NCBI RefSeq assembly: GCF_002382885.1
Contig: NZ_NWVL01000022.1
Location: forward strand, 1 to 64,000
Reading direction: 5' to 3'
DNA length: 64,000 nucleotides
DNA from: Streptomyces sp. WZ.A104
GTDB taxonomy: Bacteria; Actinomycetota; Actinomycetes; Streptomycetales; Streptomycetaceae
Shown in pieces: positions 1 through 64,000 of the stretch (position 1 is the first letter of the stretch; every line of letters starts with the position of its first letter). The notes under the pieces are model-generated. The model did not search any database. It was not told the origin of the DNA and was given only the letters and a program-made list of their open reading frames with translations. Both the position numbers and the translations under genes were made by a program.

Positions 1-189
1 CTCGGCCGCGCGGCGGCGGACGGCCGCGTCCGATCCGGCCGGGGCGGGCACCGCCTCCGGCCACAGCCGGGGGCGGCGGCGATCGCCGGGCCACCACAGC
101 CCGGCGGCGGCGGTGAGGGCGGCGGCGAGCTCGGCGTCCGTGGCGGCCGAAGGCAGGCGGACGGTCAGGGTGTGGTGGGTGGGCGGCAC
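1..189 (-). CDS. Unrecognised protein, N-terminal fragment (runs off window start)
   Basis: Leftward reading frame open to the first base of the window. A GTG at 189 has a GAGGAG ribosome site about 8 nt upstream, while another in-frame GTG at 195 would sit too close to it, so I chose 189. About 63 residues are visible, beginning MPPTHHTLTVRLPS and rich in Ala, Arg and Pro, with a GLWWPGDRR segment. I do not recognise the family. It starts about 40 bp after the SDR stop in the same direction, so it is probably the next gene of the biosynthetic operon. Confidence 0.55.
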   Translation of the reverse strand, partial: MPPTHHTLTVRLPSAATDAELAAALTAAAGLWWPGDRRRPRLWPEAVPAPAGSDAAVRRRAAE

Positions 190-229
190 GTGCACGGCTC
201 CTCGGGGCGCGGGGGAGGGGACGGAGAGG

Positions 230-1069
230 TCAGCGGGCCAAGAAGCCGCCGTCCACGGTGACCACGCTGCCGGTCACCTGGCGGGACTCGTCCGAGGCCA
301 GCCAGAGCGCCGCGGCCGCCACATCGCCCGGCTCGACCAGCGCGTTCATCGGCTGGTCCCGGACGAAGGTCTCCTCGTGCTCACCCACCGGCACCTCCAG
401 CGAGCGGGCGATCTCCGCCAGCATCCGGCCCTCCATCGCCGCGTCGTCCCGTACCGAGCCCGGACACACGGCGTTGACCCGGACCTTGCGCGGCGCGTAG
501 TCCAGGGCGACCGCCTTGGTGAGGCCGACCAGACCGTGCTTGGCCGCCACGTAGCCCGCGAAGTGCCGGTAGCCCACCAGCCCCGCCGTCGAAGCGATGT
601 TGACGATCGAACCGGACCCCTGAGCGGCCATCCGGCCGCCCACCGCCCGGATCGCCCGCCAGGCACCGCTCAGGTCCACGTCGATCATCAGCTGCCACTC
701 GGCCTCGCCGATCTCGTGCGCCGGGCGGCCCGAAGGGGCGGCGATCCCCGCGTTGTTGACCAGGACGTCGATCCACCCGAAGCGCTCCTCGGCCGCGTCC
801 GCCGCCTCCTGGAGCGCCGCCAGGTCCCGGACGTCGGCCTGCCGGGTCAGCACGGCGGACCCGGCCTCGCGGCAGAGGTCCGCGGTGTGTGCGAGCTGGG
901 AGGCGGAGCCGAGCGGATACGGCACCCCGGGCAGCTCGCCCGCCACGTCCAGCAGGAGCAGGTCGGCTCCCTCGCGGGCGAACGTCAGCGCACAGGCCCG
1001 GCCGAGACCGCGCGCCGCACCCGTGATCAGCGCCGTCCGCCCGGCGAGCCGCCCCCCGCCGCCCGTCAT
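230..1069 (-). CDS. SDR-family oxidoreductase
   Basis: NAD(P)-dependent short-chain dehydrogenase of 279 residues. It has the N-terminal Rossmann signature TGAARGLGRA, the NNAG motif, catalytic Ser in NIASTAG and the YVAAK catalytic Tyr/Lys pair, followed by a C-terminal TVDGGF. The segment LDVAGELPGVPYPL after the second beta strand is the insertion seen in the carveol-dehydrogenase / mycofactocin-coupled SDR group, but no mycofactocin genes are visible. The start ATG overlaps the thioesterase stop by 4 bp (ATGA), so the two are translationally coupled; the frame extends further upstream but only inside the thioesterase gene. It is likely a tailoring reductase or dehydrogenase of the cluster; the substrate cannot be read from sequence. 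Confidence 0.9.
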   Translation of the reverse strand: MTGGGGRLAGRTALITGAARGLGRACALTFAREGADLLLLDVAGELPGVPYPLGSASQLAHTADLCREAGSAVLTRQADVRDLAALQEAADAAEERFGWIDVLVNNAGIAAPSGRPAHEIGEAEWQLMIDVDLSGAWRAIRAVGGRMAAQGSGSIVNIASTAGLVGYRHFAGYVAAKHGLVGLTKAVALDYAPRKVRVNAVCPGSVRDDAAMEGRMLAEIARSLEVPVGEHEETFVRDQPMNALVEPGDVAAAALWLASDESRQVTGSVVTVDGGFLAR

Positions 1070-1791
1070 CGGCCGCGCGCCGCGCGTACCTCGGCGGCGA
1101 CCAGCTCCAGCAGCGCGCCCGGCCGCTCGGTGAGATACATGTGCCCGCCGTCCAGCTCGGCCACGGTCAGCTTCCCCGTCGTCGCCCGGCCCCACTCGGC
1201 CGCCTGTGCCGCCCCGACGAGGGTGTCCTCCCGGCCCCGGACCGAGATGACCGGCACCCCCAGCGGCCGGTCGCCGGACGGGGCGTACGACTCGTGGAGC
1301 CGGACGTCCGCCCGGAGCGTCGGCAGCAGCAGCTCCCGCATCTCCGGGACCTCCAGCGCCGGGTGGTCGTACCCGGCGAACTCCCGCACCCGGACCGCGA
1401 ACTCCTCGTCCGGCAGATCGCCCGCCCGGTCCGTGCGCGGCGTCCAGGGGCCGGGCGAGCCGCTGACGACGAGGGCGTCCAGGCGGGGGGCCGCGGCCGA
1501 CCGCTCGATCCGGTGCGCCAGTTCGTACGCGAGTACCGCGCCCATGCTGTGCCCGAACAGGACGACCGGGCCGCCCGCTTCGCCCAGCTCCGCCGTCACC
1601 TGCGCGAACGCGTCGTCCACGGCCGGGGCCGCCGAGGTGTGCGCGGGCTCGGGGAACCGCTTCTCGCGGCCCGGCAGGGAGAGGGGGAGGACGCGCAGTC
1701 CCTCCGGCGCCGCCGCCTGCCAGGGCGTGAAGACGGAGGGGCCCGCCCCGGCGAAGGGCAGGCAGATGAGGACGGTCTCTTCGTCGGCCAC
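1066..1791 (-). CDS. Type II thioesterase of the PKS/NRPS cluster
   Basis: Alpha/beta hydrolase of 241 residues, the usual length for stand-alone type II thioesterases that remove wrong acyl groups from carrier proteins. It shows ICLPFAGAG near the N-terminus, the nucleophile elbow GHSMG with Ser about 82, an Asp in the VRGREDTL segment and the C-terminal catalytic His in DGGHMYL. The GTG start follows a weak GGA ribosome site. It lies 74 bp after the aminopeptidase and overlaps the SDR by 4 bp. Its presence supports active thiotemplate assembly by the neighbouring megasynthases. A releasing role in trans is also possible, because no terminal TE domain is seen in the window. Confidence 0.92.
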   Translation of the reverse strand: MADEETVLICLPFAGAGPSVFTPWQAAAPEGLRVLPLSLPGREKRFPEPAHTSAAPAVDDAFAQVTAELGEAGGPVVLFGHSMGAVLAYELAHRIERSAAAPRLDALVVSGSPGPWTPRTDRAGDLPDEEFAVRVREFAGYDHPALEVPEMRELLLPTLRADVRLHESYAPSGDRPLGVPVISVRGREDTLVGAAQAAEWGRATTGKLTVAELDGGHMYLTERPGALLELVAAEVRAARGR

Positions 1792-1865
1792 GGTCGTTCC
1801 TGTTCTCTTCTTCGCTGTCTGTATGTACGGATCCCGCGCCGGTCGCTGCCGCCCGGGAGGTCCGG

Positions 1866-3167
1866 TCAGTCCCCGACCATGATCGTGGTCAGGATCGCGG
1901 CGAGGTAGCCCGGGTCACGCACCCCGCACAGTTCGCGCGCCGAGTGCATGGACAGCCCCGGCACCCCGACGTCCACCGTGGTGACGCCGAGGCGCGCCGC
2001 GGTGATCGGCCCGATCGACGTACCGCAGGGCATCGCGTTGTTGGAGACGAACGGCTGCCAGGGCGCCCCGGCCCGCTCGCAGGCCGCGGTGAACATCGCG
2101 ATGCCGGTGGAGTCGGTGGCGTACCGCTGGTTGGCGTTCACCTTGACCGTGGGGCCGCCGTTGGGCAGCGGCCGGTGGTCGGGGTCGTGCCGCTCCGCGT
2201 AGTTGGGGTGCACCGCGTGCGCCATGTCGGCGGAGACGCAGAACGCGCCCGCAAGCGCCCGCGACCAGTCCTCCTCGCTGCCGCCGCGCGCCGAGACCGA
2301 ACGCGACAGGGTCCGCTCCAGCAGCGGGCTCTGCGCCCCCGTCTCGGAACCGCTGCCGACCTCCTCGTGGTCGAACGCGGCCAGCACCGGCACGAAGGAC
2401 GGCCGGGTGGCTCCCGTCGCCGCGTCGACCAGGGCGCTCACTCCCGCGTGCACCGAGATCTGGTTGTCCAGCCGGGACGCGACGACGAACTCTCGCTCCA
2501 CGCCCAGGTATCCGGGCGGCTGGATGTCGTGCAGCATCAGGTCCCAGCCCAGCACGTCCGCCGGGTCCTCCCCGGCGCCCGCGGCGACCCGGCGCAGCAG
2601 CTCGCCCTCCTGAGGGTCGCCCAGCGCCCAGATCGGCGCGATGTGCCGCTGCCGGTCCAGTGCCACGCCCTCGTTCACCGTACGGTCCAGGTGGATCGCC
2701 AACTGGGGAATGCGCAGCAGTGGTTCGTCGATCTGGACCAGCCGGCTGCGCGGGGTGCCGTCGGGGCCGCGCAGCGCGAGCCGCCCGGAGATGCCGAGAT
2801 CCCGGTCGAGCCAGGTGTTCAGCGGGACCCCGCCGTAGATCTCCACCCCGATCTGCCGCCAGCCCGAAGTCCCGCTGTCCGGGGCCGGTTTGACCCTCAG
2901 GTTCGGGGAGTCGGTATGGGTCCCGACGATCCGGAACGGGGTGTGGGCGGGCGCGCCCTCGGGGACGTACCAGGCGATCAGCGCACCGGCGCGGCTGATG
3001 AAGCAGCCACCGGTCGCGCCGGTCCAGTCGTCCGTGCCGCGCAGCTCGCGGAACCCGGCCTTCTCCAGACGCTGGGCCGCACTGGCCACCACGTGGTACG
3101 GGGAGGGGCTGGCGGCGATGAAGGCGAGCAGGTCGTCGGTGTGGCTGCGGTGGGGGGCCGGAGTCAT
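1866..3167 (-). CDS. M18-family zinc aminopeptidase
   Basis: Aspartyl-aminopeptidase-like metallopeptidase of 433 residues, a normal family length. The expected metal and catalytic motifs are present: GTHTDSPNL (His ligand), FDHEEVGS (Glu pair), the SADMAHAVHP segment, and GLSMHSARE near the C-terminus (last His ligand). It is therefore probably active, trimming N-terminal residues from peptides in the cytoplasm. The start ATG overlaps the megasynthase stop by 4 bp, an unusually intimate position for a housekeeping peptidase. Because the upstream enzymes look set to make an alpha-hydroxy-beta-amino acid, a warhead of aminopeptidase inhibitors, I infer this copy may be a resistant target or may process a precursor peptide. 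Streptomyces normally carry an M18 gene elsewhere, which I cannot check here. Confidence 0.93.
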   Translation of the reverse strand: MTPAPHRSHTDDLLAFIAASPSPYHVVASAAQRLEKAGFRELRGTDDWTGATGGCFISRAGALIAWYVPEGAPAHTPFRIVGTHTDSPNLRVKPAPDSGTSGWRQIGVEIYGGVPLNTWLDRDLGISGRLALRGPDGTPRSRLVQIDEPLLRIPQLAIHLDRTVNEGVALDRQRHIAPIWALGDPQEGELLRRVAAGAGEDPADVLGWDLMLHDIQPPGYLGVEREFVVASRLDNQISVHAGVSALVDAATGATRPSFVPVLAAFDHEEVGSGSETGAQSPLLERTLSRSVSARGGSEEDWSRALAGAFCVSADMAHAVHPNYAERHDPDHRPLPNGGPTVKVNANQRYATDSTGIAMFTAACERAGAPWQPFVSNNAMPCGTSIGPITAARLGVTTVDVGVPGLSMHSARELCGVRDPGYLAAILTTIMVGD

Positions 3168-6100
3168 ACGGCGTCCGCCTTTCCGGTGTTCGGCAGTGGC
3201 TGCGAGAGGGGCTCCTCAAGGAGCTCCCGCACCGGCCGGTCGGGCCGGGCGCAGAACTCCGCGAGCAGATCGGTGTACGACGAGAGGAGGTCGTGGGCGG
3301 TCTCGTGGTCCCACAGGTCGGTGGAGAATTCCAGGAACGTTCGATAACCCTTCGCTGCGTCACGGCGCGGCGCAAGCCCGAAGCACAGCTCGCTGCGGGA
3401 AAGCGGCGGTGCCAGATCGGCCACCTCGACCCGGAGGCCGGGGATCTCGATGTCCGTGTCCACGGAGTTCTGGAACGCCAGAACGTGCGGTACCCGGTCG
3501 GGGACGCTGACAGCGCCCGCGTCCCGCATCGCCTGCATGATGCGCGCGGTGGGCAGCACATGCGCCATGGCGCCGAGCGCCCCCACGCCCGTACGGACCG
3601 CGAAGTCCCCACAGCTCTCTGCAAGATTGGCTGAATCCAGTCGTACGCGGACCATCACCGCCGTGGACGTCATGGCGACCAGCGACTCCGAAGAGGTGCC
3701 CTCGCGGTTGGCGTACGGCACGCTGAGCAAGGTGTCCGGCTCCCCGGACAGCCGGGTCAGGAACACCCCGAGCGCCGCCGCCGCGACCGCGAACGGGGTG
3801 GTGCGCCGGTCGGCCGCCAGCTTCTCCACGGCCGCCCGCACCGCACCGGACGCGACCCCGCGCACGGTGTCCCCGTGCCCGCTCAGCTTCTGCGGACGCG
3901 GCCGGTCCGTCGGTACGGGAACGGCGGACGGCACCCCGTCGAGGTAGCGGGCGCAGAACGCGGCGCGCTCCTCCTCGGCCGCCGGATCGTGGTTCGCCCG
4001 CTGCCACCGCGCGTACCCGGGGGCCTGCATCGCCGGATCGGGCAGCCCGTGCGGGACACCCGCGGCGGCCGCCGTGTACAGCGCGGCGATCTCCGCGAGC
4101 AGCACGGACAGCGACCAGCCGTCGGCGCAGACGTGGTGCAGGACGAACATCAGCTCCCAGCGGTCCGCCTCGACCCTCAGCAGCCGGAGCCTCGGCAACA
4201 GCGGCTGCCCCAGCTCGAAGGGGGCCGCCGCGTCCGCCCGGCACAGGGCGTCCGCCCGGGAGCGCCGTTCGCCGGGCGGCAGCGTCGTCAGGTCCTCCAC
4301 CGGCAGGGCCACCGGCTCCGCCGCCACCACCTCCTGCCACCACGGCCCGTCCGGCGCGTCCTCCTGCGCGAAGCGGGTCCGCAGTGCGTCGTGCCGGGCG
4401 ATCACCCCGGACACGGCGGACCGCAGGGCCGTCGGATCCAGCGCCCCGGTGAACGTGATCCGCGTCGGCACGTTCCACACCGCCGGGTCGGGCATGGCGT
4501 GGTGCCCGGCGATCATCCGGGCCTGCTGGTCGCTGACGGGGGTGCGGTCGACGAGGGCCGTGTCCCCCGCCGCCGTGGGGCGGCCGCCGCCGGTCAGCTG
4601 CTCGGTCATGGCCCGCAGGGTGGCTTCGGCGAAGAAGTCCGCGAGCGGGTAGTCGGTGCCGAGGGCGTCGCGGACCCGGTTGACGAGACGGATCGCGGCG
4701 ATGGAATTGCCGCCCAGATCGAAGAAGTTGCTGTCGGCGGGGAAGCCGCGCACATCGAGGACGGATTCCCAGACCTCGCGGAGGAGGGCGGCGGTGCCGA
4801 CGGCGGGCTCGCCGTGCGGCGAAGCGGCCGTTTCGGGGGCGGGCTCCCCGTGCGGCGCGGCCGTCACCGCGTCCAACTGCGCTGCCAGCTCCGCGAGATA
4901 CCCGTCAGCCGTCTCCGCGTCGAACAGATCCGCGTCGTAGCGCAGCCGCAGCCGCAGGCTTCCGTCCGGGGCATGGGCGGCCATCAGCGCCAGCTCCAGG
5001 GGCGCCGATTCCGTGCCCGCCGCCACCGCCTCCGAACGCAGCCCCGGCAGATCGATTCCGGCCAGCGGCGCCCGGTCCAGATCGACTGAAACCGTCACCA
5101 GCGGGCGCGGGTTCCCCGGGGCCGGACGGACGGCCGCGAGCAGCGCGTCCAGGTCCACCCCGCTGTGCTCGTCCGCCTCGAACAGCGCCCGGCCGGTGGC
5201 CCGTACGGCCTCCGGCAGCGGGGTCGCGTCCGTGGCGGAGAGCCGCAGCGGCAGGAGCGCCACATGGAAGCCGACCGCGTCCGCCGTCGAAGGCCGCCGC
5301 CGCCCGAACGTCGTGCCGAGCAGGAACGTGTCCTGCCCCGCCCGCCGCCGCAGCACCAGCTGCCAGGCCGTGCACAGGGTGGCGAACAGGGTCACGCCCT
5401 GCTGCCCGCTCCACTCCCGCAGCCGGTCCGCCCGCTCCCGGTCCACGGTCCGGGCGGCCGCCCCGCCGCGCCCCGCCACCCGGCGGCCGCGCGGCCGGTC
5501 CGTCGGCAGTGTCAGGACCGGCGGCCTCTCGCCCAGGTGCGCGCGCCACCAGACCAGGTCGGCCGGGTCGTGGGGAGGTTCGGGGGCCCCGAGGGTGGTC
5601 CCGGCGGGGCGCTCGAAGACCGGCGGGCGTCCGGCGCGGGCCGCCGTGTACAGCTCCTGGAGGTCAGCGGCGATCAGGGACGCCGAGTGCCCGTCGGTGA
5701 TGATGTGGTGCAGGCCGAGGACCAGGACGTGGTCGTCCTCGGCCAGCCGCAGCAGCCGCGGGGTGAACAGCGGGCCCTCGGCCAGGTCGTAGGCCCGGGC
5801 GCTCTCCTCGGAGAGCAGCGCTGCGATCGCCCGCCCGGGGTCCTGCCCCCGGGCATCGGTCACCGTCAACGGGATGCGCAGCCCGTTCCGGACGACCTGC
5901 ACGACACCGGGACCGGAGGCGCCGGGCCCGTCGCCCCGCGTGTCCTGCCCGCTCCCGGTGTCCTGGGGCCGGAACACCGTCCGCAGCCCCGCGTGCCGCT
6001 CGACCAGCCCGTCCACCGCCGTCCGCAGCGCCGCCTCGTCCAGCGGCCCCCGCAGCCGCACGGACTGGGTCTCGTTGTACGCCGCCGGGTTCGCCAGCAA

Positions 6101-8809
6101 CTGCGCGGCCAGCCACAGCCGCCGCTGCGCCGAGGTGGCGGGCGCGACGGTCTCCGCATCCTCGCCGCCCCGCTCCCGCGTCCGGCGGCGCAGGACGTCC
6201 AGGTGCTCCAGGCCCGCGCGCAGCCGCTCCCGGTCCATCCCGAAGTCGACGAGAGCGGCGATCTCGTCCACCCCGGCCCGGTGCAGCGCGGCCACGAACG
6301 GGGCGACGCTCTCCGGCGTACCGATCAGGGCCCGCTGGTCGCAGTAGCGGTCGTACGCCCTGCGGAACAGGTAGTCCAGATCCTCCTCGCTCGCCGCCGC
6401 CACGTCCCCGCGCCCGAGGTCCAGCGCGGTGGCGGCCGAACGCATCATCAGCGAGGACCGCAGATACCGCACCATCGGCTCCAGCGCGTCGGCCCGCGCC
6501 GTGGCGTGGTCCTCACCCAGATAGGTGTGCACCAGCACCGTCACCCGCCCGGCCTCCGGGTCGAGCCCGCACGCCGCCCGCGTACGCCGGTAGTGCGCGA
6601 TGTTCGCGGCCAGCTCGTCCACGCTCTGGCTCATCAGATGGGTGACGACCCCCAGCCCCCGCCGGGCCGCGTCCTCGTAGGAGGCGCGCTGCCCGGAGGT
6701 GGCGAGGAAGAACGGCGGCTCGTCCTGCACCGGGCGCGGCCGGACGCGTATCTCCGCCTCCGCGCCCTCGCCCGTACGCCGCCGCACCGCCTCGCCGCGC
6801 CACAGCCGCCGCACCTGGTCCAGGTGGTCGAAGGCGATGGCGCGCCGGTCGGCGAACCGGTCCGGGTGCAGGACGAAGTCCCGGGCGTGCCAGCCGGTGG
6901 CACAGCCGATGCCGACCCGGCCGCCGGAGAGGTTGTCGACCACCGACCACTCCTCCGCGATCCGCACCGGATCGTGCAGCGGCAGGACGACCGAGCCCGC
7001 GTTGATCCGGATGTGCTCGGTCTCCCGGGCCAGGGCGGAGGCGAGGACGGAGGGGTTCGGGAAGATCCCGCCGAAGGTGTCGAAGTGCCGCTCGGGCAGC
7101 CACACGGAGGAGAAGCCGCGCTCGTCGGCGAAGCGCGCGGTCTCGAAGACGGTGTCGTACGCCGCGGGAGCGCCGCTCCCGCCGCTCTCGTCGCTCTGCG
7201 GGTAGTCGCCGAAGAAGTAGACGCCGAAGCCGGGGGCGGGGCGGTCCGCCTGCCGCTGGAGGGCGGGCGACGGCGGCCGGGAAGCCCGGGGGAAGAACCC
7301 GCCGTCGCGCAGCTCGCGCAGCGAACCCTCCACCGCCTCGGCGATCCGGTCCACGTCCTCGTCCGTGTGGGCGGTGGAGAGGTAGAAGCTGCGCCACTCC
7401 CAGACGTACACACCGCGCAGCTGGAGGTGGTGGTAGAGCAACTCCAGGTCGGCGCGGTGCACGAAGCGGAACATCGACCCGAAGTGGGCCAGCTCCAGCG
7501 GGAATTCCTCGTCCCGGAAGAAGGAGTTGAGCCGGTCGGCCAGGCCCTGGGTGCGGGCGTTCAGTCGCTCCTGGAGTCCGGGGCCCCGCTCGGTGAGATG
7601 GGTGAGCACCGCGCGGGCGGCCGCCATGGACAGCGGGTGCTGCATGTACGTACCGCCGAAGAACGTCGTCTCGCGCGGGGGCCTGCTGGAGTCCCCGTAC
7701 TGCCAGAAACCGCCGTCGACCCCGTCGAGCAGGTCCGCGCGCCCGGCGATCGCCCCGATCGGGAAGCCGCCGCCGAGCGCCTTGCCGTACGTGGCGAGGT
7801 CCGGCACCACGCCGAAGTGGTCCTGTGCGCCGCGCGGGTGGGGGCGCAGCCCGGTCAGCATCTCGTCGAAGAGCAGCACGATGCCCCGGCGTGCGGTGAG
7901 CTCGCGCAGGGAGCGCACGAACTCCACCGGCCGCAGCCCCGGGTTGCGGCACTGCACGGGCTCCACCAGCACGGCCGCGATCGAGTCGCCGAGGGCGTCG
8001 ATCGTCTCCAGGGATTCCTGCTCCCCGTACTCCAGCACGATCAGCTCGGCCACCGCGCTGTCCGGGATGCCCCGGGAGACGGGCACCGCGTGCTGCCCGG
8101 GGCCGCCCGGCCGGCCCAGCACGGAGTCGATGTGCCCGTGGTACGAGCCCCGGAACATGACGATCTTGTCGCGCCCGGTCGCGGCGCGGGCCAGCCGCAC
8201 GGCCGCCGAGTTCGCTTCCGTACCGGACGAGGCGAAGGCGACCCGCTCCAGGCCGGTCAGCGAGGCGAGCAGGGCGGCGGCCTCCCCGGTGTCGGGGGAG
8301 CGGGGACCGAAGCGCAGCCCGGCGGCGAGGTGGCGGCCCACGGCGTCGGTGACGGGCTGCGCCTCATGGCCGAGGAGGAGGGCGCCGAACCCCATGGTGA
8401 TGTCGGTGTACTCGTTGCCGTCCACGTCGATGAGGCGGGAGCCCCGCGCCGAACGGGCCGCGACCGGGTACAGCATCTCCTTGGTGGCGTCCCGGAAGCC
8501 CACGACGGCCCGGCTGTCGGCGAGCACCGAACGGTGCCGCCGGGCCAGCTCCTTGGAGGTGCGGGTGCGCTCGGTGAACCGGCGGATCAGGGAAGCGGTG
8601 TGGGCCCGCTGCGCCTCGTCCGCGCCGGACCCGGCCATCCCGCCCGCCGCGTCGACGACGAGCCGGGGGCCGTGCGGGGTCGTTCCGGCGGCGGGTGCCG
8701 CCGCTTCCGCCGCCTGGTCGCGGGCCGCCGCCAGCTGGGCGGTGAGGCTGCGGGACAGCTCCGCCGCTCTGGCCACGGCGTCGGCGGACACGTTCGTCGT
8801 CGCGCTCAT
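3164..8809 (-). CDS. Aminotransferase / luciferase-like monooxygenase / C-PCP-C megasynthase
   Basis: Multidomain enzyme of 1881 residues. Order seen: a helical N-terminus (about 10-40); class III PLP aminotransferase (about 60-505, PLP Lys about 343 in YGKALGGG); FMN-dependent luciferase-like monooxygenase (about 525-875, with GVYFFGDYP, WLPERHF and DNLSGGRVG, the type fused into NRPS/PKS proteins); condensation domain (about 890-1310, HHIITDG intact); PCP (about 1340-1405, phosphopantetheine Ser about 1369 in LGGNSI); second condensation domain (about 1424-1865, HHVCADG intact). The aminotransferase should aminate a beta-ketoacyl thioester from the upstream PKS and the monooxygenase should hydroxylate the alpha carbon, as in microginin synthesis. 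No adenylation domain is present, so the PCP must be loaded in trans. Both ends overlap neighbours by 4 bp. Confidence 0.95.
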   Translation of the reverse strand: MSATTNVSADAVARAAELSRSLTAQLAAARDQAAEAAAPAAGTTPHGPRLVVDAAGGMAGSGADEAQRAHTASLIRRFTERTRTSKELARRHRSVLADSRAVVGFRDATKEMLYPVAARSARGSRLIDVDGNEYTDITMGFGALLLGHEAQPVTDAVGRHLAAGLRFGPRSPDTGEAAALLASLTGLERVAFASSGTEANSAAVRLARAATGRDKIVMFRGSYHGHIDSVLGRPGGPGQHAVPVSRGIPDSAVAELIVLEYGEQESLETIDALGDSIAAVLVEPVQCRNPGLRPVEFVRSLRELTARRGIVLLFDEMLTGLRPHPRGAQDHFGVVPDLATYGKALGGGFPIGAIAGRADLLDGVDGGFWQYGDSSRPPRETTFFGGTYMQHPLSMAAARAVLTHLTERGPGLQERLNARTQGLADRLNSFFRDEEFPLELAHFGSMFRFVHRADLELLYHHLQLRGVYVWEWRSFYLSTAHTDEDVDRIAEAVEGSLRELRDGGFFPRASRPPSPALQRQADRPAPGFGVYFFGDYPQSDESGGSGAPAAYDTVFETARFADERGFSSVWLPERHFDTFGGIFPNPSVLASALARETEHIRINAGSVVLPLHDPVRIAEEWSVVDNLSGGRVGIGCATGWHARDFVLHPDRFADRRAIAFDHLDQVRRLWRGEAVRRRTGEGAEAEIRVRPRPVQDEPPFFLATSGQRASYEDAARRGLGVVTHLMSQSVDELAANIAHYRRTRAACGLDPEAGRVTVLVHTYLGEDHATARADALEPMVRYLRSSLMMRSAATALDLGRGDVAAASEEDLDYLFRRAYDRYCDQRALIGTPESVAPFVAALHRAGVDEIAALVDFGMDRERLRAGLEHLDVLRRRTRERGGEDAETVAPATSAQRRLWLAAQLLANPAAYNETQSVRLRGPLDEAALRTAVDGLVERHAGLRTVFRPQDTGSGQDTRGDGPGASGPGVVQVVRNGLRIPLTVTDARGQDPGRAIAALLSEESARAYDLAEGPLFTPRLLRLAEDDHVLVLGLHHIITDGHSASLIAADLQELYTAARAGRPPVFERPAGTTLGAPEPPHDPADLVWWRAHLGERPPVLTLPTDRPRGRRVAGRGGAAARTVDRERADRLREWSGQQGVTLFATLCTAWQLVLRRRAGQDTFLLGTTFGRRRPSTADAVGFHVALLPLRLSATDATPLPEAVRATGRALFEADEHSGVDLDALLAAVRPAPGNPRPLVTVSVDLDRAPLAGIDLPGLRSEAVAAGTESAPLELALMAAHAPDGSLRLRLRYDADLFDAETADGYLAELAAQLDAVTAAPHGEPAPETAASPHGEPAVGTAALLREVWESVLDVRGFPADSNFFDLGGNSIAAIRLVNRVRDALGTDYPLADFFAEATLRAMTEQLTGGGRPTAAGDTALVDRTPVSDQQARMIAGHHAMPDPAVWNVPTRITFTGALDPTALRSAVSGVIARHDALRTRFAQEDAPDGPWWQEVVAAEPVALPVEDLTTLPPGERRSRADALCRADAAAPFELGQPLLPRLRLLRVEADRWELMFVLHHVCADGWSLSVLLAEIAALYTAAAAGVPHGLPDPAMQAPGYARWQRANHDPAAEEERAAFCARYLDGVPSAVPVPTDRPRPQKLSGHGDTVRGVASGAVRAAVEKLAADRRTTPFAVAAAALGVFLTRLSGEPDTLLSVPYANREGTSSESLVAMTSTAVMVRVRLDSANLAESCGDFAVRTGVGALGAMAHVLPTARIMQAMRDAGAVSVPDRVPHVLAFQNSVDTDIEIPGLRVEVADLAPPLSRSELCFGLAPRRDAAKGYRTFLEFSTDLWDHETAHDLLSSYTDLLAEFCARPDRPVRELLEEPLSQPLPNTGKADAV

Positions 8810-11800
8810 CGCGCGTCCGTCCCCGTGGTCCCGGCGCGGCCGGTCAGCAGGGCGACCGCCTCGGAGAGCTGGGTGAGCATCGCGGCCTGGGTCTCGGCCA
8901 GCTGACGTATCTGCTCCGACAGGGCGGCGACCTCGGCGCGCGTCGCGTACACCGGCTCGCCGGACGCCGAAACCGGCTCCTCACGCGGCCCGGCCGCCGG
9001 CTTCACCGTCTCCCGTGGATTCCCGGGCGCCTTCCGCCCGGCTATCAGCGCGGCCGTCAGCCGGGGTGTGCCCGCCTCCTCCAGGATCTCCCGCATGCTG
9101 ATCTCCGTCGCGAACTCGGCCTCCAACTGCCGCACCATCCCGATGAGCTGGAGCGAGTCCGCGCCGAGACCCACGAAGGTGCGGTCGGCACCGACCTCGG
9201 CGGGGCGGTGGCCGAGGTGGCGCGCGGTCAGCTCCAGCACCCTGTCCAGTACGGCCTGTTCGGTCATGCGGTCCTCCGTGGTGCGTGGGGATGGGAGAGC
9301 TGCCCTGCCGTGCGGGGCAGGCAGCTCCGTGAGCGGTGTGGTCGGTGTGTACGGGACCGGGCCGCTCCAGTGGGAGCGGCGCCGGAAGGGGTACGTGGGC
9401 AGCCGGACGCGCCGTCCGCCGCACCCGTCGAGCAGCGCGGCCCAGTCCACCGGCGCCCCGGCGCAGTGCAGTGCGGCCACCGCCCGCTCCCAGTGCCGGG
9501 CCGGTACGCAGACCGCGTCCGGCAGCGACCGGCGGACCATCCCGGTCAGCACGGCCGACGGGCCCAGCTCCAGCAGCACCGGGGCCCCGGCCAGCCGGTC
9601 CAGGACGGCGGCGAAGTCGGCCGTACGGCGGGCCTGCGCGACCAGGTACGCGGCATCAGGGCGCCAGCCTGCGGGGCGCACCGAACCGTCGACGCCGTCG
9701 ACGAACTCCGTGTGCAGCGGGCGCAGTTCCGTCTTGTCGGCGAGCAGCCCGAACTCCTCCAGCACCGGGTCCAGCAGTGCCGTGTGGAACGCCCGGTCCA
9801 CCGCCAGCACCTCATGTGCCTCACCCCGTGCCACGAGCAGCCCCCGGGCCGCGTCCACCGCCTCCGGGGGACCGCCCAGCACATGGTGGCGCGCCCCGTT
9901 GACCACGGCGAGCTCCAGGCCCGGGACGGCGGCCAGCAGCTCGCGCACCCGGGGCCTGGCGACGAACGCGGCGACCATCGCGCCCCGGGCCGTCCCCTCC
10001 TCCATCAGCCGCCCGCGCCCGCACACCAGGCGCATCGCGTCCTCGGTGTCCAGCGCCCCGGCCACGCAGAGCGCCGCGTACGCTCCGACGCTGTGCCCGG
10101 CGACCCGGCCCGGGGTGATCCCGAGCCTCTCCCACAGCCGGACCTGGGCGAGCTGGAGGGCGAACAGGGCGGGCTGCGCGAAGGCGGTGTCCCACCGCTG
10201 GGGGCCCCGTCCCGCGACGATCCGGTCCAGGAAGTCGCCCCGGCCGGTCTCCTGCGTGTACACCCCCGCACAGGACTCCAGCACCTCGGCCACGACCGGG
10301 AAGCGCGCGGCGAGTTCCGCGCCCATGCCCGGGTGGCCGCCGCCCTGCCCGCTGAACAGGAACACCGGGTCCTTCACGTCGTCGGCGACCCCGGTGGCGT
10401 ACGCCTCGCCCGCCGGAGCCCCGGCGAGGAACGCGTCGAGCCCGGCCACCGGGTCGGCCGTGGTGACGACCAGGCGGTGCGGCAGGAGCCGCCGCCCGAG
10501 CGCGGTGGTGGTCAGCAGATCGGCGGGGGCGGGCGCCGTGCCGCTCGCCAGACGGTCGCGCAGCGAGGCGGCGTACGCCCGCAGCGCGTCCCCGTCCGCC
10601 GCCGAGAGCGGCAGCAGCGCGGGTACGGGGGCGGGCTGCTCGCCCGCTCCCGCCGGAGCGGCCTCGGGCGCCTGCTCCAGGATCACGTGTGCGTTCGTCC
10701 CGCCCATGCCGATGGAGTGCACCCCGGCCCGCCGCACCCCGGCCAGCGGCCAGGGAGACTCCCGTACCGGCAGCAGGAACGGGCTGTCCGCCACCGCGAG
10801 CGCCGGGTTGGGCCGGGAGAAGTTCACCAGCGGCGGGACCACCCCGTGCCGCAGCACCTCGACGGCCTTGACCAGCCCCGCGAGCCCCGCCGCGCTGTCC
10901 AGATGTCCGATGGCGGGCTTGGTCGAGCCGAGGGCGCAGAAGCCGGTCCGGTCCGTATGGCGGCGGAACGCCTCGGTCAGGGCGGCGAATTCGATCGGGT
11001 CGCCCTTGAGCGTGCCCGTGCCGTGCGCCTCCACGTAGCCGATCGACGCCGCGTCCACGCCCGCCGCGCGCAGCGCCCCGAGCACCGCGTCCCGCTGCCC
11101 GGCGACCCCGGGCGCGGCGAACCCCCGTTTGCCGGCACCGTCGTTGGTGACCGCCGAGCCCAGGATCACCGCGTGCACGGTGTCGCCGTCGGCCAGCGCC
11201 CGCTCCAGCGGCTTCAGGAGGACGGCGGCGGCCCCGTTGCCCCCGACCGTGCCGTCCGCGTCCGCGTCGAAGGCCCGGACCGTGCCGGTGGGGGAGAGGG
11301 TGGAGCCCTTCACCGGCACGTGGCCGCTGACCTGCGGCAGGTGCAGGGCCGCGGAGCCCACCAGCATCAGGTCCGCGTCCCCGGCACGCAGCGCCTGGCA
11401 GGCCAGGTGGACCGAGACCAGTGCGCTGGAGCAGGCCGTCGACACGGTGAGCGCGGGACCGGTCAGACCGAGCCGGAAGGCCGCCCGGGTGGCGGTGAAG
11501 TCCGGGTAGTTGCCGACCTGGACCTGCTTCGCCGTCATCCAGTCGTCCGAGCCGGCCTCGGCCGCCAGGTGCGTCGCCAGATAGCTGTGCAGCGAGTACA
11601 GGCGGTAGCCGCAGCTTCCGTACACCCCGATCCGTACGGAACCGGCGCTCGCACGGTCGCCACCCGCGTCAGCACCGCCGTTGCCGCCGCCCGCGTAACC
11701 GCCGTCCTCCAGGGCGTGGAAGCAGCACTCCAGGAACAGCCGCTGCTGCGGGTCGGTGAGGTCCGCCTCCCGCCCGCTCATCCCGAAGAACCCGGCGTCG

Positions 11801-12012
11801 AAGCCGTGCACGTCCGCCAGGAGCGCGCTCGCCCCGCCGTACTCCGGCTGCCCGTACTCCTCCGCCGGCACCCCCGCCGCCGCGAACTCCGCCCGGGTGA
11901 ACCGGCGTACGCGGGAGACCCCCGCCCGGATGTCGCGCCAGTACGCCTCGGGGCTCTCAGCCCCGGGGAACCTCAGCGCCGTCCCGATCACCGCGATCCG
12001 GTCGTCCCTCAA
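8806..12012 (-). CDS. Type I polyketide synthase, KS-AT-ACP
   Basis: Single-module PKS of about 1068 residues. The ketosynthase (about 5-430) has the Cys motif TACSSA near 194 and both His motifs (EAHGTGT, KPAIGHLD). The acyltransferase (about 545-850) has GHSVG and RAFH at the specificity site, which resembles the malonyl-type HAFH rather than the methylmalonyl YASH. An ACP (about 930-1005) has its Ser in GADSLQ. There is no KR, DH or ER, so a beta-keto product is expected, which suits the aminotransferase encoded next. The C-terminal 45 residues are helical heptad-like and may dock to the helical N-terminus of the next protein. I chose TTG at 12012 because AAGGA lies 8 nt upstream; a GTG at 12039 in frame is the alternative. 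Confidence 0.93.
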   Translation of the reverse strand: MRDDRIAVIGTALRFPGAESPEAYWRDIRAGVSRVRRFTRAEFAAAGVPAEEYGQPEYGGASALLADVHGFDAGFFGMSGREADLTDPQQRLFLECCFHALEDGGYAGGGNGGADAGGDRASAGSVRIGVYGSCGYRLYSLHSYLATHLAAEAGSDDWMTAKQVQVGNYPDFTATRAAFRLGLTGPALTVSTACSSALVSVHLACQALRAGDADLMLVGSAALHLPQVSGHVPVKGSTLSPTGTVRAFDADADGTVGGNGAAAVLLKPLERALADGDTVHAVILGSAVTNDGAGKRGFAAPGVAGQRDAVLGALRAAGVDAASIGYVEAHGTGTLKGDPIEFAALTEAFRRHTDRTGFCALGSTKPAIGHLDSAAGLAGLVKAVEVLRHGVVPPLVNFSRPNPALAVADSPFLLPVRESPWPLAGVRRAGVHSIGMGGTNAHVILEQAPEAAPAGAGEQPAPVPALLPLSAADGDALRAYAASLRDRLASGTAPAPADLLTTTALGRRLLPHRLVVTTADPVAGLDAFLAGAPAGEAYATGVADDVKDPVFLFSGQGGGHPGMGAELAARFPVVAEVLESCAGVYTQETGRGDFLDRIVAGRGPQRWDTAFAQPALFALQLAQVRLWERLGITPGRVAGHSVGAYAALCVAGALDTEDAMRLVCGRGRLMEEGTARGAMVAAFVARPRVRELLAAVPGLELAVVNGARHHVLGGPPEAVDAARGLLVARGEAHEVLAVDRAFHTALLDPVLEEFGLLADKTELRPLHTEFVDGVDGSVRPAGWRPDAAYLVAQARRTADFAAVLDRLAGAPVLLELGPSAVLTGMVRRSLPDAVCVPARHWERAVAALHCAGAPVDWAALLDGCGGRRVRLPTYPFRRRSHWSGPVPYTPTTPLTELPAPHGRAALPSPRTTEDRMTEQAVLDRVLELTARHLGHRPAEVGADRTFVGLGADSLQLIGMVRQLEAEFATEISMREILEEAGTPRLTAALIAGRKAPGNPRETVKPAAGPREEPVSASGEPVYATRAEVAALSEQIRQLAETQAAMLTQLSEAVALLTGRAGTTGTDAR

Positions 12013-13420
12013 CTGCCTCTTCCTTTCGCAGCCCCGCACGCCCCGCGCCCTCCGCGTTCCGCGGAAGCCCCCCGCGGTCCGCCCGTCGCAGTCCCGCGAC
12101 CCTCACCAGGAACACGGCGGCGACGACGATGGCGGCGCCGTGGGACCAGCCCACCACGGCCAGCGGGGAGAACCGGTCGAGGGCCGCCGCCACCAGGATC
12201 ATGCCGACGCCGAAACCGAGGTTCTCGAAAGTGGCCGAAAGACCGAAGGCGTGACCGCGCAAGGTGGCCGGAAGTGTCTGGAGATGCGAGGTGTACGAGA
12301 CCTCGGTCAGGCCGTCCGCGGCTCCCGCGATCAATGCGATCACCGCCGTCACCGCCGGCGGGAACCCGGCGAACGCCGCGATGAACGCCGCCGACATCAC
12401 CACCGTGCCGTAACCGAAACCGAGCGGCCCCACCGACCGGCCGGTGCGCTGGGTGTACCTCTGGATCACCTGCTGCGCCCCGATGTTGCCGAGCGCCCAC
12501 ACACACCAGAACGCGCTGACGAACACCGCGGGGTTCGATGAGTCCAGGCTGGTCGAGTAGATCGGCAGCGCCGCGTTGTGCGACGAGGAACCGAACGCGT
12601 CCACCCCGCGCAGCGCCACCATCAGCGCCAGACCGGGCGCGGCGGCGAGTGCCAGGAACGCCACGGGCGTCCACCGCCGCCCGGTCCTCTCCGCGTCCTT
12701 CTTGCCGGCGGCCCCCGTGCCCGGCTCCTTCGCCGTTTCGTCCGCCGTCCCGGAAGCCCCGGGCGTGGCCCCCGCCCCCTTGCCACCCGCGATCGGCAGC
12801 ACAGCCACCGTCACCGCACAGGCCACGAAGGTCGCCATGTCGATCAGGAACGCCGCCGTGTACCCGACGAGGGACACCACCACGCCCGCCGAGGCGAACC
12901 CCGCCACCATGGCCAGCGAACGGCCGGTGATCGAGAGGGAGTTCGCCCACGACCTGCGGTCCTCACCGACCATCTCCGGGATGGAACTGCGCAGGGCCAC
13001 CATGAACAGCGTCCCGCACGCCCCGATCACCACCGAGACGGCCATCAGCGCCCCGGTCAGCAGACTGTCCGGCGCCAGGACCAGCACCAGCATCACGCAG
13101 GCCTGGCCGACATTCGCCCACAGCATGATGCTTTTCGCGGTGAAACGGGCGAGAAGGCCGCCGACGATCAATCCCGCCACAAATCCCGAGGCGAGCCGCA
13201 CCGCCATGAACAGCCCCATGGCCAGCGCCCGGCCGGTCGTCTCGTAGACGAAGAGATTCAGCGCCACCATATTCAGGAACGTGCCGTACGAAGACAGCGC
13301 GTATCCGGCCACGAGGAATCGAAAACGCCGCTCGGAGACCGCGGTGTCCCGTGCGTTCGGGGAGTCGCCGCCCGTCCCGTTCGCCGCCGGACCGTCCGCG
13401 CTGCCGATTCGAGATGTCAC
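11957..13420 (-). CDS. MFS exporter (MFS_3 / EntS-like)
   Basis: Integral membrane protein of about 487 residues with roughly twelve hydrophobic segments and the family layout of enterobactin-exporter-like MFS proteins. A long, charged, Gly/Ala/Thr-rich loop near the middle separates the two halves. It is the promoter-proximal gene of the leftward biosynthetic operon and most likely exports the product. Start choice: the GTG at 13420 has GAGGA 7 nt upstream; the longer in-frame ATG at 13486 has a badly placed ribosome site and would lie in the divergent promoter. The 3' end overlaps the PKS start by 56 bp, so expression of exporter and synthase should be tightly linked. Confidence 0.88.
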   Translation of the reverse strand: MTSRIGSADGPAANGTGGDSPNARDTAVSERRFRFLVAGYALSSYGTFLNMVALNLFVYETTGRALAMGLFMAVRLASGFVAGLIVGGLLARFTAKSIMLWANVGQACVMLVLVLAPDSLLTGALMAVSVVIGACGTLFMVALRSSIPEMVGEDRRSWANSLSITGRSLAMVAGFASAGVVVSLVGYTAAFLIDMATFVACAVTVAVLPIAGGKGAGATPGASGTADETAKEPGTGAAGKKDAERTGRRWTPVAFLALAAAPGLALMVALRGVDAFGSSSHNAALPIYSTSLDSSNPAVFVSAFWCVWALGNIGAQQVIQRYTQRTGRSVGPLGFGYGTVVMSAAFIAAFAGFPPAVTAVIALIAGAADGLTEVSYTSHLQTLPATLRGHAFGLSATFENLGFGVGMILVAAALDRFSPLAVVGWSHGAAIVVAAVFLVRVAGLRRADRGGLPRNAEGAGRAGLRKEEAVEGRPDRGDRDGAEVPRG

Positions 13421-13490
13421 CCGCACATCCTCATCGAAGACCGGCGCTCGGCGGCAGACTCCCGATTGCACAAAGGTAATCTGCATCCTT
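13421..13490. promoter_or_regulatory. Divergent promoter region, exporter/PKS operon versus LuxR-type regulator
   Basis: Seventy bases separate the chosen starts of the leftward exporter gene and the rightward regulator. This is the only place where the whole leftward operon from exporter to thioesterase can have its main promoter, since all downstream junctions overlap or are short. I see no clean -35/-10 pair or operator palindrome. Inference from gene layout only. Confidence 0.5.
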
Positions 13491-14492
13491 GTGAAGGACG
13501 ATCATTCCCTCTCACCGGTATGTGATTGCCGTGAATCACCGTCGGACCGGTCGATACCGGAACAACCCTGCGAGGCGGCGCTCGCGACCTATCGGCGTGC
13601 GCTGACGGAAGGCAGCCTTCCGGCCGGGACGGTGCCGCCCTGCCTGCGCGCCCTGCACCTCCTCGTGGCCGACCGGAAAGCGCCCGGCCGACTCATTCCC
13701 GTACCGCCGGAGACGGCGTCCTTCGCCGCGCTCGCCCCGATCGAGGAAGCGATCGTCGAACAGCGCCGCACCCTGCGGTCCGCCCGCGCCACCCTCGCCG
13801 CCTTCGAGGGCCTGTACGCCGATGTGCACCGCCAGGAACGCCCGGCCCTCACCCGGCTCTCCGGGGAGGCCGTCATCAGCAAGGCGCTGGACGCCGGGGT
13901 CAGCGGCTGCCGCACCGAGGTCCGTACGGCCCATCCCGGCGGCGGCCGCCCGGCCCACGTCCTGGCGGAGTCCCTCCCGCGCGACCTGGGAAACCTGCGC
14001 CGCGGCATCCGGCAGCGCACCCTCTACCAGCACACCGTCCGTTCGGACCGCACCACGCTCGACTACATCGACCAGGTGACCGCCGAGGGCGCCGAGATCA
14101 GGACGCTGGCCGAGGTCGTCGACCGGTTCATCGTCTTCGACCGGGACCTCGCCTTCATCCCGTTCTCCGACGAGCCGCACCACGCGCTGCGCGTCCAGCA
14201 TCCGTCCCTGGTCCGCTTCCTGGTGCGCCACTTCGACGAGGCCTGGGCCCGCGCGGTCCCGGTCCGCCCCGAACGCGCGCCGCTGCGTACCCCCGTGGTC
14301 ACCTCAGACCTCCAACGGGCCATCCTCCAGGCCGTGGTGAACGGTGAGACGGACGCCGCCATCGGCCGCCGGATCGGCCTGAGCCGCCGCAGCGTGGCCG
14401 AGCACATGCGTAGGGTCTCCGAGCAGCTGGGCAGCACCAGCAGGGCCCAACTGGGCTATCTGGTGGCGACGTCGGGCCTGCTGGACGACTGA
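13491..14492 (+). CDS. Cluster-associated LuxR-type HTH regulator with TrmB/PLD-like domain
   Basis: Protein of 333 residues. The C-terminal 60 residues form a LuxR/GerE-type helix-turn-helix (VVNGETDAAIGRRIGLSRRS, then VAEHMRRV). The central part, with SGCRTEVRTAHPGG and RTLYQHTVRSD, resembles the phospholipase-D-like sensor region of TrmB-like regulators often found beside NRPS/PKS clusters. I chose GTG at 13491 because the frame upstream of it runs back into the divergent exporter gene and has no better ribosome site. Its place opposite the leftward operon suggests it controls that operon, probably as an activator. The ligand is unknown. Confidence 0.85.
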   Translation: MKDDHSLSPVCDCRESPSDRSIPEQPCEAALATYRRALTEGSLPAGTVPPCLRALHLLVADRKAPGRLIPVPPETASFAALAPIEEAIVEQRRTLRSARATLAAFEGLYADVHRQERPALTRLSGEAVISKALDAGVSGCRTEVRTAHPGGGRPAHVLAESLPRDLGNLRRGIRQRTLYQHTVRSDRTTLDYIDQVTAEGAEIRTLAEVVDRFIVFDRDLAFIPFSDEPHHALRVQHPSLVRFLVRHFDEAWARAVPVRPERAPLRTPVVTSDLQRAILQAVVNGETDAAIGRRIGLSRRSVAEHMRRVSEQLGSTSRAQLGYLVATSGLLDD

Positions 14493-14522
14493 GGAACGCC
14501 GTGGACGACTGAGGAACGCCGT
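14483..14522. repeat. Perfect 20-bp tandem duplication over the regulator stop codon
   Basis: The 20-mer GGACGACTGAGGAACGCCGT occurs twice head to tail. The first copy contains the TGA stop of the LuxR-type gene. A third, degenerate copy (CCGAAACGCCGT) follows. It looks like a recent slippage duplication; it repeats the last two codons and the stop and does not change the protein. Confidence 0.9.
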
Positions 14523-14545
14523 GGGGGCCTGCCGAAACGCCGTGA

Positions 14546-14569
14546 GGGCCCGTCCGTCCGGACGGGCCC
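14546..14569. terminator. Stem-loop between regulator and fumarase genes
   Basis: GGGCCCGTCC, a 4-nt loop, then GGACGGGCCC: a perfect 10-bp GC stem between two convergent genes. It lacks a long T run, as is usual in Streptomyces. Likely a bidirectional terminator. Confidence 0.8.
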
Positions 14570-14590
14570 CCACACCAGCTGCGCGACGGG

Positions 14591-16258
<1,668 letters not shown>

Positions 16259-16446
16259 TACGGCCATTCCTCACTCGGCGACAGCGGCTGACCTCCCTTG
16301 GGCAGCGCATCAACCAGGGTAGAACGCCGCCACGGCGCCGATCCTGTGAGGTAAGGCTCACCTGGAATCCGCCGGGGTTCCCGGCCCGTGGGGCACGCCG
16401 GTTGAAGGGGTAGTCGCGATCTATCGCGTTTGGGTAGGCTGGGACG

Positions 16447-17148
16447 GTGGATCTGGAGAAGCAGCCTCAGCAGCCCGCCGCGCCGACAGTGCCGACAGCT
16501 CCGCCGCCCGCCGCCGCGGACGCGGACGGCATGCGCGCCTCCGACGCGGACCGCGACCGGATCGCGGACATCCTGCGGGAGGCGATGGCCGAGGGCCGTC
16601 TGACGGCGGACGAGCACGCGGAGCGGGTCGATCTGGTCTACCGCGCCAAGACCGTCGGCGAACTCCAGCCGCTGGTCCGTGACCTGCCCGCGTCCTCCGT
16701 TCCCACCGCCGAGCGGCCTGGCCCCCGCCCGTACAGCTACGGCCCCGAGGTCCCGGAGGGCCCCGCGGACAATCTCGTCGCGGTCTTCAGCAGCTCCGTC
16801 CGCAAGGGGCGTTGGCGGGTCGGCGGCCGGACGAACGCCTTCGCGCTCTTCGGCAGCGTGGAGATCGATCTGACCGAAGCGCTTTTCGGCCAACGCTTCA
16901 CCGTCATCAACGCGACGTCCATCTTCGGCAGCGTCGAGATCAGGGTCCCGGAGAACATCTCGCTGCGCGGCAACGGAACGGGCGTGTTCGGCAGTTTCGA
17001 GGTGAAGACGCTCGAATCGGCCGATCCGGAAGCACCGGTCGTCGTCGTGAACGGCTATTCCGTGTTCGGGAGCGTGGAGGCGAAGCCCAAGAGGGGCAAG
17101 TTCGTCGCGGACCTCCAGAAGCGGCTGCGCAAACACTTCGGTCACTGA
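16447..17148 (+). CDS. DUF1707 protein with LiaF-like C-terminal domain
   Basis: Protein of 233 residues. After a Pro/Ala-rich leader, residues about 30-80 (RASDADRDRIADILREAM to ERVDLVYRAKTVGEL) are the DUF1707 domain common in actinobacteria. The C-terminal half has repeated beta strands around FGSVEIDL, FGSVEIRV, FGSFEVK and FGSVEAK, the pattern of LiaF-type cell-wall-stress proteins. No membrane segment is seen, so it is probably cytosolic or peripheral. Start GTG with GGGA 6 nt upstream. Function is unproven; an envelope-stress or regulatory role is suggested by family only. Confidence 0.85.
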   Translation: MDLEKQPQQPAAPTVPTAPPPAAADADGMRASDADRDRIADILREAMAEGRLTADEHAERVDLVYRAKTVGELQPLVRDLPASSVPTAERPGPRPYSYGPEVPEGPADNLVAVFSSSVRKGRWRVGGRTNAFALFGSVEIDLTEALFGQRFTVINATSIFGSVEIRVPENISLRGNGTGVFGSFEVKTLESADPEAPVVVVNGYSVFGSVEAKPKRGKFVADLQKRLRKHFGH

Positions 17149-17322
17149 ATGCCGTGCGACAGGCGGCGCCGTTAACCGGCGTTAATCGGCCAGTGTGCTG
17201 CGCGGGCGCATTGTGCCGCGTAGCGCGTCGGCGCCACGCAGTGCATAGGCGTACGCACAGCGGGTAGGGAGTGCTGCATCGTCTCTCGCTCGCGAAGCCG
17301 TAGCCGTCGTCAGGAGTAGACC

Positions 17323-17694
17323 GTGCTGCAACCGCCGCATCAGCCTCTGCAGGTCGCCGCCGTTCCGGCCCAGCGGACCCCCGCTCGGGAGGACGATGCG
17401 GGCCCCTGGCATTCGGAGGCGGCCTGCCGCCGTGACGAAGCGGGCCTGTTCTTCGCCCCGTCGAAGGAACCGACCGCCGCCCGGCTGGCCCGCGAGGAGG
17501 CCGCGAAGCGCGTCTGCGCCCGCTGTCCGGTCATGGTGGAGTGCCGGGAGCACGCGCTGATGCAGCCCGAGCCGTACGGGGTGTGGGGCGGGCTCACCGC
17601 CGCCGAACGCCGTGTGGCCCTGGCCCGGCGCCGCCGGCGCGACATCGAGCTGACGGCCGCGACGACTGCCGAGCACATAGCCGCGGCGGGCTGA
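17323..17694 (+). CDS. wblI: WhiB-family iron-sulfur regulator (WblI-like)
   Basis: WhiB-like protein of 123 residues. Four cysteines sit in the family pattern: one in EAACRRDE, then [10 protein letters not shown] for the other three. The GVWGG turn follows, and a basic C-terminus (RRRRRD) fits the DNA-contact tail. Such proteins carry a 4Fe-4S cluster and bind sigma factors to control development or stress genes. GTG start with AGGAG upstream. The symbol rests on gene order: I recall the WhiB gene next to glpX in S. coelicolor being called wblI, so the family is certain but the paralogue name is less so. Confidence 0.9.
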
Positions 17695-17711
17695 AGGCAC
17701 GGAGAACGTAC

Positions 17712-17755
17712 GGGAGGGGATGCGGCAGCGATTCGTCGCTCCCGCACCCCCTCCC
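17712..17755. terminator. Bidirectional stem-loop between wblI and glpX
   Basis: A long imperfect GC stem (GGGAGGGG ... CCCCCTCCC outer arms, AGCGA/TCGCT inner arms) closed by a TTCG tetraloop, lying between convergent genes. Confidence 0.8.
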
Positions 17756-17799
17756 CGCTGCATCTCCGCCCGCGCCCCTCGGCCCCCTCGCTCGCGGAG

Positions 17800-18831
17800 C
17801 TACTTCGCGCGGTCGAAGTCGATGGCGCTGTAGGCGCGCAGCTTCGACAGCCGGTGCGTCGAGCTGATGGTCCGGATCGTGCCGGACTTCGAGCGCATCA
17901 CGATCGACTCGGTGGTCGCCGTCTCCGCGCGGTACCGCACACCGCGCATCAGCTCACCGTCGGTGATCCCCGTCGCCACGAAGAACACGTTGTCGCCGCT
18001 GACCAGGTCGTCGGTCGACAGCACCCGGTCCAGATCGTGGCCCGCGTCCAGCGCGCGCTGCCGCTCGGCCTCGTCCTTGGGCCAGAGCTTGCCCTGGATG
18101 ACGCCGCCGAGGCACTTTATGGCGCACGCCGAGATGATGCCCTCGGGCGTGCCGCCGATGCCCATGAGCAGGTCGACGCCGGTGCCCTCGCGGGCCGCCA
18201 TGATCGAGCCCGCGACATCGCCGTCGGAGATGAACTTGATCCGCGCACCCGTCTCGCGGATCTCCTTGACGATGCCCTCGTGGCGGGGGCGGTCCAGGAT
18301 GACCACGGTGACGTCCTCGGGCGTGGAGTTCTTCGCCCGCGCGACGCGCCGGATGTTCACCGACACGGGTGCGTTGATGTCGACGAAGTCCGCCGCCTCG
18401 GGCCCCGTGACCAGCTTGTCCATGTAGAACACCGCGGACGGGTCGAACATCGCGCCGCGGTCGGCGGCCGCCAGCACGGCGATGGCGTTCGGCATGCCCT
18501 TGGCGTTGAGCGTGGTGCCGTCGATCGGGTCGACGGCGATGTCGACCTCGGCGCCGGTGCCGTCGCCGACCCGCTCGCCGTTGAACAGCATGGGGGCCTC
18601 GTCCTTCTCGCCCTCACCGATGACGACGACGCCGTTCATCGAGACGGTCGAGACGAGGGTCCGCATGGCCTTCACGGCGGCGCCGTCGGCGCCGATCTTG
18701 TCGCCGCGGCCCACCCAGCGCCCGGCGGCCATGGCGGCGGCCTCGGTGACCCGGACCAACTCCAGGGCCAGGTTGCGGTCGGGGGCCTCCGGGGAGACCT
18801 CTAGCTGGGACGGCAGATGATGCTCGGACAT
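17800..18831 (-). CDS. glpX: Class II fructose-1,6-bisphosphatase
   Basis: GlpX-type phosphatase of 343 residues that makes fructose 6-phosphate in gluconeogenesis. Metal-binding and catalytic motifs are clear: [10 protein letters not shown] and DPIDGTT in the first third, IGGTPEG in the middle. Full length for the family. The start ATG is 8 nt after GGTGCGC-type purine-poor sequence, so initiation is average. It is the single class II enzyme expected in Streptomyces core metabolism. Confidence 0.97.
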
Positions 18832-18883
18832 CGGAGCGCACCTTTCTGTACGGCGACGACCGGATATGAGGGTGCTGTGACTC

Positions 18884-18899
18884 TATCGGTAGGTCGATA
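18884..18899. promoter_or_regulatory. Short inverted repeat upstream of glpX
   Basis: TATCG, six bases, then CGATA, in a locally AT-richer stretch between glpX and the divergent DUF4245 gene. It could be an operator or part of a promoter. The arms are only 5 bp, so this is weak. Confidence 0.3.
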
Positions 18900-19000
18900 A
18901 AATGAGCAGAGCGGGTCACGCATGAGCACGCCGGGTGACCCGCCCGCCGGACACCGCCCCACCCCACCCTGCGTCCGGGCGCGCGAGGGTGCGTGCCACC

Positions 19001-19540
19001 ATGGACCCCGTGGCAAGCAAGCGAGGCAAGCAGACGGCCAGGAACATGCTCCTGTCGACCCTGGTGACCGCCGCCTGTGCGGGCGTCATCTACATCTTCA
19101 TTCCGCACGACGAGAACGCCGACCCGATCAAGGCCGTCGACTTCTCCGTGGAACTGGCGACGGTGCGCACGACCGCGCCCTACCCGGTGGCCGCGCCGGA
19201 AGGGCTGCCCGAGAAGTGGAAGGCCACGTCCGTGACGTACGACAGAACCGCGGGCAAGGCCTGGCACCTCGGCTTCCTCGACCCGGACCGCAGGTACGTC
19301 GCGGTCGAGCAGTCCATCACTCCCGCGCGCGAGTACGTCCCCGAGGTCACCCACAAGGCCAAGGACACCGGGGCCACCGAAGCGGTCGCGGGCCGCACGT
19401 GGCAGGTCTGGGAGGGCCCGAAGTACAACGCCCTCGTTCTCCAGGAGAAGGGCCACACCACCGTGGTCACGGGCTCGGCGCCCAAGGAGAGCCTGATCGA
19501 GATGGCCGCCGCGCTGAAGACGGAGGCGGCGGCTCCCTGA
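19001..19540 (+). CDS. DUF4245 membrane-anchored protein
   Basis: Protein of 179 residues with one N-terminal hydrophobic segment (MLLSTLVTAACAGVIYIF) followed by an extracytoplasmic domain. The pattern (A-P-x-GLPEKWKATSV, then GRTWQVWEGP) is that of the actinobacterial DUF4245 family, function unknown. ATG at 19001 has GAGGG 12 nt upstream; the alternative GTG at 19010 (VASKRGK) matches where homologues often begin. The same frame is open further upstream to 18935, but that part has no family resemblance. Confidence 0.85.
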   Translation: MDPVASKRGKQTARNMLLSTLVTAACAGVIYIFIPHDENADPIKAVDFSVELATVRTTAPYPVAAPEGLPEKWKATSVTYDRTAGKAWHLGFLDPDRRYVAVEQSITPAREYVPEVTHKAKDTGATEAVAGRTWQVWEGPKYNALVLQEKGHTTVVTGSAPKESLIEMAAALKTEAAAP

Positions 19541-19619
19541 GCGGTACGCAACTGCGAAGGGGCCCCGCGGGCACCACGGGCCGCGCCGGGGCCGCCCACG
19601 AGTCGTACTCACGCACGAA

Positions 19620-19654
19620 GGGGGCCCCGGAACATCGTGTGTTCAGGGGCCCCT
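19620..19654. terminator. Bidirectional stem-loop, DUF4245 / nitroreductase
   Basis: GGGGCCCC arms at 19621-19628 and 19646-19653 with additional GAACA/TGTTC pairing inside, between convergent genes. A second GC hairpin lies just upstream near 19558-19592. Confidence 0.75.
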
Positions 19655-19704
19655 CGGCGTACGGACGCGTACGGCGGTTCTCCGGACGGGCGAGCGATCC
19701 GCGC

Positions 19705-20295
19705 TCAGACGGTCGTGACGACCTCGTCGAAGGAGAGGCGCGGGCTGCGCGGGAACCAGGCGTCCTCGCCCGGCTTGCCGATGTTCACGACCATCAGCGG
19801 GGTGTGGTCGCCGTCCAGGAACTCCTTCTGGATGCCCGCGGCGTCGTAACCGGTCATCGGGCCGGCGGCCAGACCGGCGGCCCGGACACCGATGATGAAG
19901 TAGGCGGCCTGGAGCGCGGCGTTGAGACCGGCGGCGGACTCACGGGCCGGGCGCTCGGAGAAGAAGAGGTCCTTCGCCTGCGGGAAGTGCGGAAGCAGCG
20001 CCGGGAGTTCCTCGTGGAACTCGTTGTCGGCGGCGAGGATCGCGACCAGCGGGGCGGTGGCGGTCTTCGGGCGGTTGCCCTCGGCCATGTGCTGCACCAG
20101 GCGCTCGCGGCCCTCGGCGGAGCGGACCAGGACGACGCGCAGCGGCGACTGGTTGAAGGCGGTCGGGCCGAACTTGACCAGGTCGTAGATCGCCTGGACC
20201 TGCTCGTCGGTCACCGGCTCGTCGGTGAAGGTGTTGGCGGTGCGGGCCTCGCGGAAGAGGAGGTCCTGAGCGGCGGGGTCGAGAACGAGCGACAT
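19705..20295 (-). CDS. Nitroreductase-family FMN enzyme (RutE-like)
   Basis: Protein of 196 residues of the small nitroreductase group that includes malonic-semialdehyde reductases. FMN-binding features include RTANTFTDEPV near the N-terminus, KFGPTAFNQSP and the C-terminal VVNIGKPGE. The start is ATG 20295 (MSLVLDP), preceded by GGAAGG; the frame is open further upstream but without a ribosome site. Physiological substrate is unknown. It stands alone, and the AT-rich upstream segment suggests control by a repressor responding to reactive compounds. Confidence 0.88.
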   Translation of the reverse strand: MSLVLDPAAQDLLFREARTANTFTDEPVTDEQVQAIYDLVKFGPTAFNQSPLRVVLVRSAEGRERLVQHMAEGNRPKTATAPLVAILAADNEFHEELPALLPHFPQAKDLFFSERPARESAAGLNAALQAAYFIIGVRAAGLAAGPMTGYDAAGIQKEFLDGDHTPLMVVNIGKPGEDAWFPRSPRLSFDEVVTTV

Positions 20296-20357
20296 CTGGT
20301 GTGTACCTTCCAGGCGGAGCAGGGGTTGGCGATGCACCGACCGTAAGCCAGGAATAG

Positions 20358-20373
20358 GTTAACTTTCAACTAA
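20358..20373 (-). promoter_or_regulatory. AT-rich candidate operator upstream of nitroreductase gene
   Basis: GTTAACTTTCAACTAA stands out sharply in GC-rich DNA, 62 bp before the nitroreductase start. On the gene's strand it reads TTAGTTGAAAGTTAAC, with AGTT twice in phase, like sites bound by MarR-type repressors in Streptomyces. No regulator gene adjoins, so the protein is unknown. Confidence 0.45.
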
Positions 20374-20481
20374 ATCGGTGCGAGAGTGATCCACTCCACA
20401 GGCCGAGAGCCTTGCGGGCAGGTGAACGGCCTGCGCCCGCCTGCCTGCCCGCGTCTCTGAGAGGTAGGGCCGTTGAGGTGC

Positions 20482-20742
20482 TCAGCCATCGGCGGCCGTG
20501 CCGGAGCCGCCGGAGCCGGATTCCGGGCGGGCGAGCGCGGCGTCCAGCCGCGCCCGGGCGCCCTCAAGCCAGCGTCGGCAGACCTTGGCCAGCTCCTCGC
20601 CCCGCTCCCACAGGGCCAGCGACTCCTCCAGCGTCGTGCCGCCCGCCTCCAGCCGGCGTACGACCTCGATCAGCTCGTCGCGCGCCTGCTCGTACCCGAG
20701 CGTGCCCGTCGCGGCAGCCGCCGCCGTACTGTCGTCCGTCAT
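20482..20742 (-). CDS. xseB: Exodeoxyribonuclease VII small subunit
   Basis: Small helical protein of 86 residues with the family core LGYEQARDELIEVVRRLEAG, then GTTLEESLALWERGEEL. It forms the chaperone-like helices that bind XseA to give the ssDNA exonuclease. ATG 20742 begins MTDDST; the frame extends upstream only through non-homologous sequence. It lies 65 bp behind xseA in the same direction. Confidence 0.95.
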   Translation of the reverse strand: MTDDSTAAAAATGTLGYEQARDELIEVVRRLEAGGTTLEESLALWERGEELAKVCRRWLEGARARLDAALARPESGSGGSGTAADG

Positions 20743-20807
20743 GTGATCCACCCTAGGTGTGTCGTCCTGTGCCCCACCGCTCCGCGGGGGCTTCGTGTCC
20801 GCGGGCC

Positions 20808-22019
20808 TCACCCGTCCACCCGCACCGTGAACTCGCCCTCCGACACCCGCGCCCGCAGCGGCTCGCCGGGGGCCCCGGCCTCGTCGGGGGAGCGCACCAC
20901 ATGGCCGTCGGGCCGCTGGAGCACCGCGTACCCCCGCTCCAGCGTCGCGGCCGGTGACAGCGATACGACCCGGGCGAGGGTGTGCGAGAGCTCCGAGTCG
21001 GCCCGGTCCAGCAGATGGCCCAGCACCCGGCGGCTACGCCCGAGAAGCGCGTCCACCTCGGCCTCGCGCTCGTCCACCAGCCGCTGCGGGCGCTCCATCG
21101 CGGGACGGCCCAGCGCGTGCGCGAGCCCGCGCTCCTCGCGGTCCAGGATGCCCCGTACGGTCCGGAGCGCCCGGTCCCGCAGCTGCTGCACCCGCTCCAG
21201 CTCCTCACCCACGTCGGGGACGACCTTCTTGGCCGCGTCCGTGGGCGTGGAGGCGCGCAGGTCGGCCACCAGGTCCAGCAGCGGGGAGTCGGGCTCGTGC
21301 CCGATCGCGGAGACCACCGGCGTACGGCAGGCAGCCACGGCCCGGACCAGCTGCTCGTCGGAGAACGGCAGCAGGTCCTCGACGCTGCCGCCGCCCCGGG
21401 CCACCACGATCACGTCCACCTCGGGCAGCGCGTCCAGCTGCTCGACCGCCTGCACCACCTGAGCGACCGCGTTCACCCCCTGCACGGCGGTGTTGCGGAC
21501 CTCGAAGCGCACGGCGGGCCAGCGACGGCGGGCGTTCTCCAGGACGTCGCGCTCGGCGGCGGAGGCCCGTCCGCAGACCAGCCCGATGAGCTGGGGGAGG
21601 AAGGGCAGCGGCTTCTTGCGGTCCAGCGCGAAGAGTCCCTCGGCGGCGAGCGACTTCTTCAGCTGCTCCAGCCGCACGAGCAGCTCGCCGATCCCGACCG
21701 GCCGTATGTCCGTGGCCCGCAGCGACAGCTGCCCCCGGGGCGCGTACCACTCGGGCTTGGCGAGGACGACGACGCGTGCGCCCTCCGTCACCACATCGGC
21801 GATCCGGTCGAAGACCTGCCGGAAGCAGGTCACGCTCACGGAGATGTCGTGGGACGGATCGCGCAGCGTCAGAAAGACGACCCCGGCCCCCGGCCGCCGC
21901 GACAGCTGGGTGATCTGCCCCTCCACCCAGATGGCACCGAGCCGGTCGATCCACCCCCCGATGAGCCGTGACACCTCACCGACGGGCAGCGGTGCTTCGG
22001 CGGACGTGTTGAGAGCCAT
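20808..22019 (-). CDS. xseA: Exodeoxyribonuclease VII large subunit
   Basis: Catalytic subunit of ExoVII, 403 residues. The N-terminal OB fold starts [19 protein letters not shown], followed by the catalytic core with [13 protein letters not shown] and [11 protein letters not shown]. The long C-terminal helical region binds XseB. ATG at 22019 ([12 protein letters not shown]) was chosen because homology begins there; the reading frame is open to 22139 but that part overlaps the upstream repeats' flank. Confidence 0.95.
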
Positions 22020-22122
22020 ACGGGCGAGCGTATCGGCAGCCACCGACAGGACGAGGGGGCCGCGCGCCCATACGGCACGGAACCGGAGGCTCGCCTCGGG
22101 GCAGGACCCGACGGGTACGCCC

Positions 22123-22275
22123 CCGGACCGGCCGTTCACCTCTCCGTACTACCCGGGACTGGCCGCTCACGCCTCCGTACGACCCCGGACCGGCTGCTCA
22201 CGCCTCCGTACTACCCGGGACCGGCCGTTCACGCCTCCGTACGACCCGGGACCGGCCGTTCACCTCCCCGTACGG
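22123..22275. repeat. Five-copy 31-bp tandem repeat between permease gene and xseA
   Basis: Unit of about 31 bp, core CCGGGACCGGCCGTTCACGC then CTCCGTACKAC, present five times with few mismatches. The last three bases of the unit alternate TAC and GAC. The array covers most of the 240-bp gap and its right end runs over the stop codon of the permease gene. There are no unique spacers, so this is not CRISPR. Confidence 0.85.
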
Positions 22276-23624
22276 CTCCGACCGCCCGCCCCTTGTACGG
22301 CCAGCACCACCAGCCCCACGCCGAACCAGCAGAGCCCCACCAACTGGGCGCTCGTCGTCGCCTCCACGATGACCGCGACCAGGATGCCCGCGCCGAACAC
22401 CGGGACGAGGACGTGCCGCCACCACACCGGCGGCCCTGCCATCCGGCGGATGACGAACCAGCCGACCACCGACGCGTGCAGCATCACGAACGCGGTGAGC
22501 GCGCCGATGTCCACGACGGAGACCAGATGGTCCAGGCCGTCGTCGCGCCGGGCGGCCCACACGGCGGCCACCATCGTCACGGCCGCCGTGCCCAGGATCG
22601 CGAGCCGCGGCACGCCCGACTTCGGGTCGACCTTCGCGAGGACGGCCGGCAGCCGCCGCTCCCGGGCCATCGCGAAGACGAGCCTCCCGGCGGCCGCCTG
22701 CCCCGCCAGCGCGGCGAACGCGGCGCCGATCGCCTTGCTGACCGCGACCAGGTCATGCAGCCAGGTCCCGACGGAGGCGTCGACGGCGTCGTAGAAGGCC
22801 GACCCCTGGGCCGCCGGATCCGCGGCCAGCTCCGCCGAGCTCGTCGGCTCCAGCAGCGCTGCCAGGTAGGTCTGGACGACGAACAGCACTCCGGCCAGCA
22901 CCAGACAGAAGAGCACCGCCCGCGCCACCTTCCGCGAGCCGCCCGTCACCTCCTCGGCGAACGAGGCGATGGCGTCGAAGCCCAGATACGACAGCACGGC
23001 GATCGACACGGCCCCCAGCACCGCCGCCATGGAGAACGCGGTGTCCCCGGCCAGCGGCGTCAGCCAGCCGCGCTGCGCCCCGTCCCGTACGAGGACGACC
23101 ACTGCCGACACCACGAACACCAGCAGCACCACGATCTCCATGGCCAGCACGGCGAAGCCGACCCTGGCGGCCGCCCGCACGCCCCAGAGATTGAGCAGCG
23201 TGGTCACGAGCACCGCGAGCGCGGTCCACACCCACCGCGAGACCTCCGGGACCAGGGCGTTCATCGCGATCCCGGAGAAGAGATAGGCGACGGCGGGGAT
23301 GAGCAGATAGTCGAGCATCGCCATCCACCCGGCGATGAACCCGGGTCCTTCCCCGAGCCCTTTCCGCGCATACGTGAACACCGAACCGGCCAGCGGGGCG
23401 ACCCGGACCATCTGGGCGTAACTGAAGGCGGTGAACGCCATGACGATGGTCGCCACGAGGTAGACGAGCGCGACCGCGCCGCCGGACTTCGCGTCCAGGG
23501 TGCCGAACACCCCGACGGGGGCCATGGGGGCGATGAAGAGCAGCCCGTAGACGACGAGATCCCGGAACCCGAGCGTCCGCCGCAGCCGCCCCGCCTCGAC
23601 GCTGCTTCCGGAGACCGACGTCAT
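22260..23624 (-). CDS. APC-superfamily amino acid permease
   Basis: Membrane transporter of 454 residues with about twelve hydrophobic segments. The N-terminal APC signature ([19 protein letters not shown]) and the second-helix-pair region [17 protein letters not shown] are clear. Probably an amino acid/proton symporter. ATG 23624 follows GGAGGG. The C-terminal tail (GGRSRTGR) is encoded in the edge of the tandem-repeat array. Substrate not predictable. Confidence 0.9.
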
Positions 23625-23729
23625 GAACCCTCCACCATCACCGTCCGGCACCAACCGCTCACCCGCGACCACCAGTCTCTCCGCCGGGACGTCGTGGCGC
23701 CTGTTCGGCACGGCCTTACGATGGGACGC

Positions 23730-24761
23730 ATGACTGCAACGCCCAGCCCGTCACCCGCCGCCGCCCCGAGCGGAGGCGCTACGCGCCGCAGTAACACCCG
23801 CCGTGTCCTGCTCGCCGCACCCCGTGGCTACTGCGCGGGCGTGGACCGTGCCGTGATCGCCGTCGAGAAGGCCCTGGAGCAGTACGGGGCCCCGATCTAC
23901 GTCCGCCACGAGATCGTGCACAACAAGTACGTCGTGCAGACCCTGGAGAGGAAGGGTGCGATCTTCGTGGACGTCACCGCGGAGGTGCCCGAGGGCTCCA
24001 TCGTGATGTTCTCCGCGCACGGAGTCGCGCCCACCGTCCACGCGGAGGCCGCCGAGCGCAAGCTCGCCACCATCGACGCGACCTGCCCGCTGGTCACCAA
24101 GGTCCACAAGGAAGCCGTCCGGTTCGCCAAGGAGGACTACGACATCCTCCTGATCGGCCATGAGGGCCACGAAGAGGTCATCGGCACCTCCGGCGAGGCC
24201 CCCGACCACATCCAGCTCGTCGACGGCCCCGAGGACGTCGCGAACGTCGAGGTCCGCGACGAGTCGAAGGTCGTCTGGCTCTCCCAGACGACCCTTTCCG
24301 TCGACGAGACGATGGAGACGGTCGACGCGCTGAAGTCGAAGTTCCCCAACCTCCTCTCGCCGCCCAGCGACGACATCTGCTACGCCACGCAGAACCGCCA
24401 GATCGCGGTGAAGAAGCTGGCCGAGGACGCCGAGCTGGTCATCGTGGTCGGTTCCAAGAACTCCTCGAACTCCATTCGCATGGTCGAGGTCGCCCTCGAC
24501 GCGGGCGCCCCCGCCGCCCACCTGGTCGACTTCGCGAGCGAGATCGACGAGGCATGGCTGGAGGGCGTGACCACGGTCGGCCTGACCTCCGGGGCCTCGG
24601 TGCCCGACGTGCTGGTGGACGAGGTCCTGGAGTGGCTCGCGGAGCGCGGTTACGCGGACGTGGAGACGGTGAAGACGGCCGACGAGTCGATCACCTTCTC
24701 GCTCCCCAAGGAGCTCCGCCGCGACCTGCGCGCCGAGGCAGCCGCCCTTTCCGCCGAGTAG
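23730..24761 (+). CDS. ispH: 4-hydroxy-3-methylbut-2-enyl diphosphate reductase
   Basis: Last enzyme of the MEP isoprenoid pathway, 343 residues. The three Fe-S cysteines are in [19 protein letters not shown] and [10 protein letters not shown]; the catalytic Glu lies in the SGEAP region and SNSIRMVE binds phosphate. ATG 23730 (MTATPSP) is preferred; another ATG lies 9 nt upstream. The gene diverges from the permease gene, with the promoter in the 105-bp gap. Confidence 0.97.
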
Positions 24762-24799
24762 CCGGGCAAGGGGCCCGGCCTGCCCGTACGGTGGATTCC

Positions 24800-25552
24800 A
24801 TGGAGATCTTCGGCGTGGACATCGGCGGATCCGGGATCAAGGGCGCTCCCGTGGACCTGGACCGCGGAGACTTGGCGCGGGAACGCCACAAAGTGCTGAC
24901 ACCGCACCCGGCCACGCCCAAGGGCGTGGCCGACTGCGTGGCCGAGGTGGTCGGTCACTTCGACTGGTCGGGCCCCATCGGCATCACGTTCCCGGGGGTG
25001 GTCACGGACGGGGTCACCCGCACCGCGGCCAATGTCGACAAGGGCTGGATCGACACGGACGCCCGCACGCTGCTGGGCGAGCGCATCGGGCAGCCCGTCA
25101 CGATCCTGAACGACGCGGACGCGGCCGGGGTCGCCGAGATGACCTTCGGCGCGGGCAAGGGCCGTAAGGGCACGGTCATCGTGCTGACGTTCGGCACGGG
25201 CATCGGCAGCGCGGTCTTCACCGACGGCGCCCTCGTCCCCAACACCGAACTGGGCCACCTGGAGCTGAACGGCCACGACGCGGAGAAGCACGCCTCCACG
25301 AAGGCCAAGGAGGACGAGGACCTGAGCTGGCAGCACTGGGCGCACCGGGTCCAGAAGTACCTGCGCCATGTGGAGATGCTGTTCTCGCCCGAGCTGTTCA
25401 TCATCGGCGGCGGCGTGAGCCGCAAGGCGGAGAAGTTCCTGCCGCTGATCGAGAAGGTGCGGGCGGAGATGGTGCCGGCGCAGCTGCAGAACAACGCGGG
25501 GATCGTGGGAGCGGCGATGGCGGCGGCGGGCACGGCGCACGGGCGGCCCTGA
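24800..25552 (+). CDS. ppgK: Polyphosphate glucokinase
   Basis: ROK-family glucokinase of 250 residues that phosphorylates glucose with polyphosphate or ATP. Phosphate-binding DIGGSGIKG lies at the N-terminus, [10 protein letters not shown] in the middle, and the active-site Asp in LNDADAAG. Polyphosphate-type enzymes have the [14 protein letters not shown] stretch seen here. It sits 38 bp behind ispH in the same direction. Confidence 0.95.
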
Positions 25553-25559
25553 GGCAGGT

Positions 25560-25582
25560 GAGGGGCCGCGGCAGGGCCCCTC
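25560..25582 (+). terminator. ppgK terminator
   Basis: GAGGGGCC, seven-base loop, GGCCCCTC, starting 8 bp after the ppgK stop. The rest of the 25.58-25.73 kb gap holds short imperfect direct repeats of GAGGCAGGGACCT. Confidence 0.75.
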
Positions 25583-25734
25583 GGACCGTACGGAGATGGT
25601 CACGTGGGAACCCCGGAGCCGCCGCACGGACAACGCCGCCGCACGGACAACGAGGCAGGGACCTGAGGCAGGGACCTCGGACAGGGACCTGAGGCAGGGA
25701 CCACTTGGGTCTCAGAGCCGCGCGGACACCGCAG

Positions 25735-26484
25735 TCAGCCCCGCTGGGAACGGCGTGAGGTCGGCCCCGCCCCGGCGCGTACGGGCTTGGAGGCACCGGC
25801 ACGAGCACCACCGACCGCACCAGCGGTGGCAGCCGCGGTGGCGGCCGTACCGGCGCCGGCAGAGGCAGCACGGGGAGCTCTCCCCGGCTCGCCGCCCCAC
25901 CTCTGGGAGAGCAGATACCGCCGCCGGGCACGCATCTGCCGCACCTTGCGTACGGAGGCGATGAGGCCCGCGACGAGGGTTCCTCCGTACAGCCAGCCGG
26001 CGTGGACGGCGAGGGCGGTCACCAGGCCCATGGCCTGCCCGCCGAAGCCGTCGGAGCCCCCGGAGATCGGGAAGATGCCGACGGCGAAGGCGATGGGCAC
26101 GCTGATCGGGGCGGTGACCAGGTCGGCGGGCCTGACCCAGAGCGCGGTCAGCGCGCTCACGGGCAGGAAGAGGAGTCCGTACACAAGCTCGGAGCCGCCG
26201 AAGAGCAACCGGTCGATACAGGCGAGCACGAACATGGTGAGGGCGGCGAACAGTCCGGCACCGATCCCGGTGAGCCGGGGATTGGGGAACCGCCGCAGCG
26301 CGAGGACCACGGGCGGCACGGCACGTGCCCGCCCTCCGGGCCTGCCCAGCACCCGGTAGACGGCGGAACTCTCACCGAAGGAACCACCCGGCGGAGGCGG
26401 CGCGGACGCACCGGGCGCGGGCGGGGCGGTCGCGGCCCGCGGGGACGGCCGGCGCTGCGGGGGACGTGTCCTGTGCTGCTCCAC
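25735..26484 (-). CDS. DUF6542-like integral membrane protein
   Basis: Protein of 249 residues. A Pro/Ala-rich cytosolic N-terminus precedes about four hydrophobic segments between residues 70 and 190 (for example LTGIGAGLFAALTMFVLACI), then a basic and Ala/Gly-rich tail. Layout and position between ppgK and ychF fit the uncharacterised Streptomyces membrane family annotated DUF6542. GTG 26484 is where recognisable sequence starts; the frame is open to 26700 but there it is the reverse of the tandem repeat array. Function unknown. Confidence 0.7.
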   Translation of the reverse strand: MEQHRTRPPQRRPSPRAATAPPAPGASAPPPPGGSFGESSAVYRVLGRPGGRARAVPPVVLALRRFPNPRLTGIGAGLFAALTMFVLACIDRLLFGGSELVYGLLFLPVSALTALWVRPADLVTAPISVPIAFAVGIFPISGGSDGFGGQAMGLVTALAVHAGWLYGGTLVAGLIASVRKVRQMRARRRYLLSQRWGGEPGRAPRAASAGAGTAATAAATAGAVGGARAGASKPVRAGAGPTSRRSQRG

Positions 26485-26577
26485 CTGCCCAACGTAGGTC
26501 GCGGGACGGGGGGAATCAGGCGATGGACACGCGCTTTGGCCGACCTTGGGGTTGCGTTCGATGTCACACGGCCGAAA

Positions 26578-26670
26578 GCCGCACTGTTCGGACCGGCGGG
26601 AGGGGCCGGAAGGCCGCACTGTTCGGACCGGCGGGAGGGGCCGGAAAGCCGCACTGTTCGGGCCCGCGGG
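26578..26670. repeat. 35-bp tandem repeat, about 2.7 copies, upstream of ychF
   Basis: Two nearly identical 35-bp units beginning GCCGCACTGTTCGGACCGGC at 26578 and 26613, plus a third partial and diverged copy at 26648. It lies in the divergent gap between the DUF6542 gene and ychF, about 100-200 bp before the ychF start. Possible regulatory or slippage origin. Confidence 0.85.
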
Positions 26671-26775
26671 GGAGGCCCGTAAACTGGGGAATCGGTCCAC
26701 TCCGGGACCCGGCCCGAACGGCCGAGCCGGACCCGGACGCCCCTGACCCCCTCCTCACTCCAGGAAGTCGCCAAA

Positions 26776-27864
<1,089 letters not shown>

Positions 27865-27874
27865 TACGTTCGGC

Positions 27875-27919
27875 GAAAGGCCGTCTGACCTGCGACGGAG
27901 CGGGTTGGCCGGCCTTTCC
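27875..27919. terminator. ychF terminator-like inverted repeat
   Basis: GAAAGGCCG and CGGCCTTTC, 9-bp arms with a long loop, starting about 10 bp after the ychF stop. Confidence 0.6.
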
Positions 27920-27938
27920 GGTCCGCACGGAGTCCGCA

Positions 27939-27962
27939 GCGCGCTGACTTCGGTCAGCGCGC
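27939..27962. terminator. TTCG-capped terminator between ychF and integrase
   Basis: GCGCGCTGAC, TTCG tetraloop, GTCAGCGCGC: a perfect 10-bp stem, 11 bp from the integrase stop and in the convergent gap. It probably ends transcription of both genes. The element's left attachment site should lie between this and the end of ychF, but I could not identify its partner. Confidence 0.8.
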
Positions 27963-27972
27963 GGGGGAGCGG

Positions 27973-29091
27973 CTACGCCGCTTCGTCGACCTGTGGCCGG
28001 GCATCGGCGGACTGGTCCGCGTACGCCTTGTCGACGGCGGCCCGGGTCCGCTCCTCGGAGTCCGGCCACAGATGGGTGTAGATGTTCAGCGTCATGGCCG
28101 CGTTGGTGTGGCCGAGACGCTCGGAGACCGTCTTCACGGACTCGCCGTGTTTGATCAGCAGGCTGGCGTAGTGGTGCCGGAGGGCGTGGGGTCCGGTGCC
28201 CTTCGGTATGCCAGCCTTGGCGCAGGCGGGCCGCCAGGTTCCGTCCATGAAGTGCGTGTAGACCACGGGCCCGCCTTGCGGCGCCGTGAAGATCCAGCCC
28301 TCGGGCCCATCGGCGGGGAAGTCCCGCAGGTGGGCCTTCATCGCATCCACCGCCATGCGGGGGAGCGGGACTGTGCGATGCGAGCGAGCGGTCTTGGGCG
28401 GGCAGACGTACACGCCGTGCTTGGCGGTCTGCTGGATCTGCTGCTCGACCGAGACTGTGGCATGCAGCAGGTCGAGGTGACGCGCCTGAAGGCCGAACAG
28501 CTCACCGGGGCGGAGTCCGGTGGCCGCGCCGAGCAGCACGAGGCCCTTGTAGCGGGCGGGAATCTCCTCGGACAGCGTCCGTACCTGCTCGACGGCCAGC
28601 GGCACGACCTTCTTCCGGGGCACTGAGGGCAGCTTCGCCTCGGCACACGGGTTGTGAGGGATCATCCGGTCACGGACGGCCGCCCGGAAGACGGCGTTGA
28701 CCGTGTTGAAGACCGTCCGTGAGGTGCTGGCGGCCAGCCCGTGCGTGGTGGTCAGGCTGGTGATCCAGCTCTGTACATCGCCGGGCTTGATTGCGCCGAG
28801 CGCCCGCTTCTCCCAGGCCGGGTAGACGTAGCAGCGCAGGTGCTGTGCCACCGCCTTGGCAGTGGAAGGCCGGTGCGGCTGGATGGCCCGCCATTCCTCC
28901 GCGTACTCCTTGAAGGGCTTCTTCGCCGACCGCGGGTCGACGTACTGGCCGGTGACCAGGCTGGCCGTGACCTCGTCGATCCATCGCTGGGCGTCGATCT
29001 TGCGGTCGAAGTGGCGGGCGTGCTCCTTGCCGTCGAGGTCGCGGTAGCGGGCTCGCCATTTGCCGTTGGGGCGCTTCTGGATGTTGGCCAA
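27973..29091 (-). CDS. int: Tyrosine-type site-specific integrase
   Basis: Phage/ICE integrase of 372 residues. Order: N-terminal arm-binding region (KRPNGKWRARYRDLDGKEH), SAM-like core-binding domain, C-terminal catalytic domain with Arg in GLRPGEL, HALRHHYA (His-x-x-Arg), LGHTNAAMTL and the nucleophile Tyr in NIYTHLW. The set is complete, so it should be active. It is convergent with ychF and is the outermost gene of the element, the usual place beside an attachment site. Confidence 0.96.
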   Translation of the reverse strand: MANIQKRPNGKWRARYRDLDGKEHARHFDRKIDAQRWIDEVTASLVTGQYVDPRSAKKPFKEYAEEWRAIQPHRPSTAKAVAQHLRCYVYPAWEKRALGAIKPGDVQSWITSLTTTHGLAASTSRTVFNTVNAVFRAAVRDRMIPHNPCAEAKLPSVPRKKVVPLAVEQVRTLSEEIPARYKGLVLLGAATGLRPGELFGLQARHLDLLHATVSVEQQIQQTAKHGVYVCPPKTARSHRTVPLPRMAVDAMKAHLRDFPADGPEGWIFTAPQGGPVVYTHFMDGTWRPACAKAGIPKGTGPHALRHHYASLLIKHGESVKTVSERLGHTNAAMTLNIYTHLWPDSEERTRAAVDKAYADQSADARPQVDEAA

Positions 29092-29115
29092 GTGGCTTCT
29101 CCTTCGTGTCGGTTG

Positions 29116-29616
29116 TCAGTAGTGGCCACCGTCCTCGATGTCGCTGCTGAGAGTGCGAGCGTCCCGCTCGTCGCCCATGAGGCGGAGGCACTGCTCGTGG
29201 ATGGCCCGCGAGCTGTCGGGATGGGCCTTGATGTGGTCGGCGATGGCGACCACGGCGTGATGGAGACGGTCGCGCGCGTCTCGGGCCTCGTAGAACGCTT
29301 CGACGGCCTCTTGGACGAGGCGCCGGCCGTCGATGTCGAGCCCCTCCAGAGGCGGGGACATCAGCTCTTCGAGGGGGAGCTCGAAGACGCGGGAGAAGGC
29401 GAGGGCCTCGTCGAGGTTGATGCGGCGGCGGGGCGTGCCGTTCTCGATGCGCCAGACCGCAGTCTGGTTCATCTTGACGCCGGCTCTGGTCACCCGCTCC
29501 GCCAGCTCGGTCGTGCTCCACCCTCTGACTTCGCGCTCCAGGGCCACGCGCGCGGCCACGTTTCCCTCGCTGTAGAGCAGCGGCACCTCGCCGCCCTCGG
29601 GCCTGTCGCCTGCCAT
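29116..29616 (-). CDS. XRE-family helix-turn-helix repressor of the element
   Basis: Protein of 166 residues with an N-terminal HTH (GWSTTELAERVTRAGVKMNQ, then TAVWRIENG) and a helical C-terminal half that may dimerise. ATG 29616 is preceded by GGAGG. It is followed after 24 bp by int in the same direction and diverges from xis, an arrangement typical of a maintenance switch: repressor and integrase on one side, excision and transfer genes on the other. Confidence 0.85.
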   Translation of the reverse strand: MAGDRPEGGEVPLLYSEGNVAARVALEREVRGWSTTELAERVTRAGVKMNQTAVWRIENGTPRRRINLDEALAFSRVFELPLEELMSPPLEGLDIDGRRLVQEAVEAFYEARDARDRLHHAVVAIADHIKAHPDSSRAIHEQCLRLMGDERDARTLSSDIEDGGHY

Positions 29617-29668
29617 CACGCCTCCATCGTCACCGTCGCTATCCCAATTGAAACATGGACTTCTCGAT

Positions 29669-29697
29669 TTGGGTAACCGCCGATCCTGGGGTACAAC
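29669..29697 (+). promoter_or_regulatory. Candidate promoter for xis and downstream genes
   Basis: TTGGGT, 17-base spacer, TACAAC, upstream of the excisionase start and opposite the repressor gene. A partial inverted repeat (CCCAATTGA near 29643 and TCGATTTGGG near 29664) overlaps the -35 and could be the repressor's operator. Confidence 0.5.
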
Positions 29698-29737
29698 TTT
29701 ATGCAGATCGAATCGCTGCCTAGCCGAATGGGAATGC

Positions 29738-29932
29738 ATGCGATACCTGACCACCGCCGAGGTCGCCGAGCGCTACCGCACTGCCGAGAGCACCGTCCGC
29801 TACTGGCGCCACATCGGAAAGGGGCCGCGTGGCATCAAGGTCGGCAAGAGGGTGCTCTACCCCGAGGCCGAGCTGCTGCGCTACGAGCGCACGCTGATCG
29901 ACGGCCGAGACGAGTGGGGCCTGGCCTCATGA
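29738..29932 (+). CDS. xis: AlpA/Xis-type excisionase
   Basis: Small MerR-like winged HTH protein of 64 residues: YLTTAEVAERYRTAESTVRY, then WRHIGKGPRGIKVGKRVLY. This is the standard shape of recombination directionality factors in Streptomyces integrative elements. It should bend attachment-site DNA to favour excision. It is divergent from the repressor and overlaps the next small frame by 4 bp. Confidence 0.88.
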   Translation: MRYLTTAEVAERYRTAESTVRYWRHIGKGPRGIKVGKRVLYPEAELLRYERTLIDGRDEWGLAS

Positions 29933-30018
29933 GCCGCCGACAGCCCCGGACACAGCAACGGCCCCCGGCGCGCCAACGCCGAGGGCCGGAGATTCCCCTG
30001 CACGTCGCCCATCCCTGA
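29929..30018 (+). CDS. Possible 29-residue Arg/Pro/Gln-rich peptide
   Basis: ATG overlaps the excisionase stop (ATGA) and gives a basic peptide starting MSRRQPRTQQRPPARQRRG. The coupling suggests translation, but the same stretch contains an imperfect hairpin (GGCCCCCGGCG ... CGCCGAGGGCC), so it may simply be untranslated control sequence. No family recognised. Confidence 0.3.
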   Translation: MSRRQPRTQQRPPARQRRGPEIPLHVAHP

Positions 30019-30029
30019 ACGAACGAACC

Positions 30030-30066
30030 GGTGAGGGGCGGGACCTTGCCCGTCCCGCCCCTCACC
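30030..30066 (+). promoter_or_regulatory. Perfect 15-bp hairpin in front of the DUF3631 gene
   Basis: GGTGAGGGGCGGGAC, loop CTTGCCC, GTCCCGCCCCTCACC. It ends 14 bp before the DUF3631 start codon, right before the AAAGGA ribosome site. It could be a terminator/attenuator separating xis from the replication gene, a binding site, or an RNA structure controlling translation. Confidence 0.85.
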
Positions 30067-30080
30067 TGAAAGGAACGTCG

Positions 30081-31742
30081 ATGGAGGACTCTACGTCCCC
30101 CTCCACCTCGAACACATCCCACAAGGTCGTCTGGCCGATCGCTGCGGTCCCCGGCCAGGGCATCCCGTGGCTCGGTCAAGATCGAGCGGACGGCAGGCCC
30201 GCCTTTCCGGGGACCGGCGACCGACCGGACCGTGCCGCTGGTCCGGTCGGTCCGGGACCGGACCGGTCCGCGACCGAAACCCGGACCGAAGTTCCGGGCA
30301 ACCCGGACCAGGAACCCGGACCGGCGGAGAACGCGCAGCTCAGCGGCCTGACAGACCGGATCGGGAACCCGGACCATGCACCCGGTCCGGAAGCCGAGGA
30401 CCGGACGGAGAGTTCTGGTCGGTCGGCCGGGGAACCCGGACCGTCGGTCCGGGTTGACCAGAGTCACCACGGTGCTCCGGGGACGGTCCCCGAACCCGGA
30501 CCGGGGACCGAGGAGCGCGAGCGTGCTGGCTTCTCGGCGGACCGGGACCAGGACGGGACCGTCGTACTGGACGAGCTGCGCGCCGCGATCGGCCGCTACG
30601 TGGTGTTGCCGAGCGAGGAGGCCCTGACCGCGGTCACCCTGTGGGTGGCGGCCTCCCACATCCAGCCCGCCCTCCAGCACGCTCCGCGTCTGGCGGTGGT
30701 GGGGCCGACCAAGGGCTGCGGCAAGTCCCGTGTCCTGGACGTGCTCCACGAGACCGTGTCCCGGCCGATGATGACGGTGAACACCTCGTCGGCGGTGGTC
30801 TTCCGGATCATCGGCGAGGACCCGCCGACACTGCTGGTGGACGAGGCCGACACCATCTTCGGCCCCAAGGCCGGCGACAAGGAGGACCTGCGCGGCCTGC
30901 TGAACGCCGGACACCAGCGCAACCGCCCCGCCTGGCGGATCTCCGGCCCGGAGCACAAGCCGACCGCGTTCCCGACCTTCGCCATGGCGGCGCTGGCAGG
31001 CATCGGCGACCTGCCGGACACGATCATGGACCGCGCCGTCTTGCTCCGCATGCAGAAGCGCAAGCCCGGCGAGAAGGTCACTCCCTTCCGCTCCCGGCAC
31101 TCCGTCCCGGAACTGAACGCGCTGCGCGACCGACTGGCCGCGTGGCTGACCCCACTGCGCGGGGCAGCGCACCGGCTGGTGCCACGGATGCCGGTCGAAG
31201 ACCGAGCCGCGGACACCTGGGAGCCGCTGGTCATCGTCGCCGACCTGGCCGGCGGCCACTGGCCCGCCCTGGCCCGCGCCGCCTGCCTGTCGATGACCCG
31301 CACCGAGCTGGTCCAGGACGAGCAGACGACGTTGAAGACCCGGTTGCTCCGGGACATCCGCCGTGTCTTTGAGCAACACGGCGACGTGGAGGCACTGCGC
31401 AGCCACGACCTGCTCGCCGCCCTCATCCAGGACGCAGAGGCGCCGTGGGCCGAGTACGGGACGAAGGGTCTGAACGCCTACCACCTGGCCAACCTGCTGC
31501 GCGACTTCGGCGTCAGCCCGGCCAACCACCGCTTCGAGAACGGCAGGCAGGCGAAGGCGTACGCCCGCAACCAGTTCGTCGACGTCTGGGCCCGCTACTG
31601 CCCCGACCCCGCCCCACCGGCACCCGCAACCGGCGAGGCCGCGCTCGCACGTCGACCCCAGGGCAAGCCGCCGGCCCCTCCGTCGGGGACGTTGCCCATC
31701 GGTCCTCCCGGCGGGCCTGCAGGCCCCAGGCCCACTCGCTGA
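30081..31742 (+). CDS. DUF3631 P-loop ATPase, candidate replication protein of the element
   Basis: Protein of 553 residues. Residues about 1-155 are low complexity, rich in Gly, Pro, Asp and Glu (GNPDQEPGP-type phrases). Then comes a P-loop module: Walker A GPTKGCGKSR near 210, Walker B TLLVDEAD near 255. Residues about 330-530 are the DUF3631 domain found in plasmid and phage primase/helicase-like proteins. ATG is preceded by AAAGGA. It lies between xis and mob genes, where integrative Streptomyces plasmids keep their replication gene. The low-complexity part coincides with DNA-level repeats that may be an origin. No classical primase active site is seen, so a helicase-loader or initiator role is inferred. 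Confidence 0.8.
   Translation: MEDSTSPSTSNTSHKVVWPIAAVPGQGIPWLGQDRADGRPAFPGTGDRPDRAAGPVGPGPDRSATETRTEVPGNPDQEPGPAENAQLSGLTDRIGNPDHAPGPEAEDRTESSGRSAGEPGPSVRVDQSHHGAPGTVPEPGPGTEERERAGFSADRDQDGTVVLDELRAAIGRYVVLPSEEALTAVTLWVAASHIQPALQHAPRLAVVGPTKGCGKSRVLDVLHETVSRPMMTVNTSSAVVFRIIGEDPPTLLVDEADTIFGPKAGDKEDLRGLLNAGHQRNRPAWRISGPEHKPTAFPTFAMAALAGIGDLPDTIMDRAVLLRMQKRKPGEKVTPFRSRHSVPELNALRDRLAAWLTPLRGAAHRLVPRMPVEDRAADTWEPLVIVADLAGGHWPALARAACLSMTRTELVQDEQTTLKTRLLRDIRRVFEQHGDVEALRSHDLLAALIQDAEAPWAEYGTKGLNAYHLANLLRDFGVSPANHRFENGRQAKAYARNQFVDVWARYCPDPAPPAPATGEAALARRPQGKPPAPPSGTLPIGPPGGPAGPRPTR
30278..30502. repeat. Iteron-like repeats (AACCCGGACC) inside the DUF3631 gene
   Basis: Exact direct copies of AACCCGGACC start at 30278, 30300, 30313, 30366, 30433 and 30493, with one exact inverted copy at 30446. 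Further near-copies of CCGGACC/GGTCCGG fill the gaps. Relative to the gene the copies fall in all three codon phases (TRT, NPD and EPGP readings), which points to selection on DNA rather than on the peptide. A candidate replication origin or protein-binding array. Confidence 0.7.
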
Positions 31743-31769
31743 CACCAGCTCCGTATCAATCCGTCGCAT

Positions 31770-31858
31770 CCGTCCCCGCGCAGGTCAGCGCGGGGACGGA
31801 GTTCCTTGCCGATACGGATCACTCCGTACCTTCGACCTTCTCCGTACCTGTCCTGACC
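31770..31858. other. Candidate origin of transfer (oriT) upstream of mobC
   Basis: The 180-bp gap before mobC holds a perfect 12-bp hairpin (CCGTCCCCGCGC / GCGCGGGGACGG, 31770-31799), a smaller TACGGA/TCCGTA hairpin (31813-31828), a 10-bp direct repeat CTCCGTACCT (31822 and 31840), and ACCTGTCCTGACC at 31846-31858. The last resembles the RP4 nic region as I remember it (ACCTATCCTGCCC, 11 of 13 positions), with cleavage expected after the G at 31855. Position in front of mobC-relaxase is typical of oriT. Confidence 0.55.
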
Positions 31859-31922
31859 AGCTACGGGACGGTTGCAACGGACGTGACGAAGCCCCACCGC
31901 ACACGACCACCGGAGCGCCACC

Positions 31923-32633
31923 ATGCCCGACACGAGCACTGACAACTCCCCCACCCGCCGCCGCAAGGGATTCTTCGGCCTGACCCGCCGATCAGCAGCA
32001 AGCTGGAGCGAACGAGCCTCTAACGATGCTTCGTCCGCGCTTGCCCCCGCCCCGGGGGTGGCGGAGGAGAAGGCCGAGCGCCAGGGGGCGCCCGAGCCGG
32101 AGAAGGGCACAGCCGAGACCAGCTGCCTGCCCGCAGCCAACTCCGTCGCCCCGAGCACTCAGCCGCAGACCGATATCCCGCCGCCTGTCGAGCAGCCCTC
32201 CTGGCGGGATCTCGACGCCCCCGTCCTGCCCGCGCTGATGAACCGCAAGCGCACCGTGGAGAAGCGCGACCAGGAGAAGACCATCCGCTTCACACGGACT
32301 GCCGTCCGTGTGATCAGCGCTGCCGCTCACCAGCGCGGTCAGAAGTTCGCCGGATTCGTCGGGGACGCCGCCTTGGCCGTCGCCCTGGGCAAGGCGGGGC
32401 TGGTCGGTAGCCCGGAGGACGACCCGGTCCGCCCGCTGATCGAGGCCGTCGAGGCGCAGACGGTCGCGCTGAACCGCATCGGCGGCAACCTCAACCAGAT
32501 CAGCGCAGCCATCCACCGAGGAACAGTGCCCGATCGTGCCGAGGCGGTGCTGGACCGCGTCGAGCAAGCAGCCGAGAGCAGCTACCGACTGATCGACCAG
32601 CTTCTGGCGGAAGGCACCGCGCATGGTTCCTGA
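31923..32633 (+). CDS. mobC: MobC-like relaxosome accessory protein
   Basis: Protein of 236 residues. A variable acidic/Pro-rich N-terminus is followed by a ribbon-helix-helix region (KTIRFTRTAVRVISAAAHQR, about 120-150) and the diagnostic MobC helix NRIGGNLNQISAAIHRG. Such proteins bind oriT and help the relaxase nick. It overlaps the relaxase gene by 11 bp. Low basic content of the first 100 residues is unusual, but the C-terminal half fits well. Confidence 0.85.
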   Translation: MPDTSTDNSPTRRRKGFFGLTRRSAASWSERASNDASSALAPAPGVAEEKAERQGAPEPEKGTAETSCLPAANSVAPSTQPQTDIPPPVEQPSWRDLDAPVLPALMNRKRTVEKRDQEKTIRFTRTAVRVISAAAHQRGQKFAGFVGDAALAVALGKAGLVGSPEDDPVRPLIEAVEAQTVALNRIGGNLNQISAAIHRGTVPDRAEAVLDRVEQAAESSYRLIDQLLAEGTAHGS

Positions 32634-34320
32634 CGTCTCCACCGGCTCCGACTCCCGCGGACTGATCGTCTACCTCTTCGGCCCCGGCCGCCGCGACGAA
32701 CACACCGACCCTCACATCGTCGCCGCCTGGGACATGGCCGGCGCCCCGGACCCGGGCCGTGACCCGGCAGCCACCTACTCCCAGCTCGCCAAGCGCCTCG
32801 ACCACCACGTCGACCTGCGCACCCGCGAGCTGGGCGGCAGGAAACCACCTCAGCACGTCTGGCACTGCCCGGTCCGTACCGCGCCCGGCGACCGCTACCT
32901 CACCGACGCCGAGTGGGCCGAGGTCGCCCGCCGCATCGTCCACGCCACCGGCATCGCCCCCGAAGGCGACGATAAGGCATGCCGATGGATCGCCGTGCGC
33001 CACGCCGACGACCACATCCACATCATGGCCACCACCGTCCGCGCCGACGGGCGCCGCCCGCGCACCAACCGCGACGGACAGCGCGCCCAAGCCGAGTGCC
33101 GCAAGATTGAAGCCGAGTTCGGCCTACGCCGCCTGAAGTCCGGCGACCTCACCGCGCCCCGCACTCCCACCGGCGCTGAACGCGCCAAGGCGGAACGCCA
33201 GGGCCAGACGGTCACGGCACGGCAGTGGCTGCGCGAGCAGGCGTACGCGGTCGCTGCCGCCGTACGGACCGAAGCCGACTACTTCACCGTGCTGCAGTCC
33301 CTCGGCATCAAGGTCAAGACGCGCCTCGGCCCCGAGACCGGCGACGTGATCGGCTACAGCCTCGCCGCACCTGGCGACACCAACGCGGCTGGCGAACCCG
33401 TCTGGTACGGCGGCTCCAAACTCGCCCCCGACCTCTCCATCAACCGCCTACGCGAACGCCTTCCCGACCAGAAGTTGGCCGACCGCCCCCGGCATGTGGT
33501 GGACCCCGCCGACCCATGGCGCCACACCACCACCGCCATCCACGCGGCCCGCACTGTCCTCGACTCCGATGACGATGCCGCCGCCCAGGGCCACCTGGCC
33601 GCCTTCGGCGACGCCCTGTACAACATCGCCAGCGCCACGACCGGCCCACACAGGGCGGAACTGCGGTCGGCAGCCATGGCGTTCAACCGCGCCCGCCGCT
33701 CCGCCACCCGCGCCGACCACCAGGCCGCCACCGCCCTGCGCAAGGCCGCCAAGGAACTCGCCTACGCCTCCGGCGAGCCGGGCGGATTCGCCATCGCCCT
33801 ACTCTTCGCCACCGTGCACCTGGCCCGCGCCGCCGCCACGTGGCACGAGCAGCGCGGCCACGAACAGCAGGCCGCTGCGGCCGAGGAAGCCCTCCGCCAC
33901 CTCCAGGCGGGCTACCAACAGGTCGCCGCACCCGTCCTGGCTGACCTGACCCGTCGCGCACCACGAGCCGCAACCGCCCGCCGCTACGAGCAAGACGTGC
34001 GCGCGGCCCTCCCCAACCACGCCGACCGGATCCTCGCCGACCCCACTTGGACCGCCCTGACCACCACCCTCGCCCACGCCGAGACCGCCGGCCACAATCC
34101 CCGACGTCTTCTGGCAAAGGTGGGCGCCCAGCGGGAACTCGACAGCGCGGAGCGCCCCGCCGAGGTCCTCAACTGGCGCATCACCGCTCAGCCGAACAGG
34201 CGGACGCAAGCCGCTCGCAGCCGAAGCACCATCAGCCGCACATCGGCCAGGTCTGCCACGCCGCATCCTCCGGCCACGCCAGTGGCTACGAGGCCCGAAG
34301 AGCGTAGTCGGCACCGCTGA
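32623..34320 (+). CDS. MobA/VirD2-type relaxase
   Basis: Mobilization nuclease of 565 residues. The relaxase domain is N-terminal (about 1-170): motif III appears as HADDHIHIMATTV with its metal-binding histidines, preceded by VWHCPVRT and an LTDAEWAEVARR helix typical of actinobacterial MOBP-like relaxases. The C-terminal two thirds are helical, rich in Ala and Arg, without an obvious primase or helicase. Because no TraB/FtsK-type translocase or type IV secretion gene is seen nearby, the element is probably mobilizable with help rather than self-transmissible. Confidence 0.88.
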   Translation: MVPDVSTGSDSRGLIVYLFGPGRRDEHTDPHIVAAWDMAGAPDPGRDPAATYSQLAKRLDHHVDLRTRELGGRKPPQHVWHCPVRTAPGDRYLTDAEWAEVARRIVHATGIAPEGDDKACRWIAVRHADDHIHIMATTVRADGRRPRTNRDGQRAQAECRKIEAEFGLRRLKSGDLTAPRTPTGAERAKAERQGQTVTARQWLREQAYAVAAAVRTEADYFTVLQSLGIKVKTRLGPETGDVIGYSLAAPGDTNAAGEPVWYGGSKLAPDLSINRLRERLPDQKLADRPRHVVDPADPWRHTTTAIHAARTVLDSDDDAAAQGHLAAFGDALYNIASATTGPHRAELRSAAMAFNRARRSATRADHQAATALRKAAKELAYASGEPGGFAIALLFATVHLARAAATWHEQRGHEQQAAAAEEALRHLQAGYQQVAAPVLADLTRRAPRAATARRYEQDVRAALPNHADRILADPTWTALTTTLAHAETAGHNPRRLLAKVGAQRELDSAERPAEVLNWRITAQPNRRTQAARSRSTISRTSARSATPHPPATPVATRPEERSRHR

Positions 34321-34392
34321 CCCGGTTTCTCCCAGCCAGATTCCCGACGAAGGGTCCAGCAGGCGAAGGCCGACACAGCCCCCTGGTGCGAC

Positions 34393-34433
34393 ATGTTCCC
34401 CGAGGGAACATCGCAAGTGCTTCCTCGGGGAAC
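34393..34433. repeat. Nested palindromes after the relaxase gene
   Basis: ATGTTCCC-CGA-GGGAACAT is a perfect 8-bp-arm palindrome (34393-34411). Its left half also forms a second perfect 11-bp inverted repeat, GTTCCCCGAGG (34395-34405) with CCTCGGGGAAC (34423-34433). The two foldings are mutually exclusive. It may be a terminator, an operator or a recombination-related site; GTTC..GAAC is the reverse order of the actinobacterial SOS box. Confidence 0.7.
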
Positions 34434-34485
34434 GCCCAACCCTGCGGAGACGGGGCTTTCAGTTCAGTCCGGATGGCGTACCAGA

Positions 34486-35184
34486 TCAGCTGGAGCGCTG
34501 AGCGGTTGCCTGAAGGTGCTCAGAGAGGAAGGGGTCGTCGAGACGTGTGTCGACGACACGATCGCGCACTTCGGTGAGAAGCCAGCCCAGCAGCTCGGCA
34601 GCGGCGTCGTACTCATCGTAGAAGCCCATGCGCAAGTCGGTGATCTCGAACTCGAACATCACGTCGTTAACGAGGTCTGCCAAGTGCGCGTCGGCGGCTG
34701 GGGTATTGGTCGCGGTCCATGTGTCCAGCCAAGGACGCATGCTGTTGGTGGCCACGGTGATGAGGCTGAGGGAATCCCTGACGGGCACGGGGCTGGGGTG
34801 GGTATGCAGCGTGCTCTGCCACCAAGCGGACCAGACGTCCCGTAGGGCCTCGGTCAGGGGCAAGTCCCAGGTAGTCCAGCCCGCCTGAACCAGGCGGGAG
34901 GCGATGAGCTCCTCGTCGACGTGGAGCTGGCCAGTGACGAGTGGGCGAATGATGCGCGGGACGAGGCGGCGATAGAGACGAGGGAAGTCTCCCCAATGAT
35001 CAGGTACCTCTGCGGCAACGGAGGAGACAAGGTCGTCGGCTATGAGGTGCAGTGGCCCGGAGAGTTCGGCGAAGTCTTTCTCGACGTAGCAGTACGTGCA
35101 CCCTGTGACGAGGAAGGGATCTTCTGAGGCGAAGGTGTGGTCCAGGGCATCGAGAGCTGTCATGAGCTGCTCAGAGCAAGACAT
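34486..35184 (-). CDS. Hypothetical protein with N-terminal cysteines
   Basis: Protein of 232 residues that I do not recognise. It begins MSCSEQLMTALDALD and has GCTYCYVEKDFAEL near residue 30, a possible metal site. The rest is mixed alpha/beta and rich in Trp and acidic residues (TWDLPLTEALRDVWSAWWQS). Resembles uncharacterised Streptomyces proteins that I associate with accessory regions. It is alone and leftward, opposite the relaxase operon. Confidence 0.65.
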   Translation of the reverse strand: MSCSEQLMTALDALDHTFASEDPFLVTGCTYCYVEKDFAELSGPLHLIADDLVSSVAAEVPDHWGDFPRLYRRLVPRIIRPLVTGQLHVDEELIASRLVQAGWTTWDLPLTEALRDVWSAWWQSTLHTHPSPVPVRDSLSLITVATNSMRPWLDTWTATNTPAADAHLADLVNDVMFEFEITDLRMGFYDEYDAAAELLGWLLTEVRDRVVDTRLDDPFLSEHLQATAQRSS

Positions 35185-35350
35185 GAAGACCTGCCGGGGG
35201 ACTCCGACCGGGTGACCGGCGAAGATCGCAGGCTATCAGGCCGTGCCCCACCTCTCACGGAATGCCTTGATGGCCGGAGTGGAGGGGGTTCGAGGTTTCG
35301 TAAAGGATCTATCTCCGATCCTCACACGGGCGACTCGATAGGATCGGGCC

Positions 35351-35869
35351 ATGATGGAGAGTCCCGTGGTCGAGCTGCTTGAGGCCGAGTATCGACGCGT
35401 TTGGGACCGCTTCTACGACGAGTTCAAGTTCCAGCCGAGTACGAGTTCTTTCAAGTGGCCAGCCATCAAGGAGCCCGTCGCATCGGTTACCTGGAGCCTT
35501 GCCGCGCTTGACGACGACCCTGAATACGAGCGTTTGGACCGCCTGGTCGAGGTGGTCGAGCAGGGGCTGACTTCCTGCATTGGCCCGAGCGGAACGCTGC
35601 TCGCGCTCGACTGGCAGCACACGTCGTATCGCTTCGCACCGCAGGGCGTCGGTGACCCTGGGCAGCCGGCATGGCCTTTGAGTCCGTACCCCGACGGGGA
35701 TTACTACATCTGCCTCTCGGAAGACTTCCGTATAGGCAGTTTTGGGCACCCCTGGGAAGAGTCCCTCTGTCTGTTCGGTCAGGAACTCCTCGACGCCGCA
35801 TCCGCGGAGGTAGAGAAGCTTCTCGGCCAGCCGATCCGTAGGTCCGGCAGGGCAGTCGGCACCGCCTGA
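35351..35869 (+). CDS. DUF2716 family protein
   Basis: Protein of 172 residues with the DUF2716 landmarks: FKWPAIKEPVASVTW, LALDWQHTSYRF, then WPLSPYPDGDYYICLSED and FGHPWEESLCLFG. Function unknown; members are frequent in Streptomyces accessory regions, some near immunity genes. Start ATG 35351 has no ribosome site but TAGGAT lies 6 nt upstream, suggesting a leaderless transcript. An alternative ATG follows directly. Confidence 0.8.
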   Translation: MMESPVVELLEAEYRRVWDRFYDEFKFQPSTSSFKWPAIKEPVASVTWSLAALDDDPEYERLDRLVEVVEQGLTSCIGPSGTLLALDWQHTSYRFAPQGVGDPGQPAWPLSPYPDGDYYICLSEDFRIGSFGHPWEESLCLFGQELLDAASAEVEKLLGQPIRRSGRAVGTA

Positions 35870-35960
35870 GTTGGATCCCGACTCCAAAGGCACCCCGGTA
35901 GTCAGACCCAACAACGCACCCTGATGCCCTCGCTGCCCGTAGCAGCGAGGGCATCAGTCG

Positions 35961-36506
35961 TCAGGCGGCTCGGACTGTGGGTACCTGCGCGACCCACTTC
36001 GTCACCTCGGTCAGGTGGTCGGGCTGAAGCCCGAGGTGTGGGTCGGGCTGTACGAGGAGGGTCGCCGTTCCGCGGGCGGTGCGCTCCTCCGCCCAGGCGT
36101 GGTCGAGACCGGTGAAGTCGTCGTCGATCCAGACGGCGGGGGCGTCGCCGAGCCAGGCGTCGACGTGGTCGCGCTTCCACAGGTAGCCGTTGGGGTGGCT
36201 GGTGGTGATCTGCGGACGCGGAAGATCGACGTACGGCAGGGTTGGAAGGCCAAGGAGCGGGCCGATGAGGGTGGTGGCGTCCTGGCGCCAGCTGGTGCAC
36301 CAGATCGGGGTGACCAGGCCGGTGCGGATGACGTTCATGAGCAGGCGGCCGTGGTTGGGGTTGAGCCAGACGGTGATCGGGTTGTCGGCGCTGCGGCCGG
36401 CGGGGACGACGTCGTGGCGGGCGTGGGTGGCCGGGGTCGAGCCGTCGGCGTTGGGAAAGGGTATGAGGACGCCGTCGATGTCGAGGAGCAGATAGGGCGG
36501 GCGCAT
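35961..36506 (-). CDS. HAD-like hydrolase
   Basis: Protein of 181 residues starting [17 protein letters not shown], the HAD motif I (D-x-D) with an intact nucleophile. Later Ser/Thr (WCTSWRQDA) and the acidic pair in [11 protein letters not shown] supply motifs II and IV. The group is often annotated HAD domain in Swiss Army Knife RNA repair proteins. ATG follows GGAGGAA. It is last of a leftward set with a methyltransferase 35 bp upstream, so a shared small-molecule or RNA-related pathway is possible. Confidence 0.8.
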
Positions 36507-36541
36507 CGGTTCCTCCAAGGTAAGCCGGGGCGAATGGCTGG

Positions 36542-37234
36542 TCAGAGCTTGCGGGCGCGGATCAGCAGGGTGGTGGGCCAGTGGCCCATGCGGGGGTCGT
36601 GGAACTCCTGGGCCGAAGTGAGCCAGAAGCCCGCCCGGCTGAGGTGCCTCTCCCAACGGTCGGTATCGAACTCCCATCGGGTGATGGGGAGCCGAGTGCG
36701 GTCGGGCAGGGTGACGAAGTCGCGGCGGGGCCGGTCGTCGCCGGAGGGGCTTCGGCCGCCACGCTGCGGGTGCGGGACGGAGAAGGCGAGCACCCGGCCG
36801 GGCGTGAGGCGCTGGGCAATGACCGGGAGCAGGAGCTCGGGGGCGACGAGACCGATGGCTCCGAAGACGGAGTAGATCGCGTCGAACTGCTCGTCGGAGG
36901 TGTGCAGGTAGTGCAGGGCGTGGCCGGCGACGAAGGTGAGGTTGTTCAGCCGTCCGTAGTGGGAGCGGGCGCGGCGGACCTGGAGGCCGACCAGGTCGAC
37001 GCCGGTGACGTGGGCTCCGTGGCGGGTGGCGAGGTGGGCGGCGTTGTGGCCGGGGCCGCAGCCGAGTTCCAGGAGTCGCTTGCCGCGCAGGTCGGGGCCG
37101 AGGACGTCAGCTCCGGGCCCCTGGCCGGGTCTCGTGGTCCATTCCATCCGTGCGGGTACGGAGAGGGGTTCGGCGAGGCCGGCGGCGGTGCGCTGGGCGG
37201 CGTGGGCGTGCCAGGGGGATGCCTGGGCGAGCAC
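36542..37234 (-). CDS. SAM-dependent methyltransferase (class I)
   Basis: Protein of 230 residues with the SAM-binding motif LLELGCGPGHNAAHLA near residue 60, acidic motif II VTGVDLVGLQ, and FDAIYSVFGAIGLV as motif post-II, as in the Methyltransf_11/25 group. GTG 37234 begins one base after the stop of the phosphotransferase gene, with GGAG 8 nt upstream, so the pair is coupled. Substrate unknown. The partner genes (phosphotransferase fold, HAD) suggest a pathway acting on a small metabolite. Confidence 0.85.
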   Translation of the reverse strand: MLAQASPWHAHAAQRTAAGLAEPLSVPARMEWTTRPGQGPGADVLGPDLRGKRLLELGCGPGHNAAHLATRHGAHVTGVDLVGLQVRRARSHYGRLNNLTFVAGHALHYLHTSDEQFDAIYSVFGAIGLVAPELLLPVIAQRLTPGRVLAFSVPHPQRGGRSPSGDDRPRRDFVTLPDRTRLPITRWEFDTDRWERHLSRAGFWLTSAQEFHDPRMGHWPTTLLIRARKL

Positions 37235-37235
37235 G

Positions 37236-38147
37236 TCAGATCTCCAGGAGGTGGAGGACGTCGGTGAGGTGGCGGCGGACGGCCTTGGTGTAGGCGGGGT
37301 CGGTGGCCGGGGCGTCGATCCAGCGGATGGACTGCTCCATGAACCACTCGACGGCCCACATGCGGTGCCAGCCCAGGGCCCAGTTCTCGGCGGTGAGCCC
37401 TCCGCGCGGGGCGAGGGCGTCGGGGGTGCCGCCGGCGGTGACGTACTGCTCCAGGAAGACGCGCAGGCGCACGGGGTGCGGGGGCTCGATGGTGCCGTGC
37501 CAGCTGGCGAGGTCGAGCAGGCCGGGGCCGGTGAAGGTGCGGGCGAAGTCGAGCAGCCGCCAGCCGCGCTCGCCGATGTGGAGGCTGGTGGGGTGGAACT
37601 CGGAGTGCACCCAGCCGAACGGCTCCAGCGTCGCTCCGGCCGAGCGAGCCTCGGCGGCCTGGGCGATCCGGTCGAGCGCGTCCTCGACGTCGTCGGCATC
37701 CTGCCACCGGTCGGCCTTGCGCAGCCGTTCGAGGTGCTCCAGCGCCCGGGCCGGGAGCGTCCGCAGCCGCTCCTGGCCGAGAACGGGCAAGGGCGGAGCC
37801 GTACGGGTGCCGTGCAGGATCACGGCCGCGGCGACGCCGTCGAGGTCGTCGGCCTCGCGGACGGACGGTCCGAGGTCCTCCATGAGCATGCCGAGCCAGC
37901 CGTCCAGGACGGCGGAGGCGTGGACCTGGGGGACGGGTACGCCGAGGGTGTGGGCCAGGCGGAGGGCCTGGTCCTCGCTGTCGAAGGGCTTCTTGGCGTA
38001 CTTGAAGATGGCCGTGGAGCCGTCGGGGAAGGCCACGCGCTCGACGCCGGACATGGACCACACGCGTACCTCCTCCCGTGCGGCGGTGGTCTGGCCGGTC
38101 GCGGTGAGCAGGTTGTCGAGGAGTTCGGTGCTGGGATTCGTGGTCAC
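37236..38147 (-). CDS. Aminoglycoside-phosphotransferase-fold protein with altered Brenner motif
   Basis: Protein of 303 residues of the APH/choline-kinase fold. FPDGSTAIFKYAKK gives the ATP-binding Lys, and FGWVHSEFHPTSLHIGERGW is the catalytic loop, normally H-G-D-x-x-x-x-N. Here the Asp position is Glu and the Asn position is Ser/Leu, while LLDFARTF keeps the metal Asp. This suggests a changed activity or a non-kinase role. GTG start. It forms an apparent operon with the methyltransferase and HAD genes and follows the 249-residue unknown gene by 76 bp. Confidence 0.82.
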   Translation of the reverse strand: MTTNPSTELLDNLLTATGQTTAAREEVRVWSMSGVERVAFPDGSTAIFKYAKKPFDSEDQALRLAHTLGVPVPQVHASAVLDGWLGMLMEDLGPSVREADDLDGVAAAVILHGTRTAPPLPVLGQERLRTLPARALEHLERLRKADRWQDADDVEDALDRIAQAAEARSAGATLEPFGWVHSEFHPTSLHIGERGWRLLDFARTFTGPGLLDLASWHGTIEPPHPVRLRVFLEQYVTAGGTPDALAPRGGLTAENWALGWHRMWAVEWFMEQSIRWIDAPATDPAYTKAVRRHLTDVLHLLEI

Positions 38148-38223
38148 GTGAGGGCTCCGGGGGACGGTGGCGTCCGGGGCGGGCGAGGGATGCCGGCCCG
38201 CCCCGGAAGCCTGATCGGATGGG

Positions 38224-38973
38224 TTACGCGGCGGGGTTCACGCGGTGGGCGTAGACCTGCTCGATCCAGCCCGCCTTGAACGCGGCGAGGTCGTCGCGGA
38301 AGTTCGCCATCGAGGCACCGTAGGGCGCGACGACGCCGCCGGACTGGTCCGGCACGGACTGGCAGCCGTGCACGAGCCGGCCGCCGAGGGCGGCGTGGGC
38401 CTTGATGGACTCGATCCGGCGGTGCTCGTTGAACCAGCCGCCGTGGTAGACCTCGTCGAGCATCCCGCCCGTCTCGTCGTCCAGGTCGAAGACGACGGAG
38501 GTGGCGGCGGGGAAGAACCAGCACGGGCCGACGTTAGAAATGTACCCGTCCAGCTCGACCTTGTTGAGCGCCATAAGCGTAGCCGCCTCGCGGAGCATCC
38601 GCAGGTGGTCGGCGGTGATCTGCGGCAGGCCGAGGCCGGCCAGGTGCTCGTCGCGGAAGAGGTACGCGTACACCTCGTACGCGGTGGCCACGACGCGGGC
38701 TGCGTCGGAGGTCGACTCACCGTGCTGCTTGATGAAGTCGAGCGCGAGCTGCTCGACCGCGCTCTCGGTCGTCTCGTCCGCCTCCAGGAGCTGGGCCTTG
38801 ACCAGCTCCCAGTCGGCGACGAGCCAGGTGCTCGACTCGAAGCGGAAGAAGTACTCGGCCGGGTCGATCGTGATGCGCCGGCCGTCGACCTGAATGCCGG
38901 GCAGGCGGCTCCAGCGCGGGTCGAACGCCTCGGGCAGCTCGACCGTGATGGCCGTGGTGTCGATGGTGGTCAC
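38224..38973 (-). CDS. Hypothetical protein, first gene of the phosphotransferase/methyltransferase set
   Basis: Protein of 249 residues, family not recognised. Starts VTTIDTTAITVELPEAFDPR at GTG 38973 with GGAGA upstream. It has a helical centre (AARVVATAYEVYAYLFRDEH) and a C-terminal domain containing GPCWFFPAATSVVFDLDDE and FNEHRRIESIKAHAALGG. It leads the leftward cluster with APH-fold, methyltransferase and HAD genes and diverges from the XRE-TPR regulator, so it may be the cluster's dedicated enzyme. Confidence 0.7.
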   Translation of the reverse strand: MTTIDTTAITVELPEAFDPRWSRLPGIQVDGRRITIDPAEYFFRFESSTWLVADWELVKAQLLEADETTESAVEQLALDFIKQHGESTSDAARVVATAYEVYAYLFRDEHLAGLGLPQITADHLRMLREAATLMALNKVELDGYISNVGPCWFFPAATSVVFDLDDETGGMLDEVYHGGWFNEHRRIESIKAHAALGGRLVHGCQSVPDQSGGVVAPYGASMANFRDDLAAFKAGWIEQVYAHRVNPAA

Positions 38974-39196
38974 CGTGTCTCCGTCTCTGATTGGCCGGGC
39001 TCGGGCACAGGAATGCCCGAGCCCGGTGTGGGCGTACGGAACTTCGGGGTGCCGCCCGGACCAAGGGGGAGCCTGGATCACGGTCGTGCCGTTCCGGGCG
39101 GCTGCTGATAAGTGAACCGGTGGTCACGCTCAGTGGGTACGGTGGAAGGCAGTTGAAGCGGTATACGCGGTTTACAGCTCCGGAGTGGAGGCGATC

Positions 39197-40552
39197 GTGG
39201 CGGCGCCGAGAGTTCCCAACTCCCGTCTGCGCGACGTCATCGCGGCGGTCGGCTGCACCTACGAGGCCCTCGCCCGAGACGTGCGGCGCATCGCGGCCGA
39301 GAACGGCGAGATCCTCCAGACCAACAAGTCGGCCATCTCGCACTGGGTGAACGGCACCCGCGCCCCGTCGGGCCGGGTAGGTCAGTACCTGGCCGAGGCG
39401 CTGTCCCGCCGAGCGGGGCGCACGGTGACCCAGACCGAGATCAGCCTCCAGACCAGCGATGACGAAGCGTCGGCGGAATCCGACCCTGTCCTCGCCGCCA
39501 CCGACCTGGGCCGGGCCGACGTCGAGCGCCGCCGCTTCCTCGCCATCGCGGCCTTCACCACCGCCGGCGTCGCCATGCCGCTCGGATACGACCACGACGC
39601 CACTGCCCGCATGCTCCGCGCCCGCACCGGCACGTCCATGGTCGGGACGGAGGATGTGGACGTCGTACGGCAGATCACCGCGGCCTTCAGCGCCGCCGAC
39701 GAGCGCCTCGGCGGCGGCCATGGCCTGACCACCGTCACCGCGTACCTCGCCGACACCGCCGCCCCCATGCTGCGCGGACGCTTCCCCAGCGAAGCCTTAC
39801 GCCGGGCCGCCTTCGGCGCCGTCGCCGAACTCGCCTACCTCGCAGGGTGGAAGCACCACGACCTCGGCCAAGAAGGCGCCGCCCAGCGCTACTACCAGGT
39901 CGGCTACAAGCTCGCCTGCGAAGCCGACCCCCACGGCCACGCCGCCTGGATGATGCGTGCCCTCGCCCACCAGGCCCTCAGCCTCAAGCAGCCCCACCAT
40001 TGCGTCGACCTCGTCGAAGGCGCGCTCCGCACAGGTCTCGGCCACGTCGACGGCCAGACCGAGGCTCTCCTCCACATCACCCACGCCCGCGCCTACGCAG
40101 CCGTCGATGGGCACCCCTTGGCCGCGCGCGCCCTGCTCGCTGCCGAGGACGCCCTCCTACGAGACGATGGTCCCCAGCCCAGCTACTCCCGCGTGAGCGG
40201 CCCCGCCGCCGGCACCGTGGCCAGCCATACCGCACGCACCCTGACCGATCTCGCCGACCACATCGGTACCGAGCATCAGCACCGCGACGCCCTCACCCGC
40301 TGGGACCCGGAGAAGTACAAGCGCGTCCACGCCCTTACCCACGCCGACCTCGGCGACAGCCTCGCCGCCCAGGCCCGAGCCGACGAAGCGGTCGCCGCAT
40401 GGACACAGGCCCTCGTCCTGATGGAGGGCATGACCTCCGACCGCACCCGCAAGGCGATCACCTCAATCCGCTCCACGCTCGCGGTCTACCAGCGCCGCCG
40501 CGTTCCCGGTGCCGCCGATCTGGCCCGCCGCGCCCGCGAGGCCCTCGCCTAA
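39197..40552 (+). CDS. XRE-family HTH regulator with TPR-like C-terminal domain
   Basis: Protein of 451 residues. The N-terminal HTH of about 75 residues (RLRDVIAAVGCTYEALARDV ... SAISHWVNGTRAP) is followed by a linker with RRRFLAIAAFTTAGVAMPLG and a long TPR-like helical region of the type common in Streptomyces signalling regulators. GTG 39197 was chosen because GGAGG lies 5 nt upstream; another GTG is 12 nt earlier. It diverges from the 38973-35961 gene set and is followed after 34 bp by the NUDIX gene, so it probably controls one or both. Confidence 0.85.
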   Translation: MAAPRVPNSRLRDVIAAVGCTYEALARDVRRIAAENGEILQTNKSAISHWVNGTRAPSGRVGQYLAEALSRRAGRTVTQTEISLQTSDDEASAESDPVLAATDLGRADVERRRFLAIAAFTTAGVAMPLGYDHDATARMLRARTGTSMVGTEDVDVVRQITAAFSAADERLGGGHGLTTVTAYLADTAAPMLRGRFPSEALRRAAFGAVAELAYLAGWKHHDLGQEGAAQRYYQVGYKLACEADPHGHAAWMMRALAHQALSLKQPHHCVDLVEGALRTGLGHVDGQTEALLHITHARAYAAVDGHPLAARALLAAEDALLRDDGPQPSYSRVSGPAAGTVASHTARTLTDLADHIGTEHQHRDALTRWDPEKYKRVHALTHADLGDSLAAQARADEAVAAWTQALVLMEGMTSDRTRKAITSIRSTLAVYQRRRVPGAADLARRAREALA

Positions 40553-40586
40553 CATGCCCAACAACCCGCTCGACGAAGGGAACACT

Positions 40587-41090
40587 GTGACCCAGCAGAC
40601 CGACGACCAGCCGAAGGCCCTCAAGCCGGCGCTCGAATCGATGACCCTGCTGGTCGCCGCCGTCATCGTCCACGACAAGGCGACCAACCGCGTCGTCCTC
40701 CTCCAGCGCAGCGAAAACGCCAAGTTCGCCCAGGGCATGTGGGACCTCCCCGTCGGCAAGAGCGAGCCGGGCGAGCCCATCACCGAAACCGCGGTCCGTG
40801 AGCTCTACGAGGAGACCGGCCTCACGGTGAAGCCCGAGTCCCTCAAGGTCGCCCACATCATCCACGGCGCCTGGGGTGTCGAAGCCCCCAACGGCTTCCT
40901 CACGGTCGTCTTCGCCGCCCACGAATGGACTGGCGAACCCGAAAACCGCGAACCCCGCAAGCACTCCCAGGTCCGCTGGGTCGACGCCGACGCCATTCCC
41001 GAGAACTTCGTGGACACCACCGCCAGCGCACTCCACCAGTACATTAACAACGGCTCCGAGGTTTCCTTGGACGGCTGGGCGCCAGCATGA
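40587..41090 (+). CDS. NUDIX hydrolase
   Basis: Protein of 167 residues with an exact Nudix box, GKSEPGEPITETAVRELYEE then TGL, which binds metal and hydrolyses a nucleoside-diphosphate-linked substrate. GTG 40587 was chosen because AAGGG is 6 nt upstream. Coupled to the XRE-TPR regulator gene. pSAM2 carries a Nudix-type immunity factor (Pif) that blocks redundant transfer; a similar role here is possible but unproven, and ordinary house-cleaning or pathway roles are equally likely. Confidence 0.88.
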   Translation: MTQQTDDQPKALKPALESMTLLVAAVIVHDKATNRVVLLQRSENAKFAQGMWDLPVGKSEPGEPITETAVRELYEETGLTVKPESLKVAHIIHGAWGVEAPNGFLTVVFAAHEWTGEPENREPRKHSQVRWVDADAIPENFVDTTASALHQYINNGSEVSLDGWAPA

Positions 41091-41166
41091 GAATTACGCT
41101 GATTCACCTTTGACCCAGGGTCTCAGGATTTTTTGCCCGCGCCAGCAGGAGCGGCTCCTTGAGTGT

Positions 41167-41210
41167 CCCTCTGTGTTCCAGCGTCGGTTACGGGGCTGGA
41201 ACACAGAGGG
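41167..41210. terminator. Perfect 16-bp stem-loop after the NUDIX gene
   Basis: CCCTCTGTGTTCCAGC, 12-nt loop, GCTGGAACACAGAGGG. It sits between the rightward NUDIX gene and the leftward gene remnant at 41281. Likely a bidirectional terminator; its mixed composition and perfect arms are unusual for this genome. Confidence 0.8.
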
Positions 41211-41280
41211 CGACGCCCGGCGAGGTTAGCCTAGTTGCCCCCCCGCTTAAATTCTGCTTCTACGCTTGCGCATGGTGTAG

Positions 41281-41474
41281 CTACCCTGCGGTGAATCGCT
41301 TGCCGATTTCAAGCATCCTAGAGACCTCGGTCACCTCTGCAGTGTCGTCGCCCTCCCTGATGAACATCTTGCCGTCGAGGAGGGATACCTCCTGCTGCTC
41401 GGGAATTCGGATAACGATCACACCGAGTCCGTAGTAATCGGAATGAGACAAGCTGGCGAGAACGCTGTCCTTAA
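41281..41474 (-). pseudogene. C-terminal remnant of the DUF262/AlbA_2 gene, cut off by an IS
   Basis: Encodes KDSVLASLSHSDYYGLGVIV, then IRIPEQQEVSLLDGKMFIREG and so on to a TAG/TGA stop at 41281. This is the end of an AlbA_2 (Schlafen-like) domain. If the IS at 41475-42348 and one copy of the TAA duplication are removed, it joins in frame to the DUF262 gene at 42349, giving ...GLSQGLKDSVLAS. A reading frame through the IS end begins with ATG inside the IS but is probably meaningless. Confidence 0.85.
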
Positions 41475-41483
41475 GAGGATGTC

Positions 41484-41951
41484 TCACGTGGCGAGTTTTG
41501 CGAGTTTCCTGTAGCAGGTCAGGGCCGCGGCGAGGCCGAGGAAGGCCAGGAAGTGACTGCTCGTACGTTCGTATCGGACGGTGAGCCGGCGGTAGCCGAA
41601 CAGCCAGGAGATCGATCGCTCGATCTTCCAGCGATGGCGGCCGAGCCGCTCGCCGGACTCGATGCCCGGTCGGGCTATCCGCGGGATCAGGCCCCGGCCG
41701 CGGAGCCAGGCCAGGTGATCGGCGGAGTAGTACGCCTTGTCCGCGCGGACCTTGACCGGCCGCCGTCGGCGTGGTCCGCGCCGGGAGCGTATGGCGGGTA
41801 TTGCGAGGATCAGCGGCTTCAATGCCTGGCTGTCGTGCAGGTTCGCCCCGGACACCGCGAGGGCCAACGGGATGCCCTGGGCGTCGGACAGGACGTGCAG
41901 CTTGCTGCCCTTCTTGCCGCGATCGACCGGGTTAGGCCCGGTCAGCGAGCC
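41484..41951 (-). CDS. IS5-family transposase, OrfB part (frameshift product)
   Basis: Catalytic C-terminal part of the DDE transposase. From the slip site it continues GSLTGPNPVDRGKKGSKLHV, keeps the second Asp in RADKAYYSADHL and the Glu in RHRWKIERSISWLFGYRR, and ends RKLAKLAT. It has no own start signal near the overlap and is expected as an OrfA-OrfB fusion. Confidence 0.85.
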   Translation of the reverse strand, partial: GSLTGPNPVDRGKKGSKLHVLSDAQGIPLALAVSGANLHDSQALKPLILAIPAIRSRRGPRRRRPVKVRADKAYYSADHLAWLRGRGLIPRIARPGIESGERLGRHRWKIERSISWLFGYRRLTVRYERTSSHFLAFLGLAAALTCYRKLAKLAT

Positions 41952-42301
41952 CCCCTTTTCGCGCGGACGGACGCCGCGTCGATGATCGCCGACGTCCAGT
42001 CCACCTCGCCCCTGGCGCCGAGTTCGTCCAGGACCGCCCGGTGCAGCCGACGCCACAGGCCCGCCTCGGTCCATACCGTGAACCGGCGATGCGCCGTCGC
42101 TGGGGACGTCCCGAACGTCGGCGGTAGATACCGCCAGGCACAACCGCTGGTCAGCACGTACACCACTGCCGTGAATACGGCCCGTTCGTCACACGGCGCG
42201 GTCCCGCCACCCTGTGGACGAGCGGCGAACGGCGGCAGCAACGGGGCGACCAGTTCCCACAGTTCGTCAGGCACCAGCCGCTGAGACAAGTCAGCGCTCA
42301 C
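41942..42301 (-). CDS. IS5-family transposase, OrfA part
   Basis: N-terminal 119 residues, MSADLSQRLVPDELWELVAP, an HTH-like region (TSPATAHRRFTVWTEAGLW) and the first catalytic Asp in DWTSAIIDAASVRAKRG. The frame stops soon after the run of four A and six G (41950-41959 on this strand), where a -1 slip gives access to OrfB, a common control in this IS group. Confidence 0.88.
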   Translation of the reverse strand: MSADLSQRLVPDELWELVAPLLPPFAARPQGGGTAPCDERAVFTAVVYVLTSGCAWRYLPPTFGTSPATAHRRFTVWTEAGLWRRLHRAVLDELGARGEVDWTSAIIDAASVRAKRGAR

Positions 42302-42348
42302 GACCGATCATGATGCCGCATCAGCCGTGTGCCACGTGAGACATCCTC

Positions 42349-43927
42349 TAAGGCCCTGGGATAGCCCTGAGGAGCGAATAGCGTCTTTCCAGCGGCCGAA
42401 GTATCTTTCTGGCGTCTCGCCGAGCACCTTCGCTTCCCTGTGTACTCCGACAACGATGCGGTGGCCTACCTTGCGGCCTTCCACGCCGTCGAGCGAATGT
42501 ACCCTCTTCGCGTCGGCCTCTTTATCTGCGACACCAATGAGGATCGTTCCGGCCCGGTCCTTGCCGTTATTGGCGATGGCGCAGATTGTGCGAATTACCT
42601 TATCGAATACGGTCTGGTCGATTTCACGGTCACCGTAGAGCCGAAGCATCCCTTGCTTCAGTTCGTAGTGTGGTGCCTCGATTTCTGAGCGCCTGATCGC
42701 AGCATCGATGTCCGTCGTCGTGTGATCGCCGTATATATCCCGAGGCTCGCTATCGATGAAATGAGGGCGAATTAGACCCTTGATGGTGTCCACGTTTCTA
42801 CGGCGTTCGTCGGGGGATGTCGAGGCGCGGCTTGTTTCGATGCGCCTATCGAGGTCCGTGATGGCAGATTTTACCCCCTTGTAGCTCGCGATTTTCTTGT
42901 TCTCGCCGATGAGAAGTTCGTGAAATGCGACAAAGAGCACGGCGAATACTGCGGGGAAGGGGTTCGTGTTCTTCTTGGAGAAAATGATCCCCCGCAGCTT
43001 CTGATCGCTTCCCTCGGTGCAGACTGCGTCAATCTCGTCGATGCACAGCTTGAATTCTGCCGCGTACCTGTCGGCCCCGTAGCTGTCCAGCGCCCGGATG
43101 ATTCGCTGGTTATCCTCCGATCCCGTCTGGTAGATCTCGTCGAGTGCGACCTTGGATCTCTCAACGAGACTGCCGCCAATGATGGAGGCCGCGATATCTG
43201 CAACGCATTGTTCGTCCATCGAGTCTCGAAGGTCGGTGGATCGCAGGATTCCCTGCTCAACCCAGAAGACATCTTCGGCTGCAACCTCATACCCATGCTT
43301 TGTCTTGGGTAGATCAATACTGATGGACGGCATCTTGTCTAGGCTGAGGATGTCGCTCGAAGCGTCTCCGCGGATGTCGCAAGAGAGTTCACGCACAAGC
43401 GCCGAAAATTCATCCCGCACTCCCGACTGCCTGCGTTCCTGATCGCTCAGCTGGTGTCCGTAAGTATTGATGCGTGCGAACACATCGTCGATTTCGTCAT
43501 CCGTGGCGCCACGCATGACCGAGATCGCAAGCGAATAGTCGAGGAGCGTCCCCACCTCGCGAGCTGAGAGGGTGGTACCGTCCGTTACGGAGAATACCTT
43601 CTCTTCCGAAGCGCGCGTCTTTGCTGTAACGAACTGGGCGACATCGAAATACCTGTCATCGATCGTCGAGAATCCTGTTTCGATGAAAGAGACGATGGTG
43701 TGAAGCCGCTGCAGTCCGTCGATTACCTCGTACTCCCCGCCTTCCCGCTCGGCCAGCAAGATAGCGGGGATCGGATACCTCTTGAGCACAGACTCAATCA
43801 GCCGCTGTTTCTCTTCTAGGGTCCATACGAGCTTCCGCTGATATCGGCGATTGACCCAAATCTTGTCCTCGCTATACCAGGCGTAGATGGACTGAATAGA
43901 CTTGGGCTGTGAGTCGAGTTCGGCCAT
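42349..43927 (-). pseudogene. DUF262 / AlbA_2 (Schlafen-like) protein, disrupted by IS5 element
   Basis: N-terminal 526 residues of a probable defence protein. The DUF262 (ParB/GmrSD-like) domain has RRYQRKLVWTLEEKQRLIE and a DGLQR motif where DGQQR is usual; a C-terminal AlbA_2 domain has ICAIANNGKDRAGTILIGVA. Start ATG 43927 gives MAELDSQPKSIQ; the frame is open upstream to 44224 but without resemblance. Base composition is clearly lower in GC than the surroundings, a sign of late transfer. The IS cuts it at GLSQGL; its own frame runs 41 bases into the IS and stops. Without the last 60 residues the AlbA_2 fold is incomplete, so it is probably inactive. Confidence 0.85.
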
Positions 43928-44108
43928 GCGCTCAGTTTGGCACGCCAACTGACCGCGGCGCAGGCATCTCGGTCCTCTGGCGGTCCGGTCTGCCAGCGAG
44001 CCTGGGACCTTGGCCTTGTTTCCTTCGAGCGCCGCCCCGTGTCTGGGCCGAGCGAGGAGCGCATTCCAAGGCCAGAGGGCGTCATGCGGAACACGGGGCT
44101 GCGTTCCG

Positions 44109-44640
44109 CTAACTGTCGCAGTCCTCGAAGAGAGGTTCGTACGGCAGGTGGTTGTCGTCCGGAACGAGCGGTACGTAGTCCGGGGTCGTGCGTGCGGCGA
44201 CGGCCAAGAGCCGAGAGGCGGCATCTTCCTCGGAGGCAGGGGCGAGTCCGAGGGCGTGCAGGAGGCGATCGCGCTTGGTGTTGAAGTCGGGGCGGTGGGC
44301 GCGGATGTCCGCCCCCAGCTCGCTGATCGTGAAGCCCTTCGCCAGGTCGCGCCAGAAGGGCAGCACCACGATGAGTGTGATGGCCTCGACGAGGTCGGCG
44401 CCGATCAGAGTGGCCTGGCCCTCCGAGTCGGCGTACAGGACGGGCCTTTCCTCGGCCCTGGCTTCCCCGCACAGGAAGTATGTGCCGCCGGCTCCGCAGC
44501 CGGCTATCGGGTGTAGGGGGATCCCGGTGGGAAGGGCAAGGTCCTCAACGGGATCCCGGCGCTCGACGTCGAAATCGCCAGGCCGGGCGAGCGCGGTGGC
44601 AAGGGAAGGCCCGGCGGAGCAGGTCGTCTGATGCGGTCAT
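44109..44640 (-). pseudogene. SUKH-like immunity-type protein with a single frameshift
   Basis: Two frames together encode one plausible protein. ATG 44640 reads MTASDDLLRRAFP; then a +1 shift near 44601-44607 (TTCCCTT, one C too many) leads to LATALARPGDFDVERRDPVE and on through GCGAGGTYFLCGEARAEERP, VLYADSEGQATLIGADLVEA to the stop at 44109. The second frame has no start codon of its own before residue 70. The YADSEGQ and GADL phrases recall the SUKH/SMI1-KNR4 families of toxin-immunity proteins. It may be a pseudogene or a sequencing error. Confidence 0.75.
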
Positions 44641-44736
44641 GGGACGGAACGTAACAGCGCCGTCGGACGTCTGGTGCGGCTGGCCTGCTGGTCGACGCCA
44701 GCGGGTGCTGTCAGTAGGGCGTGGCACAGTTCGGCC

Positions 44737-45093
44737 ATGAGTTACGACCTGGCGGTGTGGGAAGGCAGCAAGCCCACTGACGATGTGATCGCGGGCGAGG
44801 TCCTCGCGCAGATGTACGACCGCTACATCGACACGGAGGAAGAGTTTCCACACTCACCGCGTATCGCGGAGTACGTTGCTGGGCTCTTGGCGCGGTGGGT
44901 GGATCTCACGGAGGACGAGGAGGACACCTCCCCTTGGTCGACGGGGCCGTTGATCGGCGAGGCGTCCGGGCCGTTCATCTACTTCCCGATGCGGTACAGC
45001 ATGGCCGAGGAGGCTTCGGCCTACGCCGCCGATCTCGCGGCATCGATGGGGCTCGTTTGCTGTGACCCGCAGCTTCGGCTGCTGAGGCCGTGA
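44737..45093 (+). CDS. Hypothetical protein, small acidic, immunity-like
   Basis: Protein of 118 residues, MSYDLAVWEGSKPTDDVIAG, with STGPLIGEASGPFIYFPMRY in the second half and ending VCCDPQLRLLRP. This pattern is common in Streptomyces, often several copies per genome and near polymorphic-toxin immunity genes; function unknown. No clear ribosome site; a leaderless transcript is possible. It diverges from the frameshifted SUKH-like gene. Confidence 0.75.
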   Translation: MSYDLAVWEGSKPTDDVIAGEVLAQMYDRYIDTEEEFPHSPRIAEYVAGLLARWVDLTEDEEDTSPWSTGPLIGEASGPFIYFPMRYSMAEEASAYAADLAASMGLVCCDPQLRLLRP

Positions 45094-45206
45094 CTGCTTC
45101 CGCCCGTAAGCGTGTGTAGCTTGGCGGGGAGGCATCCAGTAACCCGCTCACTCGTGCGGGTGGGCGGGACAGCACGGTACGGAATTCTGCGGTCCTCGGC
45201 GCCGTG

Positions 45207-46271
45207 CTAGACGTTGCGAAGCACAGTGCGCAATGTGGCAGGAAGGCTGTCTCGTTGGACGCCGCTCTTCTCGTGCTGGCGTGCCCGCCGGCCTGTCTCG
45301 TGGCGCACCTCGACGCTGTAGCGGCCGCGTGCGTCCTGCACCGCGCAGACCGAGACTGCCTTCGCCGTATTGGTGGCGCCCCCTTCAAAGCACTGGTCGT
45401 GACCGTCGTGGGGTGTGACGCGGCGCCAAGATCTGTGAGGGCGTGAACATTGAGCGAGTTGGTTTGCGAGAGCTTGCGCGCTGTTGGGACGAGCAACTGG
45501 ATCGAGGGAGAGTCCTCGTTCAACAACGCTGCCGAGGCCCTGGGAGACATGCGGGGCGACATCGCGCAGTTTGTCGAACTGGCCGTGGAGGATTCGATCC
45601 TTGCGGGCGCTTAGTCCCAGGGGTCTCGGTCCGTTCGGGTACTGCCCGGACAGGAGGTAGAACATGGTGGCAGCCAGCGAGTAGACGTCTGAGGCCACCG
45701 AGCATTTGCCTGTACTCAGTACTTCCGGAGCTACGGTGGCGTATGTTCCGTTCGCGGCGGTATAGCCGTCAGCGTCCATCCGCGCGGCAAAACCAAGATC
45801 TCCCAGCAGGACGTTGTTGCCGGTGTCGACGAACGCATTGCCTGGTTTGACGTCGCGATGCAGTAGGCCGGCGGCGTGGACGCGCTCAAGTCCGTGCCCG
45901 AGTTGCTGGCCCCAGCGAACCGCCTTAGCGATGTCGACGCCGAACGGTGCTGAAGCCGATTCAAGATCGCCGTCCATGACGGGCATCGTGATGTAGCGGA
46001 TGTCGGTCCCGCTGGCGATGTCGGCGTTGTAGACGGGGAGGAGGTACTGGCTCTGCAGCTCCTTGAGCGCTTGGGCCTCGTCCCACGTGGCTGGCTGACC
46101 TGACTGCGGTTCGAAGAGCTTGAGCGCCACCACTGTGCGCAGATGCTCGTCCTCGACCCGATAGACCTGGCCACCAGCCCCGCCCCCAAGGCGTTCCAAC
46201 ACCTTGTAGCGATCACTGATGCGGTTCCCGACCTGGCGGTTGCCGACCTGGGCGATGACCGTTCCCGACAT
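45207..46271 (-). CDS. Soluble Ser/Thr protein kinase
   Basis: Protein of 354 residues. Gly loop RLGGGAGGQVYRVED near 35, Lys in VALKLF, catalytic loop LLHRDVKPGN, a DLG in place of DFG (LLGDLGFAARM) and VAPEVL. After the kinase domain (about 25-275) comes an 80-residue tail (SVCAVQDARGRYSVEVRHET) that is not a sensor or membrane anchor and is not recognised. ATG 46271 lies only 24 bp from the divergent ATG of the RNase H-like gene. With the next two genes it may form a functional group, possibly a defence or stress module. Confidence 0.88.
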   Translation of the reverse strand: MSGTVIAQVGNRQVGNRISDRYKVLERLGGGAGGQVYRVEDEHLRTVVALKLFEPQSGQPATWDEAQALKELQSQYLLPVYNADIASGTDIRYITMPVMDGDLESASAPFGVDIAKAVRWGQQLGHGLERVHAAGLLHRDVKPGNAFVDTGNNVLLGDLGFAARMDADGYTAANGTYATVAPEVLSTGKCSVASDVYSLAATMFYLLSGQYPNGPRPLGLSARKDRILHGQFDKLRDVAPHVSQGLGSVVERGLSLDPVARPNSAQALANQLAQCSRPHRSWRRVTPHDGHDQCFEGGATNTAKAVSVCAVQDARGRYSVEVRHETGRRARQHEKSGVQRDSLPATLRTVLRNV

Positions 46272-46295
46272 GCCCGTCACTCTATAGTGCTGTGC
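46272..46295. promoter_or_regulatory. Shared bidirectional -10 for two leaderless genes
   Basis: Only 24 bp separate the two start codons. The centre ACTCTATAGTGC gives TATAGT at 46283-46288 rightward, 7 bp before its ATG, and TATAGA at 46286-46281 leftward, 9 bp before its ATG. Either transcript would begin at or next to its ATG. Neither gene has a ribosome site. No good -35 boxes are seen. Confidence 0.55.
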
Positions 46296-46778
46296 ATGGA
46301 GGTACTCGGGATCAGTGTGGGCTTTCCAGCGGCAGGGCGAGGCCCTGTAGTTACCTGCGTTGTTCTCAGGGGGTCGCAGGGCGAGCCCCAGATTCAGGAG
46401 GCTTGTGAGCTTCGAACGGCGGCGTTGGAGGTCATCGACCAGGTTGAAGACCTGGGGCGCATGCTCAGCAGCAAGCTCTCGGCCTTGAACCCCAACGCCG
46501 TAGTGATCTGCGTCGCGGACGTTAGCCCCGCCGGGAACCGCAAGGCGGCACCCCGCCATCGCCTCATGATCGAAGGTGCTCTCGGGTACGTGTGCCGTGA
46601 TCACAAGATCCAGCAGGTTGTGTACCGCAACGGCAAGGAAGTCGGCGAGGCGCTTGGCCTGAGCAAGGCGGAGGCGCTCGCACGTGGTAAGGCGCTGGAC
46701 TCTAGGCGATCGGCGGCCGCTGCTGCGGCCCTCACGGCCTTGCCCGCTGCATCTACTACAGACCCGAATCTGTCGTAG
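46296..46778 (+). CDS. Putative RNase H-fold (RuvC-like) protein
   Basis: Protein of 160 residues. MEVLGISVGFPAAGRGPVVT fits the first beta strand, NPNAVVICVADVSPAG a middle strand and helix, RHRLMIEGALGYVCRDHKIQ a helix often seen in RuvC-like folds, then VVYRNGKEVGEALGLSKAEA. Strand-helix order and the conserved Glu are suggestive of an RNase H-like fold, but the usual Asp in the first strand is not obvious. Its 3' end overlaps the convergent PRTase-like gene by 23 bp. Confidence 0.65.
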   Translation: MEVLGISVGFPAAGRGPVVTCVVLRGSQGEPQIQEACELRTAALEVIDQVEDLGRMLSSKLSALNPNAVVICVADVSPAGNRKAAPRHRLMIEGALGYVCRDHKIQQVVYRNGKEVGEALGLSKAEALARGKALDSRRSAAAAAALTALPAASTTDPNLS

Positions 46779-47202
46779 AAGACGAGCGGGTCGGCGGTCG
46801 TTCTCCGAGGACGTCCAACGCATCTACGCCGCAGTCCTCGGCCTGGGCTGCAACCGCGGTCAGTTGATGGAGGACGACTGCATGGATGCGTCGTGCTCCG
46901 TGGCTGCGGGCGTGGCGGGCAGCCTGTGCCACCGAAGTGCCGCTGGCAAGGTTGACGTCCACGATCAGTACGTTCTGTGAGGCTGTGGCTGTCTGCGAGG
47001 ACAAGCTGACCAAGTCGCTGCACGAAGACAGGAGTGCGCCGACTAGGCGCTCGGCAACGGGGCTGGCGGCAAGGACCGCTTGGGCGCCGCACTGGCGCGC
47101 GACAGTGATCACTTGCTCGGTGGCGTCGCGTAGTGCGCCTGGATCGGTGAGGCGCTCGATGTTGTTGCGAGCCGTGTCCACCGCGTCCAGCAGGTCGCTC
47201 AT
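46756..47202 (-). CDS. Phosphoribosyltransferase-like protein
   Basis: Protein of 148 residues (ATG 47202, GGGGGTGT upstream). The stretch NVLIVDVNLASGTSVAQAAR has the shape of the PRPP-binding loop (usually VLIVDDVLATGGT) but the acidic pair is DV rather than DD/DE and Gly-Thr spacing differs. The rest (ERLVGALLSSCSDLVSLSSQ) is helical. Might be a degenerate PRTase used for ligand sensing, as in some effector modules. It is convergent with, and overlaps, the RNase H-like gene. Confidence 0.6.
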   Translation of the reverse strand: MSDLLDAVDTARNNIERLTDPGALRDATEQVITVARQCGAQAVLAASPVAERLVGALLSSCSDLVSLSSQTATASQNVLIVDVNLASGTSVAQAARHARSHGARRIHAVVLHQLTAVAAQAEDCGVDALDVLGERPPTRSSSTTDSGL

Positions 47203-47436
47203 CGGTACACCCCCATAGGAACGCTGGTCTTCGGTATGTGCAGTCTTGATGGGCAACGGCGGCGTGCCAATACCGACGCTGATTCCGTTACCAACGACAC
47301 TGCCTTCGGCCGCTGTGCGCGGCAAGCCGAACGGCAACCCATCACCCGTCCTGAGGCGTGTCACGTCTCCAGGGAGCGTGCCGCCGATAGCCGATCAAGC
47401 GAGTGAGCGCAGCATCCAGAGGGCGTACAAGGCTAG

Positions 47437-47943
47437 CTACTCCAGGGGGTGGCACTCGTAGAAGGGCTCGGGCGCCGTGAAGCTCAGGCCGTTCTCGTCG
47501 AGCGCGTTGAAGACGGTGACCCGGCCGTGCGGGAAGACGAACCCGATGGCCACCATCCCTTGCGCCGTGTCGTTGCCCTGCCATTCCAGGAGCTCGGTCT
47601 CCTGTAGCACCTGGCCATGGAGAGAGGTCAGGGCTGGCACTGCATCGTGGCGCCAACAGAGGTCGAACCCAGGCCAACGGGCGGACCCGTGGGGGGTGAG
47701 GGAGTTCCAGCCCACCGAGATGTCGTCGAACTTCTGGTGCTGGATCTCGACCTGCTCCCCGTCGAAGTCGAGCAGAACAGGACCGTCGGCGAACCATGTG
47801 TCGTCCGCGACGTCCCAAAGCAGCCAGGTACGTGTCAGTGTCTTCCCGACCAGTGCACGCAGCCGGTCGCCGTGGCTGGCGTTGATCGCGGCATGGCCAC
47901 GAAGCCACTCGAGGGCGTAGGTGGCGAGGTCGAAATCGAGCAT
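47437..47943 (-). CDS. Hypothetical protein
   Basis: Protein of 168 residues beginning MLDFDLATYALEWLRGHAAI, with FADGPVLLDFDGEQVEIQHQ and the C-terminal FNALDENGLSFTAPEPFYEC. I recall similar uncharacterised proteins in many Streptomyces; no catalytic pattern is evident. The frame opens at 48027 but the conserved-looking part starts here. The 234 bp between it and the PRTase-like gene hold nothing I recognise. Confidence 0.65.
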   Translation of the reverse strand: MLDFDLATYALEWLRGHAAINASHGDRLRALVGKTLTRTWLLWDVADDTWFADGPVLLDFDGEQVEIQHQKFDDISVGWNSLTPHGSARWPGFDLCWRHDAVPALTSLHGQVLQETELLEWQGNDTAQGMVAIGFVFPHGRVTVFNALDENGLSFTAPEPFYECHPLE

Positions 47944-48432
47944 CTGAGCATTGTGCCGGGCGAGCGGCGGGTGCGCCCGGTCCGCAGCCAGTCCGCAGGA
48001 CACCCGTAAACGGCTGTCGGGAGCCAACGCATGCCAACGAGGAAACCCCAGGTCAGAGCCCCAGAAGGGGCTCCGCCGCAGGTCAGGATCTGGCTTCAGA
48101 CATTCCGCTTCAACAACTGAACTCCACCACGTCGCTGATGTGGTGGAGTTCAGCCCGAAAGTACAAGTGAGTGATGAGGCCGGGATGACCTCGTTCCGAC
48201 CTCATCAGTCATGCCCGCCATCTTTGACGGTGCACGAAGGGCCTAAGCTGTCCTCCTGGGGTCTGCGTCACTGCCAGCGGCGGGGCGCCTGCCGGGAGCG
48301 TCGAAAACGAGCGGCTGGTGCGTCTCGCCGTCAGTACGAGCCGTGACGCCAACTCATCCGTTCAGTCCCGCCGGCCCACGCTTCTCGTAGCATAAGAGAA
48401 GTTCAAACGCGTGGTCGTGACTGGGGGCAGGG
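47944..48432. other. 489-bp gap with a perfect 14-bp hairpin; left edge of the defence block
   Basis: No convincing gene. It holds CTGAACTCCACCAC (48117-48130) and GTGGTGGAGTTCAG (48140-48153), a perfect 14-bp stem with a 9-nt loop; a TGATGAGG/CCTCATCA inverted repeat (about 48172-48210); and CTTCTC/GAGAAG flanking GTAGCATAA near 48385-48405 just before the AIPR gene, which may be part of its promoter. Confidence 0.7.
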
Positions 48433-50589
48433 ATGAGCAAGAGCGGGCAGGCAATGCCGCTGGAAGTCCGGCATGTTCGCGATGCGTTGAAGCGCGAGTT
48501 CGATCCGCTGATCTCGCTCGCTGACTACGAGAAACGTCAGCCGTTGGAACGTGAGAATGCCTTCAACTCGCGTGCGTTGTCCGCCAGGGCGGCTCGCATG
48601 CTCACGGACTGTACGTCCGAGGAAGCTGCCGAGTCGGTGATCGACGGCCGGGACGACTTCGGTATCGACGCCGTCGCTTTCTCCGCCTCCGCTCCTGAAC
48701 TGTGGCTGATCCAGGCCAAATGGAGCGACAAAGGCAAGGCCGGCTTTGACACGAGTGCCGCACACAAGCTGGTGCACGGCCTGAAGAAGCTCGACAACCG
48801 GGACTTCGATCAGTTCAACGAACGGTTCCGCCGTCTCGCTGACCGTGTGCGGTCAGTGCTTGACGTGCCTACCTGCAAGGTGGTCCTCGTCATCGCTGTC
48901 ATGGGCGAGGGGCACCTGTCTACGGAGACCGAGGCCATACTCGTCGAAGCGGCTGAGGAGTTCGGCGGCTACACGCGCTCCATCGAGCACCGGGTGTTGA
49001 ACCAGACGGACTTCCACCGTGCCGTCCGCGAGGACCTCACCCCAGAGCCGATCACCCTCACCGCCACCATGACGCAGGGCTGGCATTCCCGGGAAACCCC
49101 ATTTCAGGCATATTCGGGGCTGGTGGCGGCCGACGAACTCGCTCAGTGGTACGCCGACAACGGAGAGCGGTTGTACGACCGCAACGTCCGCAGATCGCTG
49201 GGCCTGACCGGAGTCAACCAGACGCTCGTCGAGAGTCTGATACGGGATCCGCAGGGCTTCTGGTACCGCCATAACGGCATCACGGTTCAGTGCGACAAGA
49301 TCGAGCCGCATTTCTTCGCGAAGCAGAAACCCAGTGAGCCCGTGAAGCTGGTCCTCGAAAACGCAAGCGTCGTCAACGGTGCGCAGACCGTCAGTTCTGC
49401 CCACCGGGCGTTCCAGCAGAACGAAGAAGCGGTGGGAGAGGCGTACGTCACCGTCCGGATCATCTCAGTTTCCGGTGCCCCGGAGGGGTTCGCGGGCGAG
49501 ATCACCGAGGCGACCAACACGCAGAACCACATGGAGCGGTCGGACTTCATCGCGATCAAGCCAGTACAGAGCCTGATCCGTGAGGACTTCCGACTCTCTC
49601 TTGACAAGGACTACGTATTCAAGCGCGGTGAGATTGAGCCGTCGCCGGCGTTCGGATGCTCGGTCCGCGAGGCCGCCACCGCCCTTGCCTGCGCTCACCC
49701 AGACCCGGCCCTGGCGGTACGGGTGAAGGGTTCAGCCGACGCGCTCTGGGAGGACGGTCCTGGAGGCATCTACACCCGGCTGTTCGGGCGCAGGCCCAGC
49801 GCTTATCAGATCTGGCGTAGCGTCCTACTTATGCGGCGGGTGCGGGAGTCCTTGCACGAGGTCCGCTCCACGCTCACCGGACGGGCGGGTTCGATCGCTG
49901 ACAGTGGTGCTCTGCTGGTGGCGCACATGGTCGCCCAGCAGGTCGGCTCAGAGGGAATCGACGAACCAGACTCAGGTTGGGAGTCCTCTCTGGAGGACGT
50001 ACCGGCGCGGGTCGGCGCAACGCTTGCCCAGCTTATCCCGCTGGTGAACCACCTTTTTGGGGGCGGAAGTTACATCACCAGCACCTTCGCCAGCGAGGAA
50101 CGCTCCCGAAAACTGGTCGCCGCCGTCCTTCAGGCGCTCTCCGACGGTACGGATGCCGGAGACCTCGCTGCGTACCAGCAGCGGGACGACTCGAAGCCGC
50201 CCAGGCGCCCCAATACCGTGACCCTGCTGATCGACCATGACCGTATTCCATCCGGTACCAGGCTGATGTACCACCCCAGCGCGACGGAGGAGCAGGCCAT
50301 CGGGGACTGGCTGAACGCTGACCCGCGTCGGGCCTACGCGACCTGGGTCAACGACCGGCGCAAGCCGTTGCTCTGGGAGGCTGACGGGAGCCGTTACTCG
50401 CCCAGCGGCCTGGTCACTCATATCTGGCAGCAGGCCGAGTGGCGCGAGGCGTGGAGCGCGGTCCAGGGGCCAAAACAGTGGGGTGTGCTGGGCGAGGATG
50501 GAACGCTTGTTGACCTTGCAGAGCAGCTCTGGCAGCAGCTCCTGACGGAGTCCTTGCCTGAGGAGGAACAGTTCGAGTCGCTCCAGTAA
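48433..50589 (+). CDS. AIPR-family abortive-infection nuclease
   Basis: Protein of 718 residues. The N-terminal nuclease-like part shows D79 in RDDFGIDAVAF and Q94-x-K96 in LWLIQAKW, an Mrr-like variant of the PD-(D/E)xK site. The central AIPR domain (about 230-560) includes YRHNGITVQCDKI, VVNGAQTVSSAHRAF and EATNTQNHMERSDF. The C-terminus (LLWEADGSRYSPSGLVTHIW) resembles DUF4357/RAMA-type modules linked to DNA modification. AIPR proteins act in phage abortive infection. Its position at the head of the methylase/restriction block suggests it may respond to modification state. Confidence 0.88.
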   Translation: MSKSGQAMPLEVRHVRDALKREFDPLISLADYEKRQPLERENAFNSRALSARAARMLTDCTSEEAAESVIDGRDDFGIDAVAFSASAPELWLIQAKWSDKGKAGFDTSAAHKLVHGLKKLDNRDFDQFNERFRRLADRVRSVLDVPTCKVVLVIAVMGEGHLSTETEAILVEAAEEFGGYTRSIEHRVLNQTDFHRAVREDLTPEPITLTATMTQGWHSRETPFQAYSGLVAADELAQWYADNGERLYDRNVRRSLGLTGVNQTLVESLIRDPQGFWYRHNGITVQCDKIEPHFFAKQKPSEPVKLVLENASVVNGAQTVSSAHRAFQQNEEAVGEAYVTVRIISVSGAPEGFAGEITEATNTQNHMERSDFIAIKPVQSLIREDFRLSLDKDYVFKRGEIEPSPAFGCSVREAATALACAHPDPALAVRVKGSADALWEDGPGGIYTRLFGRRPSAYQIWRSVLLMRRVRESLHEVRSTLTGRAGSIADSGALLVAHMVAQQVGSEGIDEPDSGWESSLEDVPARVGATLAQLIPLVNHLFGGGSYITSTFASEERSRKLVAAVLQALSDGTDAGDLAAYQQRDDSKPPRRPNTVTLLIDHDRIPSGTRLMYHPSATEEQAIGDWLNADPRRAYATWVNDRRKPLLWEADGSRYSPSGLVTHIWQQAEWREAWSAVQGPKQWGVLGEDGTLVDLAEQLWQQLLTESLPEEEQFESLQ

Positions 50590-50845
50590 GGGCAGCTTGC
50601 GGCAACGCCCGACACAGTGACGCGATCGGCGAACCAGCTACGCCTCGGCCTCCTCTCGCTTCGGCATCCGGTGGGCGAGGTGCTAGCGAGGAGCGCGCGG
50701 CACCCTGCGCGAGCATCGGTGACTTCGATACGCAAAGTGCACGGCCTCAACGTGAATCGGAAGTCGAAGTCCCGTCCGACGACGCGTGAGCTGATTTGGG
50801 CGGCTGCCCCCCACTGTCCCTGATGCCGAACTTCTCCAGGATGTT

Positions 50846-51685
50846 TCAGGCCCCTTCTGCGAATCGGGGACGAGCCGTGTGCTGCGAGATGCGTGGCATC
50901 GTCTCGCCTGGTGAACGACGGAGCAGCTTCATGTCGCGGCCCTCGACCCAGGCGTTCCAGGACTTGAGGTAGTAGAGCAGGTGCTCCCGCGAGTCGTCGC
51001 GCCTGCGGTGGGTCTTGCCGGCCGCCAGGTTCAGCAGCGTATTGCGTAGAGTCAGCCGCGGGTCACCGATGCGCAGCCCCGCGCCGGTGACCAGGGCCTC
51101 GTGCCAGGGGAGCTGATCGAGCTCGGGACGGGCGTCGGTGGTCGCGTACCAGCCGACCGCGGCGGCCGTCACGGTGATGCGGAAAGCCCTGTTCATCGGG
51201 ATCGCCGCCCGGACAGCGTCCCGCATACCGGGGTGCTGGTCGAGGACGGTGAGCAGCAGATCGTTACTGACGGCGGCGCTCTGCCCGCTCCACGCGGAGT
51301 CCGGGGCGGTCAGATAGAGATGCAGTCCGCGCAGGGCTGCCGCCAGGTGGGTACTGTGCTCCTCGCCCGCGAGGGCCAGCGCGTCGCGCCCGCTGCGCTT
51401 GCGGCCGTTGTCCATCACGGTGAACGCGGACTGCGCCACTCCGCGTGTCACCACGCACTGCACGGGGACGCCCGCCTTCGCCACCGCCTCCAACCGGTGC
51501 TGGCCGTCGATCAGTGTGCCGTGGTCGTCGAAGGCGATGCCCTGGTGGGTGAGCTGCCACTCGCCGCGCTCGATCTGGTGGGTGAGCTGCTGGACGAACG
51601 CTTTGCTCAGCGGGCGGTTCTTGGTGTTGAGAAGCAGCCAGTCGCGGGCCAGCTCGGGCGTGATCACTTCTACGTTGCTCTGCAT
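50846..51685 (-). CDS. ParB/DGQHR-like protein
   Basis: Protein of 279 residues. The core motif GTLIDGQHRLEAVAKAGVPV is that of ParB-like/DGQHR proteins, which includes nucleotide-binding and DNA-processing members, some in phage-related or DNA-modification loci. The front part (PELARDWLLLNTKNRPLSKA) and a long helical C-terminus follow the type seen in actinobacteria. ATG 51685 has GGAGGGG upstream. It diverges from the HTH-methylase gene and shares its promoter region. The 256 bp to its left, after the AIPR gene, hold nothing I recognise. Confidence 0.8.
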   Translation of the reverse strand: MQSNVEVITPELARDWLLLNTKNRPLSKAFVQQLTHQIERGEWQLTHQGIAFDDHGTLIDGQHRLEAVAKAGVPVQCVVTRGVAQSAFTVMDNGRKRSGRDALALAGEEHSTHLAAALRGLHLYLTAPDSAWSGQSAAVSNDLLLTVLDQHPGMRDAVRAAIPMNRAFRITVTAAAVGWYATTDARPELDQLPWHEALVTGAGLRIGDPRLTLRNTLLNLAAGKTHRRRDDSREHLLYYLKSWNAWVEGRDMKLLRRSPGETMPRISQHTARPRFAEGA

Positions 51686-51732
51686 GACGTCCCCTCCATT
51701 GCCATCACCGGCAGCACTCGTCGATAGCAACG

Positions 51733-51784
51733 ATGACAGCATCGCTTGAAAGCATTGTCAAACGACATTCTGCCATGCTGTACT
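51733..51784. promoter_or_regulatory. Overlapping divergent promoters, ParB-like gene and methylase operon
   Basis: Rightward: TTGTCA (51755), 18-base spacer, TGTACT (51779). Leftward: TTGACA (complement of 51756-51761), 17-base spacer, TGTCAT (complement of 51733-51738). The two -35 boxes overlap almost completely, so polymerase binding for the two directions should compete. Spacing is good for both; no operator identified. Confidence 0.6.
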
Positions 51785-51821
51785 GTTCGTGCGTGTTCGA
51801 TGAAGACGAAGGGGGCTACTG

Positions 51822-53906
51822 ATGGCCGCACCGACCACGGTAAGTACCTCCGACATCGCCCGTATCGCGGACGTCGGCCGCGCGACCGTGACCAATTGGC
51901 GGCGCCGCCACTCCGATTTCCCTGCTCCCACGGGCGGTACGGAATCGCGCCCCACGTTCACGCTGGAGGATGTGGAGGGGTGGCTGGCCGAGCATGGCCG
52001 CCTACCGCAGTTCACCGAGCAGCAGCGGTTGTGGCGTGAGCTGCTGCGAGAGGCCGAGGGGTCGGGGCTGACTGAAGCGATGGCCCGGGCCGCGCTCTTC
52101 CTCGCCTTCCTGGAACATGAAGGTCACACCTCACGGGAGACGCGTTACGTTCACTACGCCGAAGGGCCGGGCGTGGACGCCGAGGGTCTCAGTGTCGGCA
52201 TGCTCGACGAGATCGGCAGAGCACTTCAGGACATGCCTGAGCCGGTCGCCCTACTACGTTCCGCGTCGCTGACGCGTGAGCTTGCGGCTGCCGCGACACG
52301 GCAGACGCCGGACGAAGTCCTGTCGGACCTGCTCGACCGCTACGCGAAGGAGTCGCGATGGCGCAGGCCGGGGACCCCGGCGGCGGTGGCTCACTTCATG
52401 GCGACACTGGCCAAGGCCGCCTCGCCGGACGACGCGCTGAGCGCCGTACTCGACCCGGCATGCGGGACGGGGGACCTGCTGGAGGCGGCCCGGATCCAGG
52501 GGGCCACGCAGCTTGACGGCCAGGACCGGGAGCTGCATTTGGCCCAGCTGGCCGCGTCCCGGCTCTCCCTCCGGCTGGGCGGGAAGGGGCACTGCTCTGT
52601 CGACGCCGAGGACGCTCTCGCCCGATCCCGGCATACGGGTGGGGAGTTCGACGCGGTCCTGTGCAATCCCCCGTACAACGAACGTGACTGGGGCGCGGAC
52701 GAGTTGGCCTACGACTCCCGCTGGGAGTACGGCCTGCCGTCCCGGTCCGAGTCCGAGCTAGCCTGGCTGCAGCACTGCCTGTCGCGGGTGCGCCCGGGTG
52801 GTGTGGTGGTCATGCTGCTGCCGCCGTCCGTCGCCTCCCGGAGTTCGGGGCGGCGGATCCGGGCGGCGCTCGTACGGCACGGCGCGCTGCGCGCTGTGCT
52901 GGCGCTGCCTGCCGGGGCCGCTCCGCCGGCGCACATCGGGCTGCATCTGTGGGTGCTGCGGAGGCCGGGCGGGGGCAACGGTGCAGAGGCCAGCCATGTG
53001 TTGTTCATGAACTGCAAGTCGTTGCCGGACATGAACAGCCGTGGCGGGCGCCCCTCCGTCACCTACCGAGAGCTGCTTACAGCGCCTGAGAAGTGCCCTG
53101 CCATGCCAGGCGTCTACCGTGCCGTTCCGATCACGGATCTGCTCGACGACACAGTCGACCTCACGCCCGCGCCACGACTCGCGGGGGAGCGCGACCTGCC
53201 GCCGGTAGCCGACCTCCGTCGTACCCTGAGCGGCCGTCGAGACAGCCTCGGCTCCGTACTGTCGCAGGCATCGGCACTCGCCCCGAGCGATGATTGGGGA
53301 GTCTCCCGGACGGGCGGGCCATGGACGATGGCCCCGCTCGCCGATCTGATTCGTACGGGGGCGCTGACTCTGCTCAGGGCCAAGGCGAAGGGCGGCAGCG
53401 GGGATTCGGATGGCGACGATCCCGTCCTCACGGCTGCGGATGTGAACGAGGGGCGCTCCCCGTCCGGGCGCGGTCCGGCAGGGGATGAGGACGCGGTGCG
53501 GATCAAGGTCGGGGACGTGATCATCCCCGGGACCCTGCTGTCCGCGGACAGGACCGCCGCGCGGGTTGCGGACGACACCGACGCGGGGGCGCTGCTCGGC
53601 AGGAACCTGCACCTGCTGCGCCCGGACGAGGCGCGGCTCGACCCGTGGTTCCTGGCCGGCTTCCTCGCCGACCCGGCCAATGTGCAGCGGGCGAGCCAGG
53701 GGACGTCGATCGTTCGGGTGGATCCGCGCAGGCTCCAAGTTCCCTTGCTGCCGCTTGAGGAGCAGCAGACATACGGGGCGGCGTTCCGGCGGCTGCACAC
53801 CTTTACAACGGCTCTGCGCCGGGCTGCGCTCCAGGGTGAGGAGACGGCCGGGAAGTTGCGGGCCGCGCTCACAGCAGGCGCTTTGCGGCCACCGCCACCG
53901 GCCTGA
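51822..53906 (+). CDS. HTH - N6-adenine methylase - specificity-domain fusion
   Basis: Protein of 694 residues. A small N-terminal HTH (VSTSDIARIADVGRATVTNW) is followed by an HsdM-like methylase with SAM motif DPACGTGDLL near 211 and catalytic NPPYNERDW near 282. The C-terminal 200 residues resemble an HsdS half, ending LPLEEQQTYGAAFRRLHTFT then a coiled coil. It may therefore bind, recognise and methylate DNA by itself. It is 91 bp upstream of hsdM and the first gene of the rightward run. It could be an accessory modification enzyme or a modification-dependent regulator of the operon. Confidence 0.88.
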   Translation: MAAPTTVSTSDIARIADVGRATVTNWRRRHSDFPAPTGGTESRPTFTLEDVEGWLAEHGRLPQFTEQQRLWRELLREAEGSGLTEAMARAALFLAFLEHEGHTSRETRYVHYAEGPGVDAEGLSVGMLDEIGRALQDMPEPVALLRSASLTRELAAAATRQTPDEVLSDLLDRYAKESRWRRPGTPAAVAHFMATLAKAASPDDALSAVLDPACGTGDLLEAARIQGATQLDGQDRELHLAQLAASRLSLRLGGKGHCSVDAEDALARSRHTGGEFDAVLCNPPYNERDWGADELAYDSRWEYGLPSRSESELAWLQHCLSRVRPGGVVVMLLPPSVASRSSGRRIRAALVRHGALRAVLALPAGAAPPAHIGLHLWVLRRPGGGNGAEASHVLFMNCKSLPDMNSRGGRPSVTYRELLTAPEKCPAMPGVYRAVPITDLLDDTVDLTPAPRLAGERDLPPVADLRRTLSGRRDSLGSVLSQASALAPSDDWGVSRTGGPWTMAPLADLIRTGALTLLRAKAKGGSGDSDGDDPVLTAADVNEGRSPSGRGPAGDEDAVRIKVGDVIIPGTLLSADRTAARVADDTDAGALLGRNLHLLRPDEARLDPWFLAGFLADPANVQRASQGTSIVRVDPRRLQVPLLPLEEQQTYGAAFRRLHTFTTALRRAALQGEETAGKLRAALTAGALRPPPPA

Positions 53907-53997
53907 ACCCATGCGGGCCGTCCCGCACACACGACACACTGACCGCGTACATACCGCACTGAAGTATTCGCCGCCCCGGCGGCCCGGAAGGACAACG

Positions 53998-56031
53998 GTG
54001 GAGCAGGACCACAGCAGGCACTCGGAGATGATCAACTTCATCTGGAAGGTCGCCGACTTGTTGCGCGGCGACTTCCGGGCGCATGACTACGGGAAGATCA
54101 TTCTTCCGTTCACGGTGCTGCGGCGACTGGATTGTGTGCTGGAGCCGACGAAGGCCGAAGTGCTTGCGGAGGTCGAGGAACTGGAGGAGCGGGGACGCAA
54201 GCAGGCATACCGGGAGATGAGGCTCTGCGAAGTTGCGGGGCACGGTTTCTACAACACGAGTAATCTCACCTTCGAGCGCATCGGCCGGGACCACTCGCAG
54301 GCAAAGACACTGCTGAAGTCGTATTACGGCGCCTTCTCTGAGAACGCTCGGGAGATCCTTGACCGGTACAACTTCGACCAGCACATCTCCGATCTTCAGG
54401 AGAGGGGGCTGCTATATCAGGTCGTCGGTGAATTCGCCAAGATCGATCTGAGGCTGCCGAAGCGGCCGGACGACAAGGACGGCATCGACAACCACCAGAT
54501 GGGCTACATCTTCGAGGAGCTCATCCGGAAGTTCTCCGAGGACAACCCCGCTGGTGAGCACTTCACGCCCCGCGAGGTGGTCCGGTTGATGGTGAACCTG
54601 CTGCTAGCCCCGGATGAGGGGGCGCTGGGTGCGGGCAAGACGCGGACGGTCCTCGACCCGGCCTGCGGGACGGGCGGCATTCTCAGCGAGACTGAGGACC
54701 ACATCAAGCGAAAGGCTCCGCATACGACCGTCGGGCTGTACGGGCAGGAACTGAACCCCGAGTCGCACGCCATCTGCCAGTCCGACCTGCTGATCAAAGG
54801 GCAGGAACCGGACAACATCAAGTCCGGGAACTCCTTCACTCAGGACGGCCACAAGGACCAGAAGTTCGACTACTTGGTCGCGAACCCGCCGTTCGGAGTG
54901 GAGTGGAAGAAGGTCAAGCAGGAAGTGGAACGCTTCGCCAGAAACGGAGATCGTTTTCACGCGGGACTGCCAAGGATCAGCGACGGTTCCTTCCTCTTCC
55001 TCCAGCACATGATTTCGAAGATGAAGCCGGCGCATCCTGACGGGAAGGGCGGCTTCGAAGGCGGAAGCCGTATCGCGATCGTCTTCAACGGGTCGCCGCT
55101 GTTCAGCGGCGGGGCGGGCTCCGGCGAGTCCGACATCCGTCGGTGGATCCTGGAGGAAGAGGACCTGCTGGAGGCTATCGTGGCGCTGCCGGATCAGCTC
55201 TTTTACAACACCGGGATTTCCACCTACTTCTGGATCCTGTCGAACAGGAAGCACCGGAGCCTCAAGGACAAGGTCATCTTGCTGGACGCGCGAGGCCAGT
55301 CGACGAGGATGCGTAAATCGCTGGGCGACAAGCGCAAGGTAATCTCCGATGCCCAGATTACAGCGGTGACGGGCATGTACATGAAGGCGGTGGCTGCGGC
55401 GACCGACGAGCGGCTGTCCCTGCCGGAGAACGTAAAGATCTTTGAGACGAAGAGGTTCGGTTACCAACGCATCATCGTGGAAAGGCCGTTGAAGCTGCAC
55501 TTTGAGATCACGCAGGAGACGCTGGCTGCGCTCCGGGCTTCCGCTGCGATCGAAAAGGCGATTGATGCGGGTTCGTTCGCAGATGCGCTGAAGTCGCTGG
55601 TGGGCGAGCGTTGGGCGACGAAGGCGGAGGCGTGGGACGCGATTCGTCAGGCGATGGTGCCGACGGGCCTGATGATGCCGACGGGCAAGCCCTTCCAGAA
55701 GGCGCTACGGGATGTGGTGGGGGTGCGCGACCCCGAGGGCGAGGAGCAGTACCTCAAGAAGGGCGACCCGCACCCGGAGCCGGACCCTGACCTCCGTGAC
55801 AACGAGAACGTGCCGTTGGAGGAGGACATCGACGCGTACATGAAGCGCGAGGTGTTGCCGCATGTACCGGACGCGTGGGTGGACCACGAAAAGACGAAGA
55901 TCGGCTACGAGATTCCGTTCACGCGGCAGTTCTATGTGTATGAGCCGCCGAGGCCGTTGAAAGAGATTGACGCGGAGCTGGCGTCGCTGGAGGCCGAGAT
56001 TCAGCGGCTGCTCGGGGAGGTGACGAAGTGA
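53998..56031 (+). CDS. hsdM: Type I restriction enzyme, modification subunit
   Basis: N6-adenine methyltransferase of 677 residues. The N-terminal HsdM helical domain (FIWKVADLLRGDFRAHDYGK) precedes motif I DPACGTGGIL near 218 and NPPFGVEW near 296. GTG 53998 with GAAGGA 6 nt upstream was chosen; the frame is open upstream but inside the preceding gene. The C-terminus (ELASLEAEIQRLLGEVTK) is a coiled coil for contact with HsdS. Longer than the roughly 520-residue classic subunit because of a C-terminal extension from about 500. Stop overlaps the hsdS GTG by 4 bp. Confidence 0.96.
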   Translation: MEQDHSRHSEMINFIWKVADLLRGDFRAHDYGKIILPFTVLRRLDCVLEPTKAEVLAEVEELEERGRKQAYREMRLCEVAGHGFYNTSNLTFERIGRDHSQAKTLLKSYYGAFSENAREILDRYNFDQHISDLQERGLLYQVVGEFAKIDLRLPKRPDDKDGIDNHQMGYIFEELIRKFSEDNPAGEHFTPREVVRLMVNLLLAPDEGALGAGKTRTVLDPACGTGGILSETEDHIKRKAPHTTVGLYGQELNPESHAICQSDLLIKGQEPDNIKSGNSFTQDGHKDQKFDYLVANPPFGVEWKKVKQEVERFARNGDRFHAGLPRISDGSFLFLQHMISKMKPAHPDGKGGFEGGSRIAIVFNGSPLFSGGAGSGESDIRRWILEEEDLLEAIVALPDQLFYNTGISTYFWILSNRKHRSLKDKVILLDARGQSTRMRKSLGDKRKVISDAQITAVTGMYMKAVAAATDERLSLPENVKIFETKRFGYQRIIVERPLKLHFEITQETLAALRASAAIEKAIDAGSFADALKSLVGERWATKAEAWDAIRQAMVPTGLMMPTGKPFQKALRDVVGVRDPEGEEQYLKKGDPHPEPDPDLRDNENVPLEEDIDAYMKREVLPHVPDAWVDHEKTKIGYEIPFTRQFYVYEPPRPLKEIDAELASLEAEIQRLLGEVTK

Positions 56032-57314
56032 CCGAGGTGCTTGGAACTACGCTGCCGGAGGGCTGGACCGCTTCCCGTCTGAAGCGCGTCACGTCCCTGC
56101 TGAACCGGGGATCTGCTCCGGACTACGTTGACGATGGCCCCGTGCGTGCTATTAGTCAGGCGGCTAATCAACCTGGGGGATTGGACTGGGCGCGGACTCG
56201 GTTTCACAATGCGATTGGGGAACCCCGCAAGCTTAAGGGCTACTTGGTGTCCGAAGATATCCTCATCAACTCCACTGGGACCGGAACCCTGGGGCGAATT
56301 GGCTTCTTCCAGGGTGCCCCAGAAGGGATTCCCTGCATGGCGGACACGCATGTGACCGTGGCGCGAGTGATCCCCTCCGAAGTGGGGCCCAGATTTCTCT
56401 ATTACTGGCTGTCATCGATTCCCTTTCAGGAATACATCTATGCGGCGTTGGTAGTAGGGGCGACGAACCAGATCGAGTTGAATCGCGATCGACTCGGCGA
56501 TGCGCCAGTACCCCTTCCGCCTGCTGAGGAACAGCGTAGGATCTCCGGCTTCCTTGATGCAGAGGTCGCTCTTATTGATGACGTTGTGAGCGCCAGGCTC
56601 ACGCAGCTCGCCATCCTCGATAGGCGTCTCTCAGCGATCCGTGATGCCCTCGTTGAAGAGTACGCCGAGCGTTTTTCGCTAGTTCCCCTGCGTCGCTTCA
56701 CTGCAAGGATTGAGCAAGGTGCGAGTCCTCAGTGTGACAACAGTCCAGCCGGAGCTGACGAGTGGGCGGTGTTGAAGCTCAGCAGCGTGAAACGGGGAGT
56801 GTTCGCCGCTGAGGAAAATAAACGGCTTCCAGAATTGGGCAACATTGCCCATCAGAATGAAGTGAAGCCGGGAGACTTTCTTGTGACCCGAGCCAATACA
56901 CCAGATCTCGTGGGGGATGTAGCCGTAGTGCGAGAAACGCCTGCGCGGCGGCTACTGCCTGACCTTATCTATCGCGTATTGCTTGATCCGACCCTCGATG
57001 CTGACTATGTCGCAGAAGTCGCACTCAGTGGCCGAATTCGGGCGTTGGTTAAGGCTGATGCGCGTGGGTCCTCGCAGTCAATGGTCAAGCTTCGTGGCGA
57101 GGATATCAAGAATTGGCCTATTCCGGTGGCGTGTATGACTGCCCAGAAGCAACTCGTTGCCACTATGAGTGATGCGGCTCGGTCCACTGAGCAGCTCAAG
57201 TCGACTATTCGGCGTCAAATCGACCTGCTGATTGATCGCCGCCGCGCCCTGATTACCGCCGCAGTGACCGGCCAAATTGATGTAACAACCGCACGGGGGG
57301 TGCGAGTTCCGTGA
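56028..57314 (+). CDS. hsdS: Type I restriction enzyme, specificity subunit
   Basis: Protein of 428 residues with the two-fold HsdS plan: TRD1 (about 5-165), conserved helix with PLPPAEEQRRISGFLDAEVA, TRD2 (about 225-370) and the second conserved helix (AQKQLVATMSDAARSTEQLK ... DLLIDRRRALITAAVTGQ). This chooses the bipartite target sequence. Base composition is visibly less GC-rich than hsdM and hsdR, as expected for exchangeable specificity genes. GTG start and stop overlap both neighbours by 4 bp. Confidence 0.95.
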   Translation: MTEVLGTTLPEGWTASRLKRVTSLLNRGSAPDYVDDGPVRAISQAANQPGGLDWARTRFHNAIGEPRKLKGYLVSEDILINSTGTGTLGRIGFFQGAPEGIPCMADTHVTVARVIPSEVGPRFLYYWLSSIPFQEYIYAALVVGATNQIELNRDRLGDAPVPLPPAEEQRRISGFLDAEVALIDDVVSARLTQLAILDRRLSAIRDALVEEYAERFSLVPLRRFTARIEQGASPQCDNSPAGADEWAVLKLSSVKRGVFAAEENKRLPELGNIAHQNEVKPGDFLVTRANTPDLVGDVAVVRETPARRLLPDLIYRVLLDPTLDADYVAEVALSGRIRALVKADARGSSQSMVKLRGEDIKNWPIPVACMTAQKQLVATMSDAARSTEQLKSTIRRQIDLLIDRRRALITAAVTGQIDVTTARGVRVP

Positions 57315-60300
57315 TTCACAGCAACCCGTTCAGCAACAAAGGCTCGAAGGAACCCCAGCACAAGGTTCACCACGAAGAGGCGTTCCGCGTCGCGATCATC
57401 GAGCGGCTCCTCGCCCACGGCTGGGAGGGGGGCCTCGCCCTCCGCTGGAGGATGGGCCTCAGCTCCGACTACCGCCGTGACCTCGCCCTCGACACCGCGC
57501 AGGTCTTCGCCTTCATCGGGGCCACCCAGAACAAGGCTTGGCTGAGCTACGCCGGCTACTACGACGACGACCCCGACATCGCCCAGCGTGCGTTTGCCGA
57601 GCACCTCGCCCGGTGGATCGACAAACGGGGCACCCTCCAGACCCTCCGCCAAGGGGTCAAGGCGCACGGCATCCACTTCGACCTCGCCTACTTCAAGCCG
57701 TCACAGACGATCGACCCCGGCGCCCTCACCTTGTACAGCAAGAACCGGCTCACCGTAGTCCGTGATCTCGTCTACGCCACCCGCCGTGTGCCGGACGGCG
57801 CGACCAGCAACGACGAGGGCAACAAGCCCGACCTCACTCTCTTCGTCAACGGCATCCCCGTTGCCACCGCAGAGTTGAAGAACCCGCTCACCGGCACCGG
57901 TACAGCCGAGGCCATGCACCAGTACCGGACCACCCGGGACCACCGGGAACCGCTCTTCGCCAAGCGCGCCCTCGCGCACTTCGCGGTCGACCCGGACGCT
58001 GTCTTCCTCACCACCCAGTTGAAGGGTAGGGACACCGTCTTTCTGCCTTTCAACACCGGTTCCGACGGCCCCGGAAACCGTGGCGGTGCCGGAAATCCGG
58101 CGATCCCCGACGCGGCTCCCGCCGGCACGTACCGGACCTCGTACCTCTGGGAACAGATCTGGCACCCGGACACCTGGCTGGATCTTCTGGAGCGGTACGT
58201 TCACCAGAGCACGGAGAAGAAGGATGACGGCAGCACCGTCAAGAAGCTGATCTTTCCGCGCTTCCACCAGTGGCACGCCGTGAGGGAGTTGACCGCGCAC
58301 GCCGCGCGGCACGGGGCGGGGCACAACTACCTGGTCATGCACTCCGCGGGGTCCGGCAAGTCGAACACCATCGCCTGGCTCGCCCACCGGCTCTCCGACC
58401 TGCACGATGCACGACACGAGTCGGTTTTCGACAAGGTACTGGTGATCACGGACCGTACCGTCCTGGACGATCAGCTGCAGGAAACCATAGGTGACTTCCA
58501 GCAGACCAATGGCCTGGTCCTCGGCATTGGCGGCAAGGGCGGCTCGAAGTCGTCGCAGCTGGCGGATGCGCTCGCGCAGGAAACGGCGAAGATCCTCATC
58601 GTCACCCTCCAGACCTTCCCCGCGCTGCTCGCCTACCTGCGCAAGTCGCCCGTCGAGATACGCGGCAATCGCTTTGCGATCGTCGTCGACGAAGCGCACT
58701 CATCCCAGTCGGGCGAAGCCGCCACCGACGTCAAGAAGGCCCTGCGCGATCTCGGCCTCGACGCCGACGACGAAGAGACCGGAGCCACGGAGGCCGAGGC
58801 GGAAGTGTCGGAGCCCACCACCGACGAGCGTCTCGCCGCGTCCGCCCGTGCCCGTGGCCAGAGCGCGAACCTCTCCTACTTCGCCTTCACCGCCACCCCC
58901 AAGCACAAGACGCTGAAGCTCTTCGGCACCAAGAACCCGCTCACCGGCCTTTATGAGCCCTTCCACACCTATTCGATGCGGCAGGCGATCGAAGAGAGGT
59001 TCATCCTTGACCCGCTGTGCCAGTACGTGAGGTACGAGACGTACTGGCAGATGGTCAACGAGGACCCGCACGAGGCGGACCGCGAGGTCGACAAGAAGAA
59101 GGCCAACGCACTGCTCGCCTTGACCGCGCACGGTCACACCGAGACCGCCGTGCAGCGGGCCAGGGTGATCGCGGAGCACTTCATGGCCCACACCCGCAGG
59201 CGGCTGGGAGGGCGGGCCAAGGCCATGGTGGTGTGCCGTTCGCGGTACGGCGCGCTCCAGCTGTACCGGCAGATCGTCAAGTACTTCGACGACAACGGCT
59301 ATCCGGACCCCGGGGTGCTGGTCGCCTTCTCCGGCTCTCTCAAGGAGGGAGAGGAGGAGGTCACCGAGGCGAAGCTCAACGGCTTCTCGGAGGGCGAGCT
59401 ACGCAAGAGGTTCGCGTACACCGCGGCCGATGACAAGAAGGGCACGTCAGCCAGGAGCCGGCGCGAGTACCGGATCCTGGTGGTCGCGGACAAGTACCAG
59501 ACGGGCTTCGACCAGCCGCTGCTGACCACGATGTACGTCGACAAGAAGCTGAAGGGTGTCGCCGCTGTGCAGACGCTCTCCCGCCTTAACCGCACGCATC
59601 CTCTCAAGGACCAGCAGGATCTTTGCGTCCTGGACTTCGCGAATGACGCGCACGACATCCAGAGCGAGTTCCGGCCGTTCTTCGAAGAAGCCCAGACCAT
59701 GCCCACCGACCCCAATCTGATCTATGACGCGCAGCATCAAGTCATGGATCCGCCGATCCTGCTCGTCGACGAGATGCAGTCGTTCGTTGCGGCGTACCTC
59801 AGGGCACAGGACGCGGCGGCCGGGGACGGCACCCGCTGGGAGAAGCTGCACGCGGAGCTCTACCGGCACACCGACCCCGCCCGCGACAGGTTCATCGTGC
59901 TCAGGGAAAGCGAAGTGCCGGCCGAGCACGAAAGCGCCGAGCAGTTCCGGGCCGACCTCGCCGACTATGTGCGCAAGTACAGCTTCCTTGCGCAGATCGT
60001 GCCGTACATCGACATCGATCTAGAGCGCCTGCACCTCTTCGGGCAGCATCTGCTGCGCAGGCTGCCCCCGCGCGAGGGAGGTGGGGTGGATATCGGAGAA
60101 ACCCGGCTTGAGGCCGTGCGCCTGGAGAAGGTTGGGGAGGTCAACGTGAGCCTGACTGCCGAGGGCGCGGTCGAACTGAAGGGCTTCGGCAGTGGTGCCG
60201 GTGGGGCGGCTGAACCCGACAAATCGCCGCTGGCCAAGGTGATCGACCAATTCAACGAGCGGTTCGGTACGGACTTCACCGAGGACGACTTCATCGTGCC

Positions 60301-60547
60301 GCTGCGGGCGGTGATGGCCGACGAGAAGGTGCGGCGGTCCGCCTCGCAGGACGACGAGGACGGATTCAAGCACGTCATCGACCCGGTGCTGGACGCCGAG
60401 ATGATGAAGCATATCGACTCCGTTCGTGAGTTGGGGGACCACTACTTCCACGACGACCGCGATCACCGGGAGTCGATCAAGCGTGACCTGCGGCGGCACG
60501 CCTTCCGCATGCTGCGCCGCGAACTGGGGATGGACGACGCGGCCTGA
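57311..60547 (+). CDS. hsdR: Type I restriction enzyme, endonuclease/translocase subunit
   Basis: Protein of 1078 residues. The N-terminal nuclease site has PDLTLFVNGIPVATAELKNP (D ... E-x-K). SF2 helicase motifs follow: Walker A HSAGSGKSNT near 344, DEAH box VVDEAHSSQSGE near 460, and ADKYQTGFDQP as motif V/VI region. The C-terminal helical domain binds HsdM/S. GTG start coupled to hsdS. The subunit is complete and should cut unmodified DNA after translocation. Confidence 0.96.
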   Translation: MIHSNPFSNKGSKEPQHKVHHEEAFRVAIIERLLAHGWEGGLALRWRMGLSSDYRRDLALDTAQVFAFIGATQNKAWLSYAGYYDDDPDIAQRAFAEHLARWIDKRGTLQTLRQGVKAHGIHFDLAYFKPSQTIDPGALTLYSKNRLTVVRDLVYATRRVPDGATSNDEGNKPDLTLFVNGIPVATAELKNPLTGTGTAEAMHQYRTTRDHREPLFAKRALAHFAVDPDAVFLTTQLKGRDTVFLPFNTGSDGPGNRGGAGNPAIPDAAPAGTYRTSYLWEQIWHPDTWLDLLERYVHQSTEKKDDGSTVKKLIFPRFHQWHAVRELTAHAARHGAGHNYLVMHSAGSGKSNTIAWLAHRLSDLHDARHESVFDKVLVITDRTVLDDQLQETIGDFQQTNGLVLGIGGKGGSKSSQLADALAQETAKILIVTLQTFPALLAYLRKSPVEIRGNRFAIVVDEAHSSQSGEAATDVKKALRDLGLDADDEETGATEAEAEVSEPTTDERLAASARARGQSANLSYFAFTATPKHKTLKLFGTKNPLTGLYEPFHTYSMRQAIEERFILDPLCQYVRYETYWQMVNEDPHEADREVDKKKANALLALTAHGHTETAVQRARVIAEHFMAHTRRRLGGRAKAMVVCRSRYGALQLYRQIVKYFDDNGYPDPGVLVAFSGSLKEGEEEVTEAKLNGFSEGELRKRFAYTAADDKKGTSARSRREYRILVVADKYQTGFDQPLLTTMYVDKKLKGVAAVQTLSRLNRTHPLKDQQDLCVLDFANDAHDIQSEFRPFFEEAQTMPTDPNLIYDAQHQVMDPPILLVDEMQSFVAAYLRAQDAAAGDGTRWEKLHAELYRHTDPARDRFIVLRESEVPAEHESAEQFRADLADYVRKYSFLAQIVPYIDIDLERLHLFGQHLLRRLPPREGGGVDIGETRLEAVRLEKVGEVNVSLTAEGAVELKGFGSGAGGAAEPDKSPLAKVIDQFNERFGTDFTEDDFIVPLRAVMADEKVRRSASQDDEDGFKHVIDPVLDAEMMKHIDSVRELGDHYFHDDRDHRESIKRDLRRHAFRMLRRELGMDDAA

Positions 60548-60566
60548 ACCCGCCGCGGGCAGCGCG

Positions 60567-60603
60567 AACCGTCCACGGCAACTCCCCGTAACCGTGGACG
60601 GTT
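60567..60603 (+). terminator. Perfect 12-bp hairpin between hsdR and kinase gene
   Basis: AACCGTCCACGG, 13-nt loop, CCGTGGACGGTT, 20 bp after the hsdR stop. Probably terminates or attenuates hsdMSR transcription, leaving the kinase with reduced read-through or its own start. Confidence 0.8.
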
Positions 60604-60663
60604 TACGGCGACACGCGCCACACTGGGCACACATGATCACGGGGCACGGGGAGGGCAGCGCAG

Positions 60664-62271
60664 GTGGCGCCAGAAGTACGAGTCATCGCCGAACGCTATG
60701 AGCTGCGGACCAGGATCAGCACCGGGGGTATGGGACAGGTCTGGCTTGGCTACGACCCGATTCTGAACCGGGACGTAGCGGTCAAACTCATCCGCCGGGA
60801 CCTGACCACGCCGGGCCCGGACGCGGAAGAGCTGGCCGAGCGCTTCAAGCGGGAAGCCCGGGTTACAGCCAAGTTCGACCACCCAGGGGTGCCCGCCGTC
60901 CATGACGCGGTGCTCGACCGGGCGGCGGACGGCGTCTACATGGTGATGCAGCTGGTGCGTGGCGCCCTGCTCACAGACATCCTCGCCAGGCCCGGTGTGC
61001 TGCCGGTCCCCTGGGCGGTTTCCGTCGCCGCGCAGGTCTGCTCGGTGCTCTCGTACGCTCACGCCGTGCCCGTCGTTCACCGCGACTTGAAGCCGGACAA
61101 CATCATGGTCGCCGGGGATGGCACCGTGAAGGTTCTCGACTTCGGAGTCGCCGCGGTACTCGGAACCGATGTCACCAAGCTGACGTCCACCGGGCACATC
61201 ATCGGCACCCGCCGCTACATGTCGCCCGAGCAGATCCAAGCGGCCGCGGTCAGTCCGCGCAGCGATCTCTATGCGCTGGGCTGCATCCTTCATGAACTGC
61301 TCGCCGGGAAACCGCCGTTCACGGCCGAGGCAGAGTTCCAGCTGATGGAGGACCATATGTACCGGGCGCCGGCGCCGCTATGCGGGCTGCGCTCTGAGGT
61401 GGACACGGCACTGGAGCGGCTGGTTCTGGATCTGCTGGCCAAGGTGCCCCATCAGCGGCCTGACTCAGCCCAGGATGTCTACGACCGTCTGGTGCCCTTT
61501 CTCCCCGCACCCGACCCTGAGCGGACCACCGAGCAGCGGGGGCAGGAAGCCACTGACCCCACGGGGCCTTACCGTCGCCCGCTCGCGCCCCGTCCCCGCC
61601 CGAGCGAGAAGGCTGTGTACACGCCGACCGCTGTGGACTCGCCACTGCGGTCGGCCGCCCCTGCTGTACCGGATGAGGAACTGCAGCAGGCCCGCGGGCA
61701 CGCAGCGGCGCTCGTCGAGGAGGAGCGGTTCTCCCAGGCATCCGGAATGCTGGAGGACGTCCTGGCCCGCGCTGCTGCGGTGCGTAGCGCTTCCGAACCG
61801 CTGATGGTCGGCCTCCGTCTTGTCCACGCGCTCGCGCTCTTTTGTGACGATGACTACGGACGAGCACTGCCGGAGTACGAGGCACTCGTTGAAGTATTGG
61901 AAGCCGCAGGTCCTAACCGTGGCGAGGATGCCCTTTACTGCCGCAGGCAGGCCGCCTTCTGCCGGATGGAGCTCGGCGACAGCGAAGGTGCGCTGGCCGA
62001 GTTCGAGGCCGTACTGGGACAGATGAGGCAGGGGCTGCCGGACAGCGACATGGATGTCCTTGAGGTACGCAGGCATGTCGGCCTGCTGCTTCAGGCGGTC
62101 GACCGGCTCCGGGAGGCGGTTGAGGTGTTGATGCCGCTGTACCGGGACCTAATGGCCGAGTACGGACCGGACGCCCCGGAGACCGCCCAGGTGCGGGACG
62201 CACTCGTGCGTATCCGGCTGCGGACCTCGCGTACAACCGGCTCCGGCAGGGCCGTCACACGCAGAAATTGA
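60664..62271 (+). CDS. Soluble Ser/Thr kinase with TPR-like C-terminal domain
   Basis: Protein of 535 residues. Kinase domain (about 8-275): Gly loop STGGMGQVW, VAVKLI Lys, VVHRDLKPDNI, LDFGVAAVLG and MSPEQI, a complete active kinase. A Pro-rich linker (about 280-335) leads to TPR-like helices (LVEEERFSQASGMLEDVLAR ... GRALPEYEALVEVLEAAG). There is no transmembrane segment, unlike most Streptomyces PASTA-type kinases. GTG start. It lies 116 bp behind hsdR and 17 bp before the helicase gene, so kinase and helicase are clearly paired. I infer control of restriction or helicase activity by phosphorylation. Confidence 0.9.
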   Translation: MAPEVRVIAERYELRTRISTGGMGQVWLGYDPILNRDVAVKLIRRDLTTPGPDAEELAERFKREARVTAKFDHPGVPAVHDAVLDRAADGVYMVMQLVRGALLTDILARPGVLPVPWAVSVAAQVCSVLSYAHAVPVVHRDLKPDNIMVAGDGTVKVLDFGVAAVLGTDVTKLTSTGHIIGTRRYMSPEQIQAAAVSPRSDLYALGCILHELLAGKPPFTAEAEFQLMEDHMYRAPAPLCGLRSEVDTALERLVLDLLAKVPHQRPDSAQDVYDRLVPFLPAPDPERTTEQRGQEATDPTGPYRRPLAPRPRPSEKAVYTPTAVDSPLRSAAPAVPDEELQQARGHAAALVEEERFSQASGMLEDVLARAAAVRSASEPLMVGLRLVHALALFCDDDYGRALPEYEALVEVLEAAGPNRGEDALYCRRQAAFCRMELGDSEGALAEFEAVLGQMRQGLPDSDMDVLEVRRHVGLLLQAVDRLREAVEVLMPLYRDLMAEYGPDAPETAQVRDALVRIRLRTSRTTGSGRAVTRRN

Positions 62272-62288
62272 CCGAAGGAGCATCTCGC

Positions 62289-64000
62289 ATGGCACAGCTG
62301 GCTCTCTCGGTCCGGTTCCTTGATGAATTCGGGAAGCTCGACTCCAAGGCGCGGTCCGGGGTCGTGAAGACGGCTCTGAAGTTCCAGCAGCTCACGCTCA
62401 AACAGCTCTGGTCGGACGCCGGACTCGATTTCAAGCAGCCCAAGGGGGCCAGGGACAAGCATATTTACACCTGCCGTATCGACAGGTTCTACCGGGGAGT
62501 CGTACTCGCGCCGGGCACCGGCGAGGACTTTCTGCTGCTGCGTGTGATGGCGCACGACGACGCCTACGCCTGGGCTTCCAAGCAGGTGCCGAGCGTAAAC
62601 GCGGTGACCCATGGACTGGAGATCCGTGACGTCGTCACAGTGGAGCAGCTGGTGCCGGCATGGGAGACGGAGGCGGCCACCGCCGCGGCGGAACCTCTCT
62701 TCGCTCGTCACCCGGACGGAGATCTTCGTGGTCTGGGTATCGAGGATGATGTGCTGCGCGCGGCCCGTTCTCTGACCTCCAAGAAGCAGCTCGATGCATT
62801 CGCTCCGTTGATGCCGGAGGATCAGTGGCAGGTGCTGCAGTTCCTCGCCGAGGGACTGAGCGTGCAGACGGTATGGGGTGAGCTGGTCGCCTTCCGTGCC
62901 CGGAACGGCGCGCTTACGGTGGACCGTACAGACCTGTCCAGCGCGATGCGGAACACCCCATCGCGTATCGCCCTGGTGACTGGCCCGGGAGAACTGTCCG
63001 ACATCCTCGGCAAGCCGTTCGCCGCGTGGAGGATCTTCCTGCATCCGTCTCAGCGGTATATGGCGTACCGGCCCAGCTACTCGGGTCCTGCCCAAGTGAC
63101 CGGTGGACCGGGCACGGGGAAAACTGTGGTGGCACTTCATCGGGTCAAGCACCTCCTGGAGCATCTACGGACCGGCGAGCGCATCCTGCTCACCACGTAC
63201 ACCGGGGCGCTCACATCGGCTCTTCGCGAGGGGCTGGCCCTGCTGATTGAGGACGAGGAGCTGCGTGGTCGGGTGGACGTGTCGACGGTCAACGCCCTGG
63301 CACGAGAAATTGTTGAACCACATGACACCGTCCGGCGTTCTTACCTCGACGGGGCTCAGGAGACTGCTCTCTGGGGAGAGATCGGCGACCAGCTGGGTCT
63401 GCCGTGGAACGGCCAGTTCCTGGCCCAAGAGTACAAGCATGTCATCTTGGCGCAGGGTCTGCGCTCGCTCGACGCCTACCGTGAGGCGTCCAGAAGCGGT
63501 CGGGGCTCCCGGCTCGCCTCCGCTCTACGGCACGAGGTCTGGCAGGCGGTGGAGGCGTTCCAGGTTGCGCTCGACAAGCGCTCCGCGCGTACGCATCTGG
63601 GTGTGTGCGATGAAGCGGCGTTGCGGGTCACCGCATCCGGAGTGCCGCCCTACCGGCATGTGGTCGTTGACGAGGCACAGGACCTGCACCCCGCCCAGTG
63701 GAGGCTACTGCGGGCCGTGGCGCCCCATCGCCCTGACGACTTGTTCATTGCTGGCGACCCGCATCAGCGCATCTACGACTCGAAGGTGTCTCTGCGATCG
63801 TTGGGGGTCGCCGTGACCGGACGCTCCACCCGGCTGCACAAGAACTACCGCAGCACGCAGGAAATTCTCGCTTGGGCGGTGACGTTGCTGGACGGTCGGC
63901 CTGTGGAGCAATTGGAGAACGGGAGTGCGGACACGCTGGCAGGTTTCCGGTCCTCGCTCCGCGGCGCCCGCCCGACCGTGCGTGCCACGGCTGACCCGGA
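62289..64000 (+). CDS. RelE-like domain fused to UvrD-type SF1 helicase (truncated by window end)
   Basis: At least 570 residues, still open at the window end. The N-terminal 100 residues (AQLALSVRFLDEFGKLDSKA ... IYTCRIDRFYRGVVLAPGTG, then EDFLLLRVMAHDDAYAWASK) have the RelE/ParE-like strand pattern of mRNA-interferase folds. A helical region follows, then SF1 helicase motifs: Walker A GGPGTGKTVVA near 272, Walker B VVVDEAQDL near 460, GDPHQRIY (motif III) and LHKNYRST (motif IV). ATG 62289 follows GAAGGAG. Whether the RelE-like part is toxic or only structural is unknown; similar fusions occur in bacteria, function undescribed to my knowledge. Confidence 0.88.
   Translation, partial: MAQLALSVRFLDEFGKLDSKARSGVVKTALKFQQLTLKQLWSDAGLDFKQPKGARDKHIYTCRIDRFYRGVVLAPGTGEDFLLLRVMAHDDAYAWASKQVPSVNAVTHGLEIRDVVTVEQLVPAWETEAATAAAEPLFARHPDGDLRGLGIEDDVLRAARSLTSKKQLDAFAPLMPEDQWQVLQFLAEGLSVQTVWGELVAFRARNGALTVDRTDLSSAMRNTPSRIALVTGPGELSDILGKPFAAWRIFLHPSQRYMAYRPSYSGPAQVTGGPGTGKTVVALHRVKHLLEHLRTGERILLTTYTGALTSALREGLALLIEDEELRGRVDVSTVNALAREIVEPHDTVRRSYLDGAQETALWGEIGDQLGLPWNGQFLAQEYKHVILAQGLRSLDAYREASRSGRGSRLASALRHEVWQAVEAFQVALDKRSARTHLGVCDEAALRVTASGVPPYRHVVVDEAQDLHPAQWRLLRAVAPHRPDDLFIAGDPHQRIYDSKVSLRSLGVAVTGRSTRLHKNYRSTQEILAWAVTLLDGRPVEQLENGSADTLAGFRSSLRGARPTVRATADP

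Follow-up and report, generated by a model that had tools for sequence, protein, structure and literature searches.

Type I restriction has long been studied as a self-contained three-gene enzyme. The type II cytosine-5 methylase M.SsoII is representative of methylases that repress their own promoter at a single (quasi-)palindromic intergenic site distinct from the restriction sites (PMC3978073), and RptR, a small stand-alone protein, represses a type I restriction-modification (RM) defence island, with promoter repeats and a TAGCTA site (PMC12255303). In the literature searched, which lay mostly outside subscription journals, no type I RM locus was described as having a dedicated kinase. The locus at the end of a 64,000-nucleotide stretch from Streptomyces sp. 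WZ.A104 (hereafter the window) shares with type I RM systems of the EcoR124I/EcoKI type the HsdM, HsdS and HsdR domains, catalytic motifs, gene overlaps and exchange of HsdS. It differs by two obligate-looking neighbours, a fusion protein here called MS and a TPR kinase, found only in one actinomycete HsdR clade. MS has in common with M.SsoII an N-terminal helix-turn-helix (HTH) joined to a DNA methylase and a single control-region site, for MS a conserved and nearly genome-unique candidate element, but it differs in being an N6-type I M-S fusion that is often catalytically degenerate, linked to a kinase and only a putative binder. The RptR island likewise pairs a dedicated regulator with a type I RM operon in which other defence modules are embedded but, unlike the window locus, has no kinase. 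PacII M1M2S places two different M subunits on one S, recalling the two M-type proteins found here, although PacII is without a kinase and MS carries both a half-S and an HTH of its own.

The first-pass annotation had cited Pgl/BREX kinases as a precedent for phospho-control of restriction while noting that PglZ and BrxC were not seen. BREX type 2/Pgl is also a Streptomyces defence locus combining a kinase with a methylase that bears a specificity part, but the precedent is a functional analogy only. Membership was rejected: neither PglZ nor BrxC/PglY was present among the Pfam or listed PADLOC matches of the eight proteins, or in the downstream ORFs, and in place of the PglW architecture (NERD with tandem kinases) there is a single PknB-like kinase with TPR and no NERD domain. 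With MADS, the methylation-associated defence system of eight genes (Mad1-Mad8), the window shares an HTH (Mad1-like, 1e-4), a methylase (Mad2-like, 1e-21) and a Ser/Thr kinase (Mad6 kinase domain, 8e-67). All three matches are partial, that to Mad6 being confined to the kinase domain, and higher scores came from the generic MTase_I and PD-T4-6 models. The locus was not assigned to MADS, there being no Mad3, Mad4, Mad5 or Mad7 among the matches listed, a weak Mad8 match and a full HsdMSR. Gabija, considered for the UvrD gene, was also rejected, with no GajA match among the window proteins and only partial matches to GajB.

Every gene named in the first-pass annotation was present with an intact frame and supported by domain matches (Table 1). 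The best start of HsdM is the GTG at 53998, leaving a 91-bp gap after MS; the start of the mechanical ORF at 53566 falls inside MS and was rejected. Overlaps of 4 bp join HsdM to HsdS, HsdS to HsdR and the kinase to UvrD, the gap from HsdR to the kinase is 116 bp, and the UvrD gene (721 aa) extends past the window end. The AIPR gene, described earlier as just upstream of the operon, is separated from it by a minus-strand ParB-like gene. The latter, with no Pfam match, is divergent to MS, shares its promoter region and is conserved in three loci (G082, G116 and G096); it was rejected as a core part, being present in 2 of 80 loci of the wider set, the closest ones only.

Table 1. Features of the locus, in window coordinates.
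Feature	Position	Strand	Evidence
AIPR/AbiU-like protein	48433-50589	+	Pfam AIPR E 8e-31; PADLOC AbiU 1e-24
ParB-like protein	50846-51742	-	LIDGQHRLEA motif
Operator-like element TGAAAGCATTGTCAA	51747-51761	+	between divergent ParB-like gene and MS
MS, HTH-N6 methylase-half-S fusion	51822-53906	+	Pfam N6_Mtase 1.7e-26; PADLOC PDLC03037 3e-131
HsdM, modification subunit	53998-56031	+	Pfam HsdM_N 4e-26, N6_Mtase 1e-55; PDLC03029 5.5e-248
HsdS, specificity subunit	56028-57314	+	Methylase_S 5e-12
HsdR, restriction/translocase subunit	57311-60547	+	HSDR_N, SWI2_SNF2, T1R_D3-like
PknB-like Ser/Thr kinase, TPR-like C-terminal half	60664-62271	+	Pkinase 1e-44
UvrD-type helicase, N-terminal RelE-fold domain	62268-64000, ending at contig 64433	+	UvrD-helicase, UvrD_C

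The surroundings form a defence island with GmrSD, another kinase, AIPR and an integrase. The second kinase (45207-46823) was rejected as a member of the system, being ~26-34% identical to homologues of the locus kinase and lying outside the block shared with S. fulvorobeus. The integrase (64643-65935) was rejected as a unit boundary; it is absent from S. fulvorobeus, in which the sequence runs from 64621 straight to 65916. No direct repeat was found at the integrase end, and no tRNA attachment site in the window or in locus L002.

HsdM retains motifs I (DPACGTG) and IV (NPPF), and HsdS carries target-recognition domains as judged by Methylase_S and near full-length PADLOC Specificity_I matches. 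HsdR combines a PD-ExK nuclease (D174...E188-x-K190) with an SF2 translocase (Walker A, DEAH), as type I restriction-modification requires, and these residues are invariant in alignment A1. The three proteins are predicted from their sequences to make up a standard type I enzyme whose HsdS can be exchanged. The exchange itself was evident from a 16.5-kb block (48103-64621, AIPR included) that is 95-99% identical to S. fulvorobeus and broken only at hsdS: the HsdS proteins are 29% identical and the flanking genes 90-99%. Among close relatives only hsdS is exchanged, HsdS falling to 27% identity where HsdR is 95% identical. Across 43 pairs of loci sharing at least 90% HsdR identity, the target-recognition domain (TRD) of MS showed a median identity of 85% versus 27% for HsdS; HsdS is swapped and the MS domain is kept. 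The whole backbone with the element also resides on an S. mirabilis plasmid found via HsdR, and because of that plasmid the lack of any match at 1e-60 in a plasmid search with the window MS was distrusted. The kinase had no match among 50,697 phage records.

Conservation was evaluated in the best 80 genome loci, picked by HsdR alone regardless of the kinase. A backbone of five genes, MS–HsdM–HsdS–HsdR–PknB-like TPR kinase, was found in more than 20 actinobacterial genera, its gene order and orientation unchanged in dozens of species. MS was present in 72 of the 75 loci with at least 7 kb upstream and the kinase in 69 of the 75 with at least 4 kb downstream; in 45 of 72 the distance from HsdR to the kinase start is 13-208 bp. 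HsdR identity among the loci spans 44-99%, so they are not near-copies. The HsdR tree separated a clade of 107 rows, with support of 100, from 25 control loci of relatives just outside it, none of which had MS or the kinase; the kinase label requires 6 changes on this tree. Neither MS nor the kinase is strictly essential, given that ~5 loci lack the kinase or hold a degraded copy and 2-3 are without MS. MS, the kinase and HsdR co-diverge (rho 0.79-0.88; HsdS, rho about 0), a relation partly accounted for by simple linkage. That the backbone genes form one unit is well supported by this conservation. The composite system proposed earlier was therefore upheld for MS and the kinase, which the homologous hsdMSR loci usually carry rather than lack, with the order MS-hsdMSR-kinase kept across actinobacterial genomes. 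It was not upheld for the helicase (20/70 related loci) or AIPR (18/70, position variable), and both are plug-in accessories rather than core parts. The RelE part of the helicase gave no sequence match in Pfam or PDB searches; nearly all top Foldseek matches of an AF2 model of the N-terminus (pLDDT 90) were RelE/YafQ/YoeB/HigB toxins, and the predicted RelE fold was accepted on that modelling.

MS comprises an excisionase-like HTH (about residues 9-57), a helical domain, an N6-methylase core and one TRD between two long helices (half-S). The AF2 model (pLDDT 88.9) matched type I M and M-S enzymes in Foldseek, with PDB S subunits aligning to residues 567-687. The earlier label of second methylase fits the fold and the motifs of the window protein (DPACGTG, NPPY), yet relatives often are without the catalytic Asn (HPPF, EPP[LFW]). 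Motif IV is lost in the 82% relative of the window MS (HPPY) and degenerate in all examined B-type and nearly all C-type MS, the gene being retained in each case. A role as methylase is doubtful because of this loss and because the specificity part stays unswapped while HsdS swaps; since most loci of the window lineage keep NPPY/F, methylation may still matter there. MS is also paired with the same kinase family where hsdMSR is lacking: a set of 150 genomes held 68 compact operons of the form MS-membrane protein-kinase, and in the core-chromosome version the MS and kinase genes can stand apart.

Just upstream of MS lies the window-lineage element TGAAAGCAnTGTCAA, present in one copy in the 8.1-Mb genome; the window site is the sole one in the genome at up to 1 mismatch, with a weaker half site, GACAGCATC, 14 bp upstream. 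In the window lineage 49 of 56 non-redundant loci scored at least 12/14 upstream of MS, whereas none of 395 shuffles scored above 11. The free-standing MS–membrane protein–kinase operon has the element GTGAACCGAGTCAAC (68 of 73 sites in 150 genomes), and in the C lineage the element was clear in only about 4 of 13 loci. The B-type element was found in none of the 33 genomes in which the kinase is retained with no MS nearby, a weak sign of binding because deletion would remove the element together with MS. MS likely binds this putative operator, although some other factor could do so instead.

The catalytic motifs of the kinase are intact (K41, HRD 139-141, DFG), and its closest PDB match is PknB (1e-53). 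Of the earlier designation "TPR kinase", the kinase part stands and the TPR part rests on relatives: TPR_12 was detected in 37 of 43 family members, the window copy alone falling under the Pfam cut-off. In PADLOC it comes closest to the defence kinases of PD-T4-6 (kinase domain, 1e-90), the gene lying within a conserved operon, and the nearest relatives belong to an HsdR-free core-chromosome operon retained in most Streptomyces.

These results are best explained, with a probability of roughly 0.55, by a mobile, kinase-linked type I RM system in which the kinase is dedicated to the locus and the autoregulator derives from a methylase. The conserved backbone, the conserved element, the HsdS swaps and the loss of motif IV in part of the MS family are computed results, whereas autoregulation, the substrate and trigger of the kinase, and phage defence itself are inferred. 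MS would act mainly as a sequence-specific DNA-binding protein that sits on the operator-like element at its own operon promoter and sets the amount of restriction enzyme and kinase; in the window lineage it might methylate DNA as well. As a dedicated signalling partner, the kinase transcribed with it would most likely phosphorylate MS or one of the Hsd subunits upon infection or DNA stress, whereby restriction would be released or activated. UvrD-RelE, AIPR, HEC-01 and similar modules may be optional extra effectors.

The kinase, with UvrD-RelE or AIPR, could alternatively serve as an abortive-infection effector over which the restriction enzyme stands guard: a phage inhibitor blocking restriction would lead to phosphorylation of host targets and arrest of growth, as with PrrC in the case of EcoprrI, with MS only repressing the operon. 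The PD-T4-6 matches, the effector-like RelE-fold, AIPR and HEC-01 modules in the slots beside the kinase, and the adjacency and co-divergence of kinase and HsdR are consistent with this role, but the HsdR-free kinase operon of most Streptomyces chromosomes fits signalling better than a toxin and the TPR half hints at a protein partner of its own; this reading is rather unlikely. Distinctly less probable is that MS is a true second methylase, either protecting a second sequence or, like the paired M subunits of PacII, sitting beside HsdM on HsdS, with the element secondary. PacII M1M2S chains are among its best structural and sequence matches and its motifs are intact in the window and most of its lineage; against this stand the motif IV losses and a half-S of its own that is unchanged when HsdS swaps. 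An ordinary type I system merely placed beside unrelated kinase, helicase and nuclease genes would suit the defence-island setting and the varying accessory genes. For MS and the kinase such chance association is already contradicted by the order kept across divergent loci and genera, the sharp phylogenetic boundary and the short gaps, and is very improbable.

The preferred reading, a kinase-linked system autoregulated by MS, admits an extension that is put forward only tentatively. MS may be the founding member of a group of DNA sensors that derive from methylases and have mostly lost catalysis; it would hold one palindromic operator in the genome and report its state (methylation, SAM level or invading DNA) to a dedicated Ser/Thr kinase. 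The MS-membrane protein-kinase core, normal in Streptomyces chromosomes, would then have been wired at least once onto a type I enzyme, yielding phospho-controlled restriction.

An HsdR clade across actinomycetes carries an extra methylase-like, putative DNA-binding protein and a eukaryotic-like kinase. If the preferred reading is true, the locus would be a directly testable case of phosphorylation governing DNA restriction, would explain how specificity changes by HsdS swaps under constant regulation, and would give a type I M-S fusion the role of a transcription factor; it is also relevant to making streptomycetes transformable. The near-constant presence of the kinase and the methylase-derived protein in this clade suggests a dedicated signalling circuit that switches an anti-viral DNA cutter on and off.

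The genes named in the first-pass annotation are all present with intact reading frames in the window, positions 1-64000 of a 105.8-kb contig from an 8.1-Mb genome. A ParB-like gene on the minus strand separates AIPR from MS, the fused methylase at the head of the operon. MS begins with an excisionase-like HTH and continues through a helical domain and an N6-methylase core to a single target-recognition domain, which two long helices flank. The AF2 model (pLDDT 88.9) and Foldseek matches to type I M proteins, PacII M1M2S and an intact Vibrio MTase bear out the HTH-methylase-specificity fusion proposed earlier, and the RelE part ascribed to UvrD was recovered, by structure only, as a RelE fold at the N-terminus. 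Catalytic motifs are intact in the kinase, HsdR and HsdM, and HsdMSR displays every testable feature of type I restriction-modification (RM). Membership in MADS, Pgl/BREX or Gabija was rejected since components of each are missing. The left portion of the defence island (42308-44224, 45207-46823, 46756-47364 and 41484-42143), not common to related cassettes, encodes a GmrSD-like type IV restriction protein, a second kinase, a weakly phosphoribosyltransferase-like protein and a DDE transposase.

Features of the MS-hsdMSR-kinase locus and its flank (contig positions)
Feature	Position	Remark
Element	51747-51761	unique in the genome at ≤1 mismatch
MS	51822-53906	
HsdM	53998-56031	
HsdS	56028-57314	
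HsdR	57311-60547	
Kinase	60664-62271	
UvrD	62268-64433	ends beyond the window
Tyrosine integrase	64643-65935	right of the cassette; L002:4643-5935

Relatives were selected by HsdR alone and their neighbours then inspected, with locus counts that hinge on tblastn thresholds and 10-kb flanks. Among 150 congeneric genomes, the kinase was found at all but one of 29 loci with HsdR above ~44% identity and MS at 27, two of the 29 being split across contig ends; neither gene was found at any of 8 loci with HsdR at ~35-36%. The exception, locus L066 of genome G006, retains a 42-codon kinase remnant (L066:7738-7863) adjoining an intact MS-hsdMSR set, a natural kinase loss. In a phylum-wide sample the kinase was present beside closer HsdR relatives, and relatives at 37-43% lacked both MS and kinase. 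The best 80 HsdR loci of a separate collection (Streptomyces, Micromonospora, Nocardia, Actinomadura, Streptosporangium, Saccharothrix, Lentzea, Glycomyces, Frankia and others) include near-copies, percentages referring to loci and not independent events; where the flank suffices, MS is present at 72/75 and the kinase at 69/75. In the HsdR tree, built with FastTree, all 107 members fall in a single clade with support of 100, the 25 controls lying outside it, and kinase presence changes six times, at the boundary and in five scattered absences. That MS and the kinase form a unit with HsdR is supported by their distribution across more than 20 genera and by the boundary in the tree. The same backbone is borne by an S. 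mirabilis plasmid and is absent from a plasmid of Rhodococcus whose HsdR is 41% identical. The single composite system envisaged earlier thus stands for MS and the kinase, whereas UvrD (20/70 loci) and AIPR (18/70) are optional and vary in slot.

Two further cassettes are optional with variable slots. An OLD-like ATPase, in most cases accompanied by a DUF4276 protein (PADLOC HEC-01), lies inside the type I operon between hsdS and hsdR (L046, L047, L070, L121, L129, L155, L161). An XRE-DUF5753 regulator with DUF397-like and HATPase-like genes lies between hsdR and the kinase at ~30 of loci L113-L192, an insertion present at many Streptomyces loci.

Positions 48103-64621 share 95-99% DNA identity with S. 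fulvorobeus except in hsdS (56031-57234), and 84-86% with strain SID9727. The integrase is missing from S. fulvorobeus, where similarity resumes at 65916; hsdR there (L033:13738-16970), 99% identical to the window copy, is split into two frames near codon 919 by either a frameshift or a sequencing error. In 43 pairs of loci whose HsdR is ≥90% identical, median identity was 27% for HsdS versus 85% for the MS target-recognition domain. Distances of MS, kinase and HsdR correlate (rho 0.79-0.88) and those of HsdS correlate with none of them; therefore specificity is exchanged while MS and kinase stay. HsdS exchange beside a retained MS argues against MS as a partner methylase needing HsdS-matched specificity.

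A chromosomal MS-membrane protein-kinase operon without hsdMSR (B-type) occurs in 68 of the 150 congeneric genomes; the genome of the window has it on contig 148 (L090). In 33 genomes the kinase is kept without a nearby MS. At core-chromosome loci (L090, L039, L042, L043, L045, L048-L052) the operon encodes a small membrane protein, a TPR kinase and a catalytically degenerate MS; its function is apparently undescribed. HPPF replaces NPPY in motif IV of 10/10 B-type MS examined. Motif IV is nearly always degenerate (EPPL, DPPL, EPPF, EPPT, others) in the hsd-linked C lineage, and NPPY/F is kept at most window-lineage loci. Since MS is retained despite motif IV loss, the catalytic Asn is dispensable for whatever holds MS and kinase together.

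Motif counting upstream of MS revealed TGAAAGCAnTGTCAA ~100-150 bp before the HTH codons, scoring ≥12/14 at 49/56 non-redundant window-lineage loci, whereas 395 shuffles reached 11 at most. Ahead of it there are often AAGC half sites at spacings of 13-14 or 27 bp. The B-type element is TGTGAACCGAGTCAACACGGTTCACG, and many copies have palindromic arms. Its 15-bp core has 73 sites in the 150 genomes, about one being expected by chance; 68 lie directly upstream of MS on the same strand, and none was found in the 33 genomes with a kinase but no MS near it. Some C loci carry GTTAGCACTGTCAAC followed by GCTAAC. GTCAA is the core of every version, and the arms differ by lineage. The element is most simply read as a putative MS binding site serving autoregulation, as for M.SsoII (PMC3978073) or for RptR, which represses a type I island (PMC12255303). 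The relation to MS remains an association, as deletion of MS would take the site along and other proteins could bind it.

The gene set and its conservation, the element, HsdS exchange and motif IV loss are established by sequence comparison; MS probably binds the element and thereby controls the operon. More tentatively, the kinase might phosphorylate MS or an Hsd subunit, thus gating restriction; a rival explanation casts the kinase as a guarded effector.

Type I RM is already known, and the MS family is catalogued as PADLOC model PDLC03037, 'type I methyltransferase'. No description of the kinase link or of the element was found in the searchable literature. Judged from its parts, the system is expected to function in phage defence.
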